This document shows positions 1 through 64,000 of a stretch of DNA of 64,000 bases, in pieces (position 1 is the first letter of the stretch; every line of letters starts with the position of its first letter). The DNA comes from Candidatus Allofournierella excrementigallinarum. GTDB lineage: Bacteria; Bacillota; Clostridia; Oscillospirales; Ruminococcaceae. Location of the stretch: positions 1 through 64,000 of the forward strand of contig DWXV01000059.1 of NCBI GenBank assembly GCA_019119025.1. Direction: 5' to 3'. The notes below the pieces were generated by a model that ran no database searches, was not told the origin of the DNA, and worked only from the letters and a program-made list of their open reading frames with translations. Both the position numbers and the translations under genes were made by a program.

Positions 1-45
1 CACGAATTCCAGTTGTCCTCGATTTTCTGCGTTCTTTACCAGCAT
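1..45 (-). CDS. N-terminus of probable IS1182-like transposase (partial at left edge)
   Basis: An ATG at 45-43 opens 15 codons that stay open to the window edge and read MLVKNAENRGQLEFV. From memory of the family, IS1182-type DDE transposases often begin with a short 'ML..N..NR.QLEFV' segment, so this is probably the start of an insertion sequence lying outside the window. A GGGTGAG ribosome binding site sits just upstream and TATAAT lies at 63-68. Only 15 residues are visible, so the assignment is an inference. Confidence 0.4.
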   Translation of the reverse strand, partial: MLVKNAENRGQLEFV

Positions 46-62
46 TTTTCTCACCCTGCTCC

Positions 63-68
63 ATTATA
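63..68 (-). promoter_or_regulatory. -10 box for the edge transposase-like gene
   Basis: Read leftward the sequence is TATAAT, placing the transcription start about 10 bases before the ATG at 45. No good -35 is found at 16-18 bases; TTGTCG at 89-94 would need a 20-base spacer. Confidence 0.35.
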
Positions 69-92
69 CCGCATTTCTTCCCTTTATACGAC

Positions 93-120
93 AAAAAGGC
101 CACCGAAAGGTGACCTTTTT
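93..120. terminator. Bidirectional intrinsic terminator
   Basis: Arms 93-104 and 109-120 pair around a GAAA tetraloop with one C/A mismatch. The arms end in an A-tract and a T-tract, so the hairpin is followed by a U-run on both strands. It can end leftward transcripts from ispH-rpsA. Confidence 0.7.
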
Positions 121-130
121 CGACAAGCTG

Positions 131-162
131 ACACCGTCTGCAAAAGCAGACGGTGTTTTTTT
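131..162 (+). terminator. Intrinsic terminator
   Basis: A perfect 11-bp stem (131-141 with 146-156) has an AAAA loop and is followed by a run of seven T on the + strand. It would stop rightward transcripts coming from the insertion-sequence side before they oppose ispH-rpsA. Confidence 0.7.
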
Positions 163-175
163 GGTTCGGAATGGA

Positions 176-2101
176 TCACTCGGCGTCCTCGGCCTCGTCG
201 TTGAGCAGGGCCTTCATGGACAGGCTGATGCGCTTCTTGTCGAAGTCCACATCCAGCAGCTTGACCTTGACCTCGTCGCCCACCTTCAGCACGTCGCTGA
301 CCTTCTCCACACGCTCGTTGCTGATCTCGCTGATGTGGACCAGACCGTCGATGCCGGGCAGGATGCGCACGAAGGCGCCGAACTTGGTGATGCTCACCAC
401 GGGGGCGGTGAACACGCTGCCGATGGGATACTCGTTCTGCAGCTTGACCCAGGGGTTGTCTTCGGCTTTCTTATAGCCCAGGGAGACCTTGTGGTTCTCG
501 GTGTCCAGAGCCTTGACATACACCTCGATGGTGTCGCCCACGTTCACCACCTCGCTGGGGTGCTTGATGCGGTTCCAGCTCAGCTCGCTGATGTGGCACA
601 GGCCGTCCACGCCGCCCACGTCCACGAAAGCGCCGTAGGCGGTGAGGCTCTTGACCACGCCGGTGTAGGTGTTGCCCACCTCGACGGTGGACCAGAAGGC
701 CTCGCGCTTGGCGGCATTTTCCTCGGCGGTGACCTTGTTGATGGAACCCACGATCTTGCGGCCGGCGCACTCGGTGATGACCAGCTTGACGTTCTGCTTC
801 ACCAGGGCGTTGATGTCCTCATCGCGGCGCATGGTGGCCTGGCTGCGGGGCACGAACACCTTCACGCCCTTGACCAGAACGATCACGCCGCCCTTGTTGG
901 TCTCGGTGACCACGCCTTCCATGACGGTGCCTTCCTCGGCGGCCTTGCGCACCTCTTCCAGGCCCTTCATGGCTTCCAGGCGCTTGCGGGACAGGTAGGC
1001 AACGCCTTCCTGATCGTTGACTTTTTCGACGACGAGGTCCAGCTTGTCCCCAACCTTGACCAGATCCTCCGCCTTGGCGTTGGGATCGTCGGTCAGCTCG
1101 CTGACCTTCACAAAGCCGGTGTGCTTGGTGCCGATGTCCACCTGCACTTCGTTGGGCGTAATGCTGGTAACAGTGCCCTCCACTACCTTGCCTGCGAACA
1201 CAGGCTTGAGATTCGCTTCGCTCTCGGCAAACATCTCGGCAAAGCTCATCTCGTCACGGATTTCTTCACTCATACTGTTAAGTACCTCCTCAATAATAGA
1301 CGATGGCGTGGAAGCCCCGGCTGTAACACCCACCGTTTGCACCCCGGAAAACCAGGCCGGATCCAGCTCCTTGGCCGTCTCCACCGTAACACACCGGGTG
1401 TGCTTTGCGGCGACTGCTGCCAGCTTCTGGGTGTTGGAAGAATGATGACCACCAATGACGACCATCAGGCCGCATTTCTGGCTGAGGTCTTCCGCCTCCT
1501 GTTGCCTCGTCCACGTCGCACTACATATTGTATCAAATATTTTGGCGTTTGTATACCCTTTTTTTATAAACGCGGCGCATTCTTGCCATTTTGTAACCTG
1601 AAACGTGGTCTGCGCCACCACAAAAATGGGCGTTTCGGGCGTTTCGGGGCCTTTCCAGTCCTTCAGCTGGGAAAGGTCGGAAAAGACGAACACCTCTTTG
1701 TCGGTGTGGCCCACGATGCCCTGCACCTCCGGGTGGGAAGCGTTGCCCGCCACCAGCAGCACCGCGCCCTCGTCGCTGGCTTTGCGGGCGATGCGGTGGA
1801 TCTTTGCCACAAAGGGGCAGGTGGCGTCGTGGTATTTGATGCCCGCCGCCTCGATCTGGTCATAGGCCGACTGGGGCACCCCGTGGCTGCGGATGACCAG
1901 TTCGTAGCCCGCGGGCACATCCGCCAGGGCGCCGGCGGTGACCACGCCCAGCTTTTCCAGTTCGGCCACGCACTGGGGGTTGTGGATGAGCGGCCCCAGG
2001 GTGGCCACCTTGTGGCCGGCGGCGGCCAGCTCGGTGGTGAGCTTCACCGCCCGGTCCACCCCGAAGCAGAAGCCGGCGGTCTTGGCCCGGATGATCTCCA
2101 T
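176..2101 (-). CDS. ispH-rpsA: Bifunctional HMBPP reductase (IspH) / S1 RNA-binding protein fusion
   Basis: The 641-residue protein has two parts. Residues 1-280 are IspH, the last enzyme of the MEP isoprenoid pathway, which reduces HMBPP to IPP and DMAPP. The three cysteines expected to bind its iron-sulfur cluster are Cys12 (GFCFGV), Cys95 (ATCPFV) and Cys193 (ICSAT), and the catalytic Glu lies in SHPEV near residue 125. From about residue 300 there are four S1 domains, the last two being the most typical ([12 protein letters not shown] and [13 protein letters not shown]). This fusion is known in many Clostridia, where the S1 part is annotated as ribosomal protein S1. The ATG is preceded by GGAGG at 7 bases. 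It is the last gene of the leftward block, 12 bases after plsC. Confidence 0.95.
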
Positions 2102-2113
2102 GGCGTTTCCTCC

Positions 2114-2731
2114 TCACTCAAACCGGTTCTCGTCGTAGAGCTTCTGCCATGCGTCCAGCAGCAGCTGCTTATTCTGGCGCAGCCTGGCGGCGCTCTTGTG
2201 CTCGCCCAGATACAGCGCTTCGGCGGGGATGGGCTTGCCAAAGCACACCCGCACCCGGCTGAACAGCCGCATGCGGCCATGGCGGTAGATGATGCGGCAG
2301 GGGATCATGTCCACCCCGGCGGCGCTGGCGATGACGAACGCGCCGCTTTTCAGCTTGCCGGGCTCGCCGGTCTTGGAGCGGGTGCCCTCGGGGAAGATGA
2401 GCAGCCCCTGGCCGGCGCGCACCTTTTCGATGGCGTCGTCCACGGCGGTGGTGTCGCCCCGGCCCCGCGTCACACCGAACACCCCCACCTGATGGAAGAA
2501 CCAGGTGAAGAAGGGGTTGACGTGCATCAGCTCTTCCTTGGCCATCACCAGCATCTTTTTGCCCCAGAAGCGGGCCAGCACCACGAACACCGGGTCGATG
2601 GCACAGAGGTGGTTGGGCGCCAGCACGAAGCCCCGGCCGTCTTTGGGCAGGTTCTCCCGGCCCACCACCTTGATGGCAAAGCCCAGATGCCAGATCACCC
2701 ACGCGGCGCACAAAACGATCGCATAAAACAT
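2114..2731 (-). CDS. plsC: 1-acyl-sn-glycerol-3-phosphate acyltransferase
   Basis: This 205-residue membrane-associated PlsC-family enzyme adds the second acyl chain to lysophosphatidic acid to make phosphatidic acid. The family's HX4D catalytic motif is present as NHLCAID (His41, Asp46), and the substrate-binding motif FPEGTRSK is at 113-120. An N-terminal hydrophobic stretch (residues 1-20) can anchor it to the membrane. The ATG follows GAGGT. It sits 3 bases after cmk and 12 before ispH-rpsA, a housekeeping order common in Clostridia. Confidence 0.93.
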   Translation of the reverse strand: MFYAIVLCAAWVIWHLGFAIKVVGRENLPKDGRGFVLAPNHLCAIDPVFVVLARFWGKKMLVMAKEELMHVNPFFTWFFHQVGVFGVTRGRGDTTAVDDAIEKVRAGQGLLIFPEGTRSKTGEPGKLKSGAFVIASAAGVDMIPCRIIYRHGRMRLFSRVRVCFGKPIPAEALYLGEHKSAARLRQNKQLLLDAWQKLYDENRFE

Positions 2732-2734
2732 TGT

Positions 2735-3436
2735 TTACCTCACTTCGGCGCGGCGCGCCTTTTCCTTTTCCTGCCCCACCCGGCTGAGGATGAGGCTTTT
2801 GAGGGCCGCAAAGCTCTCTTCAAGATCCAGCTCGCTGGTGTCCACCAGCACCGCGTCCTCCGCCTGCTTCAAGGGCGCCGTTTCCCGGTGGGTGTCCTGC
2901 CAGTCCCGCTGGCGGATGTCCTCCAGCACGGTCTCGTAGTCCGCGGGCTGGCCCTTCTGCCGCAGTTCCAGCATCCGGCGCTTCGCCCGGGCCTCAGGGG
3001 AGGCGGTGAGGAAGATCTTGACGGTGGCGTTTGGCAGGATGACGGTGCCGATGTCCCGCCCGTCCATCAGCAGGTCGTGGGTGAGGGCCATGTTCCGCTG
3101 GGCGTCCAGCAAAAAGGCGCGCACCGCCGGGTGGGCGGACACGTCGCTGGCCGCCATGCCGATGGCCTCGGCGCGGATGGCCTCGCTCACGTCCTCGCCG
3201 CACAGCAGCACCCGCTGGGCGCCGTCCACATACTTCAGTTCCAGCCGGATGGAGGGCAGCAGGGCTTCCACGGCGGCGGCGTTTTTGGTGTCCGCCCCGG
3301 CGCGCTTTGCATACAGGCCGATGGCCCGGTACATGGCGCCGGTGTCCACATAGAGATAGCCCAGCTCTTTGGCGAGGCGCTTCGCCAGGCTGGATTTGCC
3401 GGCCCCGGAGGGGCCGTCGATGGCCACAGAGATCAT
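2735..3436 (-). CDS. cmk: Cytidylate kinase
   Basis: This 233-residue kinase phosphorylates CMP and dCMP. The Walker A loop GPSGAGKSS is at residues 8-16, directly after the first beta strand, as in the Cmk family, and DGRDIGTV follows further on. The start at 3436 is chosen because AAGGAG lies 11 bases upstream and the protein then begins at the family position (MISVAIDGP). An upstream in-frame start at 3472 would overlap the preceding gene and lacks a comparable ribosome binding site. The gene lies between the HI0933-family flavoprotein and plsC. Confidence 0.95.
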   Translation of the reverse strand: MISVAIDGPSGAGKSSLAKRLAKELGYLYVDTGAMYRAIGLYAKRAGADTKNAAAVEALLPSIRLELKYVDGAQRVLLCGEDVSEAIRAEAIGMAASDVSAHPAVRAFLLDAQRNMALTHDLLMDGRDIGTVILPNATVKIFLTASPEARAKRRMLELRQKGQPADYETVLEDIRQRDWQDTHRETAPLKQAEDAVLVDTSELDLEESFAALKSLILSRVGQEKEKARRAEVR

Positions 3437-3468
3437 CGGTTCAACGCTCCTTGTCGTGTCTTTATTTT

Positions 3469-4683
3469 TCAAAAGGCCCGCGCCGCCGCCTGGGCGGTGC
3501 AGAAGGCGATCTGCAGGTTATAGCCCCCGGTGTAGGCGTCCACGTCCAGCACCTCGCCGGCAAAGTAAAGGCCGGGGCAGAGCCTGGAGGCCATGGTGCG
3601 GGGGTCCACTTCTTTTACGTTCACCCCGCCGCTGGTGACGACGGCGTGGGCAAGGTCGCCCCGGGCGGCGATGGGCACCTGCCAGTGCTTCATCAGCTTC
3701 ACCAGTCTGCGGCGGCTCTCCTTGCCGATCTGGCTGGCTTTCAGCGCCGGGTCCACGCCCCAGCGCTCCGCCATCACCGGCTGCATGCTGGCGGGCAGCA
3801 GCTTTGCCAGCGCCCCCTGGGCGCTTTTCGCCCCCAGCAGCTGGAAGTCCCGGCACACCCGGGCGTAGAGCTGGTCCTCGTCCAGGGCGGGTTTCAGGTC
3901 GATCACCGCCGTCCAGCGGTGCTTTTCCATCTCCCGGATGTAGCTGGAGGCAGAGAGGGTCAGCGGCCCGGAGATGCCGAAATGGGTGAACAGCATCTCC
4001 CCCAGTTCGCTGAACACAGGCTTGCCGTCCCGCTCGAGGGTCAGGGTGACGTTGCGCAGCGAAAGGCCCATCATCTTTTTGCAGGCAGGGTCCGGGCTTA
4101 CCAGGCTGCACAGGCTGGGCACCGGCTCCACGATGGAGTGGCCCGCCTGTTTTGCCAGTTTGTAGCCATCGCCGGTGGAGCCGGTGCCGGGGTAGGACAC
4201 CCCGCCGGTGGCAATCAGCACACCGTCGGCGCGCAGGGTGCGGCCTCCCCTGGTGGCCACGCCGGCGCAGCGCCCCTCTTCCAGGCGGAGGCTCTTGGCC
4301 CCGTCCATCACGATGTTCGCGCCGGATGCGTAGCGCAGCAGCGCGGCGCGGATGTCCTCGGCCTTATCGCTGGCCGGGAACACCCGGCGGCCCCGCTCGG
4401 TCTTTAAGGGCACGCCCAGCGCCTCGAACAGCTCCATGGTGGCCGCGGGGGGAAAGGCGTGGATGGAGGAGAACAAAAACCGGGGGTTGGTGCGCACGTT
4501 CTGCAAAAAGGTAGTTTCGTCGCAGTCGTTGGTGACATTGCACCGCCCCTTGCCGGTGACCAGGATCTTCTTGCCGGGCATCCCGCTGTGTTCCAGCACC
4601 GTGACCCGGTGGCCCAGCCGGCAGGCCGCGCCCGCCGCCATCAGCCCGGCGGCGCCCGCGCCCACCACGATCAGTTCTGCCAT
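3469..4683 (-). CDS. HI0933/BaiN-family NAD(P)/FAD-dependent oxidoreductase
   Basis: The 404-residue flavoprotein begins with an FAD-binding Rossmann motif (GAGAAG at 8-13), followed by GKKILVTGKGRCNVTN, the signature of the HI0933 (YhiN/BaiN) family. It ends with a second FAD contact region (LYFAGEVLDVDAYTGGYN). The cellular substrate of most members is unknown; BaiN-type relatives act on bile acids, but that cannot be assumed here. The ATG is preceded by AAGGAG. The gene overlaps the upstream membrane-protein gene by 13 bases. It sits directly before cmk, an order often seen in Clostridia. Confidence 0.9.
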   Translation of the reverse strand: MAELIVVGAGAAGLMAAGAACRLGHRVTVLEHSGMPGKKILVTGKGRCNVTNDCDETTFLQNVRTNPRFLFSSIHAFPPAATMELFEALGVPLKTERGRRVFPASDKAEDIRAALLRYASGANIVMDGAKSLRLEEGRCAGVATRGGRTLRADGVLIATGGVSYPGTGSTGDGYKLAKQAGHSIVEPVPSLCSLVSPDPACKKMMGLSLRNVTLTLERDGKPVFSELGEMLFTHFGISGPLTLSASSYIREMEKHRWTAVIDLKPALDEDQLYARVCRDFQLLGAKSAQGALAKLLPASMQPVMAERWGVDPALKASQIGKESRRRLVKLMKHWQVPIAARGDLAHAVVTSGGVNVKEVDPRTMASRLCPGLYFAGEVLDVDAYTGGYNLQIAFCTAQAAARAF

Positions 4684-6368
4684 GGCACGTTCTCCTTCCA
4701 GAGGGTGAGGATGCCCGCCGCGCTGAACAAAAGCAGCAGCGGGTGCACGGTGGCCAGATACATCGCGTAGGTGCCGATGTTGAAGCTGGCCACCTCCACG
4801 AAGGCGATCATGAAGCAGCGCAGCAGCGCCATGGCGAAAAGGCCCGCCAGCAGCAGCGCCAGCATCCCCCGCCCGGGGGCGATGGGCCGCTTTTTGCGCG
4901 CGTCGCCCAGCAGCGCCGCCGCATTTTTGCCCTGCAGCGCCACCGCCGCCGCGAAGGCCGCCGGCATCGCCACGGCGTAGACGGCGCGCAGCGCTTCCAG
5001 GCCCAAATAGACCAGCCGCTGCACCGGGCTGTAATAGGGCAGCGCCGTGCCCGCCCGGGCGGCGGAGTTGGCGCGCTGGCCGAGGTAGCTTTCCCAGGCC
5101 GCCAGGTCCTGGGCGGGCCCGATCGAGAGGTTCTCCGCGTCATAGGGCTCGCACCCGCCGAAGGTCAGCGAGTACCACAGGCTGTGCAGGCCCTCTTTCA
5201 GCACCGGGCCCACATATTCCGCCCGGATGGGGGGGGCGGTGCCGGTGCGCTCGGGGCCGTTGGCGGGCAGCTCGCCCGCGTCGCACAGTTCGTTGATGGA
5301 ATCCGCCACGCCCTGCCAATACTCCTCGGCCTTTTGGGCGCTGTCGTAGACGCCCTCGTAATACGCCGCCTTGCGGATGGCCCAGTAGAAGCTGCCGGAT
5401 TGATAATCGTCCAGTTCCGGGTTGCGGAAGCTGTTCTGCAGGTCCTCGTCCTCTTCCAGCCACTTTTCCAGGGGGGCCAGGGCGGGCACCTTTTCATAGA
5501 GCAGCTGCCGCGCCTCGGCGTTCACGCTCACCAGCGGCTGCCACTGGCCCGCTTCCACTCTCGTCATGGCGCCCATGGCGGCGGAAAAGCCGCCGGAGGA
5601 AAAATCGCTCACGGTGAACACGCCGTAATGGGCGTAGTTCACGGCGCTGAAGGTCAGGATGCCCGCCGCCAGCAGGGCGAAGGGGATGGCCAGCGCGGCG
5701 CACCGGGCCAGTTTTTTCGCAAGGGGCATCGCCGCCCGCAGGGCGGTGATGAGCAGGATGAGGCTGCCCGCGGCGGCAAAGGGCAGCAGCCACATGCCGT
5801 CCTCCCGGGTGAGCCAGGCCAGAGCAAGGCCAAGGCCGGACATGCCCAGCCAGGGCAGGCCCTTTGCCAGCGCCCCCCGCCAGCGCAGCGCCCAGCCGCA
5901 CAGCCCCGCGAAGAAGAACATGCACAGGGCGGGGAAAATGTTGTCCCGGTAAACGCGCAGGGTAAAACTGGCGCTCACCACCGGGCTGAAGGCCAGCAGG
6001 GCGAACACCAGAAAGCGGCTTTTCTGCCGCCGCAGCACCGGGGCGAAGGCCAGCGCCGAGGCCAGCGCCCCGCCGCAAGCCAGCAGCTGGCCCGCCGCGA
6101 GATACGGGATGTGCAGCGCGTTGCAAAGCGCCAGCCACACCGCGAAGAACATGTGCTTTGAGAGGGTGAGCCAGTCGTACTCCCCCAGCCAGGCCCCGTC
6201 GGAGATGCTCTGGGCCGCACGGAACATCAGTTCGTCGTCGATGGGCGCGCCGTCCACCCAGACCCAGATCATCTGGAACCGGCTGATGGCCAGCTTTGCC
6301 AGCACCACCAGCGCCACGGCGGTCCAGAAGGCGCGGCGGCTCATATCCTTTTGAAAAAACTTTTTCAT
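4671..6368 (-). CDS. Polytopic membrane protein, possible GT-C glycosyltransferase
   Basis: The 565-residue protein is mostly hydrophobic, with about ten likely membrane segments. Between the first two lies an acidic motif Asp44-Asp45-Glu46 in the first outside loop, where GT-C enzymes (lipid-linked sugar donors) carry their catalytic acids. A long polar loop (roughly residues 290-430) precedes the last segments. I do not recognise a specific family. It follows the GtrII-like gene by 3 bases and is probably translated together with it; the ribosome binding site is weak. Transfer of a polyprenyl-phosphate sugar to a wall or lipid glycan is an inference. Confidence 0.7.
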   Translation of the reverse strand: MKKFFQKDMSRRAFWTAVALVVLAKLAISRFQMIWVWVDGAPIDDELMFRAAQSISDGAWLGEYDWLTLSKHMFFAVWLALCNALHIPYLAAGQLLACGGALASALAFAPVLRRQKSRFLVFALLAFSPVVSASFTLRVYRDNIFPALCMFFFAGLCGWALRWRGALAKGLPWLGMSGLGLALAWLTREDGMWLLPFAAAGSLILLITALRAAMPLAKKLARCAALAIPFALLAAGILTFSAVNYAHYGVFTVSDFSSGGFSAAMGAMTRVEAGQWQPLVSVNAEARQLLYEKVPALAPLEKWLEEDEDLQNSFRNPELDDYQSGSFYWAIRKAAYYEGVYDSAQKAEEYWQGVADSINELCDAGELPANGPERTGTAPPIRAEYVGPVLKEGLHSLWYSLTFGGCEPYDAENLSIGPAQDLAAWESYLGQRANSAARAGTALPYYSPVQRLVYLGLEALRAVYAVAMPAAFAAAVALQGKNAAALLGDARKKRPIAPGRGMLALLLAGLFAMALLRCFMIAFVEVASFNIGTYAMYLATVHPLLLLFSAAGILTLWKENVPWQN

Positions 6369-6371
6369 TTT

Positions 6372-7958
6372 TTACTCATACAGCCGGACCACCAGCACGT
6401 CACCGAACATCCGAACACATCCTTCAGCAGGCCACACGGGCATCGCCGCATACTCGTTGCTTTGCAGGATCGCTTCTTGTTCTTCTGCGCTGGCATAGGC
6501 AAAATTCGTTCCAAAATTATCGTTCATGAACACGTGGTAAGCATTGTCGCCAAAAAGGAGTGAATCCGTGTGGAGGCCCCGGATGTTCCGGCTCAGCTTA
6601 TTGCCATATTCCATCAGCGGCGTATTGCTTGCGGTCTCCACCGCCTTGCCCGCAAAATACACCTTTGTGTGGATGGAATACCCTTCCTGCACTTCCATTC
6701 GCGCAAGGACCCTGTTGGCGTTCGCCATGTCCCGTTCCTGGATGACCTGCAAAAGCCGCATCGATTGGTTGGCAACGAGAATGAAATGCCAGCTCATCAG
6801 AAGGACCGCGCCCAGGGTCACCCAGCGGGTCAGCTGCACAAGGTTCAGCCGGCTGGGGCGAAGCCAGTCCACAAACACGAGCGGAATCACCACGACCAGC
6901 CCGTTCGCAAACCCGTTCAAAGAGTTATAAGGGAAATTGCCCGGCTGAAGGATCGCCAGCGCCGTCGCCCCGGCCGGCAGAAGCAGAAGCCAAATACCTG
7001 CCGCGGCCCAGTGGGCGGCGAGCGCCGCGGCCCCTGTCAGGCCGCGCTCTTTCCCGCTTTTTACGATGAGGGCAGCCGCCAGTAGCGCCATCAGACCCAA
7101 AATGCCCCAGCCAAGCAGCTGCCAGGGCAGGCTGGTGGCATAAAACAGTTTGTCCATAAAGACATGGGCCGAGCCAAAATACAGCTCTTTGAGCACCCGA
7201 AGGCTCCCGGCCGGGTCCAGCTCTCCCATGGAGGAAAACCCGCCGTAATCGCTGGCGGACAGTCCCTGCAATTGCAGCATCAGCTTGGCGGAACCCATAT
7301 ACGCCAGGACGCCTGCGGCCCCCATCAGCGCCATGCGCCCCGCCGCCGGCAGAGCTGCACGGGCGCCGTTTCGCAGGCTCGCCGAAAAGCACACAAGCAG
7401 GCACAAAAGCACCGCCACGTCCAGATATGCCTGATAGACCGCCATGGACAGGCAGAGCAAAACCGCGCCCGCCGCAACGCCTTTCCATCCCGGAAGTTTG
7501 CAGGCGGCCAATACCGCCGCCCCCGCCAGAACCAGCGCCAACATGTACGGGTCGGCAGCGTAGGCAAACAGCAGCGTGGTGGTAAACGCCGGCAGCACCG
7601 CCAGGCAGCCGCCGATCACACCGCACAAAAGCGGCGTTTCCACCCGCAGCACTTCCACGAACACCACGGCAAACACGCCGAGATACAACAGGCTGAGCCA
7701 TGCGTTCAGCGCCGGGATCTCCATGTATGAGCTGATGGAACCTGCCCATTGCAAAAGCCACCGGCCCAGATACGAAGTGTTCTGCTCGTTGAAGGTAAAG
7801 TAGGGCGAATCGTCCACCTGGATGTAATTGGCCATTCGATAAAAATGGACCAGCAGCCCAGGCAGAACGGTTCCCCAGAACGCCCAGACCCATTGCGGTT
7901 TTATTCTCTTCTTCAGTTTGCTCAGAGTCTGCTCCGGGGCCGGGATCTCTCGCATCAT
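6372..7958 (-). CDS. GtrII-like glucosyltransferase membrane protein
   Basis: The 528-residue polytopic protein resembles the glucosyltransferase II (Gtr) family that moves sugars from a polyprenyl phosphate carrier onto surface glycans outside the membrane. Its first outside loop has Asp49-Asp50 (IQVDDSPYF), followed by a GRWLLQW segment, which fits that family; a soluble domain ends the protein. The neighbouring GT2 gene at 7973 is the expected GtrB-type partner that charges the carrier. Base composition is visibly less GC-rich than in the flanking genes, hinting at separate acquisition. The start is the first of two adjacent ATG codons, after GAGG at 9 bases. Confidence 0.72.
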   Translation of the reverse strand: MMREIPAPEQTLSKLKKRIKPQWVWAFWGTVLPGLLVHFYRMANYIQVDDSPYFTFNEQNTSYLGRWLLQWAGSISSYMEIPALNAWLSLLYLGVFAVVFVEVLRVETPLLCGVIGGCLAVLPAFTTTLLFAYAADPYMLALVLAGAAVLAACKLPGWKGVAAGAVLLCLSMAVYQAYLDVAVLLCLLVCFSASLRNGARAALPAAGRMALMGAAGVLAYMGSAKLMLQLQGLSASDYGGFSSMGELDPAGSLRVLKELYFGSAHVFMDKLFYATSLPWQLLGWGILGLMALLAAALIVKSGKERGLTGAAALAAHWAAAGIWLLLLPAGATALAILQPGNFPYNSLNGFANGLVVVIPLVFVDWLRPSRLNLVQLTRWVTLGAVLLMSWHFILVANQSMRLLQVIQERDMANANRVLARMEVQEGYSIHTKVYFAGKAVETASNTPLMEYGNKLSRNIRGLHTDSLLFGDNAYHVFMNDNFGTNFAYASAEEQEAILQSNEYAAMPVWPAEGCVRMFGDVLVVRLYE

Positions 7959-7972
7959 AATTCAAAACCTCT

Positions 7973-8899
7973 TTATTTCTGCAGTTTCTCCACGCCTTCG
8001 ATGAGGTAGCTCTGCTTTTTAAAGGTGAGGCGCACCAGCAGGTTCAGGTACTTCACCGCGATGGTGAGGATGAAGAACAGGCCCGAAAGCCCCGCCGAAA
8101 GCAGCAGCATGGTGGTGGTCCAGCCGGCGATGGGCTGCCCCAGGCAGAACACCGCCACCGTGTAAGCCATGGCCAGCAGGGTGAGGAACATCATCCCCAG
8201 GCTGATGCCCAGGCTCAGCTTGTAGCCCGCGTCGGTGTAGAGGGCGAGGCTGTCCACCGCTTTGTCCAGGCGGGGCTCGTCGTCCTTCGCCGCCGCGCCC
8301 TCAAAGGCCAGGCTGGCGCAGGCAAGGCCGCTGGCGGCATAGGCCGCCTTGCGGTAGGCCAGATCGTCGCTGATGGCTTTCACCCGGTTGACGGCCCGGC
8401 GGCTCACCAGCCGGAAGGCGTCGGTGGAGAGCTTATAGGGGCTGTTGCTGAACTTGTTGAACACCCGGTAAAACGCCGTGCTCATCAGCCGCTGGCGGCT
8501 GGGGCAGACGGTGACCACGTCAAAGCCGGCCAGGGCTTTCTGATAGGCCTGCCAGATGAGGTCCGGGTCACAGCCCATCGCCGGGCGGTCGAACTCGAAC
8601 ACGAAGTCGCCGATGGCGGCGTCGAGGCCGGCGTTCATCGCCTTTTCCACCCCCTGGCGCAGGCTCATGTTCACCACCGTCAGGGGCGCGGCAAGGTTTG
8701 CGGCGGCCCATTCCTTCACGGCGGGCACCGTGCCGTCGGTGCAGCCGTCGTTCACCGCGATCAGTTCATAGTGGGCGAAGTGCTGCGCCAGCACCCCGTT
8801 TAGGGCGGCGAAGAAATCCACCGCGGCGCGCCCCGCGTCGTGCAGGCAGACCACCGCCGAGATGAAATTGCTCTCTTTATTGTTATTGTTCTGGGCCAT
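7973..8899 (-). CDS. GT2 glycosyltransferase with C-terminal membrane anchor (GtrB/DPM-like)
   Basis: This 308-residue protein has a GT-A fold N-terminal domain with the nucleotide-sugar motif VNDGCTDGT at 49-57. Two membrane helices at about 225-285 match the GtrB/ArnC type that makes polyprenyl-phosphate sugars on the inner face. The usual DxD-like segment reads FEFD (101-104), somewhat divergent. The ATG follows GAGGTG at 7 bases and lies 17 bases inside the end of the FAD oxidoreductase gene. The GtrII-like gene directly downstream is the probable user of its product. Confidence 0.8.
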   Translation of the reverse strand: MAQNNNNKESNFISAVVCLHDAGRAAVDFFAALNGVLAQHFAHYELIAVNDGCTDGTVPAVKEWAAANLAAPLTVVNMSLRQGVEKAMNAGLDAAIGDFVFEFDRPAMGCDPDLIWQAYQKALAGFDVVTVCPSRQRLMSTAFYRVFNKFSNSPYKLSTDAFRLVSRRAVNRVKAISDDLAYRKAAYAASGLACASLAFEGAAAKDDEPRLDKAVDSLALYTDAGYKLSLGISLGMMFLTLLAMAYTVAVFCLGQPIAGWTTTMLLLSAGLSGLFFILTIAVKYLNLLVRLTFKKQSYLIEGVEKLQK

Positions 8900-10013
8900 C
8901 TTGCAGCACCTCGTCCAAGTCGTATACCGTGTTGATCTTGCCGCTAAGCACGCTCACAAAGGCCGGCGCGCCGGAATACCGGCGGACCACCGTGGGGCGG
9001 GAGTCGTCGATCTCGCTGGCCTTGAGAATGGGCTTCATGCTGAACAGGCTGCCGGCGTATTCAAAGCCGTATTCCTCTTTCAGATACTTGCGGGCCAGCT
9101 GGCTCATCTGCGGCCAGGCGCTGGCGGGCTTTGCCGGGCAGTCGTTGCAATTGTAAAGGTCGCCGGGCCGGCAGCGCCCGCCGCTCTTCGCCTGGCAGGC
9201 AAAGCTGGGCAGGCCGTCGTAGCTGGTCACATGGGGGGTGAAGGTGACGCTGGTGAGGCTGTGGTAGCCCGTGCGTCCGAAGGGCATGATGGAGAAGAAA
9301 GGCCCGTCCATCACCGTGATGCCGGTATCTTTGAGCTTGTCGTTCACCGTGCAGAGGATGATCTCGCACAGCTCGTACTTTATTTTAAAGGGCTCAAAGC
9401 CCAGCATGGCATGGACTTCGTTCACCCCGGCGTAGGTGGCGTTGAGCAGAAAGGGCGCTTCGGCGGTCATGTCCCCCGCCTTCACCCGCCAGACGCTACC
9501 CGTCGGTTCGATGGCTTCAGGCTTGTGAGAATAGAGCACCGTGACGTTCTCCATCCCGGCGATGCGCTTCAGAAAGTGCTCTTTCAGGATGTTCGCGTCG
9601 TAGGTGTATTCGGTGGTGAGGAAGGCCCCGTCGCACTGGCCGGGGTTGAAATATTTCGAGGGAGCCACGTCATCGCAGCGGATGTTCGCCGCCGCGCAGA
9701 AACGCCGGAATTCCTCCGCATTGGTCCAGGAGAAGTGGGCGCTGGTGGCGTAGACCTGGTCGAACTCCCGCAACAGGCAGAAGTCGTAGTCCTTGCAGAA
9801 GCGCTCGAAGTAATGGGCACTCTTGATGGCGGTGGAATAGCTGCGGGGATAATGGTAGCCCATGTGCACCCGGGCCTGGTTGATGTAGGTGGCCCGCCGG
9901 AAGGGGGTGGGGTCTTTTTCCAGCACTAGCACCCGCTGGCCCGCCGTGCCGCACCTTTCGGCGGCGTAGAGGCCATAGAGCCCCGCGCCCAGGACGATCT
10001 TGTCGTAGGTCAT
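8883..10013 (-). CDS. FAD-dependent oxidoreductase (DAO-like)
   Basis: The 376-residue protein starts with an FAD-binding motif (LGAGLYGLYAAE, GxGxxG at 9-14). It has the layout of D-amino-acid-oxidase-like flavoproteins, with a cluster of cysteines near residues 277-293 (CQAKSGGRC and CNDCPAK) that could bind a metal or form disulfides. Homologous proteins sit in polysaccharide gene clusters, but the substrate is not known to me. The start has GGGAGG at 6 bases. It is embedded between two GT2 glycosyltransferases, so a sugar or sugar-lipid substrate is likely by context only. Confidence 0.7.
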   Translation of the reverse strand: MTYDKIVLGAGLYGLYAAERCGTAGQRVLVLEKDPTPFRRATYINQARVHMGYHYPRSYSTAIKSAHYFERFCKDYDFCLLREFDQVYATSAHFSWTNAEEFRRFCAAANIRCDDVAPSKYFNPGQCDGAFLTTEYTYDANILKEHFLKRIAGMENVTVLYSHKPEAIEPTGSVWRVKAGDMTAEAPFLLNATYAGVNEVHAMLGFEPFKIKYELCEIILCTVNDKLKDTGITVMDGPFFSIMPFGRTGYHSLTSVTFTPHVTSYDGLPSFACQAKSGGRCRPGDLYNCNDCPAKPASAWPQMSQLARKYLKEEYGFEYAGSLFSMKPILKASEIDDSRPTVVRRYSGAPAFVSVLSGKINTVYDLDEVLQDGPEQ

Positions 10014-10025
10014 GCCTTGCCTCCC

Positions 10026-10823
10026 TTATTTCGGGTCGTATCTGCCCGCCAGCGCAGCAAACAGTATCTTCAAAAGGTTCGAATTGCCCTTGAAGCCCTT
10101 GATCTTGGTGGGGGCGGGCTCGTTTTTGGGGTAGGCCCGCTCCACCGGCACCTCGCAGGCCGAAAGGCCCAGCTGGGTGGCCCGCACGCTGAGGTAGGCC
10201 AGCAGCTCATAGCCAGAGAAAATGTCCCGCAAGGGCTGCACCGCCGGATGGGTCAGGTAGGCCCGGCTGTAGGCCCGGTAGGCGTTGGTGGTGTCGGTGA
10301 ACCAGTGGCCCGCCGCCAGGCTGATGATGGGCGCGTGGATGAAGCGCACCGCCAGCCAGCGGGAAAGCGGCGTGTTCACCGCTTTGCCGCCTTTGATGAA
10401 GCGGCTGCCCTGCACCAGGTCGTAACCCTCGTTGAGTTTTTCAATGAAGAGGGGCACGCTCTCGATGGAGTCCTTGTTGTTGCCGTCGATGGTCAGAATG
10501 CCCGCGTAGCCCCGTTCCAGCGCGAAGTGCAGCCCCATGCGCAGCTGCGCGCCCTGTTTGCCGGGGCCGGTCTTGGTGAGCAGGCAGTTCACCCCCCGGC
10601 TCTTCAGACCGGGGAGTTCCATGCTGCCGTCGGTGCTGCCGCCGTCGCAGAGGATGACGTCCACCAGCCCGCACACGCCCGCGGCCTTCGCCCTGTCCAG
10701 CTCTTTCAAAATGCGCCCGCCCTCGTTGATGATGGGGATGAGCAGGCAGTGATCGCTGCGCTTTTCCGCCAGCATTTCCACCGTATAGTCCGGCACGCCG
10801 GGGATGTTTTTGCGCTCTTCCAT
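10026..10823 (-). CDS. GT2 glycosyltransferase, dolichol-phosphate mannosyltransferase-like
   Basis: This 265-residue soluble GT-A enzyme carries LCDGGSTDGS (nucleotide binding) and TIDGNNKD, the DxD-like metal site of the DPM1 branch of GT2. Unlike the gene at 7973 it lacks a clear membrane pair. The start is set at the ATG at 10823, because translation from upstream would run through the end of the previous gene; GGAGG is 15 bases away, rather far. The stop of the previous gene is 5 bases upstream. It probably acts on the same surface glycan as its neighbours. Confidence 0.8.
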   Translation of the reverse strand: MEERKNIPGVPDYTVEMLAEKRSDHCLLIPIINEGGRILKELDRAKAAGVCGLVDVILCDGGSTDGSMELPGLKSRGVNCLLTKTGPGKQGAQLRMGLHFALERGYAGILTIDGNNKDSIESVPLFIEKLNEGYDLVQGSRFIKGGKAVNTPLSRWLAVRFIHAPIISLAAGHWFTDTTNAYRAYSRAYLTHPAVQPLRDIFSGYELLAYLSVRATQLGLSACEVPVERAYPKNEPAPTKIKGFKGNSNLLKILFAALAGRYDPK

Positions 10824-10827
10824 GGTC

Positions 10828-11610
10828 TTAACCGAACACCTCCGCCACATATTCCAGGCTGCGGGCCAGTTCTTCTTCGCCCGCGGCCTTCATCTCCAGC
10901 GACACAAAGCCCTGGTAGCCCACGCCCTTCAGCAGCAGCGTCAGCTCCCGGTGCAGCGGCCGCGGCTGGATGGGGGCAAGGCCCGGCTCGCTGATGTGCA
11001 CATGGCTCACCCGGTGCAGGTGGGCGGCCACATCCGCCGCCGTCTCGCCGTTCGTCACCATGGCCCCCACGTCCAGATTGACGGCAAGGCCCGGCCGGTC
11101 CAGCCGCTTTGCCAGGGCGAACACCTCTTTGTGGGTGTTGAGGAAATTGGTGTTGTACATCGGGGGGTTGGCTTCCAGGGCGATCACCGCGCCCCGCCGC
11201 TGGGCAAGATAGGCCAGCTGCTCGAAAAAGCCGTCCGCCTCGGCGGCGGCGTGCCCCTCGGGGATGCTGCGGTTGCGGGGGCAGCCGAACACAAGGCTGG
11301 GGCAATGGCAGGCATAGGCGAATTCCAGCGCCTGGGCGGTGTAGTCCGCCAGGGCCGCGGCCTCGCCCGGCACAAAAATGCTGCCGGCCTGGCCGTACCA
11401 GATGCTCTGCATGCTGGGGATGGAAAAGCCGTATTTCTGCCACATCACCCCGGCGAACAGCGCCGCGCCGGGCAGGTTGTCGTAGGGCTTTTCCGGGAAG
11501 ACGCGGGTGGGCGCGATCTCAAGGCCTGTGTAGCCCAGCTGCTTCATTTTCGCCCAGACGGCCTCGTCCTGCCCGGCGCTCCAGCCGATGTTGGAGGCGG
11601 AAAGTTTCAT
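10828..11610 (-). CDS. Sugar phosphate isomerase/epimerase (TIM barrel)
   Basis: The 260-residue protein belongs to the xylose-isomerase-like TIM-barrel family. Typical strands with acidic and histidine metal ligands are visible (EIAPTRVF, ALEANPPMYNTN, NLDVGAM, HVHISEPGL). Members isomerise or epimerise sugars and inositols; the substrate here is open. The start at 11610 is chosen because GGAGG lies 7 bases upstream and the ATG overlaps the epimerase stop as ATGA, a sign of coupled translation. It is the second gene of the block driven by the promoter at 12578. Confidence 0.82.
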   Translation of the reverse strand: MKLSASNIGWSAGQDEAVWAKMKQLGYTGLEIAPTRVFPEKPYDNLPGAALFAGVMWQKYGFSIPSMQSIWYGQAGSIFVPGEAAALADYTAQALEFAYACHCPSLVFGCPRNRSIPEGHAAAEADGFFEQLAYLAQRRGAVIALEANPPMYNTNFLNTHKEVFALAKRLDRPGLAVNLDVGAMVTNGETAADVAAHLHRVSHVHISEPGLAPIQPRPLHRELTLLLKGVGYQGFVSLEMKAAGEEELARSLEYVAEVFG

Positions 11611-12536
11611 GCCCCTTCCTCCCATTTCTTCATGAAGCGGCGGATGCCCGCCAGTTCCTCCTCTTCGGTGCAGATGTAGCCGCCCGCGCCGCCGAAGAGG
11701 GCGGCGTGTTCGGTGCGCATGTCGTAGTCGAAGGGCGCGCCGGGCAGCTCGTTTTCAAAGCTTCCCCCGGTCACCGCCCGATACACCGCGGCGGCGCTCA
11801 CCGGCGGGGTGGCAAGGTTCGCCACCCGCAGCCCGGCGCAAAGGGCCGTTTCGATGTGGCCCCACAGGCCCGCCAGGTCGTAGAACTGGTAGGCCGAGCG
11901 GCTGTCGGTGAAATGGAGGGCGTTCCAGCCGTTCTGCGAAAACCACGCCCGCAAAGCCCCCGCGTCCACCCGGCCGGTCAGCTTGTAAAAGCCGTTGCCC
12001 CCGTCGGCATACCCGGCGGCCACCAGCTCGCTTTTTTCCGCCAGCTCCCGGTACTTTGCCGGGCGCAGCAGCGCCGGGGTGACGGTGTGCAGGTCGTAGA
12101 GGAAGTTCTTTTTCAGCCCCCTGCCGTAGAGCGCGGGCAGCCGCACGATGAGGGCGTTGTCAAAGTCTTCCCTCACCCACCGCTCCAGCTGCAGGCGGTT
12201 GGCCCCGTAGGGAGCCAGGTCCGCGCCCTCGGGCTCGTCCGACTCGGTTTTCCCCCGGCTATCGGCATAGACGCACACCGAGGAGATGAGCACCGCCTGC
12301 TTCGGGGCGAGGCGGCGCAGGTTCTCCCGCGCGGCGCGCATCACGGCCAGGTCGGCCTCCGGGTCCTGGTTGGCCAGATACATGGCCGCCGGCACCCCGG
12401 CATAGACCACCAGATCGTTGCCTTTGCCGAACTGCTCAGCCACGTCGGTGGAGTGGCAGGCCGCGTCAAAGGCATGGCTTGCCAAGAGGTTTCCCCCCAC
12501 AAAACCGGTGCTGCCCACGAGAACGGTGCGCCCCAT
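11607..12536 (-). CDS. NAD-dependent epimerase/dehydratase (extended SDR)
   Basis: This 309-residue extended short-chain dehydrogenase has the nucleotide motif GSTGFVG at 8-14 and the catalytic Ser segment SSVCVY at 85-90. The catalytic YxxxK motif reads Y110-G-A-N-R114, with Arg replacing Lys. Nucleotide-sugar modification is the likely role, but the substitution makes activity uncertain. The ATG at 12536 follows AAAGGGG; a TTG 18 bases upstream is less likely. As first gene after the promoter at 12578-12606, it heads the leftward glycan and housekeeping block. Confidence 0.8.
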   Translation of the reverse strand: MGRTVLVGSTGFVGGNLLASHAFDAACHSTDVAEQFGKGNDLVVYAGVPAAMYLANQDPEADLAVMRAARENLRRLAPKQAVLISSVCVYADSRGKTESDEPEGADLAPYGANRLQLERWVREDFDNALIVRLPALYGRGLKKNFLYDLHTVTPALLRPAKYRELAEKSELVAAGYADGGNGFYKLTGRVDAGALRAWFSQNGWNALHFTDSRSAYQFYDLAGLWGHIETALCAGLRVANLATPPVSAAAVYRAVTGGSFENELPGAPFDYDMRTEHAALFGGAGGYICTEEEELAGIRRFMKKWEEGA

Positions 12537-12577
12537 CTTCTTTTCCCCTTTCAAACAGTCATGGCAATACAGAATAC

Positions 12578-12606
12578 ATTATACACAAAAAGCCCCCGGC
12601 ATACAA
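12578..12606 (-). promoter_or_regulatory. SigA promoter of the leftward glycan/housekeeping block
   Basis: Read leftward, TTGTAT (12601-12606) and TATAAT (12578-12583) are separated by exactly 17 bases. The -35 falls inside a GC-rich hairpin whose U-rich tail leads straight into the -10, so promoter and hairpin overlap. Confidence 0.7.
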
Positions 12607-12614
12607 GGCCGGGG
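12592..12614 (-). terminator. Terminator-like hairpin overlapping the promoter
   Basis: Leftward, CCCCGGC and GCCGGGG arms flank a loop containing TTGTAT, followed by CTTTTTG. It could stop antisense transcripts coming from the right before the promoter at 12578. The neighbouring gene is divergent, so its need is unclear. Confidence 0.45.
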
Positions 12615-12699
12615 ACCGGCAAAGGGCCTTTGCCTGCCGCCGGGTCCAAAGCTGCGCTGTGCGGGCCCGGCAAGCGCCGGATGCTTTTGGGCCCCTTTT

Positions 12700-12739
12700 A
12701 AGAAATTTGTAAGAAAAAGGGCGGGCGCGTCGTAAGAAT
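12700..12739. promoter_or_regulatory. AAGAA direct repeats, candidate response-regulator site
   Basis: AAGAAA occurs at 12700 and 12711 and AAGAAT at 12734, giving periods of 11 and 23 bases (about one and two helical turns). They lie just upstream of the promoter at 12762. OmpR-type regulators bind such direct repeats, so autoregulation is plausible but only inferred. Confidence 0.4.
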
Positions 12740-12761
12740 TACAGGATATACTGACAAGCGG

Positions 12762-12790
12762 TTGGCAAGGTCTTTGCCATCGCGTACAAT
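12762..12790 (+). promoter_or_regulatory. SigA promoter of the two-component operon
   Basis: TTGGCA (12762-12767), a 17-base spacer and TACAAT (12785-12790). AAGGAGG follows at 12807 and the response-regulator ATG at 12823. Confidence 0.8.
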
Positions 12791-12822
12791 AGAAGGCAAA
12801 GACGGAAAGGAGGCGCAGACGG

Positions 12823-13521
12823 ATGGACCAGCCTTGCATCCTTGTGGCGGACGACGATGCGGACATCGTGAACGCCGTGCGGCTGTATCTGGAAAAGGAG
12901 GGCTTTGCGGTGTATGGCGCGGCCAACGGGCTGGAGGCGCTGGATATTCTGGAAAGAGAGACGGTGCATCTCATCCTGATGGACGTAATGATGCCCCGGC
13001 TGGACGGGTTTTCGGCCATCATGCGCATCCGGCAAAAGCGCAACCTGCCCATTCTGGTGATGAGCGCCAAGACCGAGGATTCGGACAAGGTGCTGGGGCT
13101 TTCCATCGGGGCGGACGACTACATTACCAAGCCCTTCAGCGCCATCGAGCTGGTGGCGCGGGTGAAAAGCCACCTGCGCCGGTATCTGGAGCTGGGCGGC
13201 GCGGGGGCCGGGGGCTCGGTGCGCCGGGTGGGGCGGCTGGAATACGACTTTGACGCCCACAGCCTGCTGGCGGACGGCGCGCCGGTGAAGCTCACCCCCA
13301 CCGAGACGCGCATCATGGAACTGTTCATGAAAAACCCCGGGCGCATCTTTTCCGCCGAGGAAATCTACGCCCGGGTGTGGAACGAGGCCGCGGCCTACGC
13401 GCCGGAAAACACGGTGATGGTGCACATCCGGCGCATCCGCGAAAAAATAGAACTGAATCCGAAGGAACCGGAATATTTGAAGGTGGTGTGGGGTCTTGGG
13501 TACCGATTGGAAAAAAAGTAA
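12823..13521 (+). CDS. OmpR-family response regulator (VanR-like)
   Basis: The 232-residue regulator has a receiver domain (residues 1-118) with acidic pocket Asp10-Asp12, phosphorylation site Asp54 (LMDVMMP), Thr/Ser at 81-84 and Lys103 (TKPFS). A winged-helix DNA-binding domain follows (residues 130-232, ending with VWGLGYR). A Gly/Ala linker joins them. The ATG has AAGGAGG at 9 bases. Its last 26 bases overlap the start of the sensor kinase gene, so the two are translated together. Target genes are not known; the membrane-protein gene at 15618 is the closest candidate. Confidence 0.93.
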   Translation: MDQPCILVADDDADIVNAVRLYLEKEGFAVYGAANGLEALDILERETVHLILMDVMMPRLDGFSAIMRIRQKRNLPILVMSAKTEDSDKVLGLSIGADDYITKPFSAIELVARVKSHLRRYLELGGAGAGGSVRRVGRLEYDFDAHSLLADGAPVKLTPTETRIMELFMKNPGRIFSAEEIYARVWNEAAAYAPENTVMVHIRRIREKIELNPKEPEYLKVVWGLGYRLEKK

Positions 13522-15577
13522 GCTTGCCGCCCGCATCCTGTGCGGCTGGCTGGGCGTGATGTGCCTGCTGGCGGCGGCGCTGTGCCTGCTGGCCTGCGGG
13601 CCTGCCATGCTGGGGGGCAGCGCCCCGGGCATGGGCGACCTGCTGGCCGGGCAGCTCAGCGGCTCGGTGCACTACCAGCAGAAGATGGCGCAGCTGTTCT
13701 ACAACTGCTCGCTGCTGGCCGCAGGCGGCGCCTCCGGCGACGGCATGCCCCTGACGGCGGGCCAGAACGCCCAGCTGCGCAGCCAGGCGCGGGAGGCGCT
13801 GAACGGCGACAGCGGGGCGCTGGCCTCCGGGCAGGTGCTCGTCGCCGTGCTGCCCGACAGTGAGAGCGGCGTAGTCTACGGCAACACCGACTTTGCCCTC
13901 TGGGAAGACGGCCGGGTGGCCGCGCCGCTGGGCTACTCGGTGGCGCTGGCTTCCACCGGCGGCGCTTCCTGGGGCAGCCGGGCGCTGCTGGCGGCTTACA
14001 ACAAGCTTTTGAGCAGCCAGACGGTGTACCCCAGCGCCGAAGGGCTGGAAAGCGCCGTGGTGGTGCTGGCGGTGCAGGACGGCGCGGGCCCCTGGCTGCC
14101 GGGCTTTGTCGGCGAGGGCCTGCGACAGGTGGAAACGCTGCGCCCCCACCTCATCCTCTTCCTCTCCGGCTGCGCCCTCGCCCTTGCCTGCGGCGTTATG
14201 TGCCTTGCATGGCGGCGGCGTGCAAAACCCGCGCGGGCCTGGGCCGCCGCCCTTGCCGGACGGGTGTGGCTGGAAGCGAAACTCCTGGTCTGGGCGGCGG
14301 CGCTGCTCTGCCTCTGGGTCTGGCAGGTCGCCTATGTTCCCGGCGCTCTGTGGACGGCGCTGCCCGTTCTGCTCTGGCCGCTGGTGTGGCTGACCGCCGT
14401 TGACCTGCGTTTCAATGGGGCGGGCGTGTTCCGCACCAGCCTTCTGGCCCGGCTGGCGGGCCTTGTGGCGGGCGCCTGGCGGGCCCAGCCCTGGCAGCGC
14501 CGGGTGGCCGGGCCGGCGGTGCTGTGCTGCCTGGCGCCGGTGGTGATGGTTCCCCTGTTGTGGCTGATGTTCTTCACCTGCTATTGGGCGGCCCCGGGCC
14601 TTGCGCTGTTCGCTCTTTTCCTGGGGCATCTGGCGGCGCTGGCCATCCTGCTGGCAGGCCTTGCGCTGCAGCTGCGCTTTTGCCGGGACGCGGGCCGTCT
14701 TGCCGGCGCGCTGCACACCCTGCGCTGGGAGGGCGCGGCCCAGCCCCTGCATTTCAGGCCTTCCGCCCCGCTGCACGCCGCCGCCGAGGACCTGAACGCT
14801 TTGCGGGAGGGCATCGACGCGGCGGTGGAGCAGCAGCGCAAAGCGGACCGGATGAAGATGGAGCTGCTCACCAACGTCTCCCACGATCTGAAAACGCCCC
14901 TGACCAGCATCATCAACTATGCCGACCTGCTCTGCGCCGAGCCCCTGGAAGGCGCGGCGGCGGACTACGCCAAAGTCATCCAGCGCAAGGCGGACCGCTT
15001 AAAGCACATGGTGCAGGACGTATTCGACCTTTCCAAAGCGGCCAGCGGCAGCCTGCCTTTGGCCCTCGAGGCCATCGACCTTTCCAAGCTCATCCGCCAG
15101 ACCCTGGCGGACATGGACGAGGCCATCGCCGCCAGCCCCCTCGCCTTCCGCACCTCCCTCGCCCCTGAGGCCTGGGTGCTGGCGGACGGCGAGCGGATGT
15201 ACCGGGTGTTCCAGAACCTGTTCTCCAACGCCCTGCGCTACTCGCTGGCGGGCAGCCGGGTGTATGTGGACCTGGCCGCCGAAAACGGGCAGGCCGTGGC
15301 CCGGGTGAGGAACGTGGCGGGCTATGAGATGGAGTTCGACCCCGCTGAGATCACCGAGCGCTTTGTGCGGGGCGACCCTTCCCGCACCGGCGAGGGAAGC
15401 GGGCTGGGCCTGTCCATCGCCAAGAGCTTCACCGAGGCCTGCGGCGGCACGCTGGAGGTGCGGGTGGACGCGGACCTGTTCTGTGTGCAGGTGGCGCTGC
15501 CCCTCACCGAAAAGCCCGCGCCCGCCGGGGCCGCCGGCGAGGCCGAACCGTCCGAAGCGTGCGCCGCGGCCCTGTGA
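13496..15577 (+). CDS. Sensor histidine kinase
   Basis: The 693-residue membrane kinase opens with one transmembrane helix (about residues 10-35), an outside region of some 170 residues, and then a cluster of about six further membrane helices (220-400). The HisKA dimerisation domain has the phospho-accepting His463 in SHDLKTPL. The ATPase domain carries the N box (FQNLFSNALRYS) and G box (GEGSGLGLS). A stop codon in frame at 13478 leaves TTG at 13496 as the first possible start, within the end of the regulator gene. The many-helix sensor is larger than in simple VanS kinases; the signal is unknown. Confidence 0.9.
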   Translation: MGTDWKKSKLAARILCGWLGVMCLLAAALCLLACGPAMLGGSAPGMGDLLAGQLSGSVHYQQKMAQLFYNCSLLAAGGASGDGMPLTAGQNAQLRSQAREALNGDSGALASGQVLVAVLPDSESGVVYGNTDFALWEDGRVAAPLGYSVALASTGGASWGSRALLAAYNKLLSSQTVYPSAEGLESAVVVLAVQDGAGPWLPGFVGEGLRQVETLRPHLILFLSGCALALACGVMCLAWRRRAKPARAWAAALAGRVWLEAKLLVWAAALLCLWVWQVAYVPGALWTALPVLLWPLVWLTAVDLRFNGAGVFRTSLLARLAGLVAGAWRAQPWQRRVAGPAVLCCLAPVVMVPLLWLMFFTCYWAAPGLALFALFLGHLAALAILLAGLALQLRFCRDAGRLAGALHTLRWEGAAQPLHFRPSAPLHAAAEDLNALREGIDAAVEQQRKADRMKMELLTNVSHDLKTPLTSIINYADLLCAEPLEGAAADYAKVIQRKADRLKHMVQDVFDLSKAASGSLPLALEAIDLSKLIRQTLADMDEAIAASPLAFRTSLAPEAWVLADGERMYRVFQNLFSNALRYSLAGSRVYVDLAAENGQAVARVRNVAGYEMEFDPAEITERFVRGDPSRTGEGSGLGLSIAKSFTEACGGTLEVRVDADLFCVQVALPLTEKPAPAGAAGEAEPSEACAAAL

Positions 15578-15617
15578 GCCGCCGCGCCCATCCCCCTGTT
15601 TTTACGAGGTTATTCCC

Positions 15618-17372
15618 ATGTCCAGTTTTTCCCATCTGTTTTCATCCAATGAGCCGGCCCGCGCCCCCGAGGGGGCCGAGCTGATGCTGCTGGGCCGCCG
15701 CCGGGGCTTTTTCGGCGAGGAGAACCTGCTGCGGCTGGTCACCTTTGTGACCCTGCTTTTGCAGGCCATCAGCTTCATCACCACCCTGCAGGGCGCAACG
15801 GTGTTCCTGGGCGGCATCTTTGTGCTGGCGCCCCTCTTCTTCGCCCTGGCGGTGCAGGCCACCGCCTGGTTTCTGGCAGGCAGCCTGCGGGTGCGCATCA
15901 CGCCCCTGCGCTGCGTGGCGCTGGGCATGGCCCTGTGCTGCTCCACCTATTATTCCTATGTGGGCATCTACAACACCGTGAATCCGCCCGCCATGTACCT
16001 CTCGGCGGAGTACGCCCAGGTGCGCAGCGAACTGGACGGCGCTTATGCCGCCCGCCGCACCCAGGCTTTCCGCACCGCCCAGGACCAGATCAACGCCATG
16101 GTGAGCGGCCTGGCCGGGCAGTACAGCCTGCTGGAGCAGGAAAGCGCCCGCCTCGCCGCCTGCGCGAAGGAGCTGGAGGAAGTGAGCGCCGAGTATTCCG
16201 GCGGCCTGCGTGCCCCCAGCCGTTCCAGCTACGCAAACTACGAGGACTATGTGGCGGCCTACAACGCCTACCTTGCCAGCGTCACCGAAAACTCCTCTGC
16301 CGAGCAGGCGGCGGCCCGGCAGGCCATCCTGGCCCGCTACGGCTTCGACAGCGAGAGCGCCCTGGCCGGGGCCACGGCGCAGAACGCCTCGGACCTTTCC
16401 GCCTTCGAGGCGGCCGCCGCCGAGCTTGGCGGCGAAGGCGAGACGGTGGCGACCCAGCTGGAAAGCGCCCGCGCCTTCCTGCTGGACGCCCTCACCGCCG
16501 CCGAGGCGGAGGGCTCCCTCTCCTCCGACGCCCGCTCCGCCCTGGGGCGGCTGGTGCAGCTGGCTTCGGCCCAGGCGGGCAGCACCCTCACCACCGACGG
16601 CCTGCTGCGCCCGGTGGACGCGGCCATGACCGGCTCCGGCGAGGGGCTGATGGCCTCCTTCGACGAGCTGGCCGCCCAGCTGGAGGGCGGGCGGGTCACC
16701 CGGGCCAACGCCCAGGAGATGAAGACCCTGCTCACCTCCGAAATTCTGAACGCGGTGCTGCGGGTGAACGAGGTGGCGGACGAGGAGGTGCTGCAGGCGG
16801 ACGACCCGGCGCTGCAGATCACCGACCTGCACTTAAAGCCGCTGCTGGCCCTCACGGCGCCCGCCCAGCGGGGCATGGCCCTGTTCTGCCTGTTTCTGGC
16901 GGCGCTGATGGACGGCCTGACGCTGGTGTTCAGCATCGCCTGCCGCCGCAGGCCCACCCTGCTGAAGGCCCGCAGCCCCCGCCGCCTGCTGGCGGAGAAC
17001 GGCGACGCGCTGGCGGCCCAGATCTGCGCCTGCCTGCCCGCCGGGCGGGACCCGATGGACGAGCTGGAACTGTTTTTGAGCCGCTTTTCCGCCAGCCCGG
17101 ACACCCTGGCCGAGGGCTACAGCCTGGCCGCGCCCCGGCAGGAGCTGACGGACTACGAGCGGCTGTGCGCCCTGCTGTGCCAGGCGGGCCTTGCCTCCAT
17201 CCGCCCGGCCGGGGAAAACGGGGCAGACGGCGAGGCGGTGCTGCTGCGCTCGGACTTTTTGCTCTTCGCAAACGAGCTGCTCACCACCCGCAGCCGGGGC
17301 CGCCTTGCCAGCGACCTTGCCGCCGAGGCCGCCGCCTCCCGCCGGGCCGCGGCGCTGGGCCAGACGGTCTGA
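15618..17372 (+). CDS. Unrecognised membrane protein with long coiled-coil domain
   Basis: I do not recognise this 584-residue protein. It has three likely membrane segments near the N-terminus (about 38-56, 60-88 and 96-116). A roughly 310-residue Ala/Glu-rich helical region follows, probably coiled coil outside the cell, then one more membrane segment (about 437-458) and a C-terminal region of about 125 residues predicted to be inside. The ATG at 15618 follows GAGGT and lies 40 bases after the kinase stop, so it is probably the third gene of the operon. A DUF4407-like layout is possible. It may be the output or a sensor accessory of the two-component system. Confidence 0.75.
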   Translation: MSSFSHLFSSNEPARAPEGAELMLLGRRRGFFGEENLLRLVTFVTLLLQAISFITTLQGATVFLGGIFVLAPLFFALAVQATAWFLAGSLRVRITPLRCVALGMALCCSTYYSYVGIYNTVNPPAMYLSAEYAQVRSELDGAYAARRTQAFRTAQDQINAMVSGLAGQYSLLEQESARLAACAKELEEVSAEYSGGLRAPSRSSYANYEDYVAAYNAYLASVTENSSAEQAAARQAILARYGFDSESALAGATAQNASDLSAFEAAAAELGGEGETVATQLESARAFLLDALTAAEAEGSLSSDARSALGRLVQLASAQAGSTLTTDGLLRPVDAAMTGSGEGLMASFDELAAQLEGGRVTRANAQEMKTLLTSEILNAVLRVNEVADEEVLQADDPALQITDLHLKPLLALTAPAQRGMALFCLFLAALMDGLTLVFSIACRRRPTLLKARSPRRLLAENGDALAAQICACLPAGRDPMDELELFLSRFSASPDTLAEGYSLAAPRQELTDYERLCALLCQAGLASIRPAGENGADGEAVLLRSDFLLFANELLTTRSRGRLASDLAAEAAASRRAAALGQTV

Positions 17373-17387
17373 CCGCTCAACATGCAA

Positions 17388-17419
17388 AACGGACCCCCGC
17401 CGGAAAGCGGGGGTCCGTT
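17388..17419. terminator. Bidirectional terminator between converging genes
   Basis: A perfect 13-bp stem (17388-17400 with 17407-17419) surrounds a CGGAAA loop. T-rich flanks occur on both sides. It separates the two-component operon from spoIIQ. Confidence 0.8.
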
Positions 17420-17426
17420 CGCTGTT

Positions 17427-18140
17427 TCAGCCGAAATAATGCTCCGGGTCCACCCGGTTGCCGCCCTTGAGCACCTCCAGGTGCAAATGAGGGCCGCTTG
17501 CGGTCTCGGCCATCACTTCGCCCACATTGCCCAGGGCCTGGCCGGCGCTCACCCCGTCGCCCACCTCCACCTGCACGCTGTCTGCGGCAAGGCCGGCGTA
17601 GCGCCAGGTCAGCTCGCCCGCCTCCACCTCCACGATGCGGCCCCACATGCCGTCGTCGTAGATGTTGCAGACGGTGCCCGCCACCGCGCTTTTCACCTGG
17701 GCGTTCTCGCCGCAGGCGATGTCCACGCCGTTGTGGGTGCGCCAGTCCTGCAGCGTTTCGTTGTAGACCAGCTCATCCCCGGAGTAGGCCTGTGTGATCT
17801 GCCCATCGACCGGCTGCACAAAGGAGGGTGCGGGCGCAGCGGCAGCCTCGCCAGAGCCCCCATCCTGTGCGGATGCTTCGCCAGAACCAGACGCCGAGGA
17901 CGACGGCTGTGACGGCTTTGCCGATGGCACGGGCACATCGTTCACCTTCTGCTCCACCTGTACGTCGGGCAAGTCCCATTCCTGCGTCCCCTCCTGTTCC
18001 AGACTGCTGTCGGCGTTCGGCCCGAACCGCTGCATCACGCTGCGGATGGCCCAGAAGCTGCTGGCCGCCGCAGCCAGGATGCAAAGGGCCAGGGCCAGGT
18101 AAAAGCCCTTGCCTTTGAAAAACGAGATGATCCTGTTCAT
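17427..18140 (-). CDS. spoIIQ: SpoIIQ-like M23 peptidase, sporulation
   Basis: The 237-residue protein has one N-terminal membrane helix (12-32), a Pro/Ser/Ala-rich linker (70-105) and an M23/LytM domain. The opening RTHNGVDIACG is typical of SpoIIQ, the forespore partner of SpoIIIAH in the engulfment channel. Zinc ligands His136, Asp140 and His220 (HLH) are present, but the YxHL histidine of active LytM enzymes is Gly183, so hydrolysis may be lost. The start at 18140 has AAGGAG at 7 bases. It is transcribed alone, away from psuK. A forespore promoter is expected but none was identified with confidence. Confidence 0.85.
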   Translation of the reverse strand: MNRIISFFKGKGFYLALALCILAAAASSFWAIRSVMQRFGPNADSSLEQEGTQEWDLPDVQVEQKVNDVPVPSAKPSQPSSSASGSGEASAQDGGSGEAAAAPAPSFVQPVDGQITQAYSGDELVYNETLQDWRTHNGVDIACGENAQVKSAVAGTVCNIYDDGMWGRIVEVEAGELTWRYAGLAADSVQVEVGDGVSAGQALGNVGEVMAETASGPHLHLEVLKGGNRVDPEHYFG

Positions 18141-18267
18141 GCTATCGCTCCTTGTTGTTTTCTGCTGCCGGCCGCGCAGGGCCGACAAAGGGCCGGGGCG
18201 GCGGGTCATCGCTTTGCCCTTAGTTTGCAGCGGGGCGGCGGGTTTTATTCATCCGCCGCCGCAATTT

Positions 18268-18304
18268 GCCGCCCGCCCAAAGCCCGGGCCGGGCGGCAGA
18301 TTTT
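18268..18304 (+). repeat. GC-rich inverted repeat upstream of psuK
   Basis: GCCGCCCG (18268-18275) pairs with CGGGCGGC (18290-18297), with further pairing inside, followed by ATTTT. It could be a weak rightward terminator shielding the psuK promoter. The remaining 18141-18267 stretch shows no gene. Confidence 0.35.
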
Positions 18305-18330
18305 ATGCGGCAGATTTTACATGTATCCCC

Positions 18331-18360
18331 TTGTAATCCGGGGGGCGGATATAGTAAAAT
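18331..18360 (+). promoter_or_regulatory. SigA promoter of psuK-psuG
   Basis: TTGTAA (18331-18336), an 18-base spacer and TAAAAT (18355-18360). The TTG start of psuK lies 39 bases further on. Confidence 0.65.
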
Positions 18361-18399
18361 AGTATCTTCCCAATCAACCGTTTTTCGGGAGGTGTTTTC

Positions 18400-19325
18400 T
18401 TGGGCCAAAGCTATGTGGCGGGCATCGGCGGAGCCAATGTGGACATCCACGGCCAGAGCCTTGCCCCCCTCATCATGCGGGACTCCAACCCCGGCCGGCT
18501 GCACGTGTCGGTGGGCGGCGTGACCCGCAACATTCTGGACAATCTCACCCGCCTGGGCGAAAAGTGCGAACTGGTGAGCGCCGTGGGGGGCGACGTCTAC
18601 GGCCGCATGCTGCTGGATTCCTGCGCCAGGCTGGGCGTGGGCACCCGGGGGCTGCTGGTGCGGAAGGACCATCCCTCTTCCAGCTATATTTCCATCATGG
18701 ACTCGGAGGGCGACATGCTGGTGGCCATGAGCGACATGCGGGTGCTCTCGGCCATCGACGCGGACTTTGTGGCCCAGCGCATGGACCTGTTGAACGCCGC
18801 GCCGGTGGTGGTGTGCGACGGCAACCTGCCCGCCGGCGCGCTGGAATATCTGGCGAAGCACTGCACCGCCCCCCTTTACATCGACCCGGTGAGCACCACC
18901 TGGGCCAAAGAGCTTTTGCCGGTGCTGGGCCGGTTCGACACCATCAAGCCCAACCGGCTGGAGATGGAGGTGCTGGCAGGCATGCCCATCGCCACCGACG
19001 CCGACCTGGAAGAAGCCTGCACCCGGGTTTTGGCCGCGGGCGTGCGGCGGGTGTTCGTGAGCCTCGGGGCGGACGGCATCTACTATAAAGGCCCGGCGGG
19101 CAGCGTGCACCGGCGCAGCCGCGCCTTTGACAAGCTGGTGAACGCCACCGGCGCGGGCGACGCCACCATGGCGGGCATCGTGCACGCCACGCTGGCGGGC
19201 AAAAGCGAAAGCGAAGTGCTGGACTTCGCGCTGGGGGCGGGCCTTGTGGCCATCGCCGCACCGGACACCATCAGTGAAACCATGAGCGAGCAAGCCGTTC
19301 ACACTATGATAAAGGAGTATGTACA

Positions 19326-19329
<4 letters not shown>
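18400..19329 (+). CDS. psuK: PfkB-family pseudouridine kinase
   Basis: This 309-residue ribokinase-fold enzyme has the N-terminal substrate-binding [15 protein letters not shown] and the C-terminal PfkB signature [12 protein letters not shown], with the catalytic Asp in GAGD. Pairing with psuG, overlapping by 4 bases as ATGA, identifies it as the kinase that makes pseudouridine 5'-phosphate, the substrate of PsuG. The start is TTG at 18400, supported by GGGAGG at 7 bases; no ATG fits the family start. The pair salvages pseudouridine from RNA turnover in the cytoplasm. Confidence 0.88.
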
Positions 19330-20243
<914 letters not shown>

Positions 20244-20347
20244 AGCCGCCCGCTGGCTGGGGCGCGCTCTGGGCGCGGTGACCATGGCCGCCGGAGTCTG
20301 GATCGGCTGGTTTTAAAGCCATCGTTTTTCTGATATACGGCACAGCA

Positions 20348-20385
20348 AAGCCGGGCCTTCCCCGTTCGGGAGGGCCCGGCTTTTT
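20348..20385 (+). terminator. Intrinsic terminator after psuG
   Basis: A 15-bp stem with one G-T pair (20348-20362 with 20368-20382) has a CGTTC loop and is followed by five T. Confidence 0.9.
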
Positions 20386-20732
20386 CTTTGGCTGTCCTGC
20401 TGTTATTTTCCTGCCGCCGGGCCGCGGTTCAGCCGCCTGCAATAGTATGACTTCTTTCGGCATTCTGCCCAAAGCGGGGGCCATTTTGACCGTTTTCTTG
20501 CAACTTTTCCCATTTTACACGGTTTTTGCAACCATTTTTCTACACAATTCACAGTTGAAATACGCCGGATCTTTGAGTATGATATTAAAGGTGTGCCGGA
20601 GACGCGGTCACGCGGCCCCGCCGCGCCGTTCCATTTGGTTTCGACAGGTCAGCTGTCCGTCCCCCGCACCCGCCCCCCGGCGGCCTGCGCGCGGGCAGCC
20701 CTGTGCAATTCAATGTGGTGGGGGTATCGATC
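20386..20732 (+). other. Intergenic region with promoter and long leader
   Basis: No gene is seen in these 347 bases. The left part is AT-rich and carries the promoter at 20555. The part after it is a GC-rich leader of about 140 bases ending at the symporter start, with no recognised riboswitch. Confidence 0.5.
20555..20583 (+). promoter_or_regulatory. SigA promoter of the symporter gene
   Basis: TTGAAA (20555-20560), a 17-base spacer and TATGAT (20578-20583). The predicted leader before the ATG at 20733 is long and GC-rich. Confidence 0.8.
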
Positions 20733-22118
20733 ATGAAAAAGACCAAATCTTCTCGTTCGCTGGCTGCAAGAATGGGCGTCGCGTTACTGCTTGGCTGTAT
20801 CGCGGGCCTTTTTTTTATGTGGCTGCGCGAAACACTGAACGCCACCGGCAACGCGGCGCTCTGGGGCACGATCAATAACATCCTGTTCCAGGACATCACC
20901 GCAGAAGGGGCCGCAAACGCCATCGGCCTGTTCTACATCATCGGCCAGATGTTCATCCGGGCGCTGCAGCTGGTCATCGTTCCGATGGTGTTCACCTCCA
21001 TCGCGATGGCCATCGGCGCCATCTCCGACACCCGCACCCTGGGCCGCATCTCCTTCAAGACCCTGTGCTGGTTCCTGCTCTGCTCCTTTTTCGCGCTGCT
21101 GCTGGCCGCAACCGTCGGGCTTTTGATGTTCAAGGCCGGCCTGTTCACCACCTCCATCGGTTCGATGCAGGCGAGCGCCGGCGCCTCCGGCTCGAACCCC
21201 CTGAACGTGATCCTGGACATCGTGCCTTCCAACATCACCACCGCCTTCAGCAGCAACACCGCCGTGCTGGCCGTCGTGTTCATCGCCGCCGCCGTGGGCC
21301 TGTGCATCACCGCCGTGGGCGAGGACCGCTGCCTGACGCTGACCAAGCTGTTCAACGAGGTGAACAACCTCTGCGTGGTGTTCCTGAACTTCGTGGTCTC
21401 CAAGGTGGGCCCGCTGGCCATCTTCGTGCTGCTGACCCGCACCTTCGCCACCTATGGCATCGACTACCTGCGCCCGGCTGCCTTCTACATGCTCACCACC
21501 GTCGCGCTGCTGCTGGTGTATCTGGTGTTCGGCTATGCGCTGATCATCCGCATCGGCGCCAAGCTGGACCCCATCCCCTTCATCAAGAAGATCTCCAAGG
21601 TGGCGCTGTTCGGCTTCTCCACCTCCTCCAGCGCCGCGGCCCTGCCGCTGAACATGGAGACCACCTCCCAGGAACTGGGCGTGGACGAATCCGTCGCCTC
21701 CTTCGTGCTGCCCCTGGGCATGACCGTGAACATGAACGGCACCGCCATCATGCAGGTCGTCGCCACCCTGTTCGTGGCGGGCTGCGGCGGCTATGACGTC
21801 ACCCCGTTCTCCCTGCTGGTCATCATGGTCCTGGCGCTCATCGCTTCGGCGGGCACCCCCGCCGCCCCCGGCGCCGGCGCGATCATCCTGTTCACCATCC
21901 TGTCCGGCGTGGGCATGACCAACGACAGCGCCCTGATGGCCTACAGCCTGATCCTGGCCATCAACCGCCCCATCGAGATGCTGTGCACCTCGCTGAACGT
22001 GGTGGGCGACTCCTGCACCTGCCTGTATGTGGCCAAGTCCGAGAACCTGCTGAACGAAGAAGTCTACAACGCCGATCTGCACGAGCTGGCTGCCCCCGCC
22101 GCTGCCGAGACTGCGTGA
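20733..22118 (+). CDS. Dicarboxylate/amino acid:cation symporter (DAACS family)
   Basis: The 461-residue polytopic protein has the family's core motifs. A serine-rich re-entrant loop reads FGFSTSSSAAALPLN, then MTVNMNGTAIMQ (sodium and substrate site) and ASAGTPAAPGAG (second re-entrant loop) follow. It probably imports glutamate, aspartate, serine/threonine or C4-dicarboxylates with sodium or protons; the substrate cannot be fixed by eye. The ATG at 20733 follows a G-rich stretch; a GTG 30 bases upstream is less likely. A strong promoter lies 150 bases upstream and a terminator follows. Confidence 0.92.
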   Translation: MKKTKSSRSLAARMGVALLLGCIAGLFFMWLRETLNATGNAALWGTINNILFQDITAEGAANAIGLFYIIGQMFIRALQLVIVPMVFTSIAMAIGAISDTRTLGRISFKTLCWFLLCSFFALLLAATVGLLMFKAGLFTTSIGSMQASAGASGSNPLNVILDIVPSNITTAFSSNTAVLAVVFIAAAVGLCITAVGEDRCLTLTKLFNEVNNLCVVFLNFVVSKVGPLAIFVLLTRTFATYGIDYLRPAAFYMLTTVALLLVYLVFGYALIIRIGAKLDPIPFIKKISKVALFGFSTSSSAAALPLNMETTSQELGVDESVASFVLPLGMTVNMNGTAIMQVVATLFVAGCGGYDVTPFSLLVIMVLALIASAGTPAAPGAGAIILFTILSGVGMTNDSALMAYSLILAINRPIEMLCTSLNVVGDSCTCLYVAKSENLLNEEVYNADLHELAAPAAAETA

Positions 22119-22133
22119 GATTTTTCCGAGCAT

Positions 22134-22175
22134 AAAGAGGCTGCCGCTCAAGCACGCTTGAGCGGCAGCCTCTTT
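22134..22175. terminator. Bidirectional terminator
   Basis: A perfect 19-bp stem (22134-22152 with 22157-22175) has a CACG loop and A/T tracts at both ends. It ends 1 base from the stop codon of the converging lipoprotein gene and serves both. Confidence 0.92.
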
Positions 22176-22176
22176 T

Positions 22177-22953
22177 TCATGATTCTCCCGTCAGGTCGAA
22201 CATCCGCCGGGCGGTGTCGCCGCTGACGGTGCCGCCGTCCGGGGGCGCGGGCACGGCGTTCACCTCAAGATACAGGTCCTTCGCGTCCAGAAGCGTCTGG
22301 TCGCAGAAGACGCCCAGCTGGAAAGTGACGCTCTCGCCGTCCTTGATGATGTAGCAGAAGGCCTGGTGCTGGCTGTCCAGCTTTGCGTCGCCCTCCTTGG
22401 GGCGCAGGCTGAAATAGCCCAGCACGGGGAAGGCGGGCTCACTGCCCGCTTCCAGTTTGTCCATCTGCGCCATAGGGGTCAGATCGTTCGCATCCGCGAT
22501 CGCCTCCCCCTCCCCTCCGGCAGGGGCGGTGTAGTCCGCCTTCAGTTCCACCAGCACAAAGGGGCGGGCAAGGATATCCTCGCTGTCCACCGTGCAGCCG
22601 TACATGTCCACCCCGGCGTCATTGATGGAATCGAACACCTTCACCCTTTCCAGGGTGTAGGTCAGGCCCTCCACGCCCCGCTCAATGGTGTTCTCGGCGC
22701 CATCCTCGTAGTGGATGGTGAAGCTTTTGTAGCCCGAAATACTCTCGCCCGTGCCCTTGATCTCCGTTTCGCCCGCGGCGGAGGGCTCCGAGGAGGGGCC
22801 TGCTTCGCTGCCGGGGGCGGCGCTTTCCGGCGCGGCGGACGACGGCTGGGTCGGCAGGCTCTGGGCCGGGGCGGACGAGGGGCTGCCCCCGCAGGCGGCG
22901 AGCGCCGCCGCCAAAACGAACGAGGCCGCCAGGGCGGCAAGTTTCATCTTCAT
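22177..22953 (-). CDS. Lipoprotein of unknown function
   Basis: The 258-residue protein has a lipoprotein signal peptide with lipobox LAAC (Cys21). A Ser/Pro/Ala-rich linker (22-62) follows, then a beta-rich domain of about 190 residues (YKSFTIHYEDGAENT through FQLGVFCDQTLL). I recognise no family. It should be anchored on the outer face of the membrane. The ATG follows AAGGAG at about 10 bases. It stands alone between two hairpins. Confidence 0.8.
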   Translation of the reverse strand: MKMKLAALAASFVLAAALAACGGSPSSAPAQSLPTQPSSAAPESAAPGSEAGPSSEPSAAGETEIKGTGESISGYKSFTIHYEDGAENTIERGVEGLTYTLERVKVFDSINDAGVDMYGCTVDSEDILARPFVLVELKADYTAPAGGEGEAIADANDLTPMAQMDKLEAGSEPAFPVLGYFSLRPKEGDAKLDSQHQAFCYIIKDGESVTFQLGVFCDQTLLDAKDLYLEVNAVPAPPDGGTVSGDTARRMFDLTGES

Positions 22954-23076
22954 GGTGTTCTACTCTCCTTTTATCCTGTTTTGCGGCGCTTCGCCGCAGG
23001 AAAAGTATCCCACCGCCCGGGGCAACAAGTCCCCAACAAGACGTATCGTTTTTGTAAAATCCTGCGCACAGAAAGG

Positions 23077-23112
23077 CCGCCGGAAAACAACTGCTTTCCG
23101 GCGGGTTTTTTT
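23077..23112. terminator. Hairpin after the ThrE-like genes
   Basis: CCGCCGGAAA (23077-23086) pairs with TTTCCGGCGG (23095-23104). On the + strand it is followed by GTTTTTTTT, while leftward it is followed only by CCTTTC. It lies just downstream of the leftward exporter genes, so it may end both directions unequally. Confidence 0.6.
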
Positions 23113-23115
23113 CGC

Positions 23116-23565
23116 TTATTTTTGGCGGCTGCGGGCCCCCGCGCCCCAGCGCAGGGGGATGGCCACCACCGCCGCCACGCCCAGCGCAAGACCCACGGCG
23201 ATCTTCAGGGTCTCGGCCCCCCTGGCGGCGGCCGCCGCCGAATCGCCCATGATGAAGCTGTAGGCGGTGTAGTAGATGCCCGCGCCGGGCACCAGCGGAA
23301 AGATGCCCGGGATGAGGAACAGGGTGACCGGGGCCCTGCGCAGGATGGCGCAGGTCCGGGCGGAAACGGCCATGGGGATGACCGCCAGAAAGCTGGCCGC
23401 CACCGTGTCCGGCTGGTACTGCATGCTCAGCCAGTAGACCAGCCACCCGGCCATGCCGCAGATGCCGCAGCACCACAGATGCCGCGGCGGGACGTGGAAC
23501 AAAATCGCAAAGCAGACGGTGCCGCAGAAAGCCGCCGCCAGCTGGATCAGAAGCGGGCCGGTCAC
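23116..23565 (-). CDS. Threonine/serine exporter small subunit (ThrE_2/DUF3815)
   Basis: This 149-residue membrane protein with about five helices matches the C-terminal half of ThrE exporters (LFHVPPRHLWCCGICGMAGW near the start, LVPGAGIYYTAYS near the end). It overlaps the gene for the N-terminal half by 4 bases (ATGA). Together they should form a split ThrE-type amino acid exporter in the membrane. Confidence 0.87.
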   Translation of the reverse strand: MTGPLLIQLAAAFCGTVCFAILFHVPPRHLWCCGICGMAGWLVYWLSMQYQPDTVAASFLAVIPMAVSARTCAILRRAPVTLFLIPGIFPLVPGAGIYYTAYSFIMGDSAAAAARGAETLKIAVGLALGVAAVVAIPLRWGAGARSRQK

Positions 23566-24383
23566 AGCGCCACCCCCTCGATGAGATTTGCCAAAGCCAG
23601 CACAAGGCCCGCGCCCAGGGCGATGCAGACGGCGGTGAGCAGCGCGTTCAGCATGCGGATGACGCCGGAGAGAAAATCCGAGTCGATGAGGTCCCGGATG
23701 CCCAGGGTCAGCGCCATGCCCGGCACAAGGGGCATCAGCGCGCCGATGATGGCCTTGTCGCTGTTGACGCCGATGCCGGCGGCGAAGATGAGCAGGGTGG
23801 CCAGCGCCACGAACGCCGCGCCCAAAAAGCAGGTGAACAGCTTGCCCGCGCCCCAGCGGTCCAGCCCCAGCAGCACCAGCTGCAGGCCAAGGCCCACCGC
23901 AAGGGCCACCACGCCGTCCTGCCAGACGCCGCCGAACAGGATGGCAAAGCAGGCGCTGCCCAAGCCGCAGGCCAGCACCCGGCCCGGCGCGGGGGCGCAG
24001 GGCATTTTTCGGATGCGCTCCAGTTCGGCGTAGGCTTCGTCCAGCCCCACCTCGCCCCCGGCGATGCGGCGGGACAGCTGGTTCACCGCCTCCACCCGGC
24101 CCAGATGCACCGTGCTGGCGGGCACGCTGCGCACCTGAGCGGGCATGTTGTTCTCCGGGCCGATGCTGGTGAAGATGCCGTTGGTGAGCACATAGCCGTG
24201 GAAATCGGCCACGCCAAGGCTCTTTGCCATGATCTCCATGGTCTGCTGGGTGCGGCTGACCTCCGCGCCGTTTTTGAGCAGCAGCTCACCGGCTTCGGTG
24301 ACCAGCTCCAGCACCCTCTGGGGTTCGTTCAGTTGGGCAGGCCGTTCGTCACGTCCTCCCAAAGGATCTCGCGTTTTTATCAT
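23562..24383 (-). CDS. Threonine/serine exporter large subunit (ThrE/DUF1212)
   Basis: The 273-residue protein has the DUF1212 cytoplasmic N-terminal domain (ELLLKNGAEVSRTQQTM, then GVADFHGYVLTNGIF) followed by about five membrane helices. It is the first half of a split ThrE-type exporter whose other half is the overlapping gene at 23116. The ATG at 24383 has only a weak ribosome binding site. It lies 53 bases after legF with no promoter seen between, so it may be expressed by read-through from the surface-sugar operon. Confidence 0.87.
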   Translation of the reverse strand: MIKTRDPLGGRDERPAQLNEPQRVLELVTEAGELLLKNGAEVSRTQQTMEIMAKSLGVADFHGYVLTNGIFTSIGPENNMPAQVRSVPASTVHLGRVEAVNQLSRRIAGGEVGLDEAYAELERIRKMPCAPAPGRVLACGLGSACFAILFGGVWQDGVVALAVGLGLQLVLLGLDRWGAGKLFTCFLGAAFVALATLLIFAAGIGVNSDKAIIGALMPLVPGMALTLGIRDLIDSDFLSGVIRMLNALLTAVCIALGAGLVLALANLIEGVAL

Positions 24384-24436
24384 GTCTTTTTATGCTTTCC
24401 CCTGTTGGTTTTCCGGGTTTTGGATGCGATGTTGTT

Positions 24437-25210
24437 TCAGCCGCGGATGGCCGCCTGCACCTGGGCGAAGGGCTCCAGCGTGGCGTAAAGGTGCGCGCCG
24501 ATGACCTCCATCAGCTTGAAGTCCTCTTCGCTGTCGATGTCCAGGATGCCGGTGTCCATCATCAGGCTGGCGCCGATCTTGCCGTCCCACAAAATGCCGG
24601 TGGTGTTGCCCGCCAGGAAGGCCCGGCGGTAAACATAGATGCTGGCGTTCACGTCGTAGAACTCCGGGGCCATCTGCCGGGCGGTGAAGGCCGGGGTGCC
24701 GGGGGCGTTCTCGATGCCCTTTTCCACGTGGTCGCCGCAGCGGCGCACCATATTGAAGTAGGGGTTGCGGCGGCTCTCGGTGACGCTGAACACCAGGTCC
24801 AGGTCCTCCCGGCCCTCCGCCAGCTCGAAGGCGTTTCTGATGTCCTGCGCCGTGCGCAAAGGGCTGGTGATGTCCAGGTCCATCACACAATCGTAGGCGC
24901 CGTTCTTTTCCTCCATGCGGGCGAGGCTGTCCTGAATGACGGCCATCTTGGGCACCCGGTCGCCCCCCAGTTCCTCGCAGCGGGGCAGGTAGACCACTTC
25001 GGGGTATTTTTCCGCCACCAGGTTCGCCAGGGCCTCGCTGTCGGTGTTGAGACAGACGTCCACCTGCACGTCGGGGCGGCTTGCCTGGAACAGGCCCGCC
25101 GCCGCCAGGCTGTAGTAGACCAGGGGTTTGCCGCAGAAGGTCTTGAGGTTTTTGTTCTTGAAGCCCTTGCTGCCGGCCCGCCCGCAGATGGTAATGAGCA
25201 GTTTTTTCAT
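24437..25210 (-). CDS. legF: CMP-nonulosonic acid synthetase (acylneuraminate cytidylyltransferase)
   Basis: The 257-residue enzyme has the NeuA/LegF signature near the N-terminus (ICGRAGSKGFKNKNLKTFCGKPL) with the CTP-binding loop, LNTDSEALANL, and the metal-binding DLDITSPLR. It should activate a nine-carbon acid such as legionaminic acid with CTP. Legionaminic rather than sialic acid is inferred from legB, legC and the PtmE-like gene in the same operon. AAGGAGA precedes the ATG. It is the last pathway gene of the leftward arm. Confidence 0.88.
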   Translation of the reverse strand: MKKLLITICGRAGSKGFKNKNLKTFCGKPLVYYSLAAAGLFQASRPDVQVDVCLNTDSEALANLVAEKYPEVVYLPRCEELGGDRVPKMAVIQDSLARMEEKNGAYDCVMDLDITSPLRTAQDIRNAFELAEGREDLDLVFSVTESRRNPYFNMVRRCGDHVEKGIENAPGTPAFTARQMAPEFYDVNASIYVYRRAFLAGNTTGILWDGKIGASLMMDTGILDIDSEEDFKLMEVIGAHLYATLEPFAQVQAAIRG

Positions 25211-25246
25211 GATATTCTCCTTTTTGCCGTCCCTTGGAGGCGGCCC

Positions 25247-26179
25247 TCACATGGTTTCGCCCAGCGTCAGGCCCAGCACCTTCTGAGCCATGGCGGGGCT
25301 GTTGATGCTTTCGCCCCTGCCCTTGCAGGCATAGCCGAGGAAATACGCCATCTCCCGCAGATAGCGCTGGTTCACCGGTTCCTCGCAGTGGATGACCTCG
25401 CCGTTTTCCAGCGTCAGGGTGCCCGCGCCGAAATCGGCGGTGACGGTGCCCTCCTTGCAGAACAGCTCAATGGAGCGGCGGTAGGCGCGCCCGAAATAGT
25501 CCAGGTGCACCTCCGCCAAAAGGCTCGGGTAGCGGGCGATGTAGACCGAGAGGTCGTCCGAGTCGATCTCCAGATGGGAGTAGGTTCCCTTGAAGTTATA
25601 GGCTTCCAGCGGCTCGCCGAACAGGTCCACCATATAATCCCACTCGTGGATGAGATCGATGGTCACGCCGCCGCCCATCTCCTTGTGGGCGGAGTAGACG
25701 GTGCGGTAGTCCACCCCGGGGCGCCAGTCCGGCAGATAGGAGGAGCAGATGACCCGCGCGGAATAAGGCGCGAGGGAAGGCATACGCTCCTTGAGGGCCA
25801 AAAAGGTGCCGCACCAGCGCATAGGCGCGGCCACATAGGCCTTCTGCTCCGGCCCGAGGCCCAGCTGTTCCAGGTCGTAGCCGGTGCCCTCAAAGATGGG
25901 CTTTTCGATGAAAAAGCAGTCCACCCTGCCCGCCAGCTCCGCAAGGGTGTGGGCGTGCAGGTGGGTGGGGTTGGTGATGAAGGCTGCGTCGTAATGGCCC
26001 AGCTGGTCATAGCTGACATACTGGGCCCGCAGAAGGCCCTCCACATCTTCGGCCAGCGGCCGCATGGAGGAACGCAGGGCGTCCGCCTGCACCTGGACGC
26101 CCTTTTCCTTTGCCACCGCAAAGAGGTTGCGCAGATGACGGGTGCCGATGGACCCAAGGCCCACGAACAGTACTTCCAT
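25247..26179 (-). CDS. Gfo/Idh/MocA-family oxidoreductase
   Basis: This 310-residue NAD(P)-dependent enzyme has an N-terminal Rossmann motif (VGLGSIGTRHLRNL) and the family's dinucleotide and catalytic segments ITNPTHLHA and FIEKPIF (Glu-Lys-Pro). The C-terminal domain holds HEWDYMVDLFGE. Such enzymes act on sugars or nucleotide sugars in surface glycan clusters; the exact reaction is unknown. The start at 26179 has GGAGG at 7 bases. It is a paralogue of the gene at 26939, with the SUFU-domain gene between them. Confidence 0.85.
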   Translation of the reverse strand: MEVLFVGLGSIGTRHLRNLFAVAKEKGVQVQADALRSSMRPLAEDVEGLLRAQYVSYDQLGHYDAAFITNPTHLHAHTLAELAGRVDCFFIEKPIFEGTGYDLEQLGLGPEQKAYVAAPMRWCGTFLALKERMPSLAPYSARVICSSYLPDWRPGVDYRTVYSAHKEMGGGVTIDLIHEWDYMVDLFGEPLEAYNFKGTYSHLEIDSDDLSVYIARYPSLLAEVHLDYFGRAYRRSIELFCKEGTVTADFGAGTLTLENGEVIHCEEPVNQRYLREMAYFLGYACKGRGESINSPAMAQKVLGLTLGETM

Positions 26180-26181
26180 GC

Positions 26182-26934
26182 TTATGCCTCCTCGCTGCTC
26201 ACCACCGGCGGGCGGCGGCTGTCCGCCATAAAGCCCGCCCCGCCGGGCAGGGCCCGCAGCTTTTCCTCCAGCGCCTCGGCGCCGCGGTCCAGCTTGAACT
26301 GCATTTCCTCGCCGCGCACCGGCACCACGATGTAGAGCATCAGCCGCTTTCCGGCGCCCAGCTTCACCGCTTCCAGGGGCTTTGGGCCGTTCTTTTCGCC
26401 GGGCAGGAACAGCACCGCCCCGGTGAAGGGGCAGCCCTCCGCATAGGGGTGGGGCGGCTCGCCGTTGGGGATGGAGTGCCCCGCCCCCAGCCAGGTGTTT
26501 CCCTTGCGGGGCAGGCCCGCCAGCAGCCGCAGAAGGCGCAGGGGCCAGGCGGCGGGCTTGTCCTCGGCATCGTTCAGATGCTCGGGCCAGCGGGTCTCGT
26601 CCACCGGCCAGTCGCCGGGCAAAAACATCACCAGCTCCGCCCAGCGCAGCCACTCGTACTGGCGTTTTTTGGGCATGTCGTCCAGGTTCATGGGCTCGGC
26701 GCTCATGCCGATGGTGTAGGCCACATAAAAAGGCTCGGCGGCGGTGGGCTTCATCACCGCAAGCTCGATGCCGGTGGCCTTGTCGTCCCAGACAAGGGTC
26801 TCGCGCCCGGGGAAAGCCGCGTCAAAATGGGCCAGCAGCCGGTCTTTATAAGCGGTGCGGAAATGGCGCACCGTCACGCCGCTGGGCAGCGTGTCACGTC
26901 CTGAGCCGGCCAGCAGCCCGTCCAGAAATCCCAT
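26182..26934 (-). CDS. Suppressor-of-fused (SUFU) domain protein
   Basis: The 250-residue soluble protein matches the bacterial SUFU family. Recognisable segments are AELVMFLPGDWPV, WPLRLLRLLAGLPRKGNTWLGAGHSI, NGEPPHPYAEGCPFTGAVLFLPG, then a LYIVVPVRGEEMQFKL strand. Animal SUFU regulates Gli proteins; bacterial members are known as immunity proteins or have no known role. Its place between two Gfo/Idh/MocA genes (gaps 2 and 4 bases) suggests co-expression with sugar enzymes, perhaps by chance. The start at 26934 has GGAGG; an upstream start would lie inside the previous gene. Confidence 0.78.
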   Translation of the reverse strand: MGFLDGLLAGSGRDTLPSGVTVRHFRTAYKDRLLAHFDAAFPGRETLVWDDKATGIELAVMKPTAAEPFYVAYTIGMSAEPMNLDDMPKKRQYEWLRWAELVMFLPGDWPVDETRWPEHLNDAEDKPAAWPLRLLRLLAGLPRKGNTWLGAGHSIPNGEPPHPYAEGCPFTGAVLFLPGEKNGPKPLEAVKLGAGKRLMLYIVVPVRGEEMQFKLDRGAEALEEKLRALPGGAGFMADSRRPPVVSSEEA

Positions 26935-26938
26935 AGTC

Positions 26939-27916
26939 TTATTCCTCCTCAATGGCCTCGATCAGCCGGATGGTCTCAAGATCTTTTTCAAAGCTGTAGC
27001 GCGCTTCTTCCCTGCCCGCCAGCACGCCCAAAAAGTTCTGCAGCTCGTCCACGTAGGCGTTTTCCACAATGTTGTCGCTGTAGCGCGGGTCGTGCTCCAC
27101 GCTGGCGTAGGTGTCCACCGCCCTTTTTTCGCCGCTGGCGCGGTCGAAGTCGTAAAGGCTCCTGGGGTTGCCCTCCCAGAAGAGGTGCAGCCCTTCGCCG
27201 AAGCACTCGAAGTTGCGCACCGCCTTGGGGCTCACCACATCCACCGCCAGCATGCCCTTGGTGCCGTTTTCGTGGCGCAGGGTCACAAAAACGCTGTCCG
27301 GATAGGAGATCTCCAGCTCGCTGAGCTTGTCCTTTTCCGCGTGCAGGCTCTTCACCGGGCCGAAGGCGTCCAGCAGCCAGGGCAGGTCGACGCCGAAAAT
27401 TTCCCGCACGCCGCCGGTGCGCGCATCGCCCACGAAGAAATTCTTGTAGTTCTCCCAGGGGTGCCAGTCGGGCAGGTACTGGCCGATGTGGTAGATGTAG
27501 TTCACCGGCTTTTCAAAAGCTTCCACCCGGCTCTTGATGTACCGGGTCTCGCCCCGGTAGAGCATGGTGGAGGAAAGGAACAGGGGCAGCCCCTTCTCCT
27601 TTGCCAGCGCCATGTTCTCGGCGTAGCCGTCGCTGACCAGGTTCAGTTCGGTGAACACCGGCAGGCCCGCCGTGAGCAGCTGCCGGATGATGGCCGCGTG
27701 GGAGAGGGGCGCGGTGCAGACCAGCGCGCCGTCGAACTGTTTTGCCGCCAGCGCCCCGTCGATGCTCTCGAAGCCTTCCACGCCGAGGGCCGCCGCCTCC
27801 TGGCGGCGGGAGGGGTTGGTGTCCACCCCAAAGAGGGCGATGTCCTTGTCGATGCCCTTCAAAAGCCGGGCGCGGCGCTTGCCCATGCTGCCCAGGCCCA
27901 CGATGAGAAGTTCCAT
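26939..27916 (-). CDS. Gfo/Idh/MocA-family oxidoreductase
   Basis: The 325-residue enzyme begins with VGLGSMGKRRARLL (NAD(P) binding) and has the catalytic-side segment CTAPLSHAAI followed by FTELNLV. The usual EKP triad is replaced by TEL, unlike its paralogue at 25247, so the two may do different steps or this one may be altered in function. The C-terminal domain has a typical beta sheet. The start at 27916 follows AGGTGG. It lies 31 bases after legG in the leftward operon. Confidence 0.8.
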   Translation of the reverse strand: MELLIVGLGSMGKRRARLLKGIDKDIALFGVDTNPSRRQEAAALGVEGFESIDGALAAKQFDGALVCTAPLSHAAIIRQLLTAGLPVFTELNLVSDGYAENMALAKEKGLPLFLSSTMLYRGETRYIKSRVEAFEKPVNYIYHIGQYLPDWHPWENYKNFFVGDARTGGVREIFGVDLPWLLDAFGPVKSLHAEKDKLSELEISYPDSVFVTLRHENGTKGMLAVDVVSPKAVRNFECFGEGLHLFWEGNPRSLYDFDRASGEKRAVDTYASVEHDPRYSDNIVENAYVDELQNFLGVLAGREEARYSFEKDLETIRLIEAIEEE

Positions 27917-27947
27917 AGGTTCCACCTCGTTTGTATTGTTTGCGGCC

Positions 27948-29129
27948 TTATTTGCCGTCGTAAAACACTTTGGGCGCGCCGAAGTCCGGCCGGCGCACTG
28001 CGTCCAGCAGGATGTCCACGATCCTGCCGCTGGTGTCTCCCCCATTATAGGGGCTTTTCGCGCCCTTTGCAACGGCGGCAAACTCCGGGCTGAGGGCCTT
28101 GCGCACCGCCGCGGCGATGGCCTTTTTTTCCGCCGGGCAGCACAGGACGTTTTTGCACACAGGCCGCCCCTCCTGCCGCCCGCCCACGTTCACCGCGGGC
28201 ACCCCGAAGGTGGGGGTCTCCACCACGCCGCTGGAGGAATTGCCCAGCACCAGCGCCGCGGCGGCCATGGCGGAGAGATACCGCTTCACCCCAAGGCTTG
28301 CGCGCACCGCCGCTGTTTCGGGGTGCTTTTCGCCCCATTCGTCCCACATGGCGTTGATGGCAAGGCCGCCCGCGTCGGCGTTGGACTTGGTCACCAGCCA
28401 CACAAGGCCCTCGGTGCGGGCAAGCTCGTCCATCGCGTCCAGCAAAGCGCGCATCTGGGCGGCCACATCCGCGCCGCCCGCCGTTTCGGGATGGAAGGTG
28501 ACGAGGCCGAAGGGCCGCGTCAGATCAAAGCCCACGCTCTCGCTTAAATGCACGGCATCCAGCTTTTCCATCGTGCGGATGTTCTCGTCCCCCAGGCCCC
28601 CCACGTTGAACACGGCGGCGGGCGCTTCGCCCATGCGGACGAGGCGGGCGGCGGACTCGGCGCAGCTGGGGAAGTGCAGGTGGGCGATTTTTGTGATGCA
28701 GTGGCGGTACCAGTCGTCCTGCGCCCCCAGGGTCACATCGCCGCCGCTGATGTGGGCCACCGGCACGCCGGCGAAGGCCGCGCCTTGAGCGGCGGCCAGA
28801 ATTTCGTATCGGTCGCCCAGCACAAGGCAGCAGGCAGGCTTGTTTTCTGCGAACCACTGGGAAAAGCCCCGGATAGCCCGCTCCACCGCCCTGGCGGTGG
28901 CCAGGGGCCCCTCGTCCTCTTCAAACAGGATGGGGATGTGGGCCGCGATGGGCATACCGTCCGCTTCTATCTCGCTCACCGTGGCCCCGTGGCGCTGGGA
29001 CAAATGCGCGCCGGTGACCAAAAGGGCCGGCTTCGCGTCCGTCCGGGCGGCCAGCTTTTGCAAAACGGGCCGCAGCAGGCCGTACTCCGCCCGGGTGCCG
29101 GTGACGACGGCGATGAGGGGTTGTTCCAT
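27948..29129 (-). CDS. legG: Hydrolysing UDP-N-acetylhexosamine 2-epimerase (NeuC/LegG)
   Basis: The 393-residue GT-B-fold enzyme starts with VVTGTRAEYGLLRPVL, the NeuC signature. It contains VLGDRYEILAAAQGAAF, HISGGDVTLGAQDDWYRHCITK and the nucleotide-binding GNSSSGVVE. It removes the nucleotide and inverts C2. In a legionaminic pathway the product is 2,4-diacetamido-2,4,6-trideoxymannose; in a sialic pathway it is ManNAc. Context favours the former. The start at 29129 has AAGGAGG at 8 bases. It follows legI by 19 bases. Confidence 0.9.
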   Translation of the reverse strand: MEQPLIAVVTGTRAEYGLLRPVLQKLAARTDAKPALLVTGAHLSQRHGATVSEIEADGMPIAAHIPILFEEDEGPLATARAVERAIRGFSQWFAENKPACCLVLGDRYEILAAAQGAAFAGVPVAHISGGDVTLGAQDDWYRHCITKIAHLHFPSCAESAARLVRMGEAPAAVFNVGGLGDENIRTMEKLDAVHLSESVGFDLTRPFGLVTFHPETAGGADVAAQMRALLDAMDELARTEGLVWLVTKSNADAGGLAINAMWDEWGEKHPETAAVRASLGVKRYLSAMAAAALVLGNSSSGVVETPTFGVPAVNVGGRQEGRPVCKNVLCCPAEKKAIAAAVRKALSPEFAAVAKGAKSPYNGGDTSGRIVDILLDAVRRPDFGAPKVFYDGK

Positions 29130-29148
29130 GGCCCTTCCCTCCTTTTCG

Positions 29149-30147
29149 TTACAATTCGATGGGTTCGTCCTCGGCGAAGTCCCGCTTTGCGGCGCACCCC
29201 AGCACCTCGTGCCAGCGCATGGGGGACACGCCGTCGCCCGGGCGCTTGGTGGTGAGGTTTTCGGCGGTGAAAATTTCGCCCTGCTTGATGGCCTTGGCGG
29301 CCACGATGCTCTTGCGGGCGATGGGCTTGTTTTTTGCCTCGCTGGCACTCACCGCCTTGCGGCCGGTGCCGAGGGCGGCCTGGGTGCGGCGCACTGCCTG
29401 TATCATAGCGGTAAGCTCCGGTACGTCCAGGCTGGCCTTGTGGTCGGGGCCGGGCAGGGTCTTGTCCAGCGTGAAGTGCTTTTCGATGACCACCGCCCCC
29501 AGGGCCGCCGCGGCCACGTCGCACTCCCAGCCGGGGGTGTGGTCGGAAAGGCCCACCGGCACGCCGAACTGCTCCGCCAGTTCCAGCATGGCCAGCAGGT
29601 TCGCGTCCTCATAGGGGGTGGGGTACTCGGTGTTGCAGTGGAGCAGCGTCACCCCGGGGCAGCCGCCGTCCTCCAGAACGGAGAGGGCGTCCTCGATCTC
29701 CGGCAGGGTGCTCATGCCGGTGGAGAGCACCACCGGCTTTTTGGCCGCCGCCACCGCCTCAAGATAGGGCAGGTTGGTGATCTCGCCGCTGGGGATTTTA
29801 AAGAAGGGCAGGTCCAGCTCCTTCAAAAACTCCACGCTGGGCAGGTCGAAGGCCGCCGAGAGGTACTGGATGCCGATGGAATCGCAGTATGCCTTCAACT
29901 GCCGGTGGCCCTCAAAATCAAAGTGCAGCCGCCGGATCATCTCCAGCTGGCTCTCGCCGTCCCCCGTCCGGGCCTTCTGATACTCGGCCTTGGGCGCGAA
30001 TTTCGACACCACCAATTCCGGCACGGCGGTCTGGTATTTCACTACGTCCGCCCCGGCGTTTTTGGCAGCCAGCGCCATCTGTTTTGCCATTTCCAGGCTG
30101 CCGTTGTGGTTGACGCCCGCCTCGGCAATGATGAGAACGTCCTGCAT
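29149..30147 (-). CDS. legI: Nonulosonic acid synthase (NeuB/LegI) with SAF domain
   Basis: The 332-residue enzyme condenses a six-carbon sugar with phosphoenolpyruvate. The TIM barrel carries AEAGVNHNG, SAAFDLPSVEFL, KIPSGEITNLPYL, LHCNTEYPTP, GLSDHTPG and IEKHFTLD, all NeuB-family landmarks. A C-terminal antifreeze-like SAF domain (about 272-332) ends the protein, with ARKSIVAAKAIKQGE. Domain order and length are usual. It lies between yfhO-like and legG genes, with AAGGAG before the ATG. Confidence 0.93.
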   Translation of the reverse strand: MQDVLIIAEAGVNHNGSLEMAKQMALAAKNAGADVVKYQTAVPELVVSKFAPKAEYQKARTGDGESQLEMIRRLHFDFEGHRQLKAYCDSIGIQYLSAAFDLPSVEFLKELDLPFFKIPSGEITNLPYLEAVAAAKKPVVLSTGMSTLPEIEDALSVLEDGGCPGVTLLHCNTEYPTPYEDANLLAMLELAEQFGVPVGLSDHTPGWECDVAAAALGAVVIEKHFTLDKTLPGPDHKASLDVPELTAMIQAVRRTQAALGTGRKAVSASEAKNKPIARKSIVAAKAIKQGEIFTAENLTTKRPGDGVSPMRWHEVLGCAAKRDFAEDEPIEL

Positions 30148-30151
30148 ATCG

Positions 30152-32641
30152 TTATCGCTCCTTCCCCTTTGTTTTCTTGTGCCAGAATGCCAGCGCCGCG
30201 AGGCCCAAAGTCCCCGCCAGCGTCAGGCCAAGGCCCGCCGCCGCGCCCGGCTGGGCGTAGGCCAGCGTGAGGGTGTGGCCGCCCGCGGGCAGTTCCACCG
30301 CCAGCAGCGCCCCCGCCGCCCTCTGGATCTCAGCGGGCACGCCGTCCACTTCGGCCCGCCAGTTTTCGTCATAGGGCACCGTGAGCACCACAAGGCCCTC
30401 CGCCTGCGCGCCCGTTTCCAATGTGATGGCCCCGTCCTTCCAGGCCGTCACCGCCGGGGCCGCCGAGCGCAGCCGGCCGCAGGCGGCGGCCAGGGCTTCT
30501 TCGTCCAGCACCGCGAAGCGGGCAAAGTCCACCGCCGCGCCCAAAGCGACGTTCACGGTCTGCCCTGCCTCAAACCGGCCCAGGTCCACCGCGGCGTCCG
30601 CCGAACGGCCAATGGAAAGGATGCTGCCCTTCTCCTGGCCGTTCACCGCCAGGGGCACATCCGTCCCCGCGCCGGAAAAGACAGCGTAGAGGATGCCGCT
30701 TTCGGGCATCGTCAGGTCGAATGCCGCGCCGCTTCCGCCGCTCTCCACCGGGGTGAACAGGGCCGCTTCCTCGCCCAGCAGGGCGGTATAAAGGGCCTCG
30801 GCCGCCTCAAAGGCGTCCAGGCCTTCCGCCAGTTCGAAGGCCCCGGCGTCCGAGGGCGACCAGAGCGCCCGGGGCAGGGCGTCCGGGTTTTTATACACCT
30901 GCCAGGGGGCGGCAATGTCCGTCTTTTCAAAGTGGGTGGGCGCCGCGTCCCCCTCCCGGGCCAGGAACCACCCCACCGACAGAAGGCTGTCGGCGGCGGC
31001 GGTGCTGCCCGAAAGGTAGCCATAGCTGGAGCCATAGTTGCGGTAGCCCAGGGCCATCAGCAAAATCGACGAGGCCCCGTCCTGCACGCTGCTGAAATGG
31101 GTCAGCCCGTCGTAGCCCAGCAGCATGGGGTCGTTGAGGGTGCGGAAAAAGGTCTTTTCCACCCGGTAGCGTCCGGCGTTCGCTTTTTCCACCGCCTGCA
31201 CGGTGGCCCGCCCGGCCCGCACAAAACCGGCGTAATCCGCCACGGGGTAAACTTCAAAGAGGCGCAGCGCCCAGTATCCGTTCAGCGCCAGCTCCCCGGC
31301 GGTGAGGGCGGCCAGGGCCAGGGCGGCCAGCTTATTTTTGCCGCCTTTGAGGCGGCCCCACAGCCAGACGAGGCCGATGCCCGCCGCCAGCAAGCAGCAG
31401 GCCAGCAGCCAGCGCCGCCGGCCGTAGGTCTCGGCGCGGACGAAATACACCAGCACCCCCAGCGCCGCCGCCAGTGCCCCGGCGGCAAGGCCGGTTTTGA
31501 GGCTCACCGGCCCGGCGAGGGCCCCCGCGCCCAGGGTGAGCAGCAGGAACACCAGAAGGAAGCTCTCCCGGTAGGGGAACCAGTTGGGGGCGGCAAAGCC
31601 ATGCCACGCGAGGTCCAGCGGCCGCCACCAGAGGCTGGCCAGCAGCAGGGCGGCGAACAGCCCATAGACCAGCTTTTCCCGCCGGGGCCTTGCGGAGAAG
31701 AAATAGAGCAGCGCCGCCCCAAGCCCCAGCATGCCGCAGTAGACCGGGGGCAGGCCGCTTTGCACGTCCGCCCAGACGAAGTTTCCGGTGAAGAATTTCT
31801 GGGTAAGGTCCAGCGGTGAAAACTGCCCGCCGCCAAAAAAATCAAGGCCGGTGCTCTTCACCCGCAAAATCTCGGTCACGGCAGGCAGCAGCACCGCGCC
31901 GGCCAGCGCCGCCGCCGTGGCCCCCGCCGCCGCAAAGCGGCCAAAAGCCGAAAAAACGGCCTTCCGTCCTGGGCGGGGCGAGCGCGCCGCGAGCCCCGCA
32001 ATAAAATACAGCGCGGAGAAGATGCACAGCATATACCCCATGTAGAAGTTTGTGAAGATGGCCGCGGCCAGCGCCAGGGCGAAGCCCACGGCCCCTTTGC
32101 CCGCCAGCAGACGGTCCAGCCCCGCCGCCACCAGCGGCAGCAGGATCACCGCGTCCAGCCAGAGGACGTTCTGGGCGTAGGCCACCGAATAGCCCATGAG
32201 GCCATAGCACCAGCACAGGGGCAGCCAGAGGGCCTTTTCGCCGCCCCAGCGCCGCTCGAGGTAAAAGCAGAAGGCCGCCGCCGCCAAAACCACCTTGAGG
32301 GCCCAGACAAGGCAGCACAGCTGGCCGTAGAATTCCGGCGCGATGAGAAGATACAGCCAGGCGAAGGGGCTGGCAAAGTAGTAGGCAAACAGGGCGAAGG
32401 CCCCGCCGCCCAGGCCCAGATCATCGGCATAAAAGAGGCTGCCGCCCCCGCGCGCCGCGTCGTAAAAATGGGCGTAGAAGGGGATATACTGGCTGTTGAG
32501 GTCCCCGGTCATCACCGAGTTCGGCCCGAAGGGCCAGAAGCCGCAGGCGGCATAGACGGCGCAGACGATGAGCGCCATGCCCCCCGCCGCCAGAAACAGG
32601 CGGCCCCGGCGGCCCTTAAAAAAGCGTTTTGCTCGTTCCAT
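30152..32641 (-). CDS. YfhO-family membrane glycosyltransferase-like protein
   Basis: The 829-residue protein has about 12 membrane helices, the family motif GDLNSQYIPFY after the first helix, and a large outside C-terminal domain (about 500-790) before a last helix. B. subtilis YfhO is a GT-C-type enzyme that glycosylates lipoteichoic acid outside the membrane, so a similar wall or lipid glycosylation is expected. Length is typical. The ATG follows GAGAGG. It is in the leftward operon, 4 bases before legI. Confidence 0.88.
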   Translation of the reverse strand: MERAKRFFKGRRGRLFLAAGGMALIVCAVYAACGFWPFGPNSVMTGDLNSQYIPFYAHFYDAARGGGSLFYADDLGLGGGAFALFAYYFASPFAWLYLLIAPEFYGQLCCLVWALKVVLAAAAFCFYLERRWGGEKALWLPLCWCYGLMGYSVAYAQNVLWLDAVILLPLVAAGLDRLLAGKGAVGFALALAAAIFTNFYMGYMLCIFSALYFIAGLAARSPRPGRKAVFSAFGRFAAAGATAAALAGAVLLPAVTEILRVKSTGLDFFGGGQFSPLDLTQKFFTGNFVWADVQSGLPPVYCGMLGLGAALLYFFSARPRREKLVYGLFAALLLASLWWRPLDLAWHGFAAPNWFPYRESFLLVFLLLTLGAGALAGPVSLKTGLAAGALAAALGVLVYFVRAETYGRRRWLLACCLLAAGIGLVWLWGRLKGGKNKLAALALAALTAGELALNGYWALRLFEVYPVADYAGFVRAGRATVQAVEKANAGRYRVEKTFFRTLNDPMLLGYDGLTHFSSVQDGASSILLMALGYRNYGSSYGYLSGSTAAADSLLSVGWFLAREGDAAPTHFEKTDIAAPWQVYKNPDALPRALWSPSDAGAFELAEGLDAFEAAEALYTALLGEEAALFTPVESGGSGAAFDLTMPESGILYAVFSGAGTDVPLAVNGQEKGSILSIGRSADAAVDLGRFEAGQTVNVALGAAVDFARFAVLDEEALAAACGRLRSAAPAVTAWKDGAITLETGAQAEGLVVLTVPYDENWRAEVDGVPAEIQRAAGALLAVELPAGGHTLTLAYAQPGAAAGLGLTLAGTLGLAALAFWHKKTKGKER

Positions 32642-32666
32642 TCCAAACCTCTCGCGGCGGGGCGCT

Positions 32667-33278
32667 TCAGCCCCGCTTTTTCAAAAGCCGCCCCTTCCAG
32701 AAAAGGCCCAGGTCCAAAAGCACCGCCGCCGCGGCAGGCAGCGCCGCCAGCGCCAGCGCCTGCCCGGCCCGGGGCACGAAGTACCGCCAGAAGGCCACCG
32801 GCGCGTTCACGGTGAGGCTGGCGTTTTCGCCCTCGGCCAGCACCACGCCCGCCCCTGCGGCGGGGTCGATGCGGATGGTATCCGCCGTTTCCGGGAACAC
32901 CAGCAGCACGCCGTCCTCCACGCCCTGGGCAAACACCCGGCGGCGCAGGCTGAAGTCCTGCCCGGCGGCGGCCCAGTAGCCCTCAAAGCCGGAGGCCGGC
33001 GCATCGGTCTTCAAAAACACGCTGCGCACCGGCCGCCCGCCGGCGAAGACAAACTGCGGGTCGGCCCCGGTGGTGACCCAGAGGCCGTCCCCGGTGAGGG
33101 CGATATCCTGGCTTTGCAGCGAGGAAAGGGGCACTTCCCCCGCGGCCAGCCGCCCGGTGGCAAAGCCGAGGGCGTCCTGCCCGGCGTTTCCTAAGGCCCA
33201 CAGCGCCCACAGCGCCAGGGCCAGGAGATAGCAGGCGGCCACCAGGTGGGCCGCCGCCCATGCAAACACTCGTTTCAT
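32667..33278 (-). CDS. Small membrane-anchored partner protein (pair A)
   Basis: This 203-residue protein has an N-terminal helix (about 10-30), an outside beta-rich domain of about 130 residues and a C-terminal helix (about 172-192). It contains TTGADPQFVFAG at the position where the partner at 40094 has STDGDPQLLWQG. I recognise no family. The ATG overlaps the stop of the large membrane protein at 33275 (ATGA). The same large-small order and overlap recur at 36305 and 40094, so this looks like one of three related modules. Confidence 0.7.
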   Translation of the reverse strand: MKRVFAWAAAHLVAACYLLALALWALWALGNAGQDALGFATGRLAAGEVPLSSLQSQDIALTGDGLWVTTGADPQFVFAGGRPVRSVFLKTDAPASGFEGYWAAAGQDFSLRRRVFAQGVEDGVLLVFPETADTIRIDPAAGAGVVLAEGENASLTVNAPVAFWRYFVPRAGQALALAALPAAAAVLLDLGLFWKGRLLKKRG

Positions 33279-35239
33279 CCTTCGGCCCCCACGTTGCAGA
33301 CAAAGTCAAATTGGCCCAAGGCCCCGTTCCAGGCGTACACCGCCGAACCCGTCTCACAGCCCGCCAGCCCGTCGCTGAACAGAGCCGCGTAGCCATCGGC
33401 AAAGAGGCCGTCGCTGCGCTCCACGAACACATAGTCGCAGCCCCGCCCGCGGATACACTCCAGCAGTTCTTCGGCGGTGTAGGGGTGGTAGTAGGGCGCA
33501 CCCTCTTCCAGCGCCCCGGGCACAGCGAAGGTGCCGCCGCCGCCCTGGCCGTCGTTGCCGCTGTAGTCCAGATACCAGGGGTAAAGCTCATAGGAATAGA
33601 GGAACCAGCGGCTGCCGTCGTCCCCCTGGCTGACGAAGAAGATATGGGCGTCCTTCGGCACCGCCGCCTGCACCTGGGCCGCTTCGTCCCGGGCGGCCCA
33701 GCGCGCGGCGTAGGCGGCGTTTCCCCCGCCGAACACGGTGAGGCTGAAGGGCAGCCGCAGCCACACCAGCGCCGCCAGCGCCAGCGTCATCGCCGCGAAG
33801 CCGGTCTGCACAAGGCCCTGGATGCGCTCGGAGCCCATGGCCCGCAGCACCAGCGCCGCCGAGGCCAGCAGCCAGCCCAGCAGATAAGGGTACATATACC
33901 GCTCAAAGCCCACCAGCCCGCCGGACACCTCGTCCCGGAACACATACACATAGGTCAGGCCGATGAAGAAAAAGTAGGCCGCAAAGCCCGCCGTGCCCAG
34001 CACGGCAAAGAGGCCCGCCTGACGGCGCAGGGCTTTTTCCTTTGTGAGGACGGCCGCCCCCGCGGCCATGGCCACCGCCAGGGCGGCGACTGCCGCGAAA
34101 GGCCCCACCATGGTGGTTTGGGAGGTGAAAAGCGCCCGCACAAGGCCCCCCATGATGGTGGCGAATTTCCCGGTGCGGCCGATGCCAAGCAGCTCCTTCA
34201 CGCCGGTGAGCACCATTTCGGCCATGCCCATCTGCTGGGTGCCGCCCACGTTGGTGGTATCCGCCGCGCTTGCCACCGAGAGGTATTTCTGCCAGCTCCA
34301 GAAAGAAAGGCCGCAGGTGGCAAAAAGCCCGGCCCAGCCCGCCGCGGGCTTTGCCCAGCGGCGCAGGGGAGCCTTTTCCAGCAGCAGGGCAAAGGCCCCG
34401 TCGGCGGCGATGAGCCCCGCCGCCACCAGCGCCAGGGCAAAGCCGGTGTCTTTTTCCAGGCACAGGGCGGCCAGCGCCAGGGCCGAAGGCCACAGCGCCT
34501 TTTTCTCGTTGATATAGTAGGCCGCCAGCGCGCCGCCGAAGGTCAGGCCCAAAGGGATGTCCGAGAGGGCCGAGGCGTAAAGGTCGGTGGGGCGGGCGAC
34601 GCTGCCGTAAAGGGTGATGACGAAGGGCAGCAAAAAGCCGAAGCCCAGCGCCGGCACCCACTGCCGGGGCCTGCCTTTTTCGCAGCCGGCGGTGAGGGCG
34701 GCGAAGATGGAAAGAAGCAGGATGTCATAGCCCGCCAGCACCCGCCACTCGGCGTATTCGCCGAAGAACTGGAAGAACCAGCCCAGCACCACCAGCGCCG
34801 GGCGGTGGGTGCCCACCCAGGCCCAGCCGATGTCGGCGTTCACATAAAGCCCGCCGCTGGTTTTGACGATCTTGGCGGCGGTGCCCCAGAAGGAGAATTC
34901 GTCCCAGGTGGAGAACATGGGCTGCCGCCAGGCGAAAAAGGCCAGCAGCGCCGCCGCCAGCACGAAAAAGGCGGCAAAGCCGGGGGCTTTCAGCGCGGCG
35001 GCGGGCTGTTTTGCCCCCGCCGGCCAGACCGCGAGCGCCCAGGCCGCCGCCGCCAGCGCAAAATAGAGCCACCCGGCCGCCGCCAGCACGCCCAGCATGC
35101 CCGCGGCGGAAAACCACACCATGGTGGCGCACACAGCCGCAAAGGGCGCAAGCGGCGCGGGCAGCTTTGTGCGCCGCGCCATGAGCACGGCAAAGCCCGC
35201 CAGCGCCGCCAGCGACAGATAGCTGTAAAAAAGTTCCAT
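33275..35239 (-). CDS. Large GT-C-like membrane protein (pair A)
   Basis: The 654-residue protein has about 12 membrane helices. In the first outside loop lies WDEFSFWGTAAK (Asp113-Glu114), the place of catalytic acids in GT-C enzymes. SDIPLGLTFGG follows mid-protein and FFVSQGDDGSRW near the start of a soluble C-terminal domain of about 120 residues. The same three motifs occur in the proteins at 36919 and 40735. Transfer of a lipid-linked sugar is inferred. ATG at 35239 has GGGAG at 8 bases. It overlaps its small partner gene by 4 bases. Confidence 0.75.
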   Translation of the reverse strand: MELFYSYLSLAALAGFAVLMARRTKLPAPLAPFAAVCATMVWFSAAGMLGVLAAAGWLYFALAAAAWALAVWPAGAKQPAAALKAPGFAAFFVLAAALLAFFAWRQPMFSTWDEFSFWGTAAKIVKTSGGLYVNADIGWAWVGTHRPALVVLGWFFQFFGEYAEWRVLAGYDILLLSIFAALTAGCEKGRPRQWVPALGFGFLLPFVITLYGSVARPTDLYASALSDIPLGLTFGGALAAYYINEKKALWPSALALAALCLEKDTGFALALVAAGLIAADGAFALLLEKAPLRRWAKPAAGWAGLFATCGLSFWSWQKYLSVASAADTTNVGGTQQMGMAEMVLTGVKELLGIGRTGKFATIMGGLVRALFTSQTTMVGPFAAVAALAVAMAAGAAVLTKEKALRRQAGLFAVLGTAGFAAYFFFIGLTYVYVFRDEVSGGLVGFERYMYPYLLGWLLASAALVLRAMGSERIQGLVQTGFAAMTLALAALVWLRLPFSLTVFGGGNAAYAARWAARDEAAQVQAAVPKDAHIFFVSQGDDGSRWFLYSYELYPWYLDYSGNDGQGGGGTFAVPGALEEGAPYYHPYTAEELLECIRGRGCDYVFVERSDGLFADGYAALFSDGLAGCETGSAVYAWNGALGQFDFVCNVGAEG

Positions 35240-35258
35240 ACGCAAAGCTCCCTGCGCG

Positions 35259-36308
35259 TCAGGCCTGCTGTTCCAGGCGGCGGCGCATCTTTTCCAGTTC
35301 TTCCATCTGGCCCATGTCCATCCAGGCGGACTCGTTGATGGGATACACCCCCACCGGCAGGCCCCTTTGACGGTATTCGTCGATCACGTCGGGAAAGCCC
35401 ACCTTGCGGCCCTCCTCCATCTCCTCCACCACCTGCGGCTCCACCACGTAAACGCCGGTGTTGGTGAGGAAGTTCAGCTCCGGCTTTTCCCGCATGGCGG
35501 CGATGGCTCCGTTCTCCCCCATCTCCACCACGCCGTAGGGCACGGTGTAGTGCTTGTAGGCGCAGATCATGGTGATGAGGTTGCCGTGCTTTTTGTGATA
35601 CTGATACACATCGCCGTAGTCCACGTCCAGGAGGGTGTCGCAGTTGGAGAAGAAGAAGGTGCCGTCCAGCTTGCCCTTCAAAAGGCTCAGGCCGCCGCCG
35701 GTGCCCAGAAACTCTGTCTCGTCCACATACTCCACCTGGTAGCGCAGGTCCTCCAGGTCGTTGAAATAGGACTTGATCATATTCTTTTTGTAGTTTACCA
35801 CCAAAACCATGCGGCGGCAACCGAAATCGGAAAAGCGCTCCAGGATGAGCTCGCAGATGGGTTTCTCCCCCACCGGGATCAGGGGCTTGGGCAGGATCTT
35901 GGTGTAGGGATAAAGCCGAGTGCCCAGGCCCCCGGCCATCACCACCACCGGGATGTTCGCCTGCTTGCGGTTGTCCACGTCAAGGCCGGTGGCGAACACC
36001 ACATCCGTCACATGGCCGTCCCGGTCCAGAAGGGGAAGCGCGTCGATGGAATGCCGCTCCAGCATGGCCTTGGCCCGCCCACGCTCTTCCAGCGGCAGGC
36101 TCTTGGGGGAATAGTTCGCCGCAAGGCGCACCGGGTCCTCCAGCCTGCCGCCCCGCAGCAGGAACTTGCGCAAATCGCCGTCGGTGAGCACCGCCTGCAG
36201 CCTGCCCTCCGGCGCGATGAAGAGGATGCGCTGGCCGGTCTCGTCCAGCTGCTTCATGGTCTGGAGGATGGTGGCGTCCTCCCGGATGAACAGTTCTTCC
36301 AGTTTCAA
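35259..36308 (-). CDS. ptmE: CBS-domain sugar-1-phosphate nucleotidyltransferase (PtmE-like)
   Basis: The 349-residue protein has two CBS motifs (about 1-115) followed by a nucleotidyltransferase domain: VVVMAGGLGTRLYPYTKILPKPLIPVGEKP (nucleotide loop), FFSNCDTLL and GVYVVEP. This architecture matches Campylobacter PtmE, which makes GDP-GlcNAc for legionaminic acid from glucosamine phosphate. The start is a TTG at 36308 that overlaps the preceding stop as TTGA, with AAGGGGG upstream. Its product should feed LegB. Confidence 0.85.
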   Translation of the reverse strand: MKLEELFIREDATILQTMKQLDETGQRILFIAPEGRLQAVLTDGDLRKFLLRGGRLEDPVRLAANYSPKSLPLEERGRAKAMLERHSIDALPLLDRDGHVTDVVFATGLDVDNRKQANIPVVVMAGGLGTRLYPYTKILPKPLIPVGEKPICELILERFSDFGCRRMVLVVNYKKNMIKSYFNDLEDLRYQVEYVDETEFLGTGGGLSLLKGKLDGTFFFSNCDTLLDVDYGDVYQYHKKHGNLITMICAYKHYTVPYGVVEMGENGAIAAMREKPELNFLTNTGVYVVEPQVVEEMEEGRKVGFPDVIDEYRQRGLPVGVYPINESAWMDMGQMEELEKMRRRLEQQA

Positions 36309-36922
36309 TCGTCTTCCCCCTTTTCCCGTTTCAGCGTCAGGGCGCATCCGGCAAGGCCGGGCAGCACCGCCAGCCAGAACAGCTGCCATGGCGACGGGAT
36401 GAAGTATTCCTGCAAAGGCACTCGCTCGTTGAGCAGGATGGCGCAAAACTCCACCTGCACGCCGGCGGTGTCCGCCAAATCCAGCCGCACCCCCTGCCCG
36501 GCAAACCGGGGCAGGGTGTAAAGCCAGCTGCCGTCCTCCTGCCTTTCGGGCCACACCCGCAGGCGGGGTGTGTAACCAAAGCCCGGCAGGTGATAATAAA
36601 GGTCCTTTTCGGCGGAGGCCTCCCCTTCATACCGCGCCACAAGGCGCAGCCGCCGCACCAGCGTGCCCGGCGCCAGCAGCAGCTGGGCGTCGCCGGTGGT
36701 GCTGGTGAGCGTGCCGCCGGTGTTTTCCATGTTCACAAGGGCGTATTGCCCCGCATCTTCCAGCGTGACGGTCTTTTCCTCCAGAACGCCCGCGGCGTAA
36801 AGCAGCTGGTCCAGGGCGAAATTGCCCACGAGGGTCAGCGCCAGCAGGCAGGCGCCCAGGGCGTAAAGGGCACGGAAGGGCCGGCGGCGCGCCGCCGCCC
36901 AGAGGTTTTTCAGCCGCTTCAT
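36305..36922 (-). CDS. Small membrane-anchored partner protein (pair B)
   Basis: The 205-residue protein has a basic N-terminus, one helix (about 16-38), an outside beta-rich domain and a C-terminal helix (about 178-196). TSTTGDAQLLLAPG occupies the place of the DPQ motif in the partners at 32667 and 40094, with Ala for Pro. No family is recognised. It overlaps the large gene at 36919 by 4 bases (ATGA) and the PtmE-like gene by 4 bases, so all three are likely translated together. Confidence 0.68.
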   Translation of the reverse strand: MKRLKNLWAAARRRPFRALYALGACLLALTLVGNFALDQLLYAAGVLEEKTVTLEDAGQYALVNMENTGGTLTSTTGDAQLLLAPGTLVRRLRLVARYEGEASAEKDLYYHLPGFGYTPRLRVWPERQEDGSWLYTLPRFAGQGVRLDLADTAGVQVEFCAILLNERVPLQEYFIPSPWQLFWLAVLPGLAGCALTLKREKGEDD

Positions 36923-38913
36923 CCCGTCACCTCCCCGGCAAGGGACGCTGCGGGCGTCCAGCCCGCTTCGCTTTTTTCATAAAGGGCGGGGCCCTGCTTC
37001 GCGGCGGCCAGGCCGTCGGTGAAAAGGGCAGCGTAGCTCTCTTCAAAGATGCCGTTCACACGGCTCACCAGCAGCAGGTCCACCTGCTCGGCCTTTAGCA
37101 GGGCGGAAAACTCCTCTTCTGTGTAGGGCGCGCTGTAAGGCATGCCCTCCACCAGCGCCGGTTCGCCGTAGGTGGCGCCGCCCTCGCCGTAAACAAGGGC
37201 GGGGCACAGCTGCTGGTTGAACAGGAACCAGGAAAAACCCTCGTCGCCCTGATGGATGAGGAACACCTTCTGCCCCGGCCGGATGGCCGCTTTCGCGGCC
37301 TTCGCCACCGCCAGCTCCTGCCGCACCGGGGCGTACTCGCCGCCGCCCACCCCCAGCAGGGTGAACTGAGGCTCTGTGCCCGCGGCCAGCGCCGCCGCGA
37401 ACGCCGCGCCCACGGCCAGCGCCGCCGCCCGGCCAAGCGCCGGGCGCTTCGCCGAAGCGCAGCTGACCGCCAGCACCGCCAGCGCCAGCAGCAGCCAGCC
37501 GGTGTAGTAAGAAGCAAAATACCGGGGATAGCTGGCAAGGTTTTCGGGGGTGGAATCTTTCAAAAGGAAGGCGTAGCTCAGCCAGAGCATCAGCCAGTAG
37601 CCGGCAAAGCAGGCAGAACTGCCCACAGCGAACAGGGCAGCCCGCAGCCGCGCCCGTTTGCCGGCCGCCAGCAGCACGGCGGCCAAAAACACCGCCAGCG
37701 TCAGCGCCGCCACCGCCGCGCCGGCGCCGAACACCGACACCTTGCGGTGCCAGAACGCGTCGGTCATGGCGCTGCCGTACTGCCAGAAGATCTCGCTGCG
37801 GGCCTCGAAGTAGCTTTCTGCCGGCAGGCCCAGCAGCAGCTTCAGGCCATTGGCCACCACCGCGGGCAGGCTGGCGGAGGCGGTGTCGCCCATGCCGCCG
37901 GCGGCGGCGTTGCGCCGCACAAGGCCCGCGATGTAGTTGTTCCAGAGAAGGTATTGGGCGGCGGGGGCGGTGAGGCAGGCCGCGCCGAAACCCAACCGGG
38001 CGGCAAAGCCTTTTGCCCCCCGTTTTTCGCCGGGGGCAAACAGCGCCGCGTCCAGCGCCACAAGCCCCGCCGCGGCAAGGCCCAGCACAAAGGTGTTGCT
38101 TTTCACGTTCGCCGCCAGCATCAGCACCGGCAGGGTGAGCCACCGGGCCGCGGGGCCCTCGTCTCTCACCGCCAGCCAGAAGGCCGCGGCCCCGCCAAAG
38201 AGCATGCCGGCGGGCAGATCGCCTAAAAATTCCAGCCATGCGGTGTTCAAAAGGGCGGTGTGGCCCGCCACCGTGACCAGCGTGGGCAGGCTCAGGCCCG
38301 CCAGAAAGAGCGGGCAGGCCAGCCGGGCGCGCTTTGCGCAGCCCGCGGCGGCGGCCAGGGCCGCCAGCATCAAAAGGTCGGCGGCGAAGATGGCCCGCCA
38401 GGGCGCGAAGGGCCCGAACAGCTGGAAGAAATAGCTTGCCAGCGGCAGGGCGGCCAGTTCGGTCATCTGCCAGGGCAGGCCGGTCTCGCAGACGGTGTAA
38501 AGGGCGTCGTTTTCGCAGGTGAGCTTCGCGGCGGTGCCCCAGAAGGAGTATTCGTCAAAGTTCAGAAATTCCGGCCGCAGCAGCCAAAGGCCCACGGCCA
38601 GCGCCAGCGCCGCAGCCCAGAAAAGCTTTGCGGCGGGGCTTTCCAGCGCCGCCGCCAGCGGGCAGGTCTCCCCTTTTTTCTTTGCCAGAGCGGCCTCAAG
38701 GCCGCCGCCCAAAAGGCCCAGCGCCGCCAGGGCAAGGCCCGCCGGGCGCAGAACGCCCAGGAGCCCCGATGCCAAAAGCACCAGTTCCGCCAGGGCCAGC
38801 GCCGCCAGCGGCGCGGCGGCGCTGCCCACGCCGGCGCGGCGGGCAAGCACGGCGCTCATGCCGAAGAGGGCCGCCAGCATCGCCAGCAGGCCGAACAGTT
38901 CGCCCCAGGCCAC
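36919..38913 (-). CDS. Large GT-C-like membrane protein (pair B)
   Basis: The 664-residue protein is a paralogue of those at 33275 and 40735. It has FDEYSFWGTAAK (Asp120-Glu121) in the first outside loop, GDLPAGMLFGG mid-protein and FLIHQGDEGFSWFLF before the soluble C-terminal domain, with about 12 membrane helices. The start is GTG at 38913 with GGGAGG at 7 bases. It precedes its small partner and follows legC by 30 bases. A glycosyltransferase acting on a lipid-linked sugar is inferred. Confidence 0.74.
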   Translation of the reverse strand: MAWGELFGLLAMLAALFGMSAVLARRAGVGSAAAPLAALALAELVLLASGLLGVLRPAGLALAALGLLGGGLEAALAKKKGETCPLAAALESPAAKLFWAAALALAVGLWLLRPEFLNFDEYSFWGTAAKLTCENDALYTVCETGLPWQMTELAALPLASYFFQLFGPFAPWRAIFAADLLMLAALAAAAGCAKRARLACPLFLAGLSLPTLVTVAGHTALLNTAWLEFLGDLPAGMLFGGAAAFWLAVRDEGPAARWLTLPVLMLAANVKSNTFVLGLAAAGLVALDAALFAPGEKRGAKGFAARLGFGAACLTAPAAQYLLWNNYIAGLVRRNAAAGGMGDTASASLPAVVANGLKLLLGLPAESYFEARSEIFWQYGSAMTDAFWHRKVSVFGAGAAVAALTLAVFLAAVLLAAGKRARLRAALFAVGSSACFAGYWLMLWLSYAFLLKDSTPENLASYPRYFASYYTGWLLLALAVLAVSCASAKRPALGRAAALAVGAAFAAALAAGTEPQFTLLGVGGGEYAPVRQELAVAKAAKAAIRPGQKVFLIHQGDEGFSWFLFNQQLCPALVYGEGGATYGEPALVEGMPYSAPYTEEEFSALLKAEQVDLLLVSRVNGIFEESYAALFTDGLAAAKQGPALYEKSEAGWTPAASLAGEVTG

Positions 38914-38943
38914 GGCAGGCCCTCCCTTCTGTTTTTGGTCTGT

Positions 38944-40101
38944 TTACAGGGCCAGAACGGCCTCGATCACCCGGGCGCACTGGGCCTCGGTGAGATTGGT
39001 GGAACAGGGGATGTTCACGATGCGGCGGCGGTACTCCCGGGCGATGTCCATGGCGTGGGTCTCGTTGCGGCCATAGTCGCACTGCTCGTTGATGAGGGAC
39101 CAGACCGGGCGGGTCTGGATGCCCTGAGCCTGCAGGCGGGCGATCACGTCGTCCCGCTCCAGGCGGTCGGGCAGCAGCAGGCTGTAGAACCAGTGGTTGG
39201 AACGGGTCCCCTTTCGGAAGGGCAGCATGGAAAAGCCCTTCACGCCGTCCAGCGCGGCCTTGTACTGCTCGTAACGGGCGGTCTTGTGCTCAATGAAACC
39301 CTCCAGCAGTTCCATCTGGGCAAGGCCCAGGCAGGCGTCGATGTTGGTCATGCGGTAGTTGTAGCCCACCTCGTCGTGCCTGAACTGCAAGAGATCCGTT
39401 TTGGCCTGGGTGGACAGATGCTTTACCCGCGCCGTCCACTCCGGGTGGCTGGACACCACCGCGCCGCCGCTGCCGGTGGTGATGATCTTGTTGCCGTTGA
39501 AGCTGTAGACGCCCACGTCGCCCATGGTGCCGGCGAATCTGCCCGCCAGCTCCCCTTCGGTATACCTGGTGCCCAGGGCCTCGGCGGCGTCCTCGATGAG
39601 GGTGAGTTTATAGTCCTTCGCGATGCGCAAAAAACGGGGCATGTCCGCCATGTTGCCGAACACATGCACCAGCACCAGCGCCGAGACCCTGGCCCCGGTG
39701 CGCTTGTTGTAAAGGCCGTCTGCCCTCAGCTCGCACTGGTTGGCGCAGAAGTCCTCCACCGCGTCCGGGTCCATGGTGGCGGTGGCGTCGCAGCCGAAGA
39801 ACACCGGCTCGGCGCCCACGTACCGGGTGGTGGGGTTCACCGAGGCGATGAAGGTCAGCGCGGGCACGATCACCTCGTCGCCCGCCTTCACGCCCGCCGC
39901 CAGCGCCGCCAGATGCAGCCCGGCGGAGCCGGAAGCACAGCACACCGCCGCAGGGCTTCCCACATAGTTTGCGATGCACTCTTCCATCTCGCCCACCTTG
40001 GCGCCGCTGGTGGACACCCAGGCGCCGTCCAGCGCCTCGTCCACATATTTGCGCTCGTTGCCGCAGAAATTGGGCACCGAAAGGGGAATGAACTCACTCA
40101 T
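38944..40101 (-). CDS. legC: LegC-family PLP-dependent aminotransferase
   Basis: The 385-residue aminotransferase of the DegT/DnrJ/EryC1 class opens with LSVPNFCGNERKYVDEALDG and AWVSTSGAKV, as in LegC. The pyridoxal phosphate Lys205 lies in SFNGNKIITTG. It should aminate C4 of the 4-keto sugar nucleotide made by LegB. Its start overlaps the end of the small partner gene at 40094 by 8 bases, with GAGGT at 7 bases. Together with legB it distinguishes legionaminic from sialic acid synthesis. Confidence 0.92.
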   Translation of the reverse strand: MSEFIPLSVPNFCGNERKYVDEALDGAWVSTSGAKVGEMEECIANYVGSPAAVCCASGSAGLHLAALAAGVKAGDEVIVPALTFIASVNPTTRYVGAEPVFFGCDATATMDPDAVEDFCANQCELRADGLYNKRTGARVSALVLVHVFGNMADMPRFLRIAKDYKLTLIEDAAEALGTRYTEGELAGRFAGTMGDVGVYSFNGNKIITTGSGGAVVSSHPEWTARVKHLSTQAKTDLLQFRHDEVGYNYRMTNIDACLGLAQMELLEGFIEHKTARYEQYKAALDGVKGFSMLPFRKGTRSNHWFYSLLLPDRLERDDVIARLQAQGIQTRPVWSLINEQCDYGRNETHAMDIAREYRRRIVNIPCSTNLTEAQCARVIEAVLAL

Positions 40102-40738
40102 TGTTATGACCTCGCTTTTCGTTGGATCGTTCGTCTTTTTTCAAAAAAGCGCCCAGCGCCCGGCGCAGCTGGCAAAGCGCCGCCAGCGCCAGCGGTGGCG
40201 CGAACAGCAAAAGCATCCCTTCGCCCGCGCCGGGCAGGAAGGCCGCCAGCGGGGAGAGGCCCGGGTTGAACACAACGCCGTCCAGCCGGGTGACCACGCC
40301 GCCCTGGCTGTCCGGGTCGATGCGCACCTCGCTCACCTTCACGCCGCCCACATCGAAGGAGTAGACGCCGGGGGCGGTGAGAACCCCGTAGACCGACTGG
40401 CGGGGGGAGAAATCCGTCTGGCCCGGCGTTTTCCAGTAAAGCATCACCGCCTGGGGCGGGCTTTGGTGCTCTGCAAAAAGCCACACGGCGTCAAGATAGG
40501 CTTCCCCCTGCCACAAAAGCTGGGGGTCGCCGTCGGTGGAGATATACCAGGGGCCCTCCTCCCCCGCGTCGTAGGGCTGGATGCCCACCGGCGTGAAGTC
40601 CGCGGCGGCAAGGCTTTGGGTGGCGGCCAGGCCCTGGCGGGCGTACCAGGCGGCCCTGGCAAGGCTCACACAGCCCAGCAAAAGCCAGAGGGCCAGGCCC
40701 GCCGCCCAGGCGATGAGAAGCGGTCGTAATTTTCTCAT
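40094..40738 (-). CDS. Small membrane-anchored partner protein (pair C)
   Basis: The 214-residue protein has an N-terminal helix (about 8-28), an outside beta domain carrying STDGDPQLLWQG, and a C-terminal helix (about 170-192) with a charged tail. It is related in layout and motif to the proteins at 32667 and 36305. It overlaps the large gene at 40735 by 4 bases. Function unknown; a role in positioning donor or acceptor for the large partner is an inference. Confidence 0.69.
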   Translation of the reverse strand: MRKLRPLLIAWAAGLALWLLLGCVSLARAAWYARQGLAATQSLAAADFTPVGIQPYDAGEEGPWYISTDGDPQLLWQGEAYLDAVWLFAEHQSPPQAVMLYWKTPGQTDFSPRQSVYGVLTAPGVYSFDVGGVKVSEVRIDPDSQGGVVTRLDGVVFNPGLSPLAAFLPGAGEGMLLLFAPPLALAALCQLRRALGAFLKKDERSNEKRGHNNE

Positions 40739-42747
40739 GCCGCGCCTCCTTCCACCCGGCTCCAGCGCACGCCGCCGCCGTCGTACTCGACGGCCAGCAG
40801 CACCGGCTCGTCGGGCTTGTCGTCCGGCAGGCCCTCGCAGCCGAAGGCGGGGCCGATCGCGTCGGCGATGTAGTCGTCGCTGGCGTCCACCAGCACGTGG
40901 GTGTATTTTTTGTCCAGCAGGAACAGCCGCAGGTCGTCGGCGTCCGCCACCGTCTGGTAGCTGTAGACCTCCGGCACGCCCTCCCCCGCCGCCTCGGGCG
41001 AGACGATGTTCATGTGGGTGGTGTCCCAGTTATAATCGCCCTCGTGGCCGTAACCGAAGCCGCCGAAGCCCCGGGCGAGGGTGGCGTTCAGCTCAAAGCC
41101 GTAGTAGTTCCAGCGGACGGCGGTGTCGCCCTGGCTGATGAGCAGCACCGTGTCCTCCCAGTCCAGCAGGCCGTTCACCGTCTCCGCCCGCTCCTTCACG
41201 TCCTGGCGCACGGAATACACCGAGTGGGGGTAGTTCCAGAAGCCCGCGGTGGGCATGCCCCGCCAGGCGATGAGCGCGCAGAAGCCCAGCAGCACCCCGG
41301 CGGGCACTGCGCCCGCCAGCTTTGCCGCCCGGCTTTCGGCGGCGGCGTACCGGGCCAGAAGGCCCAGCGCCATCAGGAAAAAGCCCATGTAATAGGGGCC
41401 GATGTAGCGGATATAGTCCTGCAGATTGGCCGCATCGGTCTCGCGGAAGTTGTAGACATAGAGGAACAGATGGAAGATGAGGAAGGCCCCCAGCGCCAGG
41501 GTGGCGAACACCCCCAGGCACACCGGGCGCAGCCGTTCGCCCTTCGGCGCGGCCAGCGCCGCCACTGCCAGCACCAGCCAGATGAGGGCCAGGGCCAGCG
41601 CGCCGCCGCCCAACAGGCACACCGGGATGGTGAAGGGGCTGGCGAACATGGCGTTTCGCACCTGGGCGAACTTTTCGGTGGGCTCCATGAAACCCAGCAG
41701 CTGGGCCACGCCCTCGGCCATGGCCTGGCCCTGGGTGACCTCGTGGATCTCGCTGCCCACGGTGGTCTTGCCCAGGCCCGTCACCGCCGCCACATAGCGG
41801 CTCCAGCCAAGGTAGGCAAGGCCCCCGGGCAGGATGGCCAGCAGGGCCGGCAGCGTGTCTTTCAGGCGGCGGGAAGCTTTGCGTTTCGGCCCGCAGAAGA
41901 GCCGGTCGGCGCAGACCAGGCCCACCACGATGCACCCGTAGGCAAGGCCCACGTCCTTGGTGAGCACCAGGAAGGCCGCCAGCAGCGCGGTGAGGCCGAG
42001 GGCCGGGGCGGGCCGCTGGCGCAGGGAGAAATAGACGCACAGGCTCGCCCCGAACACAAAGCCCAGGGGCAGGTCGCCCATGAAGGAGATGTAAACGTTG
42101 GAGATGCCGCCGAGGGATGGCGCGCTGAAAAAGAAGGGCGTCAGGAAGCCGCAGGCGGCCGCCACCGCCGCCCCCGCTTTGGAGCGGCGGGGCAGGCTGG
42201 CCACGGCGGCCACGGCGGAGGCCAGCAGGGCATCCAGCGCAAAATAGGCCGACCATTCAGAGAAGCCCTCGCCAAAGAACTGGAAAAGATAGGCCACCAG
42301 CATCAGCGCCGGGGTGGCGGTGCGGGCCAGGAGGTTGCCCGGCGCCGCCGGGTGCAGCATGTCGTGGAGCTTGGTCAGCTTTGCCGCCGAGCCCCAGAGG
42401 CTGAACTCGTCGGTCTGGGTGAACATGGGCCGGGTGGCGGCGAACACGGCCAAAAAGAAGGCCGCCGCCAGCAAAAAGGTCATAAAGCCGGGGGTCAGAA
42501 GCTCCTTGAGCGCCCCGGCAAGTTCCTTTTTGAAGAGGAGCCACGCCGCCAGCGCCGCGGCGGCCAGATAGAAGGCCCAGCCGCCCGCCTCCAGCAGCCC
42601 CAGCATGCCCCAAAGGCACAGCCAGACAGCCCCGCCGGCGATCACCGGCAGGGCCAGCAGGCCCGCGTCCAGTTTGAAACGGCGGGCCAGCACGGCGCTG
42701 TAAAGGCTGATGGCCAAAAGCGCCAGTATCCCACTGAGCAGCGGCAA
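40735..42747 (-). CDS. Large GT-C-like membrane protein (pair C)
   Basis: The 670-residue protein has about 12 helices and the shared motifs: TDEFSLWGSAAK (Asp113-Glu114), GDLPLGFVFGA and LLISQGDTAVRW. Its soluble C-terminal domain is about 140 residues. It starts with TTG at 42747, supported by AAAGGGGG at 8 bases. Like its paralogues at 33275 and 36919 it is followed by a small partner with ATGA overlap. Three such pairs in one operon suggest successive transfers with different donors or acceptors. Confidence 0.74.
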   Translation of the reverse strand: MPLLSGILALLAISLYSAVLARRFKLDAGLLALPVIAGGAVWLCLWGMLGLLEAGGWAFYLAAAALAAWLLFKKELAGALKELLTPGFMTFLLAAAFFLAVFAATRPMFTQTDEFSLWGSAAKLTKLHDMLHPAAPGNLLARTATPALMLVAYLFQFFGEGFSEWSAYFALDALLASAVAAVASLPRRSKAGAAVAAACGFLTPFFFSAPSLGGISNVYISFMGDLPLGFVFGASLCVYFSLRQRPAPALGLTALLAAFLVLTKDVGLAYGCIVVGLVCADRLFCGPKRKASRRLKDTLPALLAILPGGLAYLGWSRYVAAVTGLGKTTVGSEIHEVTQGQAMAEGVAQLLGFMEPTEKFAQVRNAMFASPFTIPVCLLGGGALALALIWLVLAVAALAAPKGERLRPVCLGVFATLALGAFLIFHLFLYVYNFRETDAANLQDYIRYIGPYYMGFFLMALGLLARYAAAESRAAKLAGAVPAGVLLGFCALIAWRGMPTAGFWNYPHSVYSVRQDVKERAETVNGLLDWEDTVLLISQGDTAVRWNYYGFELNATLARGFGGFGYGHEGDYNWDTTHMNIVSPEAAGEGVPEVYSYQTVADADDLRLFLLDKKYTHVLVDASDDYIADAIGPAFGCEGLPDDKPDEPVLLAVEYDGGGVRWSRVEGGAA

Positions 42748-42774
42748 GCGCGCCGCCCCCTTTCGTTTTGGAAA

Positions 42775-44436
42775 TCAGCCGATGACGTACACCGGCCCGA
42801 TGAAGTAGTGCTGGAACAGCAGCACCGCGCCCAGGGCCCCGAACACCGCCGAGACCCCCAGCGCCACCCGCCGGGCCCTGGCCTGCCCTGCGGCCAGGCG
42901 GGGCTCCAGCACATGGCTCAAAAGGGCCGCCACCAGCACGAAAAGCATCAAAAAGGCGGGCAGGAAGTACCGCGCCTGCAAGCCGATGATGCGGATCATG
43001 CCCACCGGGGTGCTGGTGATGTACATCGCGGTGGCCGCGCCCGCCATGTAGACGATGCTGAGTGCCCCCAGGCCAAAAGCGGGCATGGGCCGAAGGCTGC
43101 TCTTCTCATGCACCGAAAGGGCCGCCGCGAAGAACAGCACCAGGGGGCTGACCAGGCTGATGAAAGGCACTTCCAGGTCCAGCGCGCCGAAGAGGCCCAG
43201 CTGCCCCAGGAAGAAGTCGTTTTCATAGAAGCTGCCCAGCAGCACCGAAGCATAGCGGAAGGGGTTGGCCAGGATGCCCAGCAGCTGCGGCACCTCCGCC
43301 GCGCCCTCGATCTGGCGGCCCACATAGGGGTAATTGAAGCGGAAGGCGGTGCCGTACCAGTCGAACAGCTTGCCCAGGGCAAGGCCGCCCACCAGGCACC
43401 CCGCCGCCAGCTGCCACTTTTTGACCCGGGTCTTCCAGGCCGAGCGGGGCAGCACCAGCGGCAGCACCAGCCAGAGCAGGCTGATATAGGGCTTTGCCAG
43501 GTTCATCATCAAAAAGGCCGCGACGAACACGAGGATGTCCCTGTCCAGGATTTCGTCCTTGCAGTAGAAGCTGGCCACCAGGTAGTAAAAACCCAGCAGG
43601 GTGGCGTCGTAGCTCACCGATGCGGCCATGTAAAGGCTCAGGGGCAGCAGCATGAAGGCGGTGAACACCGGCTTGTAGCGCTTGCAGTTTTTCAGCGCCA
43701 GCCAGCACAGGGCGGCGTAGGCCAAAAGGTTTGCCAGCCGCGCGGCGTAAAGGCAGCCCAGTGCTTTGAGGCCCAGGACCCGGGCCACCAGAATGCCCAG
43801 CGCCTGGGGCAGCATGGAAAGGGTCATAAAGAAATAGGGCTCGCCCACTTCCTCTTTTGCGGGCTGGCCGTCAAAATAGGCGGCGAAGCCGTCGGCGATG
43901 CTCTCCACCCGGCCGTCCTCCCCCCGCTGCTTGAGGGCATAGCCCGCGGTGGTGTAGCTGCGCTCCTCGCCCTCCTCGGTGTAGGTGAGGCCCTGGCTGG
44001 TGTGGCTGGCAACCCACGCGCCGGGGAAGCTCTCCACCAGTTTTGCCACGTCGCCGGGATAGAGACGGTCGTGGTCGAAGGTGAAGCGGCCCTGGCTCAA
44101 AGAATAGCTGCGCAAAAAGTGGGCGGTCTCGTCCGGCACCTGCAACGGCGGGTTCGCAAAGCAGAACAGCGCCCCGCAAAGGAAAATGGCCAGCGCCGCC
44201 TTCGCGTCGAAGCTGCGCAGCTTCGAGCCGGCCCACACCGCCAGCGCCGCGGCCAGCACGAACACCGCCGCCGCGCCGTAGAGCAAAAGGGCGGGTACGC
44301 CCCGGTTGTCGAGATAATACACCACCCGCCAGTAGTACATGAAGCCCACGGCGGCGGCCAGCGCGGCCAGAAGGCCCAGGGCGGCGAGCGCCGGGCGGGG
44401 CGGGCGCTTAAAATATTTTGAAAGCACGTTTTGCAC
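42775..44436 (-). CDS. DUF2142-family membrane protein
   Basis: The 553-residue polytopic protein has the DUF2142 hallmarks: FANPPLQVPDETAHFLRSY after the second helix pair, SYDATLLGFYY mid-protein, and GLQARYFLPAFL near the end. These proteins sit in polysaccharide clusters and are thought to be GT-C-like, but their chemistry is not established. The start is GTG at 44436 after GAGGT. A 130-base hairpin-rich gap separates it from legB. Confidence 0.85.
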   Translation of the reverse strand: MQNVLSKYFKRPPRPALAALGLLAALAAAVGFMYYWRVVYYLDNRGVPALLLYGAAAVFVLAAALAVWAGSKLRSFDAKAALAIFLCGALFCFANPPLQVPDETAHFLRSYSLSQGRFTFDHDRLYPGDVAKLVESFPGAWVASHTSQGLTYTEEGEERSYTTAGYALKQRGEDGRVESIADGFAAYFDGQPAKEEVGEPYFFMTLSMLPQALGILVARVLGLKALGCLYAARLANLLAYAALCWLALKNCKRYKPVFTAFMLLPLSLYMAASVSYDATLLGFYYLVASFYCKDEILDRDILVFVAAFLMMNLAKPYISLLWLVLPLVLPRSAWKTRVKKWQLAAGCLVGGLALGKLFDWYGTAFRFNYPYVGRQIEGAAEVPQLLGILANPFRYASVLLGSFYENDFFLGQLGLFGALDLEVPFISLVSPLVLFFAAALSVHEKSSLRPMPAFGLGALSIVYMAGAATAMYITSTPVGMIRIIGLQARYFLPAFLMLFVLVAALLSHVLEPRLAAGQARARRVALGVSAVFGALGAVLLFQHYFIGPVYVIG

Positions 44437-44566
44437 GAAATGACCTCGCTCGCTCAGTTTGCGGCCCCTTTGACAAAGGGCCCTTTAAAAACGGCACAAG
44501 CCGGGCCGCCCCTCGCCCGAGGGCCCGCCCGGCAGCCGGAACGGCCCGGCGGCAGCCGGGCCTTTT
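44437..44566 (-). promoter_or_regulatory. Hairpin-rich gap inside the leftward operon
   Basis: Directly after the legB stop, GGCCCGGC and GCCGGGCC form one hairpin, whose T-run (TTTTTT) faces rightward. Further on, a larger hairpin with GCCGGGC and GCCCGGC arms is followed 8 bases later by GTTTTT leftward. It may act as an attenuator or processing site lowering expression of the genes after legB. Confidence 0.45.
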
Positions 44567-45550
44567 TTACAGATTGTAGACGTCGGGCTTGTACCGCTCC
44601 ATGTTGCCCCGCAGAAACTCGATGGTGGCGGCAAGGCCCTGTTCAAAGGTATAGGCGGGCTTCCAGCCGGTGAGGGCGCGCATCTTGGAAGCGTCGCCCA
44701 GCAGGCGCTCCACCTCGCTGTTTTCCGGGCGCAGGCGCTGGGCGTCGCACACGATCTTCGCCTCGGGGTTGATCTGGCGGATCAGCTCGTTCGCAAGATC
44801 GCCGATGGAGTGCTCCTCGCCGGTGGCGATGTTCACCTCCTGGCCGATGGCCCCCTCGCAGTCGCCCAGGGCCATGAAGCCGGCGGCAGTGTCCTTGACG
44901 TAGTTGAAGTCGCGGGTGGGCTCGAGGCTGCCGAGTTTTATCTCGGTCCTGCCCGCCAGCAGCTGGGTGATGATGGTGGGGATGACCGCCCGGGCGCTCT
45001 GGCGGGGGCCGTAGGTGTTGAAGGGCCGCACGATGGTGACCGGCAGCCCGAAGCTGCGCCAGAAGCTCTCGGCCAGGCGGTCCGCGCCGATCTTGGTGGC
45101 GGAATAGGGGCTCTGGCCCTGGAAGGGGTGCTTTTCGTCGATGGGCACGTACCGGGCGGTGCCGTAGACCTCGCTGGTGGAGGTGACCAGCAGGTGCTTC
45201 GTGCCCACCTGGCGGGCGGCGTTCAGCACGTTCAGGGTGCCTTTGATGTTGGTGTCCACATAGCTGTCGGGGCTGTGGTAGCTGAAGGGGATGGCGATGA
45301 GGGCCGCCAGATGATAAACGATCTCCTGGCCTTCCATGGCGCAGCGCACGCCGTTGGGGTCGCGCACGTCGCCCATGAACACCTCGATCTCGTTTTTGAT
45401 CTCGGGGGGCAGGGTGTCCAGCCAGCCCCAGGTGCCGAAGGAGTTGTACAGGCAGAAGGCCTTGACCCTTTCGCCCTTTTTGACCAGTTCCTCGGTGAGA
45501 TGGCTGCCGATGAAGCCGTCGGCGCCGGTGACCATGACGGTATGTGCCAT
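44567..45550 (-). CDS. legB: NDP-N-acetylglucosamine 4,6-dehydratase (LegB-like)
   Basis: The 327-residue extended SDR has VTGADGFIGSHL (NAD binding), TSTSEVYGTA and the catalytic YSATK, followed by VRPFNTYGPRQSARAVIPTII. This matches the LegB-type dehydratase branch found beside LegC-family aminotransferases. It should convert the activated GlcNAc to the 4-keto-6-deoxy sugar, the first committed step. Its ATG has AAGGAG at 7 bases and a strong promoter lies 60 bases upstream. It heads the leftward arm of the glycan island. Confidence 0.9.
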   Translation of the reverse strand: MAHTVMVTGADGFIGSHLTEELVKKGERVKAFCLYNSFGTWGWLDTLPPEIKNEIEVFMGDVRDPNGVRCAMEGQEIVYHLAALIAIPFSYHSPDSYVDTNIKGTLNVLNAARQVGTKHLLVTSTSEVYGTARYVPIDEKHPFQGQSPYSATKIGADRLAESFWRSFGLPVTIVRPFNTYGPRQSARAVIPTIITQLLAGRTEIKLGSLEPTRDFNYVKDTAAGFMALGDCEGAIGQEVNIATGEEHSIGDLANELIRQINPEAKIVCDAQRLRPENSEVERLLGDASKMRALTGWKPAYTFEQGLAATIEFLRGNMERYKPDVYNL

Positions 45551-45610
45551 ACTTGCGCTCCTTTTTGACGACGGGCCCTGGGCCCGGTTTTCACAAAATC
45601 AGGTAAAAAC

Positions 45611-45639
45611 AGTATACCCCATTTACGGCCGGATTTCAA
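45611..45639 (-). promoter_or_regulatory. SigA promoter of the leftward surface-sugar operon
   Basis: Read leftward: TTGAAA (45634-45639), a 17-base spacer and TATACT (45611-45616). It is back to back with the rightward promoter at 45652. Confidence 0.85.
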
Positions 45640-45651
45640 CCGCCTGCGCCC

Positions 45652-45680
45652 TTTACACCGCCGCGCAAAACAGATATAAT
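45652..45680 (+). promoter_or_regulatory. SigA promoter of the rightward surface-sugar operon
   Basis: TTTACA (45652-45657), a 17-base spacer and TATAAT (45675-45680). Its -35 is 12 bases from the -35 of the leftward promoter, so one regulator could control both arms. Confidence 0.85.
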
Positions 45681-45724
45681 GATTTAGATATTGCCCGCAT
45701 TTGCGCTGAAAGGAGGCCGCCGGG

Positions 45725-47275
45725 GTGAGTTTTCAGAGTTTTTCCTACTTTGCGTTCCTGCCCGCGGCGGCCTTTTTGTATCTGAAAGTCTGCCCCCGGC
45801 GCTTGCAGAACGCCCTGCTTTTGGCGGCCAGCGTTTTATTCTACTGGTCGAACCGGCCCACCGGGGCGGACTGGCCCGGCGCGTGGCCGCTGGCGCCGCT
45901 GGCGGTGCTGGCGGCGGTGTGCCTGTTCGTCTGGCGGGCCGCCCTCGTCCTCGCCCGCAGGGAAAAGGGTCAGAGAGGCCGGCTGCTGGCCGCCGCCGTC
46001 GCCGCCCTGCTGGCGGTGCTGGCGGCGTTCAAATACTTTAACTTCCTTCTGCCGGTGCTGCCCCTGGCCCCCGGCGTCCTCCACGCCCTGCCTTTTCCCC
46101 TGGGCATCAGCTTCTACACCTTCGCCGCCGTGAGCTATCTGGTGGACGTGGCCCGGGGCGACATGGAGCCGGAAAAAAGCTTTGCGGCCCTTGCGGCCTT
46201 CCTCTGCTTTTTCGGCTCCATCACCGCCGGGCCCATCTGCCGGGCAAGGCAGCTGCTGCCGCAGCTGAGGCAGGAGCACCGCTTTGACGCTTTTCGCACC
46301 GTGCGGGCGTTGCAGCTGTTCGCCTTGGGCCTGTTCAAAAAGGTGGCGGTGGCGGACGTCATTATGATGTATGTCCAGCCCATCTACGCCGACCCCGCCG
46401 GCCACGGCGGGGCGGCCCTTGCGGCGGCCACGGTGGGCTACACCCTCTATCTCTACTTCGATTTCGCGGGCTATTCCGAGATGGCCCGGGCCAGCGCCCT
46501 TTTGCTGGGGCTGGACATCCCCGAAAATTTCAAGACCCCCTTCTTCGCCTCCAACTTCTCCGGCTTCTGGAGCCGCTGGCACATCAGCCTTTCCGGCTGG
46601 CTGCAGGACTATCTCTTCACCCCTCTCGTCTGGGCGGACGCCTCCAAGCTGCCCCTCATCGGGCGGCGGGTGAGCCGTCTGTCGCCGGTGCTGTGCGTCT
46701 TTCTGGTGTTCTTCGTGTCCGGCTTTTGGCACGGCAGCACCCTGCCCTTCGTGGTCTGGGGCTTTTTGCAGGGCGCTTACCGCGCCGGGGAGGAACTCAT
46801 CCACCAGAAATTCGGCAAGCCCAAAAAGAAGGCCCCCGCCCGCCTGCTCTGGGCCAAGCGGGCCGGCGTGTTCGCTTTGTGGGCCTTCGGCATGGTGTTC
46901 TTTGCCGCCGGGTCCAACGTGGGCGGCGCCGGCCTGGGCCAGGCCTTTGCCGTTCTGGCGGGCTTTTCCCGGGGCTGGAGCCCCGTGCGCTTTGCCGCCG
47001 AGAGCTGGCAGGCGGTGCTGGACGGCTTCTACGCCCAGAACATGATGGCGGCGGCCTGGTGCGCCTTTCTGGCCTTCACGCTGGCGCTGGCGGTCTGGCT
47101 GGACTGGCAGCGGGCGTTCCGCTTCAAAAACAAAAGCGCCGAGCTGGTGCTGCAAGCGCAAAAGGGCGCGGTGCGCTGGGCGCTCTATTACGCGCTGGTG
47201 CTGGCCATCTTCGGCGGCCTTTTGATGGCCAGCGGCGGTTTCGGCGGCGCGAGCTTTGCCTACGGCGGCTTTTAA
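45725..47275 (+). CDS. MBOAT-family O-acyltransferase (AlgI-like)
   Basis: The 516-residue polytopic protein has the MBOAT core: FSGFWSRWHISLSGWLQDYLF and the catalytic His336 in SGFWHGSTLPFVVWG. It should carry acetyl groups across the membrane for O-acetylation of a surface glycan, as AlgI or PatA do, with the following SGNH gene as partner. The start is GTG at 45725 with AAAGGAGG at 8 bases. First gene of the rightward arm. Confidence 0.92.
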   Translation: MSFQSFSYFAFLPAAAFLYLKVCPRRLQNALLLAASVLFYWSNRPTGADWPGAWPLAPLAVLAAVCLFVWRAALVLARREKGQRGRLLAAAVAALLAVLAAFKYFNFLLPVLPLAPGVLHALPFPLGISFYTFAAVSYLVDVARGDMEPEKSFAALAAFLCFFGSITAGPICRARQLLPQLRQEHRFDAFRTVRALQLFALGLFKKVAVADVIMMYVQPIYADPAGHGGAALAAATVGYTLYLYFDFAGYSEMARASALLLGLDIPENFKTPFFASNFSGFWSRWHISLSGWLQDYLFTPLVWADASKLPLIGRRVSRLSPVLCVFLVFFVSGFWHGSTLPFVVWGFLQGAYRAGEELIHQKFGKPKKKAPARLLWAKRAGVFALWAFGMVFFAAGSNVGGAGLGQAFAVLAGFSRGWSPVRFAAESWQAVLDGFYAQNMMAAAWCAFLAFTLALAVWLDWQRAFRFKNKSAELVLQAQKGAVRWALYYALVLAIFGGLLMASGGFGGASFAYGGF

Positions 47276-47300
47276 AACATAAGCGAAAGGGGGCGCGGGA

Positions 47301-48251
47301 ATGCGCGGTATCTTAAAAAAGCTGGCGCTGCTGGCGCTGCCGGTGGCGGCGTATTTCTGCGTCTTTGCCGCTTTCGAGCCCAACAACTACTTCGGCCTCA
47401 AAGCCTCCACCTCCAGCGAGGCCCCGGTGGCCCGGCTGAAAAGCTACGCCGCCGAGCCCGGCGAGCGCATCATCGTGGGGGATTCCCGCCTTGCCCACTT
47501 CGATATGGAGCAGGTGGAAGAGGTCAGCGGCCGCCCCTGGCAGAACCTGGCCTTCGGCGGCGCTTCCCTGCGGGAGGGCGTGGACGTGGTGAACTGGGCG
47601 CTGGAACAGAACCCGGACCTCGAGGAAGTGGTGTTCGGCCTCTCCTTCTACACCGTCACCGAGACCTACGACGCCGACCGGATGAGCACGCTGGAAAAGA
47701 CGCTCAACAATCCCCTGGCCTACATGTTCAACCTGGAATACAACGTGAACATGCTCACCGCTTTGTCCGAGCGGCTGCGGGGCATCCCGGGCGGGGCCGC
47801 CGAGGAGACCGGCGACTGGGCGTATCCCGAAGACTACACCGGCCCCGACGGCACGGTGTACCAGCTGCACGCCCGCCTTGCCACCTACCCCGAGGCCCTT
47901 GTGCCCCGGTGCAAAGGCTGGCGGCTCAACGAGGAGCAGCTGGCCCGCTTTTGCGAGATGGCCGCCGCCTGCCGGGAGAAGGGCGTGGAACTGACGGTGG
48001 TGCTGCCCCCCATGGCGGACATCGTGCTCACCGACGCCTGCATGCCCTTTGGCATCGACGAGGCCATGGCCGCCGAGTTTCTGCCGCGCCTTGCCGAATG
48101 GGCCGGGGAATACGGCTTCGCCGTGCTGGACTACGAGTGGGCGGACCGCCCGGACTTTGACGACGACAAGCAGTTCTTCGACGGGTTCCATCTGGACACC
48201 CGCTATGGCCTGCCCCAGTGGGTGGACCATCTGTTCACCGACATCGGATAA
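47301..48251 (+). CDS. SGNH-type O-acetyltransferase partner (AlgJ/DltD-like)
   Basis: The 316-residue protein has one N-terminal membrane helix (about 5-25) and an outside hydrolase-like domain with Ser62 in VGDSRLAHFD and the Asp294-xx-His297 pair in FFDGFHLD, the SGNH catalytic set. Such proteins receive acetyl groups from an MBOAT partner and place them on the polymer. It follows the MBOAT gene by 25 bases. The acceptor is unknown, possibly the nonulosonic acid glycan made next door. Confidence 0.8.
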   Translation: MRGILKKLALLALPVAAYFCVFAAFEPNNYFGLKASTSSEAPVARLKSYAAEPGERIIVGDSRLAHFDMEQVEEVSGRPWQNLAFGGASLREGVDVVNWALEQNPDLEEVVFGLSFYTVTETYDADRMSTLEKTLNNPLAYMFNLEYNVNMLTALSERLRGIPGGAAEETGDWAYPEDYTGPDGTVYQLHARLATYPEALVPRCKGWRLNEEQLARFCEMAAACREKGVELTVVLPPMADIVLTDACMPFGIDEAMAAEFLPRLAEWAGEYGFAVLDYEWADRPDFDDDKQFFDGFHLDTRYGLPQWVDHLFTDIG

Positions 48252-48275
48252 CTTTGCAAAAGGGAGGCGCCCGGA

Positions 48276-49589
48276 ATGGGCCTTGACTTTCTGATTTTAT
48301 ACGAACACACGGTGCGGGAGTACGAGAGCGACCTGCTGCTCAAGCTCGAGCTGGAGCGCCGGGGCTACACCGCCGAGATCCGCCAGCTGCTGGACCGCAA
48401 AAAGCTCAAGTATTTCACCTGGAAAAAGCCGAAAGTGCTCGTTTCCAGCTGCATGTACGACAACGAGGCCATCAACAGCCACGTCTACAACAACGTCGGC
48501 CGGTGCGACAAGATCGTGAACCTCCACTGGGAGCAGATGCTCAGCGACACCCAGGAGGCGGGCGACTGGTTCAACATGAACGGCAACGCCAAAAAGTGCG
48601 TGCAGACCTGCTGGGGCCGCCGCACCGCCGGCCGGCTCATCGCCCACGGCATGGAGGAAAAGAACACCCCGGTCACCGGCGCGGTGATGATGGATTTTCT
48701 GCGCCCGGAGTTTGCGGGTTACTTCAAATCGAAGGAGCAGCTTTGCGCCGAGCACGGCCTCGACCCCGCCAAAAAGCTGCACCTTTACATCTCCAGCTTC
48801 GGCTACGCCAGCATGACCGACGCCGAGGTCAAAGAGCTCAGCGAGATGGCGGGCACCGATTTTTCCGGCTTTGCCGCCACCAACCGGGTGAGCATGGCCG
48901 AGACGCTGGCCTGGTTCGACCGGTATCTGGCCGGCCACCCGGAGGTGGAGCTGGTCTACCGCCGCCACCCCAGCGAGTGGAACAGCCCCGCGCTGGCCGA
49001 CCTCAGCCAAAAGCGGCCCAACTTCCACGTCATTTTTTCCGACAGCGTGAAGCAGTGGATCGTGGCGGCAGACTCCATCTCCATCTGGATGAGCACCGCC
49101 ATCGCCGAGGTGTACATGGCGGGCAAAAGCTGCCACATCCTGCGCCCGGCGCCCATCGAGCACGAGTACGACCCGGTGATCTATGCCGGGGCGAAGTATG
49201 TCACCAATTACGAAGATTTCGCCGCCGCCATGGCCGAGGACGCGCCCCCCTTCCCCATCGAAAGGCAGGTCATCGAGGGCTACTTTGACCCCAGCCCCGT
49301 CCCCGCCTACAAGCGGATGGCGGACCTTTTGGAGCAGGTGCGCAACGAGCCGCCCCGGGACGAGCCCATGGGCGAGGGCTTCACCCCTCATTTCAACTGG
49401 CTCAAATTCTTTGCTTTGTGGGGGGTGCACATCCTGTTTGCTTTGCGCCTGGAGCCCAAAAAGGTGTTTTTCTTCCACAAGGGCCTCGCCGGTTTCGCCC
49501 AGCGCATCTACGGCTATGTGGAGAAGGCCCATGTGCCCAAAGCCGACGCAAAGGCCATGGAGGCGCGCATCGCGCCCTTTGTGAAGTAA
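48276..49589 (+). CDS. Surface carbohydrate biosynthesis protein, GT-B-like
   Basis: The 437-residue soluble protein begins LDFLILYEHTVREYESDLLL and resembles the 'surface carbohydrate biosynthesis' group related to CDP-glycerol and polysialyl transferases. YRRHPSEWNSP and SISIWMSTAIAEVYMAGKSC in the second half fit a GT-B nucleotide-binding domain. It may be the transferase that uses the CMP-activated nonulosonic acid, but this is an inference. The ATG has GGGAGG at 8 bases; the gene lies between the SGNH and flippase genes. Confidence 0.65.
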   Translation: MGLDFLILYEHTVREYESDLLLKLELERRGYTAEIRQLLDRKKLKYFTWKKPKVLVSSCMYDNEAINSHVYNNVGRCDKIVNLHWEQMLSDTQEAGDWFNMNGNAKKCVQTCWGRRTAGRLIAHGMEEKNTPVTGAVMMDFLRPEFAGYFKSKEQLCAEHGLDPAKKLHLYISSFGYASMTDAEVKELSEMAGTDFSGFAATNRVSMAETLAWFDRYLAGHPEVELVYRRHPSEWNSPALADLSQKRPNFHVIFSDSVKQWIVAADSISIWMSTAIAEVYMAGKSCHILRPAPIEHEYDPVIYAGAKYVTNYEDFAAAMAEDAPPFPIERQVIEGYFDPSPVPAYKRMADLLEQVRNEPPRDEPMGEGFTPHFNWLKFFALWGVHILFALRLEPKKVFFFHKGLAGFAQRIYGYVEKAHVPKADAKAMEARIAPFVK

Positions 49590-49602
49590 AGGAGGCGGCG
49601 CT

Positions 49603-50829
49603 TTGAACCCCCAGCTGTGCAAGAATCTTTTGTTCAACACGGCGGGCAGCCTGCTGTTTTATCTGTGCCAGGCGGCGCTGAACCTGCTGGTCACGGCGCT
49701 GGCGGGCGTTGCCGCCAACGGCATGCTGGCCACCGCCATGACCATCGCCAACGTCTGCCTCTCGGTGGCCAGCTTTGGCATGCGCACCTTCCAGGTGTCG
49801 GACCTTGCGGGCAAATACGCCGACCGCACCTATCTTTTAAGCCGCTATGCCACCCTGGCGGCGGCGGGCGCGGGCTGCCTTGTGTTCGCCTTCGTCAACA
49901 GCTATTCCGCCGAGCAGCGGTGGGTCATCGCCCTCTACACCGCCTACCGCCTCATCGAGAGCTGGTCGGACGTGTGGCACGGCTTTCTGCAAAGGGGAGA
50001 GCGGCTGGACGTGGTGGGCATCAGTTTCGGCGTGCGTGGCCTTGTCACCGCGGGCACGGTGACCCTGGGCCTTGTGCTCACCGGCAACCTTGTGCTCACC
50101 CTGGCGGCGCTGCTGGCGCTGAACGCCGTTTATGTTCTGGCGGTGGATATGCCCCTGGCCCGCAGATACGCCGACCTTGCAAAACGGGGGGGCGGCAGCG
50201 TGCCGGCCCTTTTGGCCGAGTGCGCGCCGCTGGCGGTGTATGCCGCGCTGAACACCGCCATCCCCTCGGTGCCCCGCTATTTCTGCGAGCGGGTGCTGGG
50301 CGCCGTGAAGATGAGCTATTTCAACAACGTGTTTCTGCCGGTGCTTGTTTTGCAGGTGGCGGTCGTCTACCTGTTCGTGCCCTTCATCACCACCTTTGCC
50401 CGGCTGTGGAGCGGGAAGGACAAGGCGGGCTTTTTCCGGGGCCTCCTTCTGCTGGCGGCGGCGCTGGCCGCCATGTGGGCCGCCGGGGCCGCCGGCGCGG
50501 CGCTGCTGGGGCGCTGGGGCCTTTCGATCCTCTACCCCACCAGCCCGGAAATTCTGGACTACGCGCCCCTTTTGCAGCCGCTGGTGGTCGCCACCGTCTG
50601 CACCGTGGCTTCCACCGTTTTGTGCCACCTGCTCACCATCGCCCGCGACATGCGCGGCCTCATCCTGGGCAATCTGGCGGGCCTGGCCGCCGCCGCTGTG
50701 GTAAGCGTGCCGCTGCTTTCCGCCTTCGACATTTACGGCGCGGCCTTTGCCACCATCGCCGGCATCGGCGTGCAGGCGGTGTGCCTGCTGGCGTTTTTGC
50801 TGGCGAAATGCCGCAAACAGTTCGCCTGA
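49603..50829 (+). CDS. Polysaccharide flippase (Wzx/MOP superfamily)
   Basis: The 408-residue protein has about 12 membrane helices and starts with KNLLFNTAGSLLFYLCQAALNLL, typical of oligosaccharide flippases of the MOP superfamily. It should move lipid-linked surface glycan units to the outside. The start is TTG at 49603, with AAAGGAGG at 7 bases; no ATG lies at the family start position. No Wzy polymerase is recognised nearby. Confidence 0.83.
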   Translation: MNPQLCKNLLFNTAGSLLFYLCQAALNLLVTALAGVAANGMLATAMTIANVCLSVASFGMRTFQVSDLAGKYADRTYLLSRYATLAAAGAGCLVFAFVNSYSAEQRWVIALYTAYRLIESWSDVWHGFLQRGERLDVVGISFGVRGLVTAGTVTLGLVLTGNLVLTLAALLALNAVYVLAVDMPLARRYADLAKRGGGSVPALLAECAPLAVYAALNTAIPSVPRYFCERVLGAVKMSYFNNVFLPVLVLQVAVVYLFVPFITTFARLWSGKDKAGFFRGLLLLAAALAAMWAAGAAGAALLGRWGLSILYPTSPEILDYAPLLQPLVVATVCTVASTVLCHLLTIARDMRGLILGNLAGLAAAAVVSVPLLSAFDIYGAAFATIAGIGVQAVCLLAFLLAKCRKQFA

Positions 50830-50836
50830 CGCGGGT

Positions 50837-50865
50837 TTGTAATCCGCCGTCCGCCGTGGTATAAT
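50837..50865 (+). promoter_or_regulatory. SigA promoter of the amidotransferase gene
   Basis: TTGTAA (50837-50842), a 17-base spacer and TATAAT (50860-50865), inside the short gap after the flippase gene. The amidotransferase can therefore be expressed apart from the MBOAT operon. Confidence 0.8.
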
Positions 50866-50911
50866 AACGCCATCGGACCCATTCGATTTTTTTACAGGGA
50901 GGTACCCACCC

Positions 50912-52030
50912 GTGAAATACTGCAAAAAATGCACCATGCCCGACACCCGCCCCGGCATCACCTTCGACGCCGAAGGGGTGTGCAGCGCCTGCCGCCATTA
51001 CGAAAGCCGCTCCAGGGTGGACTGGGACGCCCGCTGGAAAGAGTTTGAGGCCCTGTGCAACAAATACCGCGGCATGAACGGCCCCGGCGGCTACGACTGC
51101 GCCGTGGCGGTGAGCGGCGGCAAAGACAGCCACTTCCAGGTTTACATCCTGAAAGAGGTCATGAAGATGAACCCCATCCTCTTCAGCGTGGAGGACAACT
51201 TCCCCATGACCGAGGCGGGCAAGCACAACCTGAAAAACATCTCCGAGGCCTTCGGCTGCACCATCATCAGCTGCAAGCCCAACATCAAGGCCCAGAAAAC
51301 CCTGATGCGCGCCTTCTTTGAAAAGTACGGCAAGCCCACCTGGTATGTGGACCGTCTCATCTACACCTTCCCGCTGCACATGGCCCTCAAGTTCAACACT
51401 CCGCTGCTTTGCTATGGCGAGAACGTGAGCTTTGAGTACGGCGGCAACGCCGACGAGGAGACCTACTCCGCCCGCGGCCAGATCGAAAACGGCGTGGCGG
51501 TGGGCTTCCCCACCGAGGAGCTGCTGGGCTACGGCGTGAGCGAAAACGACCTGGCCCTGACCAAGGCCCCCACCGCCGAGGAGCTGGCAAAGCTCGACCC
51601 CTTCTACCTGAGCTACTTTTTGCCCTGGAACAGCTACAAAAACTACCAGCTGGCCAAGAGCCGCGGCTTCCACGACCTGACCCACGAGTGGGACCGCACC
51701 CACCACGCCGAGAACTTCGACCAGATCGACAGCCGCGCGTATCTGGTGCACAGCTGGCTGAAATACCCCAAGTTCGGCCATGCCGCCGCCACCGACTACA
51801 CCGCCCGCTACATCCGCTACGGCATGATGACCCGGGAGGAGGCCATCCCCATCATCAAGGCGCGGGACGGCGCGCTGGACCCGCTGAGCGTGCGGGACTT
51901 CTGCGAGTTCTGCGGCTACAGCGAGGCGGAATTCTGGTCCATCATCGACAAGTTCTACAACCGGGACATCTTCTATAAGGACGAATTCGGCCGCTGGATG
52001 CTGAAAGAGCCCATCTGGGAAGAAAAGTAA
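50912..52030 (+). CDS. N-acetyl sugar amidotransferase (PseA/WbpG family)
   Basis: The 372-residue enzyme has two CxxC pairs at the N-terminus (Cys4/Cys7 and Cys24/Cys27) and the ATP-pyrophosphatase loop SGGKDS at 68-73, followed by VDRLIYTF and the C-terminal FCEFCGYSEAEFW. PseA-type enzymes turn acetamido groups of nonulosonic acids into acetamidino groups; WbpG acts on other sugars with HisH/HisF-like partners, which are not seen here. GTG at 50912 has GGGAGG upstream. A terminator follows directly. Confidence 0.87.
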   Translation: MKYCKKCTMPDTRPGITFDAEGVCSACRHYESRSRVDWDARWKEFEALCNKYRGMNGPGGYDCAVAVSGGKDSHFQVYILKEVMKMNPILFSVEDNFPMTEAGKHNLKNISEAFGCTIISCKPNIKAQKTLMRAFFEKYGKPTWYVDRLIYTFPLHMALKFNTPLLCYGENVSFEYGGNADEETYSARGQIENGVAVGFPTEELLGYGVSENDLALTKAPTAEELAKLDPFYLSYFLPWNSYKNYQLAKSRGFHDLTHEWDRTHHAENFDQIDSRAYLVHSWLKYPKFGHAAATDYTARYIRYGMMTREEAIPIIKARDGALDPLSVRDFCEFCGYSEAEFWSIIDKFYNRDIFYKDEFGRWMLKEPIWEEK

Positions 52031-52038
52031 GTTTTTTT

Positions 52039-52069
52039 CGGGCGCTCCCCTTTTTGGAGCGCCCGCTTT
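52039..52069 (+). terminator. Intrinsic terminator after the amidotransferase gene
   Basis: A 10-bp stem (52039-52048 with 52056-52065), CCTTTTT loop, then CTTTTCTT. Confidence 0.85.
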
Positions 52070-52159
52070 TCTTGTGACAAAGCCGTTACAAAAGGCCGCG
52101 GAAGGCTGTTTTTCCGCTGCCGCCGTGCTATGATGAAGGCAGAAAAGGAGGCGTGACCC

Positions 52160-53023
52160 ATGCTGAAAAAGAGACTGCTTTCCCTGCTGGGCCTGTTTGC
52201 GCTGGCGCTGGCTGTGCCCTTTGCCGCCTTTGCGGACATGGGGCCCAAACCCAGCGTAGAGGTGCAGACTGTGGGCCTTCCGCAAAGCTGCTGGGTCACC
52301 CTGCTGGCCCAGGAGACCGTCATCGGCCCCTGGCACGAGACGGAGAAAGGGACCGTTGCCGCGGTGGAGCCGGAGGAAGCCCCCGTCGTGGAGGCCTTCG
52401 ACGCTTTTGAGGACCCGGACGGTTATCACTTTTTGCAGTGGTTCGACCGGGTGCGGGACGACTCGCCCGCCACCTGGAGCTACATGGCCCCAAGGCACTT
52501 CAAAATTCTGTTCTGGTTCCCCGAAAGCGGCGGCTACGCCGTGACCGAAACGCTGGACCGCTACGCCTATTCCGCCGTCTACCGGGTGGACTTTTCCGGC
52601 TTTGACCCGGCGGCGGGCGGGGTGCAGGCGGTCGCCGCCCAAAAGAACTACGACTACGCCGGTGAGCTGCTGGGCCTTGCCGCCCGCTTTGTGCTGACGC
52701 TGGCGGTGGAGCTGCTCATCGCCCTGCCCTTCGGCTACTTAAAGCGGCAGCATCTGCGGGTGCTGCTCATCGCCAACCTCGTCACCCAGCTGGCGCTGAA
52801 CCTCGCCCTCAATCTCACTTGCTATTTCTCCGGGGCGCTGGCCATGTGGCTGCTCTATCCCCTTTTGGAGCTGGCGGTGTTCATCGTGGAGGCGGTGGTG
52901 TTCCGCTTGGCGTTCAAGCCGGAAGCGGGCAAGGGCCACCCGGTGCTTTACGCCTTCGCCGCCAACGCCGCTTCCTACGCCTTCGGCCTGTGGCTGGGCA
53001 ACCTTGTGCCGGAGCTGTTCTGA
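52160..53023 (+). CDS. Membrane protein with signal peptide, unknown function
   Basis: The 287-residue protein has a signal peptide (about 1-25, cut near AFA/DM), then an outside domain starting DMGPKPSVEVQ, and four helices in the second half (about 170-285). The DMGPKPSV opening is, to my memory, common in uncharacterised clostridial membrane proteins. The ATG has AAGGAGG at 8 bases; TATGAT about 30 bases upstream may be a -10, with no good -35. Confidence 0.75.
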   Translation: MLKKRLLSLLGLFALALAVPFAAFADMGPKPSVEVQTVGLPQSCWVTLLAQETVIGPWHETEKGTVAAVEPEEAPVVEAFDAFEDPDGYHFLQWFDRVRDDSPATWSYMAPRHFKILFWFPESGGYAVTETLDRYAYSAVYRVDFSGFDPAAGGVQAVAAQKNYDYAGELLGLAARFVLTLAVELLIALPFGYLKRQHLRVLLIANLVTQLALNLALNLTCYFSGALAMWLLYPLLELAVFIVEAVVFRLAFKPEAGKGHPVLYAFAANAASYAFGLWLGNLVPELF

Positions 53024-53033
53024 AAAAAAGTGC

Positions 53034-53062
53034 TTGACAAACCCCACCACTGTGGGTATCAT
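53034..53062 (+). promoter_or_regulatory. SigA promoter of the T-box/metNIQ operon
   Basis: TTGACA (53034-53039), a 17-base spacer and TATCAT (53057-53062). Confidence 0.85.
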
Positions 53063-53069
53063 AATGCAT

Positions 53070-53370
53070 ATACGCAAAGACGTTGACGAGAAGAGTAGAT
53101 TTTCGGCATCGGCCTTTTCCAGAGAGCCCGGTCAGGTGGAAGCGGGCAAGGCACAGGAAATCGAACATGGCCTCTGAGTCGCGCGGGTGAGAGGCAGGAG
53201 CCTTAAATCCGCGACGGGCGCGCCCGTTAAAGCGCCAGGCTGTAACCGGCTTTTTGCCGCCGCAGCCGCGAAGGCTTTTCCCCGCGAGGGGAAGGCGAAC
53301 CAAGGTGGTACCACGAAGCTTTTTATGAGCTCTCGTCCTTGCAGCCGTGCAGGGACGGGGGCTTTTTTGT
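53070..53370 (+). ncRNA. T-box leader upstream of metNIQ
   Basis: The leader has the landmarks of a T-box: GACGAGAAGAGTAG at the base of Stem I, AGAGAG at 53121, GAAC at 53163 followed by TCTGAGTC (AGUA/GAA S-turn and kink-turn partner), and the T-box AAGGTGGTACCACG at 53302-53315 that binds the tRNA 3' end. It ends in a terminator. Uncharged tRNA should allow read-through into the transporter genes. The triplet before GAAC is ATC (Ile, 53160-53162); an ATG lies at 53167-53169 just after it. The cognate tRNA is therefore uncertain. Confidence 0.92.
53330..53368 (+). terminator. Terminator of the T-box leader
   Basis: A 14-bp stem with three G-T pairs (53330-53343 with 53348-53361), GCCG loop and six T. 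It is the conditional terminator competing with the T-box antiterminator. Confidence 0.85.
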
Positions 53371-53414
53371 TTGCCCGTTCGGGCCAACACCGGGTGGGAG
53401 TGAGAAGAAAAACC

Positions 53415-54155
53415 ATGATCGAGATCAAGAACTTAGGCAAAGTATTCACCGAAAAGAGCGGCAAGGTGGTGGCGCTGCGCAACGCCTCGGTCACCATCAA
53501 CGACGGCGACATCTTCGGCGTCATCGGCATGAGCGGCGCGGGCAAAAGCACCCTTCTGCGCTGCCTGTGCCTGCTGGAAAAGCCCTCGGAAGGCCAGATC
53601 CTGCTCAACGGGCGGGATCTGGCGGCCCTCTCGGGCGCAGACCTGCGCAGCGCCCGAAGGCAGATGGGCGTGGTGTTCCAGGGCTATAACCTGCTGATGC
53701 AGAAGACCGTGGCCGAAAACGTGGCCTTCCCCTTAAAGCTGGGCAAATACGACAAGGCCGCGGTGGACGCCCGGGTGAAGGAGCTTTTGGAGCTTGTGGG
53801 CCTTGCGGACCGGGCGGGCAGCTATCCCAGCCAGCTTTCCGGCGGGCAGAAGCAGCGGGTGGCCCTGGCGCGGGCCCTGGCCAGCAAGCCTCAGGTGCTT
53901 TTGTGCGACGAGCCCACCAGCGCCCTGGACCCCCTGACCACCAAGAGCGTGCTGGAACTTTTGAAGGACATCAATCAGAAGCTGGGCGTCACCATCATCA
54001 TCATCACCCACGAGCTGGCGGTGGTGCGCAGCATCTGCAACCGCATGGTGGTCATCGACAACGGCCTGTTCGTGGAACAGGGCGAGACCGCCGAAATCTT
54101 TGAGGACCCGCAAAGCGAAGTGGCCCGGCTTTTGCTGGGCAAGGAGGAGGTGTGA
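53415..54155 (+). CDS. metN: Methionine-type ABC transporter ATP-binding protein
   Basis: The 246-residue ATPase has Walker A (GMSGAGKST), Q-loop (VVFQGYNLL), signature LSGGQKQRVALARAL, Walker B (LLCDEPTSALDP) and the switch His (THELAVV). It is shorter than typical MetN (about 340 residues) because the C-terminal regulatory ACT-like domain is missing, so feedback inhibition by bound methionine is not expected. It starts at ATG 53415 after GGGAG. The T-box controls its expression, and metI follows. Confidence 0.9.
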   Translation: MIEIKNLGKVFTEKSGKVVALRNASVTINDGDIFGVIGMSGAGKSTLLRCLCLLEKPSEGQILLNGRDLAALSGADLRSARRQMGVVFQGYNLLMQKTVAENVAFPLKLGKYDKAAVDARVKELLELVGLADRAGSYPSQLSGGQKQRVALARALASKPQVLLCDEPTSALDPLTTKSVLELLKDINQKLGVTIIIITHELAVVRSICNRMVVIDNGLFVEQGETAEIFEDPQSEVARLLLGKEEV

Positions 54156-54160
54156 AGAGC

Positions 54161-54829
54161 ATGGCGCAGTTTTTTGCAGAATACGGCGGCCTTCTTTGGG
54201 AGGGCACGCTGGAGACCCTGTACATGACCTTCGTGCCCACCCTGGCGGCCTACCTCATCGGCCTGCCCATGGGCGTGCTGCTCACCACCACCAAGCCCGG
54301 CGGCATCATGGCCGCCCCCACCTTCAACGCGGTGTTCGGCTGGCTGGTGAACCTCTTCCGCAGCATCCCCTTCATGATCTTGATTTTCTTTGTCCTGCCC
54401 GTCACCCGCCTCATTGTGGGCACCTCCATCGGCGCCACCGCCGCCAACGTGCCCCTGGCCATCGCCGCGGCGCCCTTCGTGGCCCGCATGGTGGAGCAGA
54501 GCCTGGAAGAGATCGACCAGGGCGTGGTGGAAGCCGCCCGCTGCATGGGCGCCACCAACTGGCAGATCATCACCCGGGTGCTGCTGGTGGAAAGCGTGCC
54601 CAGCCTGCTACGGGGCCTTTCCATCACCATCATCACCATCTTCGGATACACCGCCGTCACCGGCGCGGTGGGCGCGGGCGGCCTTGGCAACATTGCCTTC
54701 CGCTTCGGTTACCAGCGGTATCAGACCGACGTGATGTACGCCACCGTGGTGCTGGTGGTCATTCTGGTCTGCATCATCCAGAGCGTGTGCAGCTTTTTGG
54801 CCCGCAAGTCGGACAAGCGCAACCGCTGA
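54161..54829 (+). CDS. metI: Methionine-type ABC transporter permease
   Basis: The 222-residue permease has five or six membrane helices and the BPD inner-membrane signature around EAARCMGATNWQIITRVLL (contact with the ATPase), plus GAVGAGGLGNIAFRFGY typical of MetI. The ATG at 54161 is preferred over the GTG at 54152, because AGGAGG is then 10 bases away. It follows metN by 5 bases. Confidence 0.92.
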   Translation: MAQFFAEYGGLLWEGTLETLYMTFVPTLAAYLIGLPMGVLLTTTKPGGIMAAPTFNAVFGWLVNLFRSIPFMILIFFVLPVTRLIVGTSIGATAANVPLAIAAAPFVARMVEQSLEEIDQGVVEAARCMGATNWQIITRVLLVESVPSLLRGLSITIITIFGYTAVTGAVGAGGLGNIAFRFGYQRYQTDVMYATVVLVVILVCIIQSVCSFLARKSDKRNR

Positions 54830-54912
54830 ACTTTCGCTTTAAGGCTGCCCGGCGCAGAGGGATGCCGGCGGCTTTTAAGAGATACACTCAACAGAAAAGG
54901 AGAGAGAAAAAC

Positions 54913-55746
54913 ATGAAAAAGATCGTTGCATTGGCCCTGACCCTGTGCCTGGCGCTGGGTCTGGCTGCCTGCGGCTCCTCCGGTGAGCAGCTGCAGATCG
55001 GCATCCCCGCCGACGCCACCAACGGCGCCCGCGCCCTGCTGCTTCTGCAGGACCTGGGCATCATCACCCTGAACGACGGCGTGGGCCTTGCGGCCACCGA
55101 GCGGGACGTGAAGGACAACCCCTACAACGTGAAGATCGTGGCCATGGAGGCCGCGAACCTCCCCAGCAGCCTGCCTGACCTGGACTTTGCGGTCATCAAC
55201 GGCAACTACGCCTCCGGCGCCGGCATCGGCGACACCGTCCTGGTGACCGAAGACGCCGAGAGCGTGGCCGCCCAGACCTACGGCAACGTGCTGTGCGTCA
55301 AGGAAGGCCGCGAGGAGAAGCCCGCCGTGCAGGCGCTGCTGGCCGCCCTGATGAGCGAGGACACCCAGAACTGGATCGCCGAAAACTACAACGGCGTGGT
55401 CATGCCCATGGGCGCGCAGGAGCTGGCCTGGCCCGAGATCGCCGAGCCCGTCACCCTGAAGGTGGGCGCTTCCCCCAGCCCCCATGCGGAGATCCTGGAA
55501 TATGTGGCCCCCATCCTGGCCGAGCACAACGTCACCCTGGACATCGTGGAGTTTGACGACTACGTGATGCCCAACACCGGCGTGGAAGATGGCAGCCTGG
55601 ACGCCAACTACTTCCAGCATCAGCCCTATCTGGACGACTTCAACGCCGAGAACGGCACCCACATCGCGAGCGTGGGCGTGGTGCATTACGAGCCCATGGG
55701 CCTGTATCCCGGCAAGACCTCCAGCCTGGACGTGTTCAACAAATAA
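54913..55746 (+). CDS. metQ: Circularly permuted MetQ/NlpA-family substrate-binding lipoprotein
   Basis: The 277-residue lipoprotein has a signal peptide with lipobox LAAC (Cys20). Its two halves are in swapped order. Residues 27-167 (IGIPADATNGARALLLL, then DFAVINGNYA and ENYNGVVMPM) match what is normally the second half of MetQ. Residues 181-277 (LKVGASPSPHAEILEYV, DDYVMPN, DANYFQHQPYLDDFN, VHYEPMGLYPGKTSSLD) match the normal first half, which usually begins directly after the lipid anchor. The cut lies at the inter-lobe hinge and the new link is about 13 residues. The frame is single and uninterrupted, and both halves look intact, so a working transporter component is likely. Confidence 0.88.
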   Translation: MKKIVALALTLCLALGLAACGSSGEQLQIGIPADATNGARALLLLQDLGIITLNDGVGLAATERDVKDNPYNVKIVAMEAANLPSSLPDLDFAVINGNYASGAGIGDTVLVTEDAESVAAQTYGNVLCVKEGREEKPAVQALLAALMSEDTQNWIAENYNGVVMPMGAQELAWPEIAEPVTLKVGASPSPHAEILEYVAPILAEHNVTLDIVEFDDYVMPNTGVEDGSLDANYFQHQPYLDDFNAENGTHIASVGVVHYEPMGLYPGKTSSLDVFNK

Positions 55747-55755
55747 GCGGCTCAA

Positions 55756-55788
55756 AAAAGGAGCCTGCGCGCCGCGCAGGCTCCTTTT
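55756..55788. terminator. Bidirectional terminator after metQ
   Basis: A perfect 15-bp stem (55756-55770 with 55774-55788) with a 3-base loop, A-tract and T-tract at the ends. It lies between metQ and the converging gene at 55800. Confidence 0.92.
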
Positions 55789-55799
55789 CTTTTTTGTAT

Positions 55800-56351
55800 T
55801 CACGCCGCGGCGGGCAGGGCGCGGCGCCGGTCCGCCCAGGCCAGCGGCCCCCGGTAGACCACCCGGAACCCCGGCATGCGGGCAAAGTCCTCCGGGCGGA
55901 TGAGGCTGGAGTGGCAGGGCAGGGTGAGCGCCCCGGTGCGCTCCAGCACGTCCGCCACGAACTGGCTGCAAAAGTATTTGCCCGGCCGCACGTGGGGGAT
56001 GCCCAGCCCCGCCAGCGCAAGGCCCAGCACATCGTAGTCCCAGCAGGAGCCGGCGGAGGCCATCACCGTCATCTGCCGCTCGATGGCTTCGTAGGCGGCG
56101 CGGCTCACCTCCAGCTCCAGCAGCAGGCTGTCCGCCCCGCCGCAGCGGCCGAACACCCCGGCGTGGATGTTCTCCCGGATGAAGCCGCCGGGCAGCATGA
56201 AGGGCTCGTAGCGCCGGGCAAAGCTGTACATCCGCACAAGATCCCGGTCCAGCGCCAGGCTGGCATGGGTGTAGCGGCTGCCGCCCACGCCGTGCAGCAG
56301 CCGGGCGAACAGGGTGTCGGTGCGGGTGAGAAGGATGTAAACACAGGGCAT
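55800..56351 (-). CDS. Permuted papain-like (NlpC/P60-related) hydrolase
   Basis: The 183-residue protein carries a His in YTHASLAL (His29) before the Cys in KYFCSQFVADVL (Cys128), the reverse of the usual papain order and typical of permuted papain-fold enzymes such as YiiX. No signal peptide is seen, so it probably acts inside the cell, or on membrane lipids or peptides. Substrate unknown. It converges on metQ and is divergent from the acetyltransferase gene. Confidence 0.7.
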   Translation of the reverse strand: MPCVYILLTRTDTLFARLLHGVGGSRYTHASLALDRDLVRMYSFARRYEPFMLPGGFIRENIHAGVFGRCGGADSLLLELEVSRAAYEAIERQMTVMASAGSCWDYDVLGLALAGLGIPHVRPGKYFCSQFVADVLERTGALTLPCHSSLIRPEDFARMPGFRVVYRGPLAWADRRRALPAAA

Positions 56352-56449
56352 GGGAGGTCACTCCTTTGGGGCAGCGCTTGTCGGTTTTGACGTCTTATTC
56401 ATAAAAACGAGACTGCGCCCTCAATTTTTTCAACGCCCCGACAAGGGAT

Positions 56450-56478
56450 TTGACAAGGCTTTTCGCCGCCACTATAAT
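56450..56478 (+). promoter_or_regulatory. Consensus SigA promoter of the GNAT-hflX operon
   Basis: TTGACA (56450-56455), 17 bases, TATAAT (56473-56478): both hexamers and the spacing are perfect consensus, so strong constitutive expression is expected. Confidence 0.93.
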
Positions 56479-56512
56479 GGAGGAAATCTCGCACCGAAAG
56501 AAGGCCTTCGCC

Positions 56513-57115
56513 ATGCGTCATCTGGGCACCGTTCCCCTGCTCACGCCCCGCCTTTCGCTGGCGCCGCTGCGCGCGGCGGACGCGGAGGAAATGTTTCGGA
56601 ATTGGGCCGGCGACGAGGCCGTGGCCCGGTTCATGCGCTGGCCCGCCCACAAAAACAGCCTGGAGACCTTTCAGCTTTTGGCTGCCTGGGAGTGCCTTTA
56701 TTCCAGCGCCGGCTACTACAACTGGGGCATCCGCCGCCGCGCGGACGGCGCGCTGATGGGCTCCATCGGCTTTGTTTTGGGCGAGGAGCAGAGCCCGGAA
56801 GCCTGGCGCGCGCCGGGGCTGGATTTTTCCGCCGGGGTGTGGGAGCCGGGCTACTGCCTGGGCCGCGCCTTCTGGGGGCAGGGCTACGCCGCCGAGGCGC
56901 TGGCCGCCGTGCGCGATTTCTGGTTCGACGAGGTGGGCGGCGCCTGGCTGGCCTGCTGCCACGCGGAAGAAAACCCCGCCAGCGGCCGGGTGATGGAAAA
57001 GGCGGGCTGGCGCTTCGACCACGCCGCCGCCTGTCACAAAGCCGACGGCACGCCGGTGGCCTGCCGGGCATACTATCTCAAAAAGGAAGAAAGGCCGAAA
57101 ACGCCTTTGAGGTGA
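56513..57115 (+). CDS. GNAT-family N-acetyltransferase (RimJ/RimL type)
   Basis: The 200-residue protein opens LLTPRLSLAPLRAADAEEMF, as RimJ/RimL acetyltransferases do. It has the acetyl-CoA segment YCLGRAFWGQGYAAEAL (QGxA-like) and HAEENPASGRVMEKAGWRF. It acetylates an amino group of a protein, peptide or small molecule; the target is unknown. The start at 56513 has AGAAGG at 8 bases and lies 35 bases after the promoter. hflX follows after 4 bases. Confidence 0.87.
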   Translation: MRHLGTVPLLTPRLSLAPLRAADAEEMFRNWAGDEAVARFMRWPAHKNSLETFQLLAAWECLYSSAGYYNWGIRRRADGALMGSIGFVLGEEQSPEAWRAPGLDFSAGVWEPGYCLGRAFWGQGYAAEALAAVRDFWFDEVGGAWLACCHAEENPASGRVMEKAGWRFDHAAACHKADGTPVACRAYYLKKEERPKTPLR

Positions 57116-57119
57116 AACG

Positions 57120-58379
57120 ATGAGCGAACAGATCACACAAAACGCCCCGCCGGTAAAGGTGCTGCTGCTGGGGCTGGACATGGGCCAGTTCGACGCCGAG
57201 CGCAGCATGGACGAGCTGGCGGCGCTGTGCGAAGCCAACAACATGGAGGCGGTGGCCAGCCTCCTCCAGAAAAAGGACGCCCCCGAGGCGGGCACCGTGC
57301 TGGGCGAGGGCAAGCTGGCCGAGGCGCGCCTTACCTGCGAAAATCTTGGCGCCGAAGCCGCCGTGTTCGACGGCGAGCTGTCCGGCAGCCAGCTGCGCAA
57401 CATCTCCGACGCGCTGGGCGTGGAGGTCATCGACCGCACCATGCTCATTCTGGAAATTTTCCGCAGCCGGGCGGTCACCGGCGAGGGCAAGGTGCAGACG
57501 GAGCTGGCCCTTCTGCGCTACCGCCTGCCGCGCCTTGCGGGGCTGGGCGAGGCCTTGAGCCGCCAGGGCGGCGGCGGCGGGGGCGGCGGCGGCGCGCGGC
57601 GCGGCGCCGGCGAGAGCAAGCTGGAATACGACCGCCGCCATGTGCGCCGGCGCATCGAGGCGCTGGAGCAAAAGCTGGCAGAGCTGGAAAAGCGCCGGGG
57701 CGAGAACCGCCGCGCCCGCCAGCGGGCGGGCACCCCGGTGGTGAGCCTGGTGGGCTACACCAACGTGGGCAAATCCAGCCTTTTGAACGCTTTGTGCGGC
57801 TCCGACGCGCTGGAGGCGGATATGCTTTTCGCCACGCTGGACCCCACCGCCCGCAAACTGACCCTGCCCAGCGGCCTGAACGTCGTCGCGGTGGACACGG
57901 TGGGCTTTGTGAGCCGCCTGCCCCACAAGCTGGTGGAGGCCTTCAAAAGCACTTTGGAGGAGGCCGCCTATTCCGATGTGATCGTGAAGGTGGCGGACGC
58001 CGCCGACAGCGAGCGGGAGGCCCAGCTGGAGGTGACCGACCAGGTGCTGGCGGAGCTGGGCTGCGGCGGCATCCCCCAGATCACCGTCTACAACAAGTGC
58101 GACAAGGCGGGGGCGGTGCCCTTCCAGCCGGGGGTGCTGCTCACCAGCGCCCGCACCGGCCGCGGGCTGGACGCCCTGCTGCAAAAGCTGGACGAAGCCC
58201 TTTCCGACCGGGTGCGGGCGGTGAAGATGCTGCTGCCCTACGACAAGCTCTCCCTGGCCGAGGCCATGCGCAGCCGGGGCAGCGTCACGGTGGAGGACTA
58301 CCGGGAAGACGGCGTCTGGTTCGAGGGCTTTGTCAAAAGCACCGACCTGCACCTCTATCTGCCCTATCTGGAACAATAA
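57120..58379 (+). CDS. hflX: Ribosome-associated GTPase HflX
   Basis: The 419-residue GTPase has the HflX N-terminal domain (AGTVLGEGKLAE, ENLGAEAAVFDGELSGSQLRN, DRTMLILEIF), a Gly-rich linker and the G domain with GYTNVGKSSLLN, DTVGFVSRLPH and NKCD. It splits stalled ribosomes. A run of nine glycines at about 151-159 is coded by GGC-type repeats and may vary in length. Start ATG follows TGAGGTG. It is the second gene after the consensus promoter at 56450. Confidence 0.95.
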   Translation: MSEQITQNAPPVKVLLLGLDMGQFDAERSMDELAALCEANNMEAVASLLQKKDAPEAGTVLGEGKLAEARLTCENLGAEAAVFDGELSGSQLRNISDALGVEVIDRTMLILEIFRSRAVTGEGKVQTELALLRYRLPRLAGLGEALSRQGGGGGGGGGARRGAGESKLEYDRRHVRRRIEALEQKLAELEKRRGENRRARQRAGTPVVSLVGYTNVGKSSLLNALCGSDALEADMLFATLDPTARKLTLPSGLNVVAVDTVGFVSRLPHKLVEAFKSTLEEAAYSDVIVKVADAADSEREAQLEVTDQVLAELGCGGIPQITVYNKCDKAGAVPFQPGVLLTSARTGRGLDALLQKLDEALSDRVRAVKMLLPYDKLSLAEAMRSRGSVTVEDYREDGVWFEGFVKSTDLHLYLPYLEQ

Positions 58380-58504
58380 GCGAACGGGGCCGCGGCGCAG
58401 CCGCGGTCCCGCCTTTCTTTATAATGCAACAGGACCCGCCTTGCGGCGGGTCCTGTTGCATAGAGGGGTGGGAAAGTATAAATAAGGTGAGAAAGCATTT
58501 TCAT
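58364..58504 (-). CDS. Possible leader peptide (46 residues)
   Basis: A leftward frame starts at ATG 58504-58502 and ends at TAG 58366-58364, overlapping the end of hflX. It begins MKMLSHLIYTFPPLYATG. It lies 20 bases into a transcript predicted from the promoter at 58532. A small hairpin (AGCAC/GTGCT) sits just before the ATG and a 17-bp hairpin falls inside the frame, and the ribosome binding site is weak. It may be a leader peptide, or the RNA may work without translation. Confidence 0.35.
   Translation of the reverse strand: MKMLSHLIYTFPPLYATGPAARRVLLHYKERRDRGCAAAPFAYCSR
58386..58420 (+). terminator. Terminator after hflX
   Basis: An 11-bp stem with one G-T pair (58386-58396 with 58400-58410), GCA loop, then GCCTTTCTTT. 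Confidence 0.75.
58424..58461. repeat. Perfect 17-bp inverted repeat
   Basis: Arms 58424-58440 and 58445-58461 are fully complementary around TTGC. No T-run follows on either strand, so a simple terminator role is doubtful; it lies within the possible leftward transcript. Confidence 0.8.
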
Positions 58505-58531
58505 GAGCACTCGTTGGGTGCTGTGGTTATT

Positions 58532-58559
58532 ATTATACGGGTTTCGCTTTATATGTCAA
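58532..58559 (-). promoter_or_regulatory. Consensus SigA promoter pointing leftward
   Basis: Read leftward: TTGACA (58554-58559), 16-base spacer, TATAAT (58532-58537). No annotated gene lies in this direction except the short frame at 58364, so it suggests a small RNA or leader. Confidence 0.75.
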
Positions 58560-58592
58560 ATCGAAAACCGGGGATTTTCTTTCTCATTTTTC

Positions 58593-58621
58593 TTTACAAT
58601 TCCTCTTTTTGTTTATATAAT
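58593..58621 (+). promoter_or_regulatory. SigA promoter of the Lrp gene
   Basis: TTTACA (58593-58598), 17-base spacer, TATAAT (58616-58621). A leader of about 110 bases precedes the ATG at 58739. Confidence 0.75.
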
Positions 58622-58738
58622 TAAGATAACCCCAAAATCTCCGCTCTGTTTTTTATTTTGTTAATTTTTACAGGCAAAACCCTTTAATTTATCAGTTTTT
58701 TATCACTATTGCCACTATGTCGTCGGGAGGGAGACACT

Positions 58739-59185
58739 ATGGACAAACTGGACAAAAAGATACTCGGCCTTTTGGCACAAAATGCAAGAATGTCGGTGAA
58801 AGAGATCGCGGAACACGTTTCGCTCACCAGCCCGGCGGTGTCCAGCCGCATCCACCGGATGGAAAAGGAGGGCATCATCGACGGCTACACGGTGCTGCTG
58901 AAAAGCCCCGAGAGCCGGCAGACGGTGAACGCCCTCATCAGCGTGTCGGTGGCCCCCGCCGGCCGGGAGGAATTTCTGGCGGCAGTGCACGCCGAGCGGC
59001 AGGTGACCCAGTGCTTCCACGTCACCGGCAGCCACAGCTACATCGTCAAGGTGGCCTGCGACACCATGCAGTCGCTGGAGCACCTCATCACCCGCTGCCA
59101 GCGCTCCGGCCCCACCAGCACCCAGATCATCCTGTCCACCCCGGTGGACCGCCAGCCCGACCCCATGGGCAGCCCGGTGCAATGA
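58739..59185 (+). CDS. Lrp/AsnC-family transcriptional regulator
   Basis: The 148-residue regulator starts MDKLDKKILGLLAQNARMSV, followed by the helix-turn-helix (EIAEHVSLTSPAVSSRIHRMEKEGII) and the ligand-binding RAM domain (about 65-140). Lrp-type proteins sense amino acids as octamers. ATG 58739 has GGGAGG at 8 bases. Targets may include the lipoprotein gene after it, by position only. Confidence 0.93.
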   Translation: MDKLDKKILGLLAQNARMSVKEIAEHVSLTSPAVSSRIHRMEKEGIIDGYTVLLKSPESRQTVNALISVSVAPAGREEFLAAVHAERQVTQCFHVTGSHSYIVKVACDTMQSLEHLITRCQRSGPTSTQIILSTPVDRQPDPMGSPVQ

Positions 59186-59258
59186 TCGGCCCTGCCGGCG
59201 CGTTTATGCATCAAAGCCTCCTTCGGGGGGCACAGTATTCAAAAAGGAGATTTTTATC

Positions 59259-59804
59259 ATGAAACGTATTTTCAGCCTGATGGCTGTCTGCCTGCTGGCC
59301 CTGGGCCTTGCGGCCTGCGGCTCCTCCCCCGCTTCCTCCGGCGAGCCGAAGGACTACACAGCCATCCTCACCGCTGCCCGCCCCGCCAAAGAGAACGAGG
59401 ACCTGGTCATCTTCCACCTGAAAGACGGCGCCTACACCGCCACCGGCGGCTACGCCGCCGACCTGACCGAGGAGGACATTGCCAGCCAGGGCGCCATGTG
59501 CCTGCAGGTGCTGGGCCTGGCCGAAGAAGACGTGGAGGAGGCCGCCTTCAGCGTGAGCATGATGAACGTGCAGTCCTACGGCCTTGCCATCGTCAAGCCC
59601 GCCGAGGGCCGGCAGGCCGCCGTGACCGAGGGCCTGCAGGCCTTCATCGACGGCCAGAAGGCCGCCCAGGAAAACTACCTGGCCGACCAGTACGCCATCG
59701 CCAAGGCCGCCAGGCTGGACGCCGTGAAGTCCGGCGAGGTGGTGCTGGTGATGTGCGCCGAGCAGGACGCCGTGTTCTCCTCCATCAAGGACGCGCTGGC
59801 GTGA
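59259..59804 (+). CDS. DUF4358-type lipoprotein
   Basis: The 181-residue protein has lipobox LAAC (Cys20) and a domain that fits DUF4358 (YAADLTEEDIASQG near the front, DQYAIAKAARLDAVKSGEVVLVMCAEQDAVFSSI at the end). It is anchored on the outer membrane face; the function is unknown. AAAAGGAG precedes the ATG, 73 bases after the Lrp stop. A terminator follows. Confidence 0.82.
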   Translation: MKRIFSLMAVCLLALGLAACGSSPASSGEPKDYTAILTAARPAKENEDLVIFHLKDGAYTATGGYAADLTEEDIASQGAMCLQVLGLAEEDVEEAAFSVSMMNVQSYGLAIVKPAEGRQAAVTEGLQAFIDGQKAAQENYLADQYAIAKAARLDAVKSGEVVLVMCAEQDAVFSSIKDALA

Positions 59805-59818
59805 TCGCGCAAACCTCC

Positions 59819-59853
59819 CGCCGCCCGGGGCGTTGCCCCGGGCGGCGTTTTTT
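59819..59853 (+). terminator. Intrinsic terminator overlapping the next promoter
   Basis: A perfect 13-bp stem (59819-59831 with 59835-59847), GTT loop and six T. Confidence 0.92.
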
Positions 59854-59861
59854 GTTATAAT
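59833..59861 (+). promoter_or_regulatory. Promoter of the GT2 gene, -35 in the terminator loop
   Basis: TTGCCC (59833-59838) begins in the terminator loop; 17 bases later, TATAAT (59856-59861) follows the T-run. Terminator and promoter thus share sequence. Confidence 0.65.
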
Positions 59862-59915
59862 GGTGCGGGCGGGGCCTTTCCCCCGCCGAACTTCTGCAAC
59901 GAAAGGCGGCGCGCC

Positions 59916-60905
59916 ATGAAAGCCACCGTTGTGATCCCCAACCTGAACGGCGCGGGCTGGCTGCGGGATTCCATCGAGTCCGTCTGGGCCCAGACCGAGC
60001 GGGATTTCGAGCTCATCGTGGTGGACAACGGCTCCACCGACGAAAGCCTCGCCATCGCCCGCAGCTACCGGGGCCGGGCGAATTACACCCTCATCGAAAA
60101 CGCCGAAAACACCGGCTTCTCCCACGCGGTGAACCAGGGCATCCGGGCCGCAAAGGGCGAGTTCGTGGCGCTGTTCAACAACGACGCCTTCGCCGAGCCG
60201 GCCTGGCTTGCAAACCTGCTGGCCGCCGCCCAAAAAGACGGGCGCATCTTTGCGGTGAGCAGTTTGATGATCCGCCACTTTGAGCGCCAGCTGGCCGACG
60301 ACGCGGGCGACTATGTCACCCTCCTGGGCTTTGCCTGCAAGCGGGGCGACGGCATGAAGGCCAGCCGCTACCAAAAGCCGGGCCGGGTGTTCTCCGCCTG
60401 CGGCGGCGCGGCGCTTTACCGCAAGAGCATCCTGGACAAGATCGGCCTGTTCGACGAGCACTTCTTCGCCTACTTCGAGGACGTGGACATCAGCTGGCGG
60501 GCCAACAGCCTGGGCTACAAAAACGTCTACTGCCCCGCCGCCCGGTGCTACCACATCTGCGGCGCCACCACCGGCGCGGTGCGCTACAACCCCTTCAAAA
60601 GCGTGCAGAGCGGGCGCAACAGCATCCTGCTGCCCTACAAGAACATGCCCATCTTAATGTTTTTGCTCAACCTGCCCTTTTTGGCCCTGGGCTATCTGAT
60701 GAAGGCGGTGATGTTCCGTCTGCGGGGCTACGGCCCGGCCTACTTCCAGGGCTTCAAGGAGGCGCTGAAGGTCATGGGCAGGCTGGAAAAGCCAAAATTC
60801 CGCCTGAAAAACCTGCCCAACTACGTGCTCATCCAGCTGTGGCTGGCGGCGGGCACCGTGCGCTACTTCATCTACCGCGCCCAGCGCGCTTTGCACATCA
60901 CCTGA
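59916..60905 (+). CDS. GT2 glycosyltransferase (rhamnosyltransferase-like)
   Basis: The 329-residue enzyme has VVIPNLNGAGWL, VVDNGSTDES and ALFNNDAFAEP (DxD-like), then FSACGGAALYRKSILDKIGLFDEHFFAYFEDVDISWRANSLGY, typical of GT2 rhamnosyl- and galactofuranosyl-type transferases. A C-terminal hydrophobic stretch (about 245-270) may touch the membrane. It is a single gene with its own promoter and terminator, away from the surface-sugar island. Sugar and acceptor unknown. Confidence 0.88.
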   Translation: MKATVVIPNLNGAGWLRDSIESVWAQTERDFELIVVDNGSTDESLAIARSYRGRANYTLIENAENTGFSHAVNQGIRAAKGEFVALFNNDAFAEPAWLANLLAAAQKDGRIFAVSSLMIRHFERQLADDAGDYVTLLGFACKRGDGMKASRYQKPGRVFSACGGAALYRKSILDKIGLFDEHFFAYFEDVDISWRANSLGYKNVYCPAARCYHICGATTGAVRYNPFKSVQSGRNSILLPYKNMPILMFLLNLPFLALGYLMKAVMFRLRGYGPAYFQGFKEALKVMGRLEKPKFRLKNLPNYVLIQLWLAAGTVRYFIYRAQRALHIT

Positions 60906-60911
60906 ATTTTT

Positions 60912-60943
60912 CCCCTGCCTTTTCTCGGGCGGGGGATTTTTTT
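60912..60943 (+). terminator. Intrinsic terminator after the GT2 gene
   Basis: An 8-bp stem (60912-60919 with 60928-60935) followed by A and seven T. Confidence 0.75.
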
Positions 60944-61006
60944 GCTCCCGCCAGACTTTGTTCCCTTCCGCCGCCTTTTTCCCCTTCCCCGGCGCTTCCG
61001 AACATT

Positions 61007-61105
61007 TTGACAAAAAAAGTTGTCAAAACCTATTGACAAAGAAAGTTGTCATGCTATACTGGTGTTGACAATGATACTTGTCAATTTGACAATTATCTTT
61101 TGCAA
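61007..61105 (+). promoter_or_regulatory. Repeated TTGACAA-n6-TTGTCAA operators
   Basis: Three inverted repeats with arms TTGACAA and TTGTCAA and a constant 6-base gap lie at 61007-61026, 61033-61052 (last base T) and 61065-61084. A fourth, degenerate copy is at 61086-61105 (second arm TTTGCAA). The second overlaps the -35 and the third the start of transcription. The XRE regulator encoded just downstream is the obvious candidate to bind them and repress its own operon. Confidence 0.85.
61033..61060 (+). promoter_or_regulatory. SigA promoter of the XRE-DUF3169-CPBP operon
   Basis: TTGACA (61033-61038), 16-base spacer, TATACT (61055-61060), embedded in the operator repeats. Confidence 0.88.
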
Positions 61106-61125
61106 GCAATGAAAGGAGGCCGCCT

Positions 61126-61338
61126 ATGCCGCTGGCAAACCGCGTGAAGGAACTGCGGGCTGCGAAGGGGCTGAACCAGCAGGAGCTGGGCGCGCTGGTG
61201 GGGGCGTCCCGCCAGACGGTGAGCCTGATCGAGCGGGGGGACTACAACCCCTCCGTGACGCTGGCGCTGCGCATCGCCCGGGTGTTTTCGGTGCCCGTGG
61301 AAGAGGTATTCACATTGACCGGGGAGGAAACGGAATGA
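61126..61338 (+). CDS. XRE-family helix-turn-helix regulator
   Basis: The 70-residue protein is almost only a helix-turn-helix domain: NRVKELRAAKGLNQQELGALVGASRQTVSLIERGDYNPSVTLAL, as in small Xre/YozG-type repressors. ATG has GAAAGGAGG at 6 bases. It overlaps the DUF3169 gene by 4 bases. It probably represses this operon through the operators just upstream; the inducing signal is unknown. Confidence 0.93.
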   Translation: MPLANRVKELRAAKGLNQQELGALVGASRQTVSLIERGDYNPSVTLALRIARVFSVPVEEVFTLTGEETE

Positions 61339-62108
61339 ACAAGCAGGCCAAAACGCCCAAAACGAGCAGGGGCGTCTACATCAAATTCACCCTTATCATG
61401 ATCGCCAGCGCCCTGACGGGCGCCCTCATCAGCATCTTCCTGCTGGGCCGCGAGGACGGGCTGATGCAGCTGGCCCAGCAAGCCGGCGACTGCCTCACGC
61501 AGGCCGGCCCCTGGCTGATGGCGCTGGGCCTTGCGCCCTGTGCCGCCGCCCACTGGCTGTACCTGGCCGGCCAAAAGGCCGCCGCCCGGGCCGGCGAGGA
61601 CGACGACGAAGCCTTTGAGGCGGCGAACCGGCGGCTGAGCCTTTCCATGGTCTTTTCGGCGGTGGCGATGCCCTGGGTGATGCTCACCTCATGCCTTGCG
61701 GTGCCCGCCGTCACCCTGTGGGAAAGCGCCATTCCCGCCCTGGCGGTGGTGCCGCTTATGATCGCCGAACTGGCCTGGAGCTACGGGCTGCAGGCGGCGG
61801 TGGTGCGGGCCGAGCAGCGCCTTGCGCCGGAAAAGCGGGGCAACGTGTTCGACATCCGCTTTCAAAAAGACTGGTACGACAGCTGCGACGAGGCCGAGCG
61901 CCAGCGCATCGGCGAGTGCGGCTACCACACCTACACCGTCATGAACAAAATCTACCCCTTCGCCATGCTGGCGGCGCTGCTGGCGGTGATGTACGGCGGC
62001 GCCAGCGTGCTGTGGGCAGTGATGCTGGGCGGGCTGTGGCTCACCCAGACCCTGACCTATCTTTTGCGGGCCCATGCGCTGGATAGCGGCCGGGCCAAAA
62101 CCGAATGA
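61335..62108 (+). CDS. DUF3169-family membrane protein
   Basis: The 257-residue protein has about six membrane helices and a central soluble stretch with RGNVFDIRFQKDWYDSCDEAERQRIGECGY, characteristic of DUF3169. Such genes commonly follow a small XRE regulator. Function unknown. The ATG overlaps the regulator stop (ATGA), with GGGGAGG upstream. Confidence 0.85.
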   Translation: MNKQAKTPKTSRGVYIKFTLIMIASALTGALISIFLLGREDGLMQLAQQAGDCLTQAGPWLMALGLAPCAAAHWLYLAGQKAAARAGEDDDEAFEAANRRLSLSMVFSAVAMPWVMLTSCLAVPAVTLWESAIPALAVVPLMIAELAWSYGLQAAVVRAEQRLAPEKRGNVFDIRFQKDWYDSCDEAERQRIGECGYHTYTVMNKIYPFAMLAALLAVMYGGASVLWAVMLGGLWLTQTLTYLLRAHALDSGRAKTE

Positions 62109-62126
62109 AACAGGAGGAACCAGACG

Positions 62127-63239
62127 ATGAAATGGACCCAAACGGAAAAACGGCAGCTTGCCATCTTTTTTGCGGTGGCCTTCGGCGCGCCCTGCCTGAT
62201 GGGCGTGGCGATGGCCCTGGTGCACAGCATGGGGGGCAGCACCGCGGTGTTTGCCAACGCCCAGATGTTCTACCCCGCCGCCGGCGCGATGCTGGCGCTG
62301 CTCGTCACCCGCCGGGGAGATAAGCTTCTGCCCCGCCGCTTTTTCGTCGGCTTTCTGGCCCTCACGGCGGTGATGGCGGCCGTCACGCTGGTCACCTTCA
62401 TACAGCCACAGGCGGCGCTGCTGCTCGCCAATCTCGTCATCATTCTGGGCAGCCTGGTGTGCCTTGTGCTTTATTTCCTGGACGGCAGGGCCCGCCGCAC
62501 CGCCGGCGGCCTGCGCCTTGGCGGCGCCGGCGGCGGCAGAGCCATCGTGCTCACGGTGCTGCTGTTCCTGGCTTTGTATCTGGGGCGCTATGCCATCCTC
62601 ATCGCCGTCTCCAAGCTGGCCGACCCCTCCGCCACCCTGGCGGACATGGGCTTTACCACCGACTGGCTCTATCTGGGCATCAATCTGGCTGTCCTGCCGC
62701 TGAATTTCTTTCTGGTCTACACCCCCTTTTTGGGCGAGGAATACGGCTGGCGCGCCTTTTTGCAGCCTCTTCTGCAAAAGCGGTTCGGCCCCCGGCGGGG
62801 CGTGCTGGCGCTGGGCGTTTTGTGGGGGGGTTGGCACCTGCCGCTGAACATCTTTTTCTACAGCCCCAGCACCTGGCTGCAGAGCCTTGTCAACCAGATC
62901 GTGCTCTGCGTGTGCCTGGCGGCCTTCTTCGGCTATGCCCAGCACAAGACCCGCACCGTGTGGGTGCCGGTGGTGCTGCACTATCTGAACAACAACCTCA
63001 TCGCCGTGTTTGCCGGCACCACCTCCGTCATCGAGAATCAGGTCATCGGCTGGGCCGACGTGGCGGTGGGCGCCGTGCTGCTGGCGGCCCTCTATCTGCC
63101 CAGCCTGGCCAGCCGCTTCTGGAAAGAGCCGCTGCCCTGCCTGCCTTTGGACGCCCCCGCGGAGCCTGCGGCCCCCGCCGCAAACGCCGAAGCGCCCGAA
63201 GCCGGCAAGCAGCCGCCCCAGTATGGGCCTTTGAACTGA
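62127..63239 (+). CDS. CPBP-family intramembrane metalloprotease
   Basis: The 370-residue protein has about eight membrane helices and the CPBP (CAAX protease-like) motifs: GEEYGWRAFLQ (EExxxR), WGGWHLPLN and VVLHYLNNNL with the metal-binding His residues. Bacterial members are tied to bacteriocin self-immunity or protein processing; the target here is unknown. It is the third gene of the XRE operon. A Pro/Ala-rich tail ends the protein. Confidence 0.9.
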   Translation: MKWTQTEKRQLAIFFAVAFGAPCLMGVAMALVHSMGGSTAVFANAQMFYPAAGAMLALLVTRRGDKLLPRRFFVGFLALTAVMAAVTLVTFIQPQAALLLANLVIILGSLVCLVLYFLDGRARRTAGGLRLGGAGGGRAIVLTVLLFLALYLGRYAILIAVSKLADPSATLADMGFTTDWLYLGINLAVLPLNFFLVYTPFLGEEYGWRAFLQPLLQKRFGPRRGVLALGVLWGGWHLPLNIFFYSPSTWLQSLVNQIVLCVCLAAFFGYAQHKTRTVWVPVVLHYLNNNLIAVFAGTTSVIENQVIGWADVAVGAVLLAALYLPSLASRFWKEPLPCLPLDAPAEPAAPAANAEAPEAGKQPPQYGPLN

Positions 63240-63280
63240 ACGCAAAAAAAGAACGCCCGCGGGGCGTTCTTTTTTTGCGT
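63240..63280. terminator. Bidirectional terminator
   Basis: A perfect 19-bp stem (63240-63258 with 63262-63280) including seven A/T pairs, loop GCG. It separates the protease gene from the converging purA. Confidence 0.92.
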
Positions 63281-63284
63281 CTTT

Positions 63285-64000
63285 TTAGTCGCCGTCTTTC
63301 AGGATGCAGGCGTCCCGGTCGGGGCCCACCGAGATGTAGCGGATGGGCCGGCCCACCGCCTTTTCGATGTAGCGCACATAGTCTTTCGCCGCCTGGGGCA
63401 GCTCGGCCCAGCGGCGGCAGCCGCTGATGTCGCAGCGCCAGCCGGGCAGGGTCCTGACCACGGGCTTTGCGTTGTCCAGCTGGGTGCCCAGGGGGAAGCG
63501 GCCGGTCTCCACGCCGTCCACCAGATATTTCTCCACCACCGGCACCTGGTCCATATAGCCCAGCACGTCCAGCAGCGTCAGGGCCAGCTCGTCCGCGCCC
63601 TGGCAGGCGGCGCCATAGCGGCTGGCCACCACGTCGAAGGGGCCCACCCGCCGGGGCCGGCCGGTGGCCGCGCCGTACTCGTGGCCCGCCTCCCGCAGCA
63701 GGTGTTTTTCCTCCTCGGTCATGGCCTGTTCTGCGGTGAAGGGGCCCTCGCCCACGCAGGAGGAATAGGCCTTCATGATGCCGATGCTCTTGTCCAGCTT
63801 GTGGCCGGGCAGGCCAGCGCCGATGGGGGCGTAGGCGCCGATGACGTTGGAGGAGCTGGTGTAGGGGTAGATGCCGAAGTCGATGTCCCGCAAGGCGCCC
63901 AGCTGGGCCTCGAACAGGATCTTTTTGCCCGCGTCGTCCGCCTCGGCGAGGTAGGCCCCGGTGTCGCAGACGTAGCCCCGGAACATCTCGCCGTACTTCT
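63285..64000 (-). CDS. purA: Adenylosuccinate synthetase, C-terminal part (cut at right edge)
   Basis: About 238 residues are visible; the N-terminal part, including the GTP loop, lies beyond the window. ILFEAQLGALRDIDFGIYPYTSSSN, KAYSSCVGEGPFT, GHEYGAATGRPRRVGPFDVVASRYG and the final YISVGPDRD identify PurA, which joins IMP and aspartate with GTP in AMP synthesis. The EAQLG segment is like the clostridial subtype with EGQLG rather than the E. coli EGAQG. Confidence 0.92.
   Translation of the reverse strand, partial: KYGEMFRGYVCDTGAYLAEADDAGKKILFEAQLGALRDIDFGIYPYTSSSNVIGAYAPIGAGLPGHKLDKSIGIMKAYSSCVGEGPFTAEQAMTEEEKHLLREAGHEYGAATGRPRRVGPFDVVASRYGAACQGADELALTLLDVLGYMDQVPVVEKYLVDGVETGRFPLGTQLDNAKPVVRTLPGWRCDISGCRRWAELPQAAKDYVRYIEKAVGRPIRYISVGPDRDACILKDGD

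Follow-up and report, generated by a model that had tools for sequence, protein, structure and literature searches.

A co-inherited pair of genes for a predicted GT-C membrane protein and a CBM-like partner, in three copies at a nonulosonate locus

Genes of the locus

The window analysed here is a stretch of 64,000 nucleotides from Candidatus Allofournierella excrementigallinarum (contig DWXV01000059.1, positions 1 to 64,000). Its minus strand holds three genes for large membrane proteins, called LARGE below, each followed by a gene for a small protein, SMALL, and these lie among genes with recognisable links to nonulosonate synthesis (Table 1). An initial annotation made from the sequence alone had described three tandem pairs, and an open reading frame check and motif search recovered all three LARGE and all three SMALL genes where it had placed them, with their motifs. 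The pairs are indeed three in number but are not strictly tandem, with a nucleotidyltransferase gene and a DegT aminotransferase gene interposed.

Table 1. Genes and features of the locus, listed in the direction of transcription (positions in the window)
Feature	Position	Strand	Remarks
Promoter-like TTGAAA-17-TATACT	45611..45639	minus	upstream of LegB-like gene; consensus match only
NAD-dependent 4,6-dehydratase family, LegB-like	44567..45550	minus	name inferred from context
DUF2142 membrane protein	42775..44436	minus	probable distant GT-C-type relative of LARGE; homologues elsewhere carry N-terminal SMALL
LARGE copy 3	40735-42747	minus	670 aa
SMALL copy 3	40094-40738	minus	214 aa
DegT/DnrJ aminotransferase, LegC-like	38944..40101	minus	name inferred; between pairs 2 and 3
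LARGE copy 2	36919-38913	minus	664 aa
SMALL copy 2	36305-36922	minus	205 aa; DAQ variant
CBS + nucleotidyltransferase, PtmE-like	35259..36554	minus	name inferred; true start probably near 36308; between pairs 1 and 2
LARGE copy 1	33275-35245 from TTG; 33275-35239 from ATG	minus	656 aa from TTG; 654 aa from ATG
SMALL copy 1	32667-33278	minus	203 aa; DPQ, RIDP, N158
YfhO membrane protein (PF09586), GT-C glycosyltransferase family	30152..32641	minus	
NeuB-family nonulosonate synthase	29149..30147	minus	
NeuC/LegG-like UDP-GlcNAc 2-epimerase family	27948..29348	minus	ORF start overextended
Cytidylyltransferase (PF02348), CMP-nonulosonate synthetase candidate	24440..25210	minus	

Three motifs recur in LARGE copies 1, 2 and 3: DEFSFWGTAAK, DEYSFWGTAAK and DEFSLWGSAAK; SDIPLGLTFG, GDLPAGMLFG and GDLPLGFVFG; and SQGD, HQGD and SQGD. 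The DE of the first motif, which had been thought to occupy the same position in all copies, is near residue 113 in copies 1 and 3 but about 6 residues later in copy 2. The small proteins of pairs 1 and 3 have DPQ where that of pair 2 has DAQ, and the sequence ATGA forms the junction of all three pairs, both as first read. Alignments of the LARGE copies with each other cover almost the whole length, with 29-33% identity (E 1e-53, 9e-45 and 1e-27), and the SMALL copies show 25-31% identity (E 2e-10, 2e-8 and 4e-5); these similarities are far above chance, and by this measure the copies within each set are true paralogues. Conserved residues of LARGE copy 1 include D113, E114, D227, K263, R447 and Y448. 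Across 85 diverse sequences D113, R447 and Y448 are invariant, and E114, D227, K263 and W316 are nearly so; in SMALL, D73, R136 and D138 are invariant. ARAGORN calls a tRNA-Lys at window positions 37381-37470 (minus strand), inside the conserved frame of LARGE copy 2, and this call is most likely a false positive.

The order of genes around the pairs is strongly conserved among related loci: a LegB-like gene, DUF2142, one to three LARGE-SMALL pairs, DegT, the nucleotidyltransferase, often YfhO, then NeuB, NeuC and two GFO/IDH oxidoreductases. Genes of this kind together point to a legionaminate-type nonulosonic acid, with the precise sugar as the putative part of the assignment. Because all three pairs lie in one conserved nonulosonate locus, it is plausible that they serve one glycan. 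The promoter-like sequence in front of the LegB-like gene may mark where the operon begins. In a multi-component transmembrane glycosylation system a C55-P-sugar synthase and a flippase work together with the GT-C enzyme; here the genome gave five GtrA-type matches, which are candidate flippases for lipid-linked donors, and the window has GT2 genes, none of them assigned to a LARGE-SMALL pair.

Family status

Scans against Pfam and NCBIfam gave no credible match for LARGE or SMALL, in agreement with the earlier remark that no family name fitted either protein, and strong matches to separate, unrelated known families were looked for and not found. Scattered weak matches were all that Pfam returned for 80 SMALL relatives, with no family appearing consistently. 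A LARGE profile found no relative among PDB sequences, a SMALL profile found chance-level matches only, and the Pfam model for DUF2142 (PF09913) did not match any LARGE protein of the window. A relationship of LARGE to YfhO (PF09586) was considered and rejected, with no Pfam match and an hhalign probability of 3.1. A literature search returned nothing on LARGE or SMALL, nor on legionaminate in Faecalibacterium in connection with GT-C enzymes.

Pairing and co-inheritance across genomes

A contig scan yielded 72 loci, all from Oscillospiraceae or unnamed Clostridia, with Gemmiger, Fournierella, Faecalibacterium, Ruthenibacterium and Subdoligranulum among the genera represented. Iterated profiles identified 123 LARGE and 114 SMALL-containing open reading frames in these loci, and after refinement of start sites SMALL was found directly downstream of LARGE in 105 of the 123 cases. 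The 18 exceptions are of several kinds. Four lie near or off a contig end, and in six a neighbouring DUF2142 protein carries or probably carries SMALL (one of them, L073, is cut by the contig start). Two (L004, L005) are distant LARGE paralogues from the same genome as the window, and the remaining six are single cases. For one of these six (L055), SMALL is encoded at another place in the genome, at the N-terminus of a 706-residue protein with the look of DUF2142. One genome (G336) has LARGE genes at three loci and no detectable SMALL; this genome, together with LARGE relatives that lack an adjacent SMALL on two contigs of the window's own genome, argues that SMALL is not universally required. 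The latter relatives are the distant paralogues L004 and L005 mentioned above, at C21:31810-33579 and C40:1854-3722, and other families of the order have similar ones. A second locus of another genome (G059) holds a LARGE-SMALL pair that is strongly diverged (L081:6547-8550 and 8535-9173), and no nonulosonate genes were recognised nearby.

The junction between the two genes is distinctive. By a measure that is independent of the choice of start site, a start codon is available in a four-base overlap with the preceding stop at 79 of the 105 LARGE-SMALL junctions. The same overlap occurs at 0 of 55 DUF2142-LARGE, 2 of 45 LegB-DUF2142, 1 of 35 NeuB-NeuC, 1 of 31 DegT-nucleotidyltransferase and 6 of 35 SMALL-LARGE junctions in these loci. 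As a feature of the sequences, this bias points to translational coupling of the LARGE-SMALL pair specifically.

The two proteins have also diverged together. Pairwise distances among LARGE proteins correlate with those among the adjoining SMALL proteins (r = 0.906, 105 pairs), while shuffling SMALL partners within loci gave a mean r of 0.41 and a maximum of 0.55, with none of 1000 shuffles reaching the observed value; each SMALL has therefore stayed with its own LARGE. The correlation speaks for a stable unit rather than for a physical complex, because linked inheritance alone can yield such a correlation, and linkage also accounts in part for the agreement between the trees and for the co-occurrence. 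In the LARGE tree each of the three copies from the window falls into a clade of its own, together with close orthologues from other genera, and on this phylogenetic evidence they are old and distinct copies rather than recent duplicates. One pair is present in 18 loci, two pairs in 30 and three in 9.

LARGE proper, at E below 1e-100, was found in 22 of the 148 genomes surveyed in the family, and a 23rd (G140) has a distant relative alone. All 22 also carry SMALL, a strong NeuB match and DUF2142 (Fisher p 3e-24, 1e-14 and 2e-18, respectively); in genome G013 SMALL was found as a DUF2142 fusion. Among 197 genomes of the order, adjacent LARGE-SMALL pairs were observed solely within this family. 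The suggestion that the two genes form a two-component module is thus borne out by conserved pairing, the four-base overlap, the matched divergence of the partners and their co-occurrence, and the pairing that co-occurrence analysis was meant to look for is present in other genomes.

Predicted structures

An AlphaFold2 model of LARGE, based on an alignment of 85 sequences from the window and the fetched loci, is a confident one (mean pLDDT 94.7, pTM 0.95). In VIA-align comparisons the model matched ArnT (5ezm) with a Z of 15.3 over 426 residues at 5.2 A, followed by Pmt1 (12.7), ALG12 (12.4), archaeal OST (11.8), AftD (10.7) and PglB (9.5), several GT-C families besides ArnT thus scoring 8-13, though Z values near 13-15 can occur among helical proteins. 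ALG12 and ArnT also ranked first in a Foldseek search, at E values of 1e-3 to 3e-3, so that Foldseek alone gives LARGE only E ~1e-3. The match to ArnT begins near residue 79, and residues 1-78 form three extra helices. D113 (85 of 85 sequences) and E114 (83 of 85) directly follow the first core helix (residues 86-105), and so lie in the expected first outer loop, where GT-C enzymes have a catalytic acidic residue. The confident model and its matches to ArnT, PMT, OST, ALG12 and AftD support a GT-C fold for LARGE, as the initial annotation had supposed. LARGE shares with this superfamily the fold, the acidic residue after the first core helix and a soluble C-terminal part; it differs in its roughly 10% identity, the three added N-terminal helices, a small partner of its own and the lack of a Pfam match.

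A distant connection may exist to DUF2142. A single hhalign comparison with LARGE gave a probability of 83.5 (E 8e-6), a type of score that membrane proteins inflate, and the conserved Lys and RY of DUF2142 align with K263 and R447-Y448 of LARGE. Proteins of this family (PF09913; e.g. lactococcal WpsI/WpsJ) share these aligned residues and also have an acidic PDE motif, and in some genomes they are further linked to the pair by carrying SMALL as an N-terminal domain. LARGE and DUF2142 are probably distant relatives, a relationship best treated as a lead.

The SMALL model is likewise confident (mean pLDDT 96.1), with a helix at residues 12-41, a beta-sandwich at 47-157 and a second helix at 171-202, and the single helix at each end agrees with what had been read from the sequence. 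The best Foldseek matches were CBM86 (6sgf, E 2.6e-5) and CBM32 (2v72, E 6.8e-4), and VIA-align gave the sandwich a Z of up to 7.6; many of the folds matched at Z 7-8 bind things other than carbohydrate, and the CBM-like fold predicted here is no proof that SMALL binds carbohydrate. Both termini are rich in Lys and Arg (on average 3.6 such residues among the 12 at the N-terminus and 3.7 among the 14 at the C-terminus), and the beta-sandwich should therefore be outside. Taken at the level of these confident models, LARGE represents a new family within the GT-C superfamily, and SMALL is its dedicated partner with a CBM-like fold.

The SMALL domain in other proteins

At eleven loci SMALL is fused to DUF2142, with SMALL at the N-terminal end of the protein; for one of these, L067, the basis is a profile search together with gene context. 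At another locus (L078:3804-5501, minus strand) two tandem SMALL-type domains precede an ABC-2 permease (PF01061, Wzm/TagG-like), and this fusion gene adjoins an ABC ATPase gene, with LegB- and nucleotidyltransferase-like genes nearby, which is the layout of a polysaccharide exporter. A natural fusion of LARGE to SMALL was looked for and not found.

These arrangements raise the tentative idea that SMALL is a portable outer-face glycan-recognition module, working in trans or in cis with the new GT-C family, with DUF2142 GT-C proteins and with an ABC polysaccharide exporter permease. Were this so, recognition of a specific growing glycan by each unit would determine which glycans are decorated or exported.

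More distant SMALL-like segments (with DPYxx, LYFFT and IRFDI) were noticed at five loci of other families, in secreted-looking proteins of ~800-1000 residues with a conserved long C-terminal part; the one protein scanned, from L120, had no Pfam match. A search with the SMALL profile for WpsH-like partners beside DUF2142 in other Bacillota gave none at a credible E-value. One protein of 179 residues (L135:2776-3312, minus strand), which has a membrane segment at its N-terminus and a domain that is probably rich in beta strands, is encoded directly beside a DUF2142 gene; its sequence is unrelated to SMALL, and possibly the same division of labour has evolved again.

Proposed function and alternatives

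With moderate confidence, we favour a model in which the LARGE-SMALL pair is a two-subunit extracytoplasmic glycosyltransferase, LARGE being the catalytic GT-C protein and SMALL a dedicated subunit for acceptor binding or assembly, and in which the three pairs are three old specificities acting on one nonulosonate-containing surface glycan. The donors of GT-C enzymes are linked to polyprenyl phosphate and are used at the outer face (PMC8035078). On this model LARGE has a pocket around the invariant D113 of the first outer loop, where it would accept a sugar or oligosaccharide from such a polyprenyl-phosphate carrier before transferring it outside the membrane. SMALL, its translation presumably coupled to that of LARGE, would stand beside it with both termini cytoplasmic and the CBM-like beta-sandwich at the outer surface, where the sandwich would most likely hold or select the acceptor glycan, or else organise the complex. 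The three pairs, as old and separately inherited specificities, would probably add different residues or linkages to one nonulosonate-containing glycan, presumably the product of the surrounding operon.

Several GT-C enzymes have an acceptor-binding CBM built in, namely GT136 ORF12, EmbC and AftD (PMC11127046), and a 2021 review raised the possibility, as an open question, that the smaller members of GT-C rely on a second protein for recognition of the acceptor polymer (PMC8035078). The LARGE-SMALL pair fits this proposal, as a GT-C protein without a CBM of its own and a co-inherited, membrane-anchored CBM-like protein. It resembles EmbC, AftD and GT136 ORF12 in combining a GT-C catalytic unit with a CBM-like outer domain (PMC11127046), but here that domain is a separate membrane-anchored protein. 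Deletion of the CBM from GT136 ORF12 did not abolish activity (PMC11127046), which counts against the acceptor-binding reading.

A rather improbable alternative is that the pair is a polymerase and chain-length regulator in the manner of lactococcal WpsI/WpsH, with LARGE polymerising lipid-linked repeat units and SMALL controlling how long the product becomes. WpsI is a DUF2142 GT-C polymerase, and its partner WpsH begins with a signal peptide or helix and ends with a helix, the two being separated by a large outer loop (PMC12599335, PMC8327497, PMC10821137; the names are swapped in one place of the last). Both the distant similarity of LARGE to DUF2142 and the fusion of SMALL to DUF2142 in other genomes speak for such a scheme, but up to three diverged pairs, along with DUF2142 and YfhO, in one locus are more than one polymerase needs. 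The two systems are alike in having a GT-C protein and a small partner with an outer domain between terminal membrane segments (PMC12599335, PMC10821137), a likeness in which SMALL is set beside WpsH by description only; they differ in the copy number of one to three and in the nonulosonate setting of LARGE-SMALL.

It is about equally doubtful that the role of SMALL is confined to stabilising or folding the GT-C protein, with no binding of glycan, as that of PIG-X/Pbn1 would be for PIG-M. GPI mannosyltransferase I is a GT-C enzyme with an essential non-catalytic subunit (PMC9306709), and the pair-specific co-inheritance and gene overlap would fit an obligate subunit equally well. Against this stand the resemblance of the outer domain to CBMs, the invariant D73, R136 and D138, and the recurrence of SMALL on a polysaccharide-exporter permease, which suggests a glycan-related role. 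PIG-M/PIG-X, a heterodimer of a catalytic mannosyltransferase and a small membrane subunit, resembles LARGE-SMALL in this plan (PMC9306709), but it is eukaryotic. Finally, since the case for catalysis comes from fold and conservation, LARGE might have a fold derived from GT-C enzymes and yet serve in transport or as a scaffold, but this is very improbable given that the acidic loop residue and the RY pair are invariant in all LARGE copies, even among paralogues at ~30% identity.

If the two-subunit glycosyltransferase model is correct, LARGE-SMALL is a natural and conserved case in which the catalytic and CBM-like units are separate genes, co-inherited pair by pair, and the presence of up to three paralogous versions in one locus makes the question of acceptor recognition directly testable. 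The pair would also explain part of how nonulosonate-linked surface glycans are built in common gut commensals (Faecalibacterium, Gemmiger, Fournierella and relatives).

Other genes of the window

Two further groups of genes in the window may concern surface glycans. At 4671-7958 on the minus strand, a GtrII-type protein (PF14264) lies beside an unassigned membrane protein of 565 residues and GT2 genes, possibly another outer-face glycosylation set. At 45725-48251 on the plus strand, divergent from the glycan operon, a gene for an MBOAT acyltransferase is followed by one for a weakly GDSL-like protein, and these two could be a pair for glycan O-acetylation.

Follow-up and report, generated by a model that had tools for sequence, protein, structure and literature searches.

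A predicted small RNA gene linked to a divergent Lrp/AsnC-family regulator gene in the Faecalibacterium clade

Introduction

In the GcvA/GcvB system of enterobacteria, an sRNA gene and the gene of a regulator linked to amino acids are divergently oriented, and the RNA has an intrinsic terminator and a long, conserved single-stranded region for pairing. In the Firmicutes, sRNAs with a C-rich motif, RsaE/RoxS among them, expose that stretch and have no strict need for Hfq, while 6S RNA and Ms1 are abundant small RNAs that act through protein. Faecalibacterium and Gemmiger, two members of the clade considered here, belong to the dominant gut bacteria of healthy humans.

The locus described below resembles GcvA/GcvB in its arrangement, since both combine a regulator gene with a divergent sRNA, a conserved single-stranded stretch and a terminator. 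However, the regulator is of the Lrp/AsnC type rather than the LysR type, the putative seed is C-rich rather than GU-rich, and Hfq was not detected in the 12 RNA-bearing genomes searched; Rfam gave no sign of a sequence relation to GcvB. Like RsaE/RoxS, the predicted RNA is small and exposes a C-rich stretch able to cover G-rich Shine-Dalgarno sequences, but its sequence and architecture are different, with CCCACCCC lying inside a 19-nt invariant block. Small RNAs that act through protein, such as 6S and Ms1, would likewise show strong motif conservation, but the RNA here has one stem and an open stretch only, without their long open-duplex structure. No Rfam family scored above its gathering score and nothing credible appeared at E <= 10, RsaE and 6S included, and a literature search returned no paper describing the motif or any sRNA of the Faecalibacterium/Gemmiger clade. 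The predicted sRNA is a new, previously uncatalogued family of a known type. With a single RNA, a single regulator, type strains that can be cultured and a defined 19-nt element to mutate, this conserved sRNA, tied to a regulator in a clade without detected Hfq, would be a concrete and inexpensive starting point.

Results

Layout of the locus

The window is the whole stretch of DNA analysed, 64,000 nt of Candidatus Allofournierella excrementigallinarum (assembly GCA_019119025.1, contig DWXV01000059.1, positions 1-64,000, forward strand). We assigned the following features to the sRNA locus and its two neighbours:

57120..58379, plus strand: hflX, convergent with the sRNA; judged from neighbour comparison to be an optional neighbour outside the unit
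58364-58510, minus strand: open frame through the sRNA, 48 codons from GTG and 46 from ATG
58385..58411, no strand assigned: second hairpin, common to the hflX terminator and a possible back-up terminator of the sRNA; strong U-tract in both directions in sister species
58424..58461, minus strand: 17-bp hairpin with a perfect stem, from fold and covariation; the intrinsic terminator (A-tract/GC stem/U-tract) in relatives
58462..58480, minus strand: C-rich single-stranded motif UAUACUUUCCCACCCCUCU, invariant and presumed to be the functional element, from comparison and unpaired probability
58506..58522, minus strand: small, lineage-specific 5' hairpin, from the predicted fold
about 58524-58528, minus strand: predicted transcription start of the sRNA, placed from the promoter boxes
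58532..58537, minus strand: -10 box TATAAT of the sRNA promoter, exact match to consensus
58554..58559, minus strand: -35 box TTGACA of the sRNA promoter, exact match to consensus
58593..58621, plus strand: divergent lrp promoter, TTTACA-17-TATAAT, from the promoter scan
58739..59185, plus strand: Lrp/AsnC-family regulator of 148 aa, with HTH_AsnC-type and AsnC_trans_reg ligand-binding domains (Pfam)

We interpret 58532-58424 on the minus strand as the gene for a ~100-nt non-coding sRNA, a reading to which we assign a probability of about 0.93 on the basis of comparative sequence analysis. The comparisons reported below establish that this predicted gene has its own promoter, no conserved reading frame, an invariant unpaired 19-nt motif, a structurally selected hairpin and a single copy per genome, and that it is linked to, and co-occurs with, the divergent Lrp/AsnC gene. 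The latter, a key neighbour of the RNA, was absent from the original prediction.

Promoter, fold and terminator

The leftward consensus promoter of the original prediction, TTGACA-16-TATAAT, was confirmed as an exact 12/12 match on the minus strand of the window, and it recurs in about 100 related genomes. The region as a whole contains five promoter-like sites, compared with 0.6 +/- 0.7 in shuffles of the same region. Across the homologous loci, a sigma-A-type promoter scoring 10-12 of 12 was present in 98 of 98, 64 of them perfect, with a spacer of 16 nt in 89 of the 98; the best of 490 shuffled control sequences reached 10/12, and none scored higher. The predicted sRNA gene thus carries a dedicated promoter at every homologous locus, and the distance from its -10 box to the motif varies between 27 and 101 nt. 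Elsewhere in the window, a second perfect promoter, TTGACA-17-TATAAT, lies on the plus strand at 56450-56478; it either overlaps the start of the ORF ahead of hflX or lies just before that start.

Both hairpins previously described, one near the 5' end of the RNA and one a perfect 17-bp stem, appear in the predicted fold, with an open C-rich stretch between them. The minimum free energy of the window RNA, folded from about 58526, was -41.5 kcal/mol, compared with -19.1 +/- 2.9 kcal/mol in shuffles (z = -7.6), and the predicted transcripts of the 98 homologues have a median length of 101 nt. The 5' part of the unit is variable, its hairpin being missing or altered in Gemmiger and Faecalibacterium. 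The claim of two C-rich single-stranded stretches held in part: UAUACUUUCCCACCCCUCU is both conserved and unpaired, but CACCUU is not kept in relatives. The motif, a putative accessible seed, has a mean unpaired probability of 0.92 across the 98 predicted transcripts and does not vary at any base, including those at wobble positions, although this invariance is partly built in, since the homologous loci in named genomes were picked by exact match to the motif ASCERTAINMENT.

The terminator-like hairpin shows compensatory changes on both sides of the stem in 13 of 15 pairs, G-C to A-U exchanges among them, and 97% of its cells are paired. None of 500 shuffles did as well, slid column registers were 43-55% paired, and a gap-free subset was also run. 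These data point to a structured 3' terminator under selection. In most relatives the hairpin is a classic terminator, AAAAAGGCCCGC..GCGGGCCTTTTT, with a U-tract; in the genus to which the window belongs, erosion has affected the U-tract within the stem. Since the 17-bp hairpin of the window genome has no good U-tract, some read-through to the second hairpin (58385-58411) is possible, and this second hairpin may act as a back-up terminator in the genus.

Distribution in the clade

The unit, consisting of the promoter, a variable 5' part, invariant UAUACUUUCCCACCCCUCU and the terminator-like hairpin, is shared by about 100 genomes across the Faecalibacterium/Gemmiger/Fournierella/Ruthenibacterium/Anaerofilum/Pygmaiobacter group. 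A 191-base query matched sister-species loci whole and more distant genera of the family by the core only, namely TATACTTTCCCACCCCTCT plus the hairpin. When searched with at most one mismatch, TACTTTCCCACCCCTCT was found in 56 of 397 family genomes at one copy each, 53 of them exact. The motif occurs in Faecalibacterium prausnitzii, F. hattorii, F. gallinarum, Gemmiger formicilis, Fournierella massiliensis and Pygmaiobacter massiliensis, and also in Anaerofilum, Ruthenibacterium and Subdoligranulum sequences. Eight further motif loci without lrp, most of them in unrelated phyla, were set aside as chance matches. The covariance-model matches outside the clade (order and class search) are ordinary terminators without the motif, and none of those tested adjoins lrp.

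For a check free of the selection bias noted above, we started from lrp, an ortholog of which is present at E <= 4e-35 in 65 of the 397 family genomes. The exact 17-base core was found in 53 of these 65 (genome labels compared by hand) and in 0 of the 332 other genomes. The remaining lrp-bearing genomes include one with a single mismatch in the motif (G420), one with a one-base deletion in the C-rich motif (TAACTTTCCCACCCTCT, G309), one with a decayed motif and a retained hairpin (G102), one from which the RNA is gone completely, so that hflX and lrp abut (G287), and one whose contig breaks at the hairpin (G001). Seven lrp-bearing genomes have no copy, and six of these belong to a single genus in which lrp sits beside hflX with nothing between. 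This lrp-anchored distribution suggests an origin of the RNA between hflX and lrp in a single clade, or else its loss from the genus that lacks it, together with decay in a few lineages. Loci L331, L338 and L339 provide a natural loss/variant series of the sRNA (the deletion in G287, the one-base change in G309 and the decay in G102).

The divergent lrp gene and the optional hflX neighbour

Wherever a homologous locus extends far enough upstream (97 loci, hand count), the Lrp/AsnC gene lies divergent from the sRNA, at -205 to -311 relative to the motif; its protein scores below every NCBIfam equivalog cut-off. The two divergent -35 boxes are separated by 33 bp in 52 of the 97 loci and by 32-34 bp in 64; Gemmiger has a displaced lrp promoter. 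The interval between the divergent promoters contains a recurring (G)TAAAG / AAAG direct repeat spaced by roughly one helical turn, which is a candidate binding site for Lrp and was seen in the window (58540-58625) and in loci L013, L088, L101, L124 and L150. By our own count hflX is downstream in 48 of 100 loci, some of the remainder being truncated, and it is missing from Gemmiger loci with kilobases of downstream DNA and likewise from Pygmaiobacter loci.

Translation, antisense action or a DNA element

The original prediction had considered a regulatory RNA, a translated leader and an antisense RNA to hflX, and had proposed searching relatives for conserved structure or peptide. That search favored structure: about 100 genomes share the promoter, the motif and the hairpin, far more than chance would give, but the reading frame is not conserved. 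The 46-codon frame (48 from GTG) is real, and it is open both in the window and in sister loci L116/L004, as a leader peptide or small protein would have it. However, in 45 of the 98 homologues no frame carries an ORF across the motif (ATG, GTG or TTG starts inside the transcript), and the three frames through the motif are open in 33, 16 and 19 of the 98, none in a majority. The promoter-motif spacing of 27-101 nt is heedless of frame, the motif is unchanged at wobble positions, and neither a conserved start and frame nor a gene to attenuate downstream on the same strand was found. Translation of this RNA is therefore scarcely credible, and the leader proposal can be set aside.

The convergent orientation of the sRNA and hflX in the window is what an antisense or 3'-end regulator of hflX, or merely a convergent terminator, would show, and a read-through form of the RNA could extend to the hflX stop codon. 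Against this reading, the ~100-nt RNA and its main hairpin stop about 45 nt before that codon, and many homologous loci lack hflX while lrp is constant, making the antisense proposal very unlikely. We also considered whether the conserved sequence could be an operator of the lrp promoter acting as DNA, given that it is conserved and lies near a regulator gene. This is highly improbable, since the distance from motif to promoter varies, the hairpin changes are compensatory in the manner expected of RNA, and a dedicated promoter is retained at 98 of 98 loci. By comparison, the regulatory RNA proposal has in its favor a promoter that is conserved, an unpaired motif that is invariant and a hairpin that covaries.

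Base pairing or protein binding

Searches for targets of the motif gave null results. Its full complement, allowing G-U pairs, recurs nowhere in 14 genomes, and 15-mer complements with at most two mismatches were not above control in 12 genomes. GGGGTGGG ahead of an ATG was rarer than its mirror control (285 vs 348), and the matches were mostly inside genes, apart from two promoter-region elements in Fournierella and one lone start-region match (G024). The lrp mRNA start region was rejected as a target, as its complement is weaker than one in lrp's own coding region. A profile search for Hfq (PF17209), with E. coli and B. subtilis as positive controls, detected it in 0 of 12 RNA-bearing genomes (G000, G003, G004, G024, G029, G012, G022, G016, G035, G082, G198 and G192) and in 4 of 6 other family genomes. 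The predicted RNA thus does not fit an Hfq-dependent sRNA in the 12 genomes searched, and Hfq may have been lost across the RNA-bearing clade.

The null target searches and the absence of Hfq leave two modes of action, Hfq-free short-seed pairing with several mRNAs, which we put first, and protein binding, its main rival. In the former, Lrp would respond to an amino acid or related ligand and, bound in the 33-bp interval between the back-to-back promoters, regulate both its own gene and the sRNA. The RNA would then act in trans, without Hfq, by pairing its open CUUUCCCACCCCUCU with short G-rich mRNA stretches, usually at translation start regions, and lowering translation of those mRNAs. We infer Lrp control of the sRNA from position and fixed spacing only, and some lrp-bearing genomes have lost or never had the RNA, which counts against the model. 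This full model of an Hfq-independent, Lrp-controlled sRNA that pairs through its C-rich loop has, in our estimation, somewhat better than even odds.

Alternatively, the RNA could mainly serve as a sponge or scaffold that binds an RNA-binding protein, RNA polymerase or Lrp at the invariant motif. Such binding would be consistent with a 17-19-nt motif that stays nearly unchanged while everything else drifts, with the lack of a recurrent complement (12-14 genomes) or an enriched start-region core, and with the failure to detect Hfq. However, C-rich, Shine-Dalgarno-complementary open stretches are the usual pairing seeds in Firmicutes, no protein partner is indicated, and short-seed pairing with multiple targets would slip past complement searches. 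We consider protein binding unlikely but worth keeping in view; its more specific form is doubtful, in which a regulatory RNA coupled to Lrp, in hosts of the Faecalibacterium clade without Hfq, would bind Lrp or another protein instead of mRNAs through its invariant 17-19-nt loop.

Two observations from the target searches concern individual species. The start-region match, GGGGTGGGAA, immediately precedes the ATG of a gene resembling those of electron-transfer flavoproteins (L363, G024:C1:2440300-2441800, minus strand) and could be an sRNA target in that single species, although it was not reproduced in the sequences analysed. In addition, intergenic GGGGTGGGAAA elements (L284 and L288; L347 and L348), perhaps operators, are conserved between two Fournierella species, where they overlap two promoter regions, that of a PhoB-like response regulator and that of a membrane-protein gene, the latter with an inverted CCCACCC partner.
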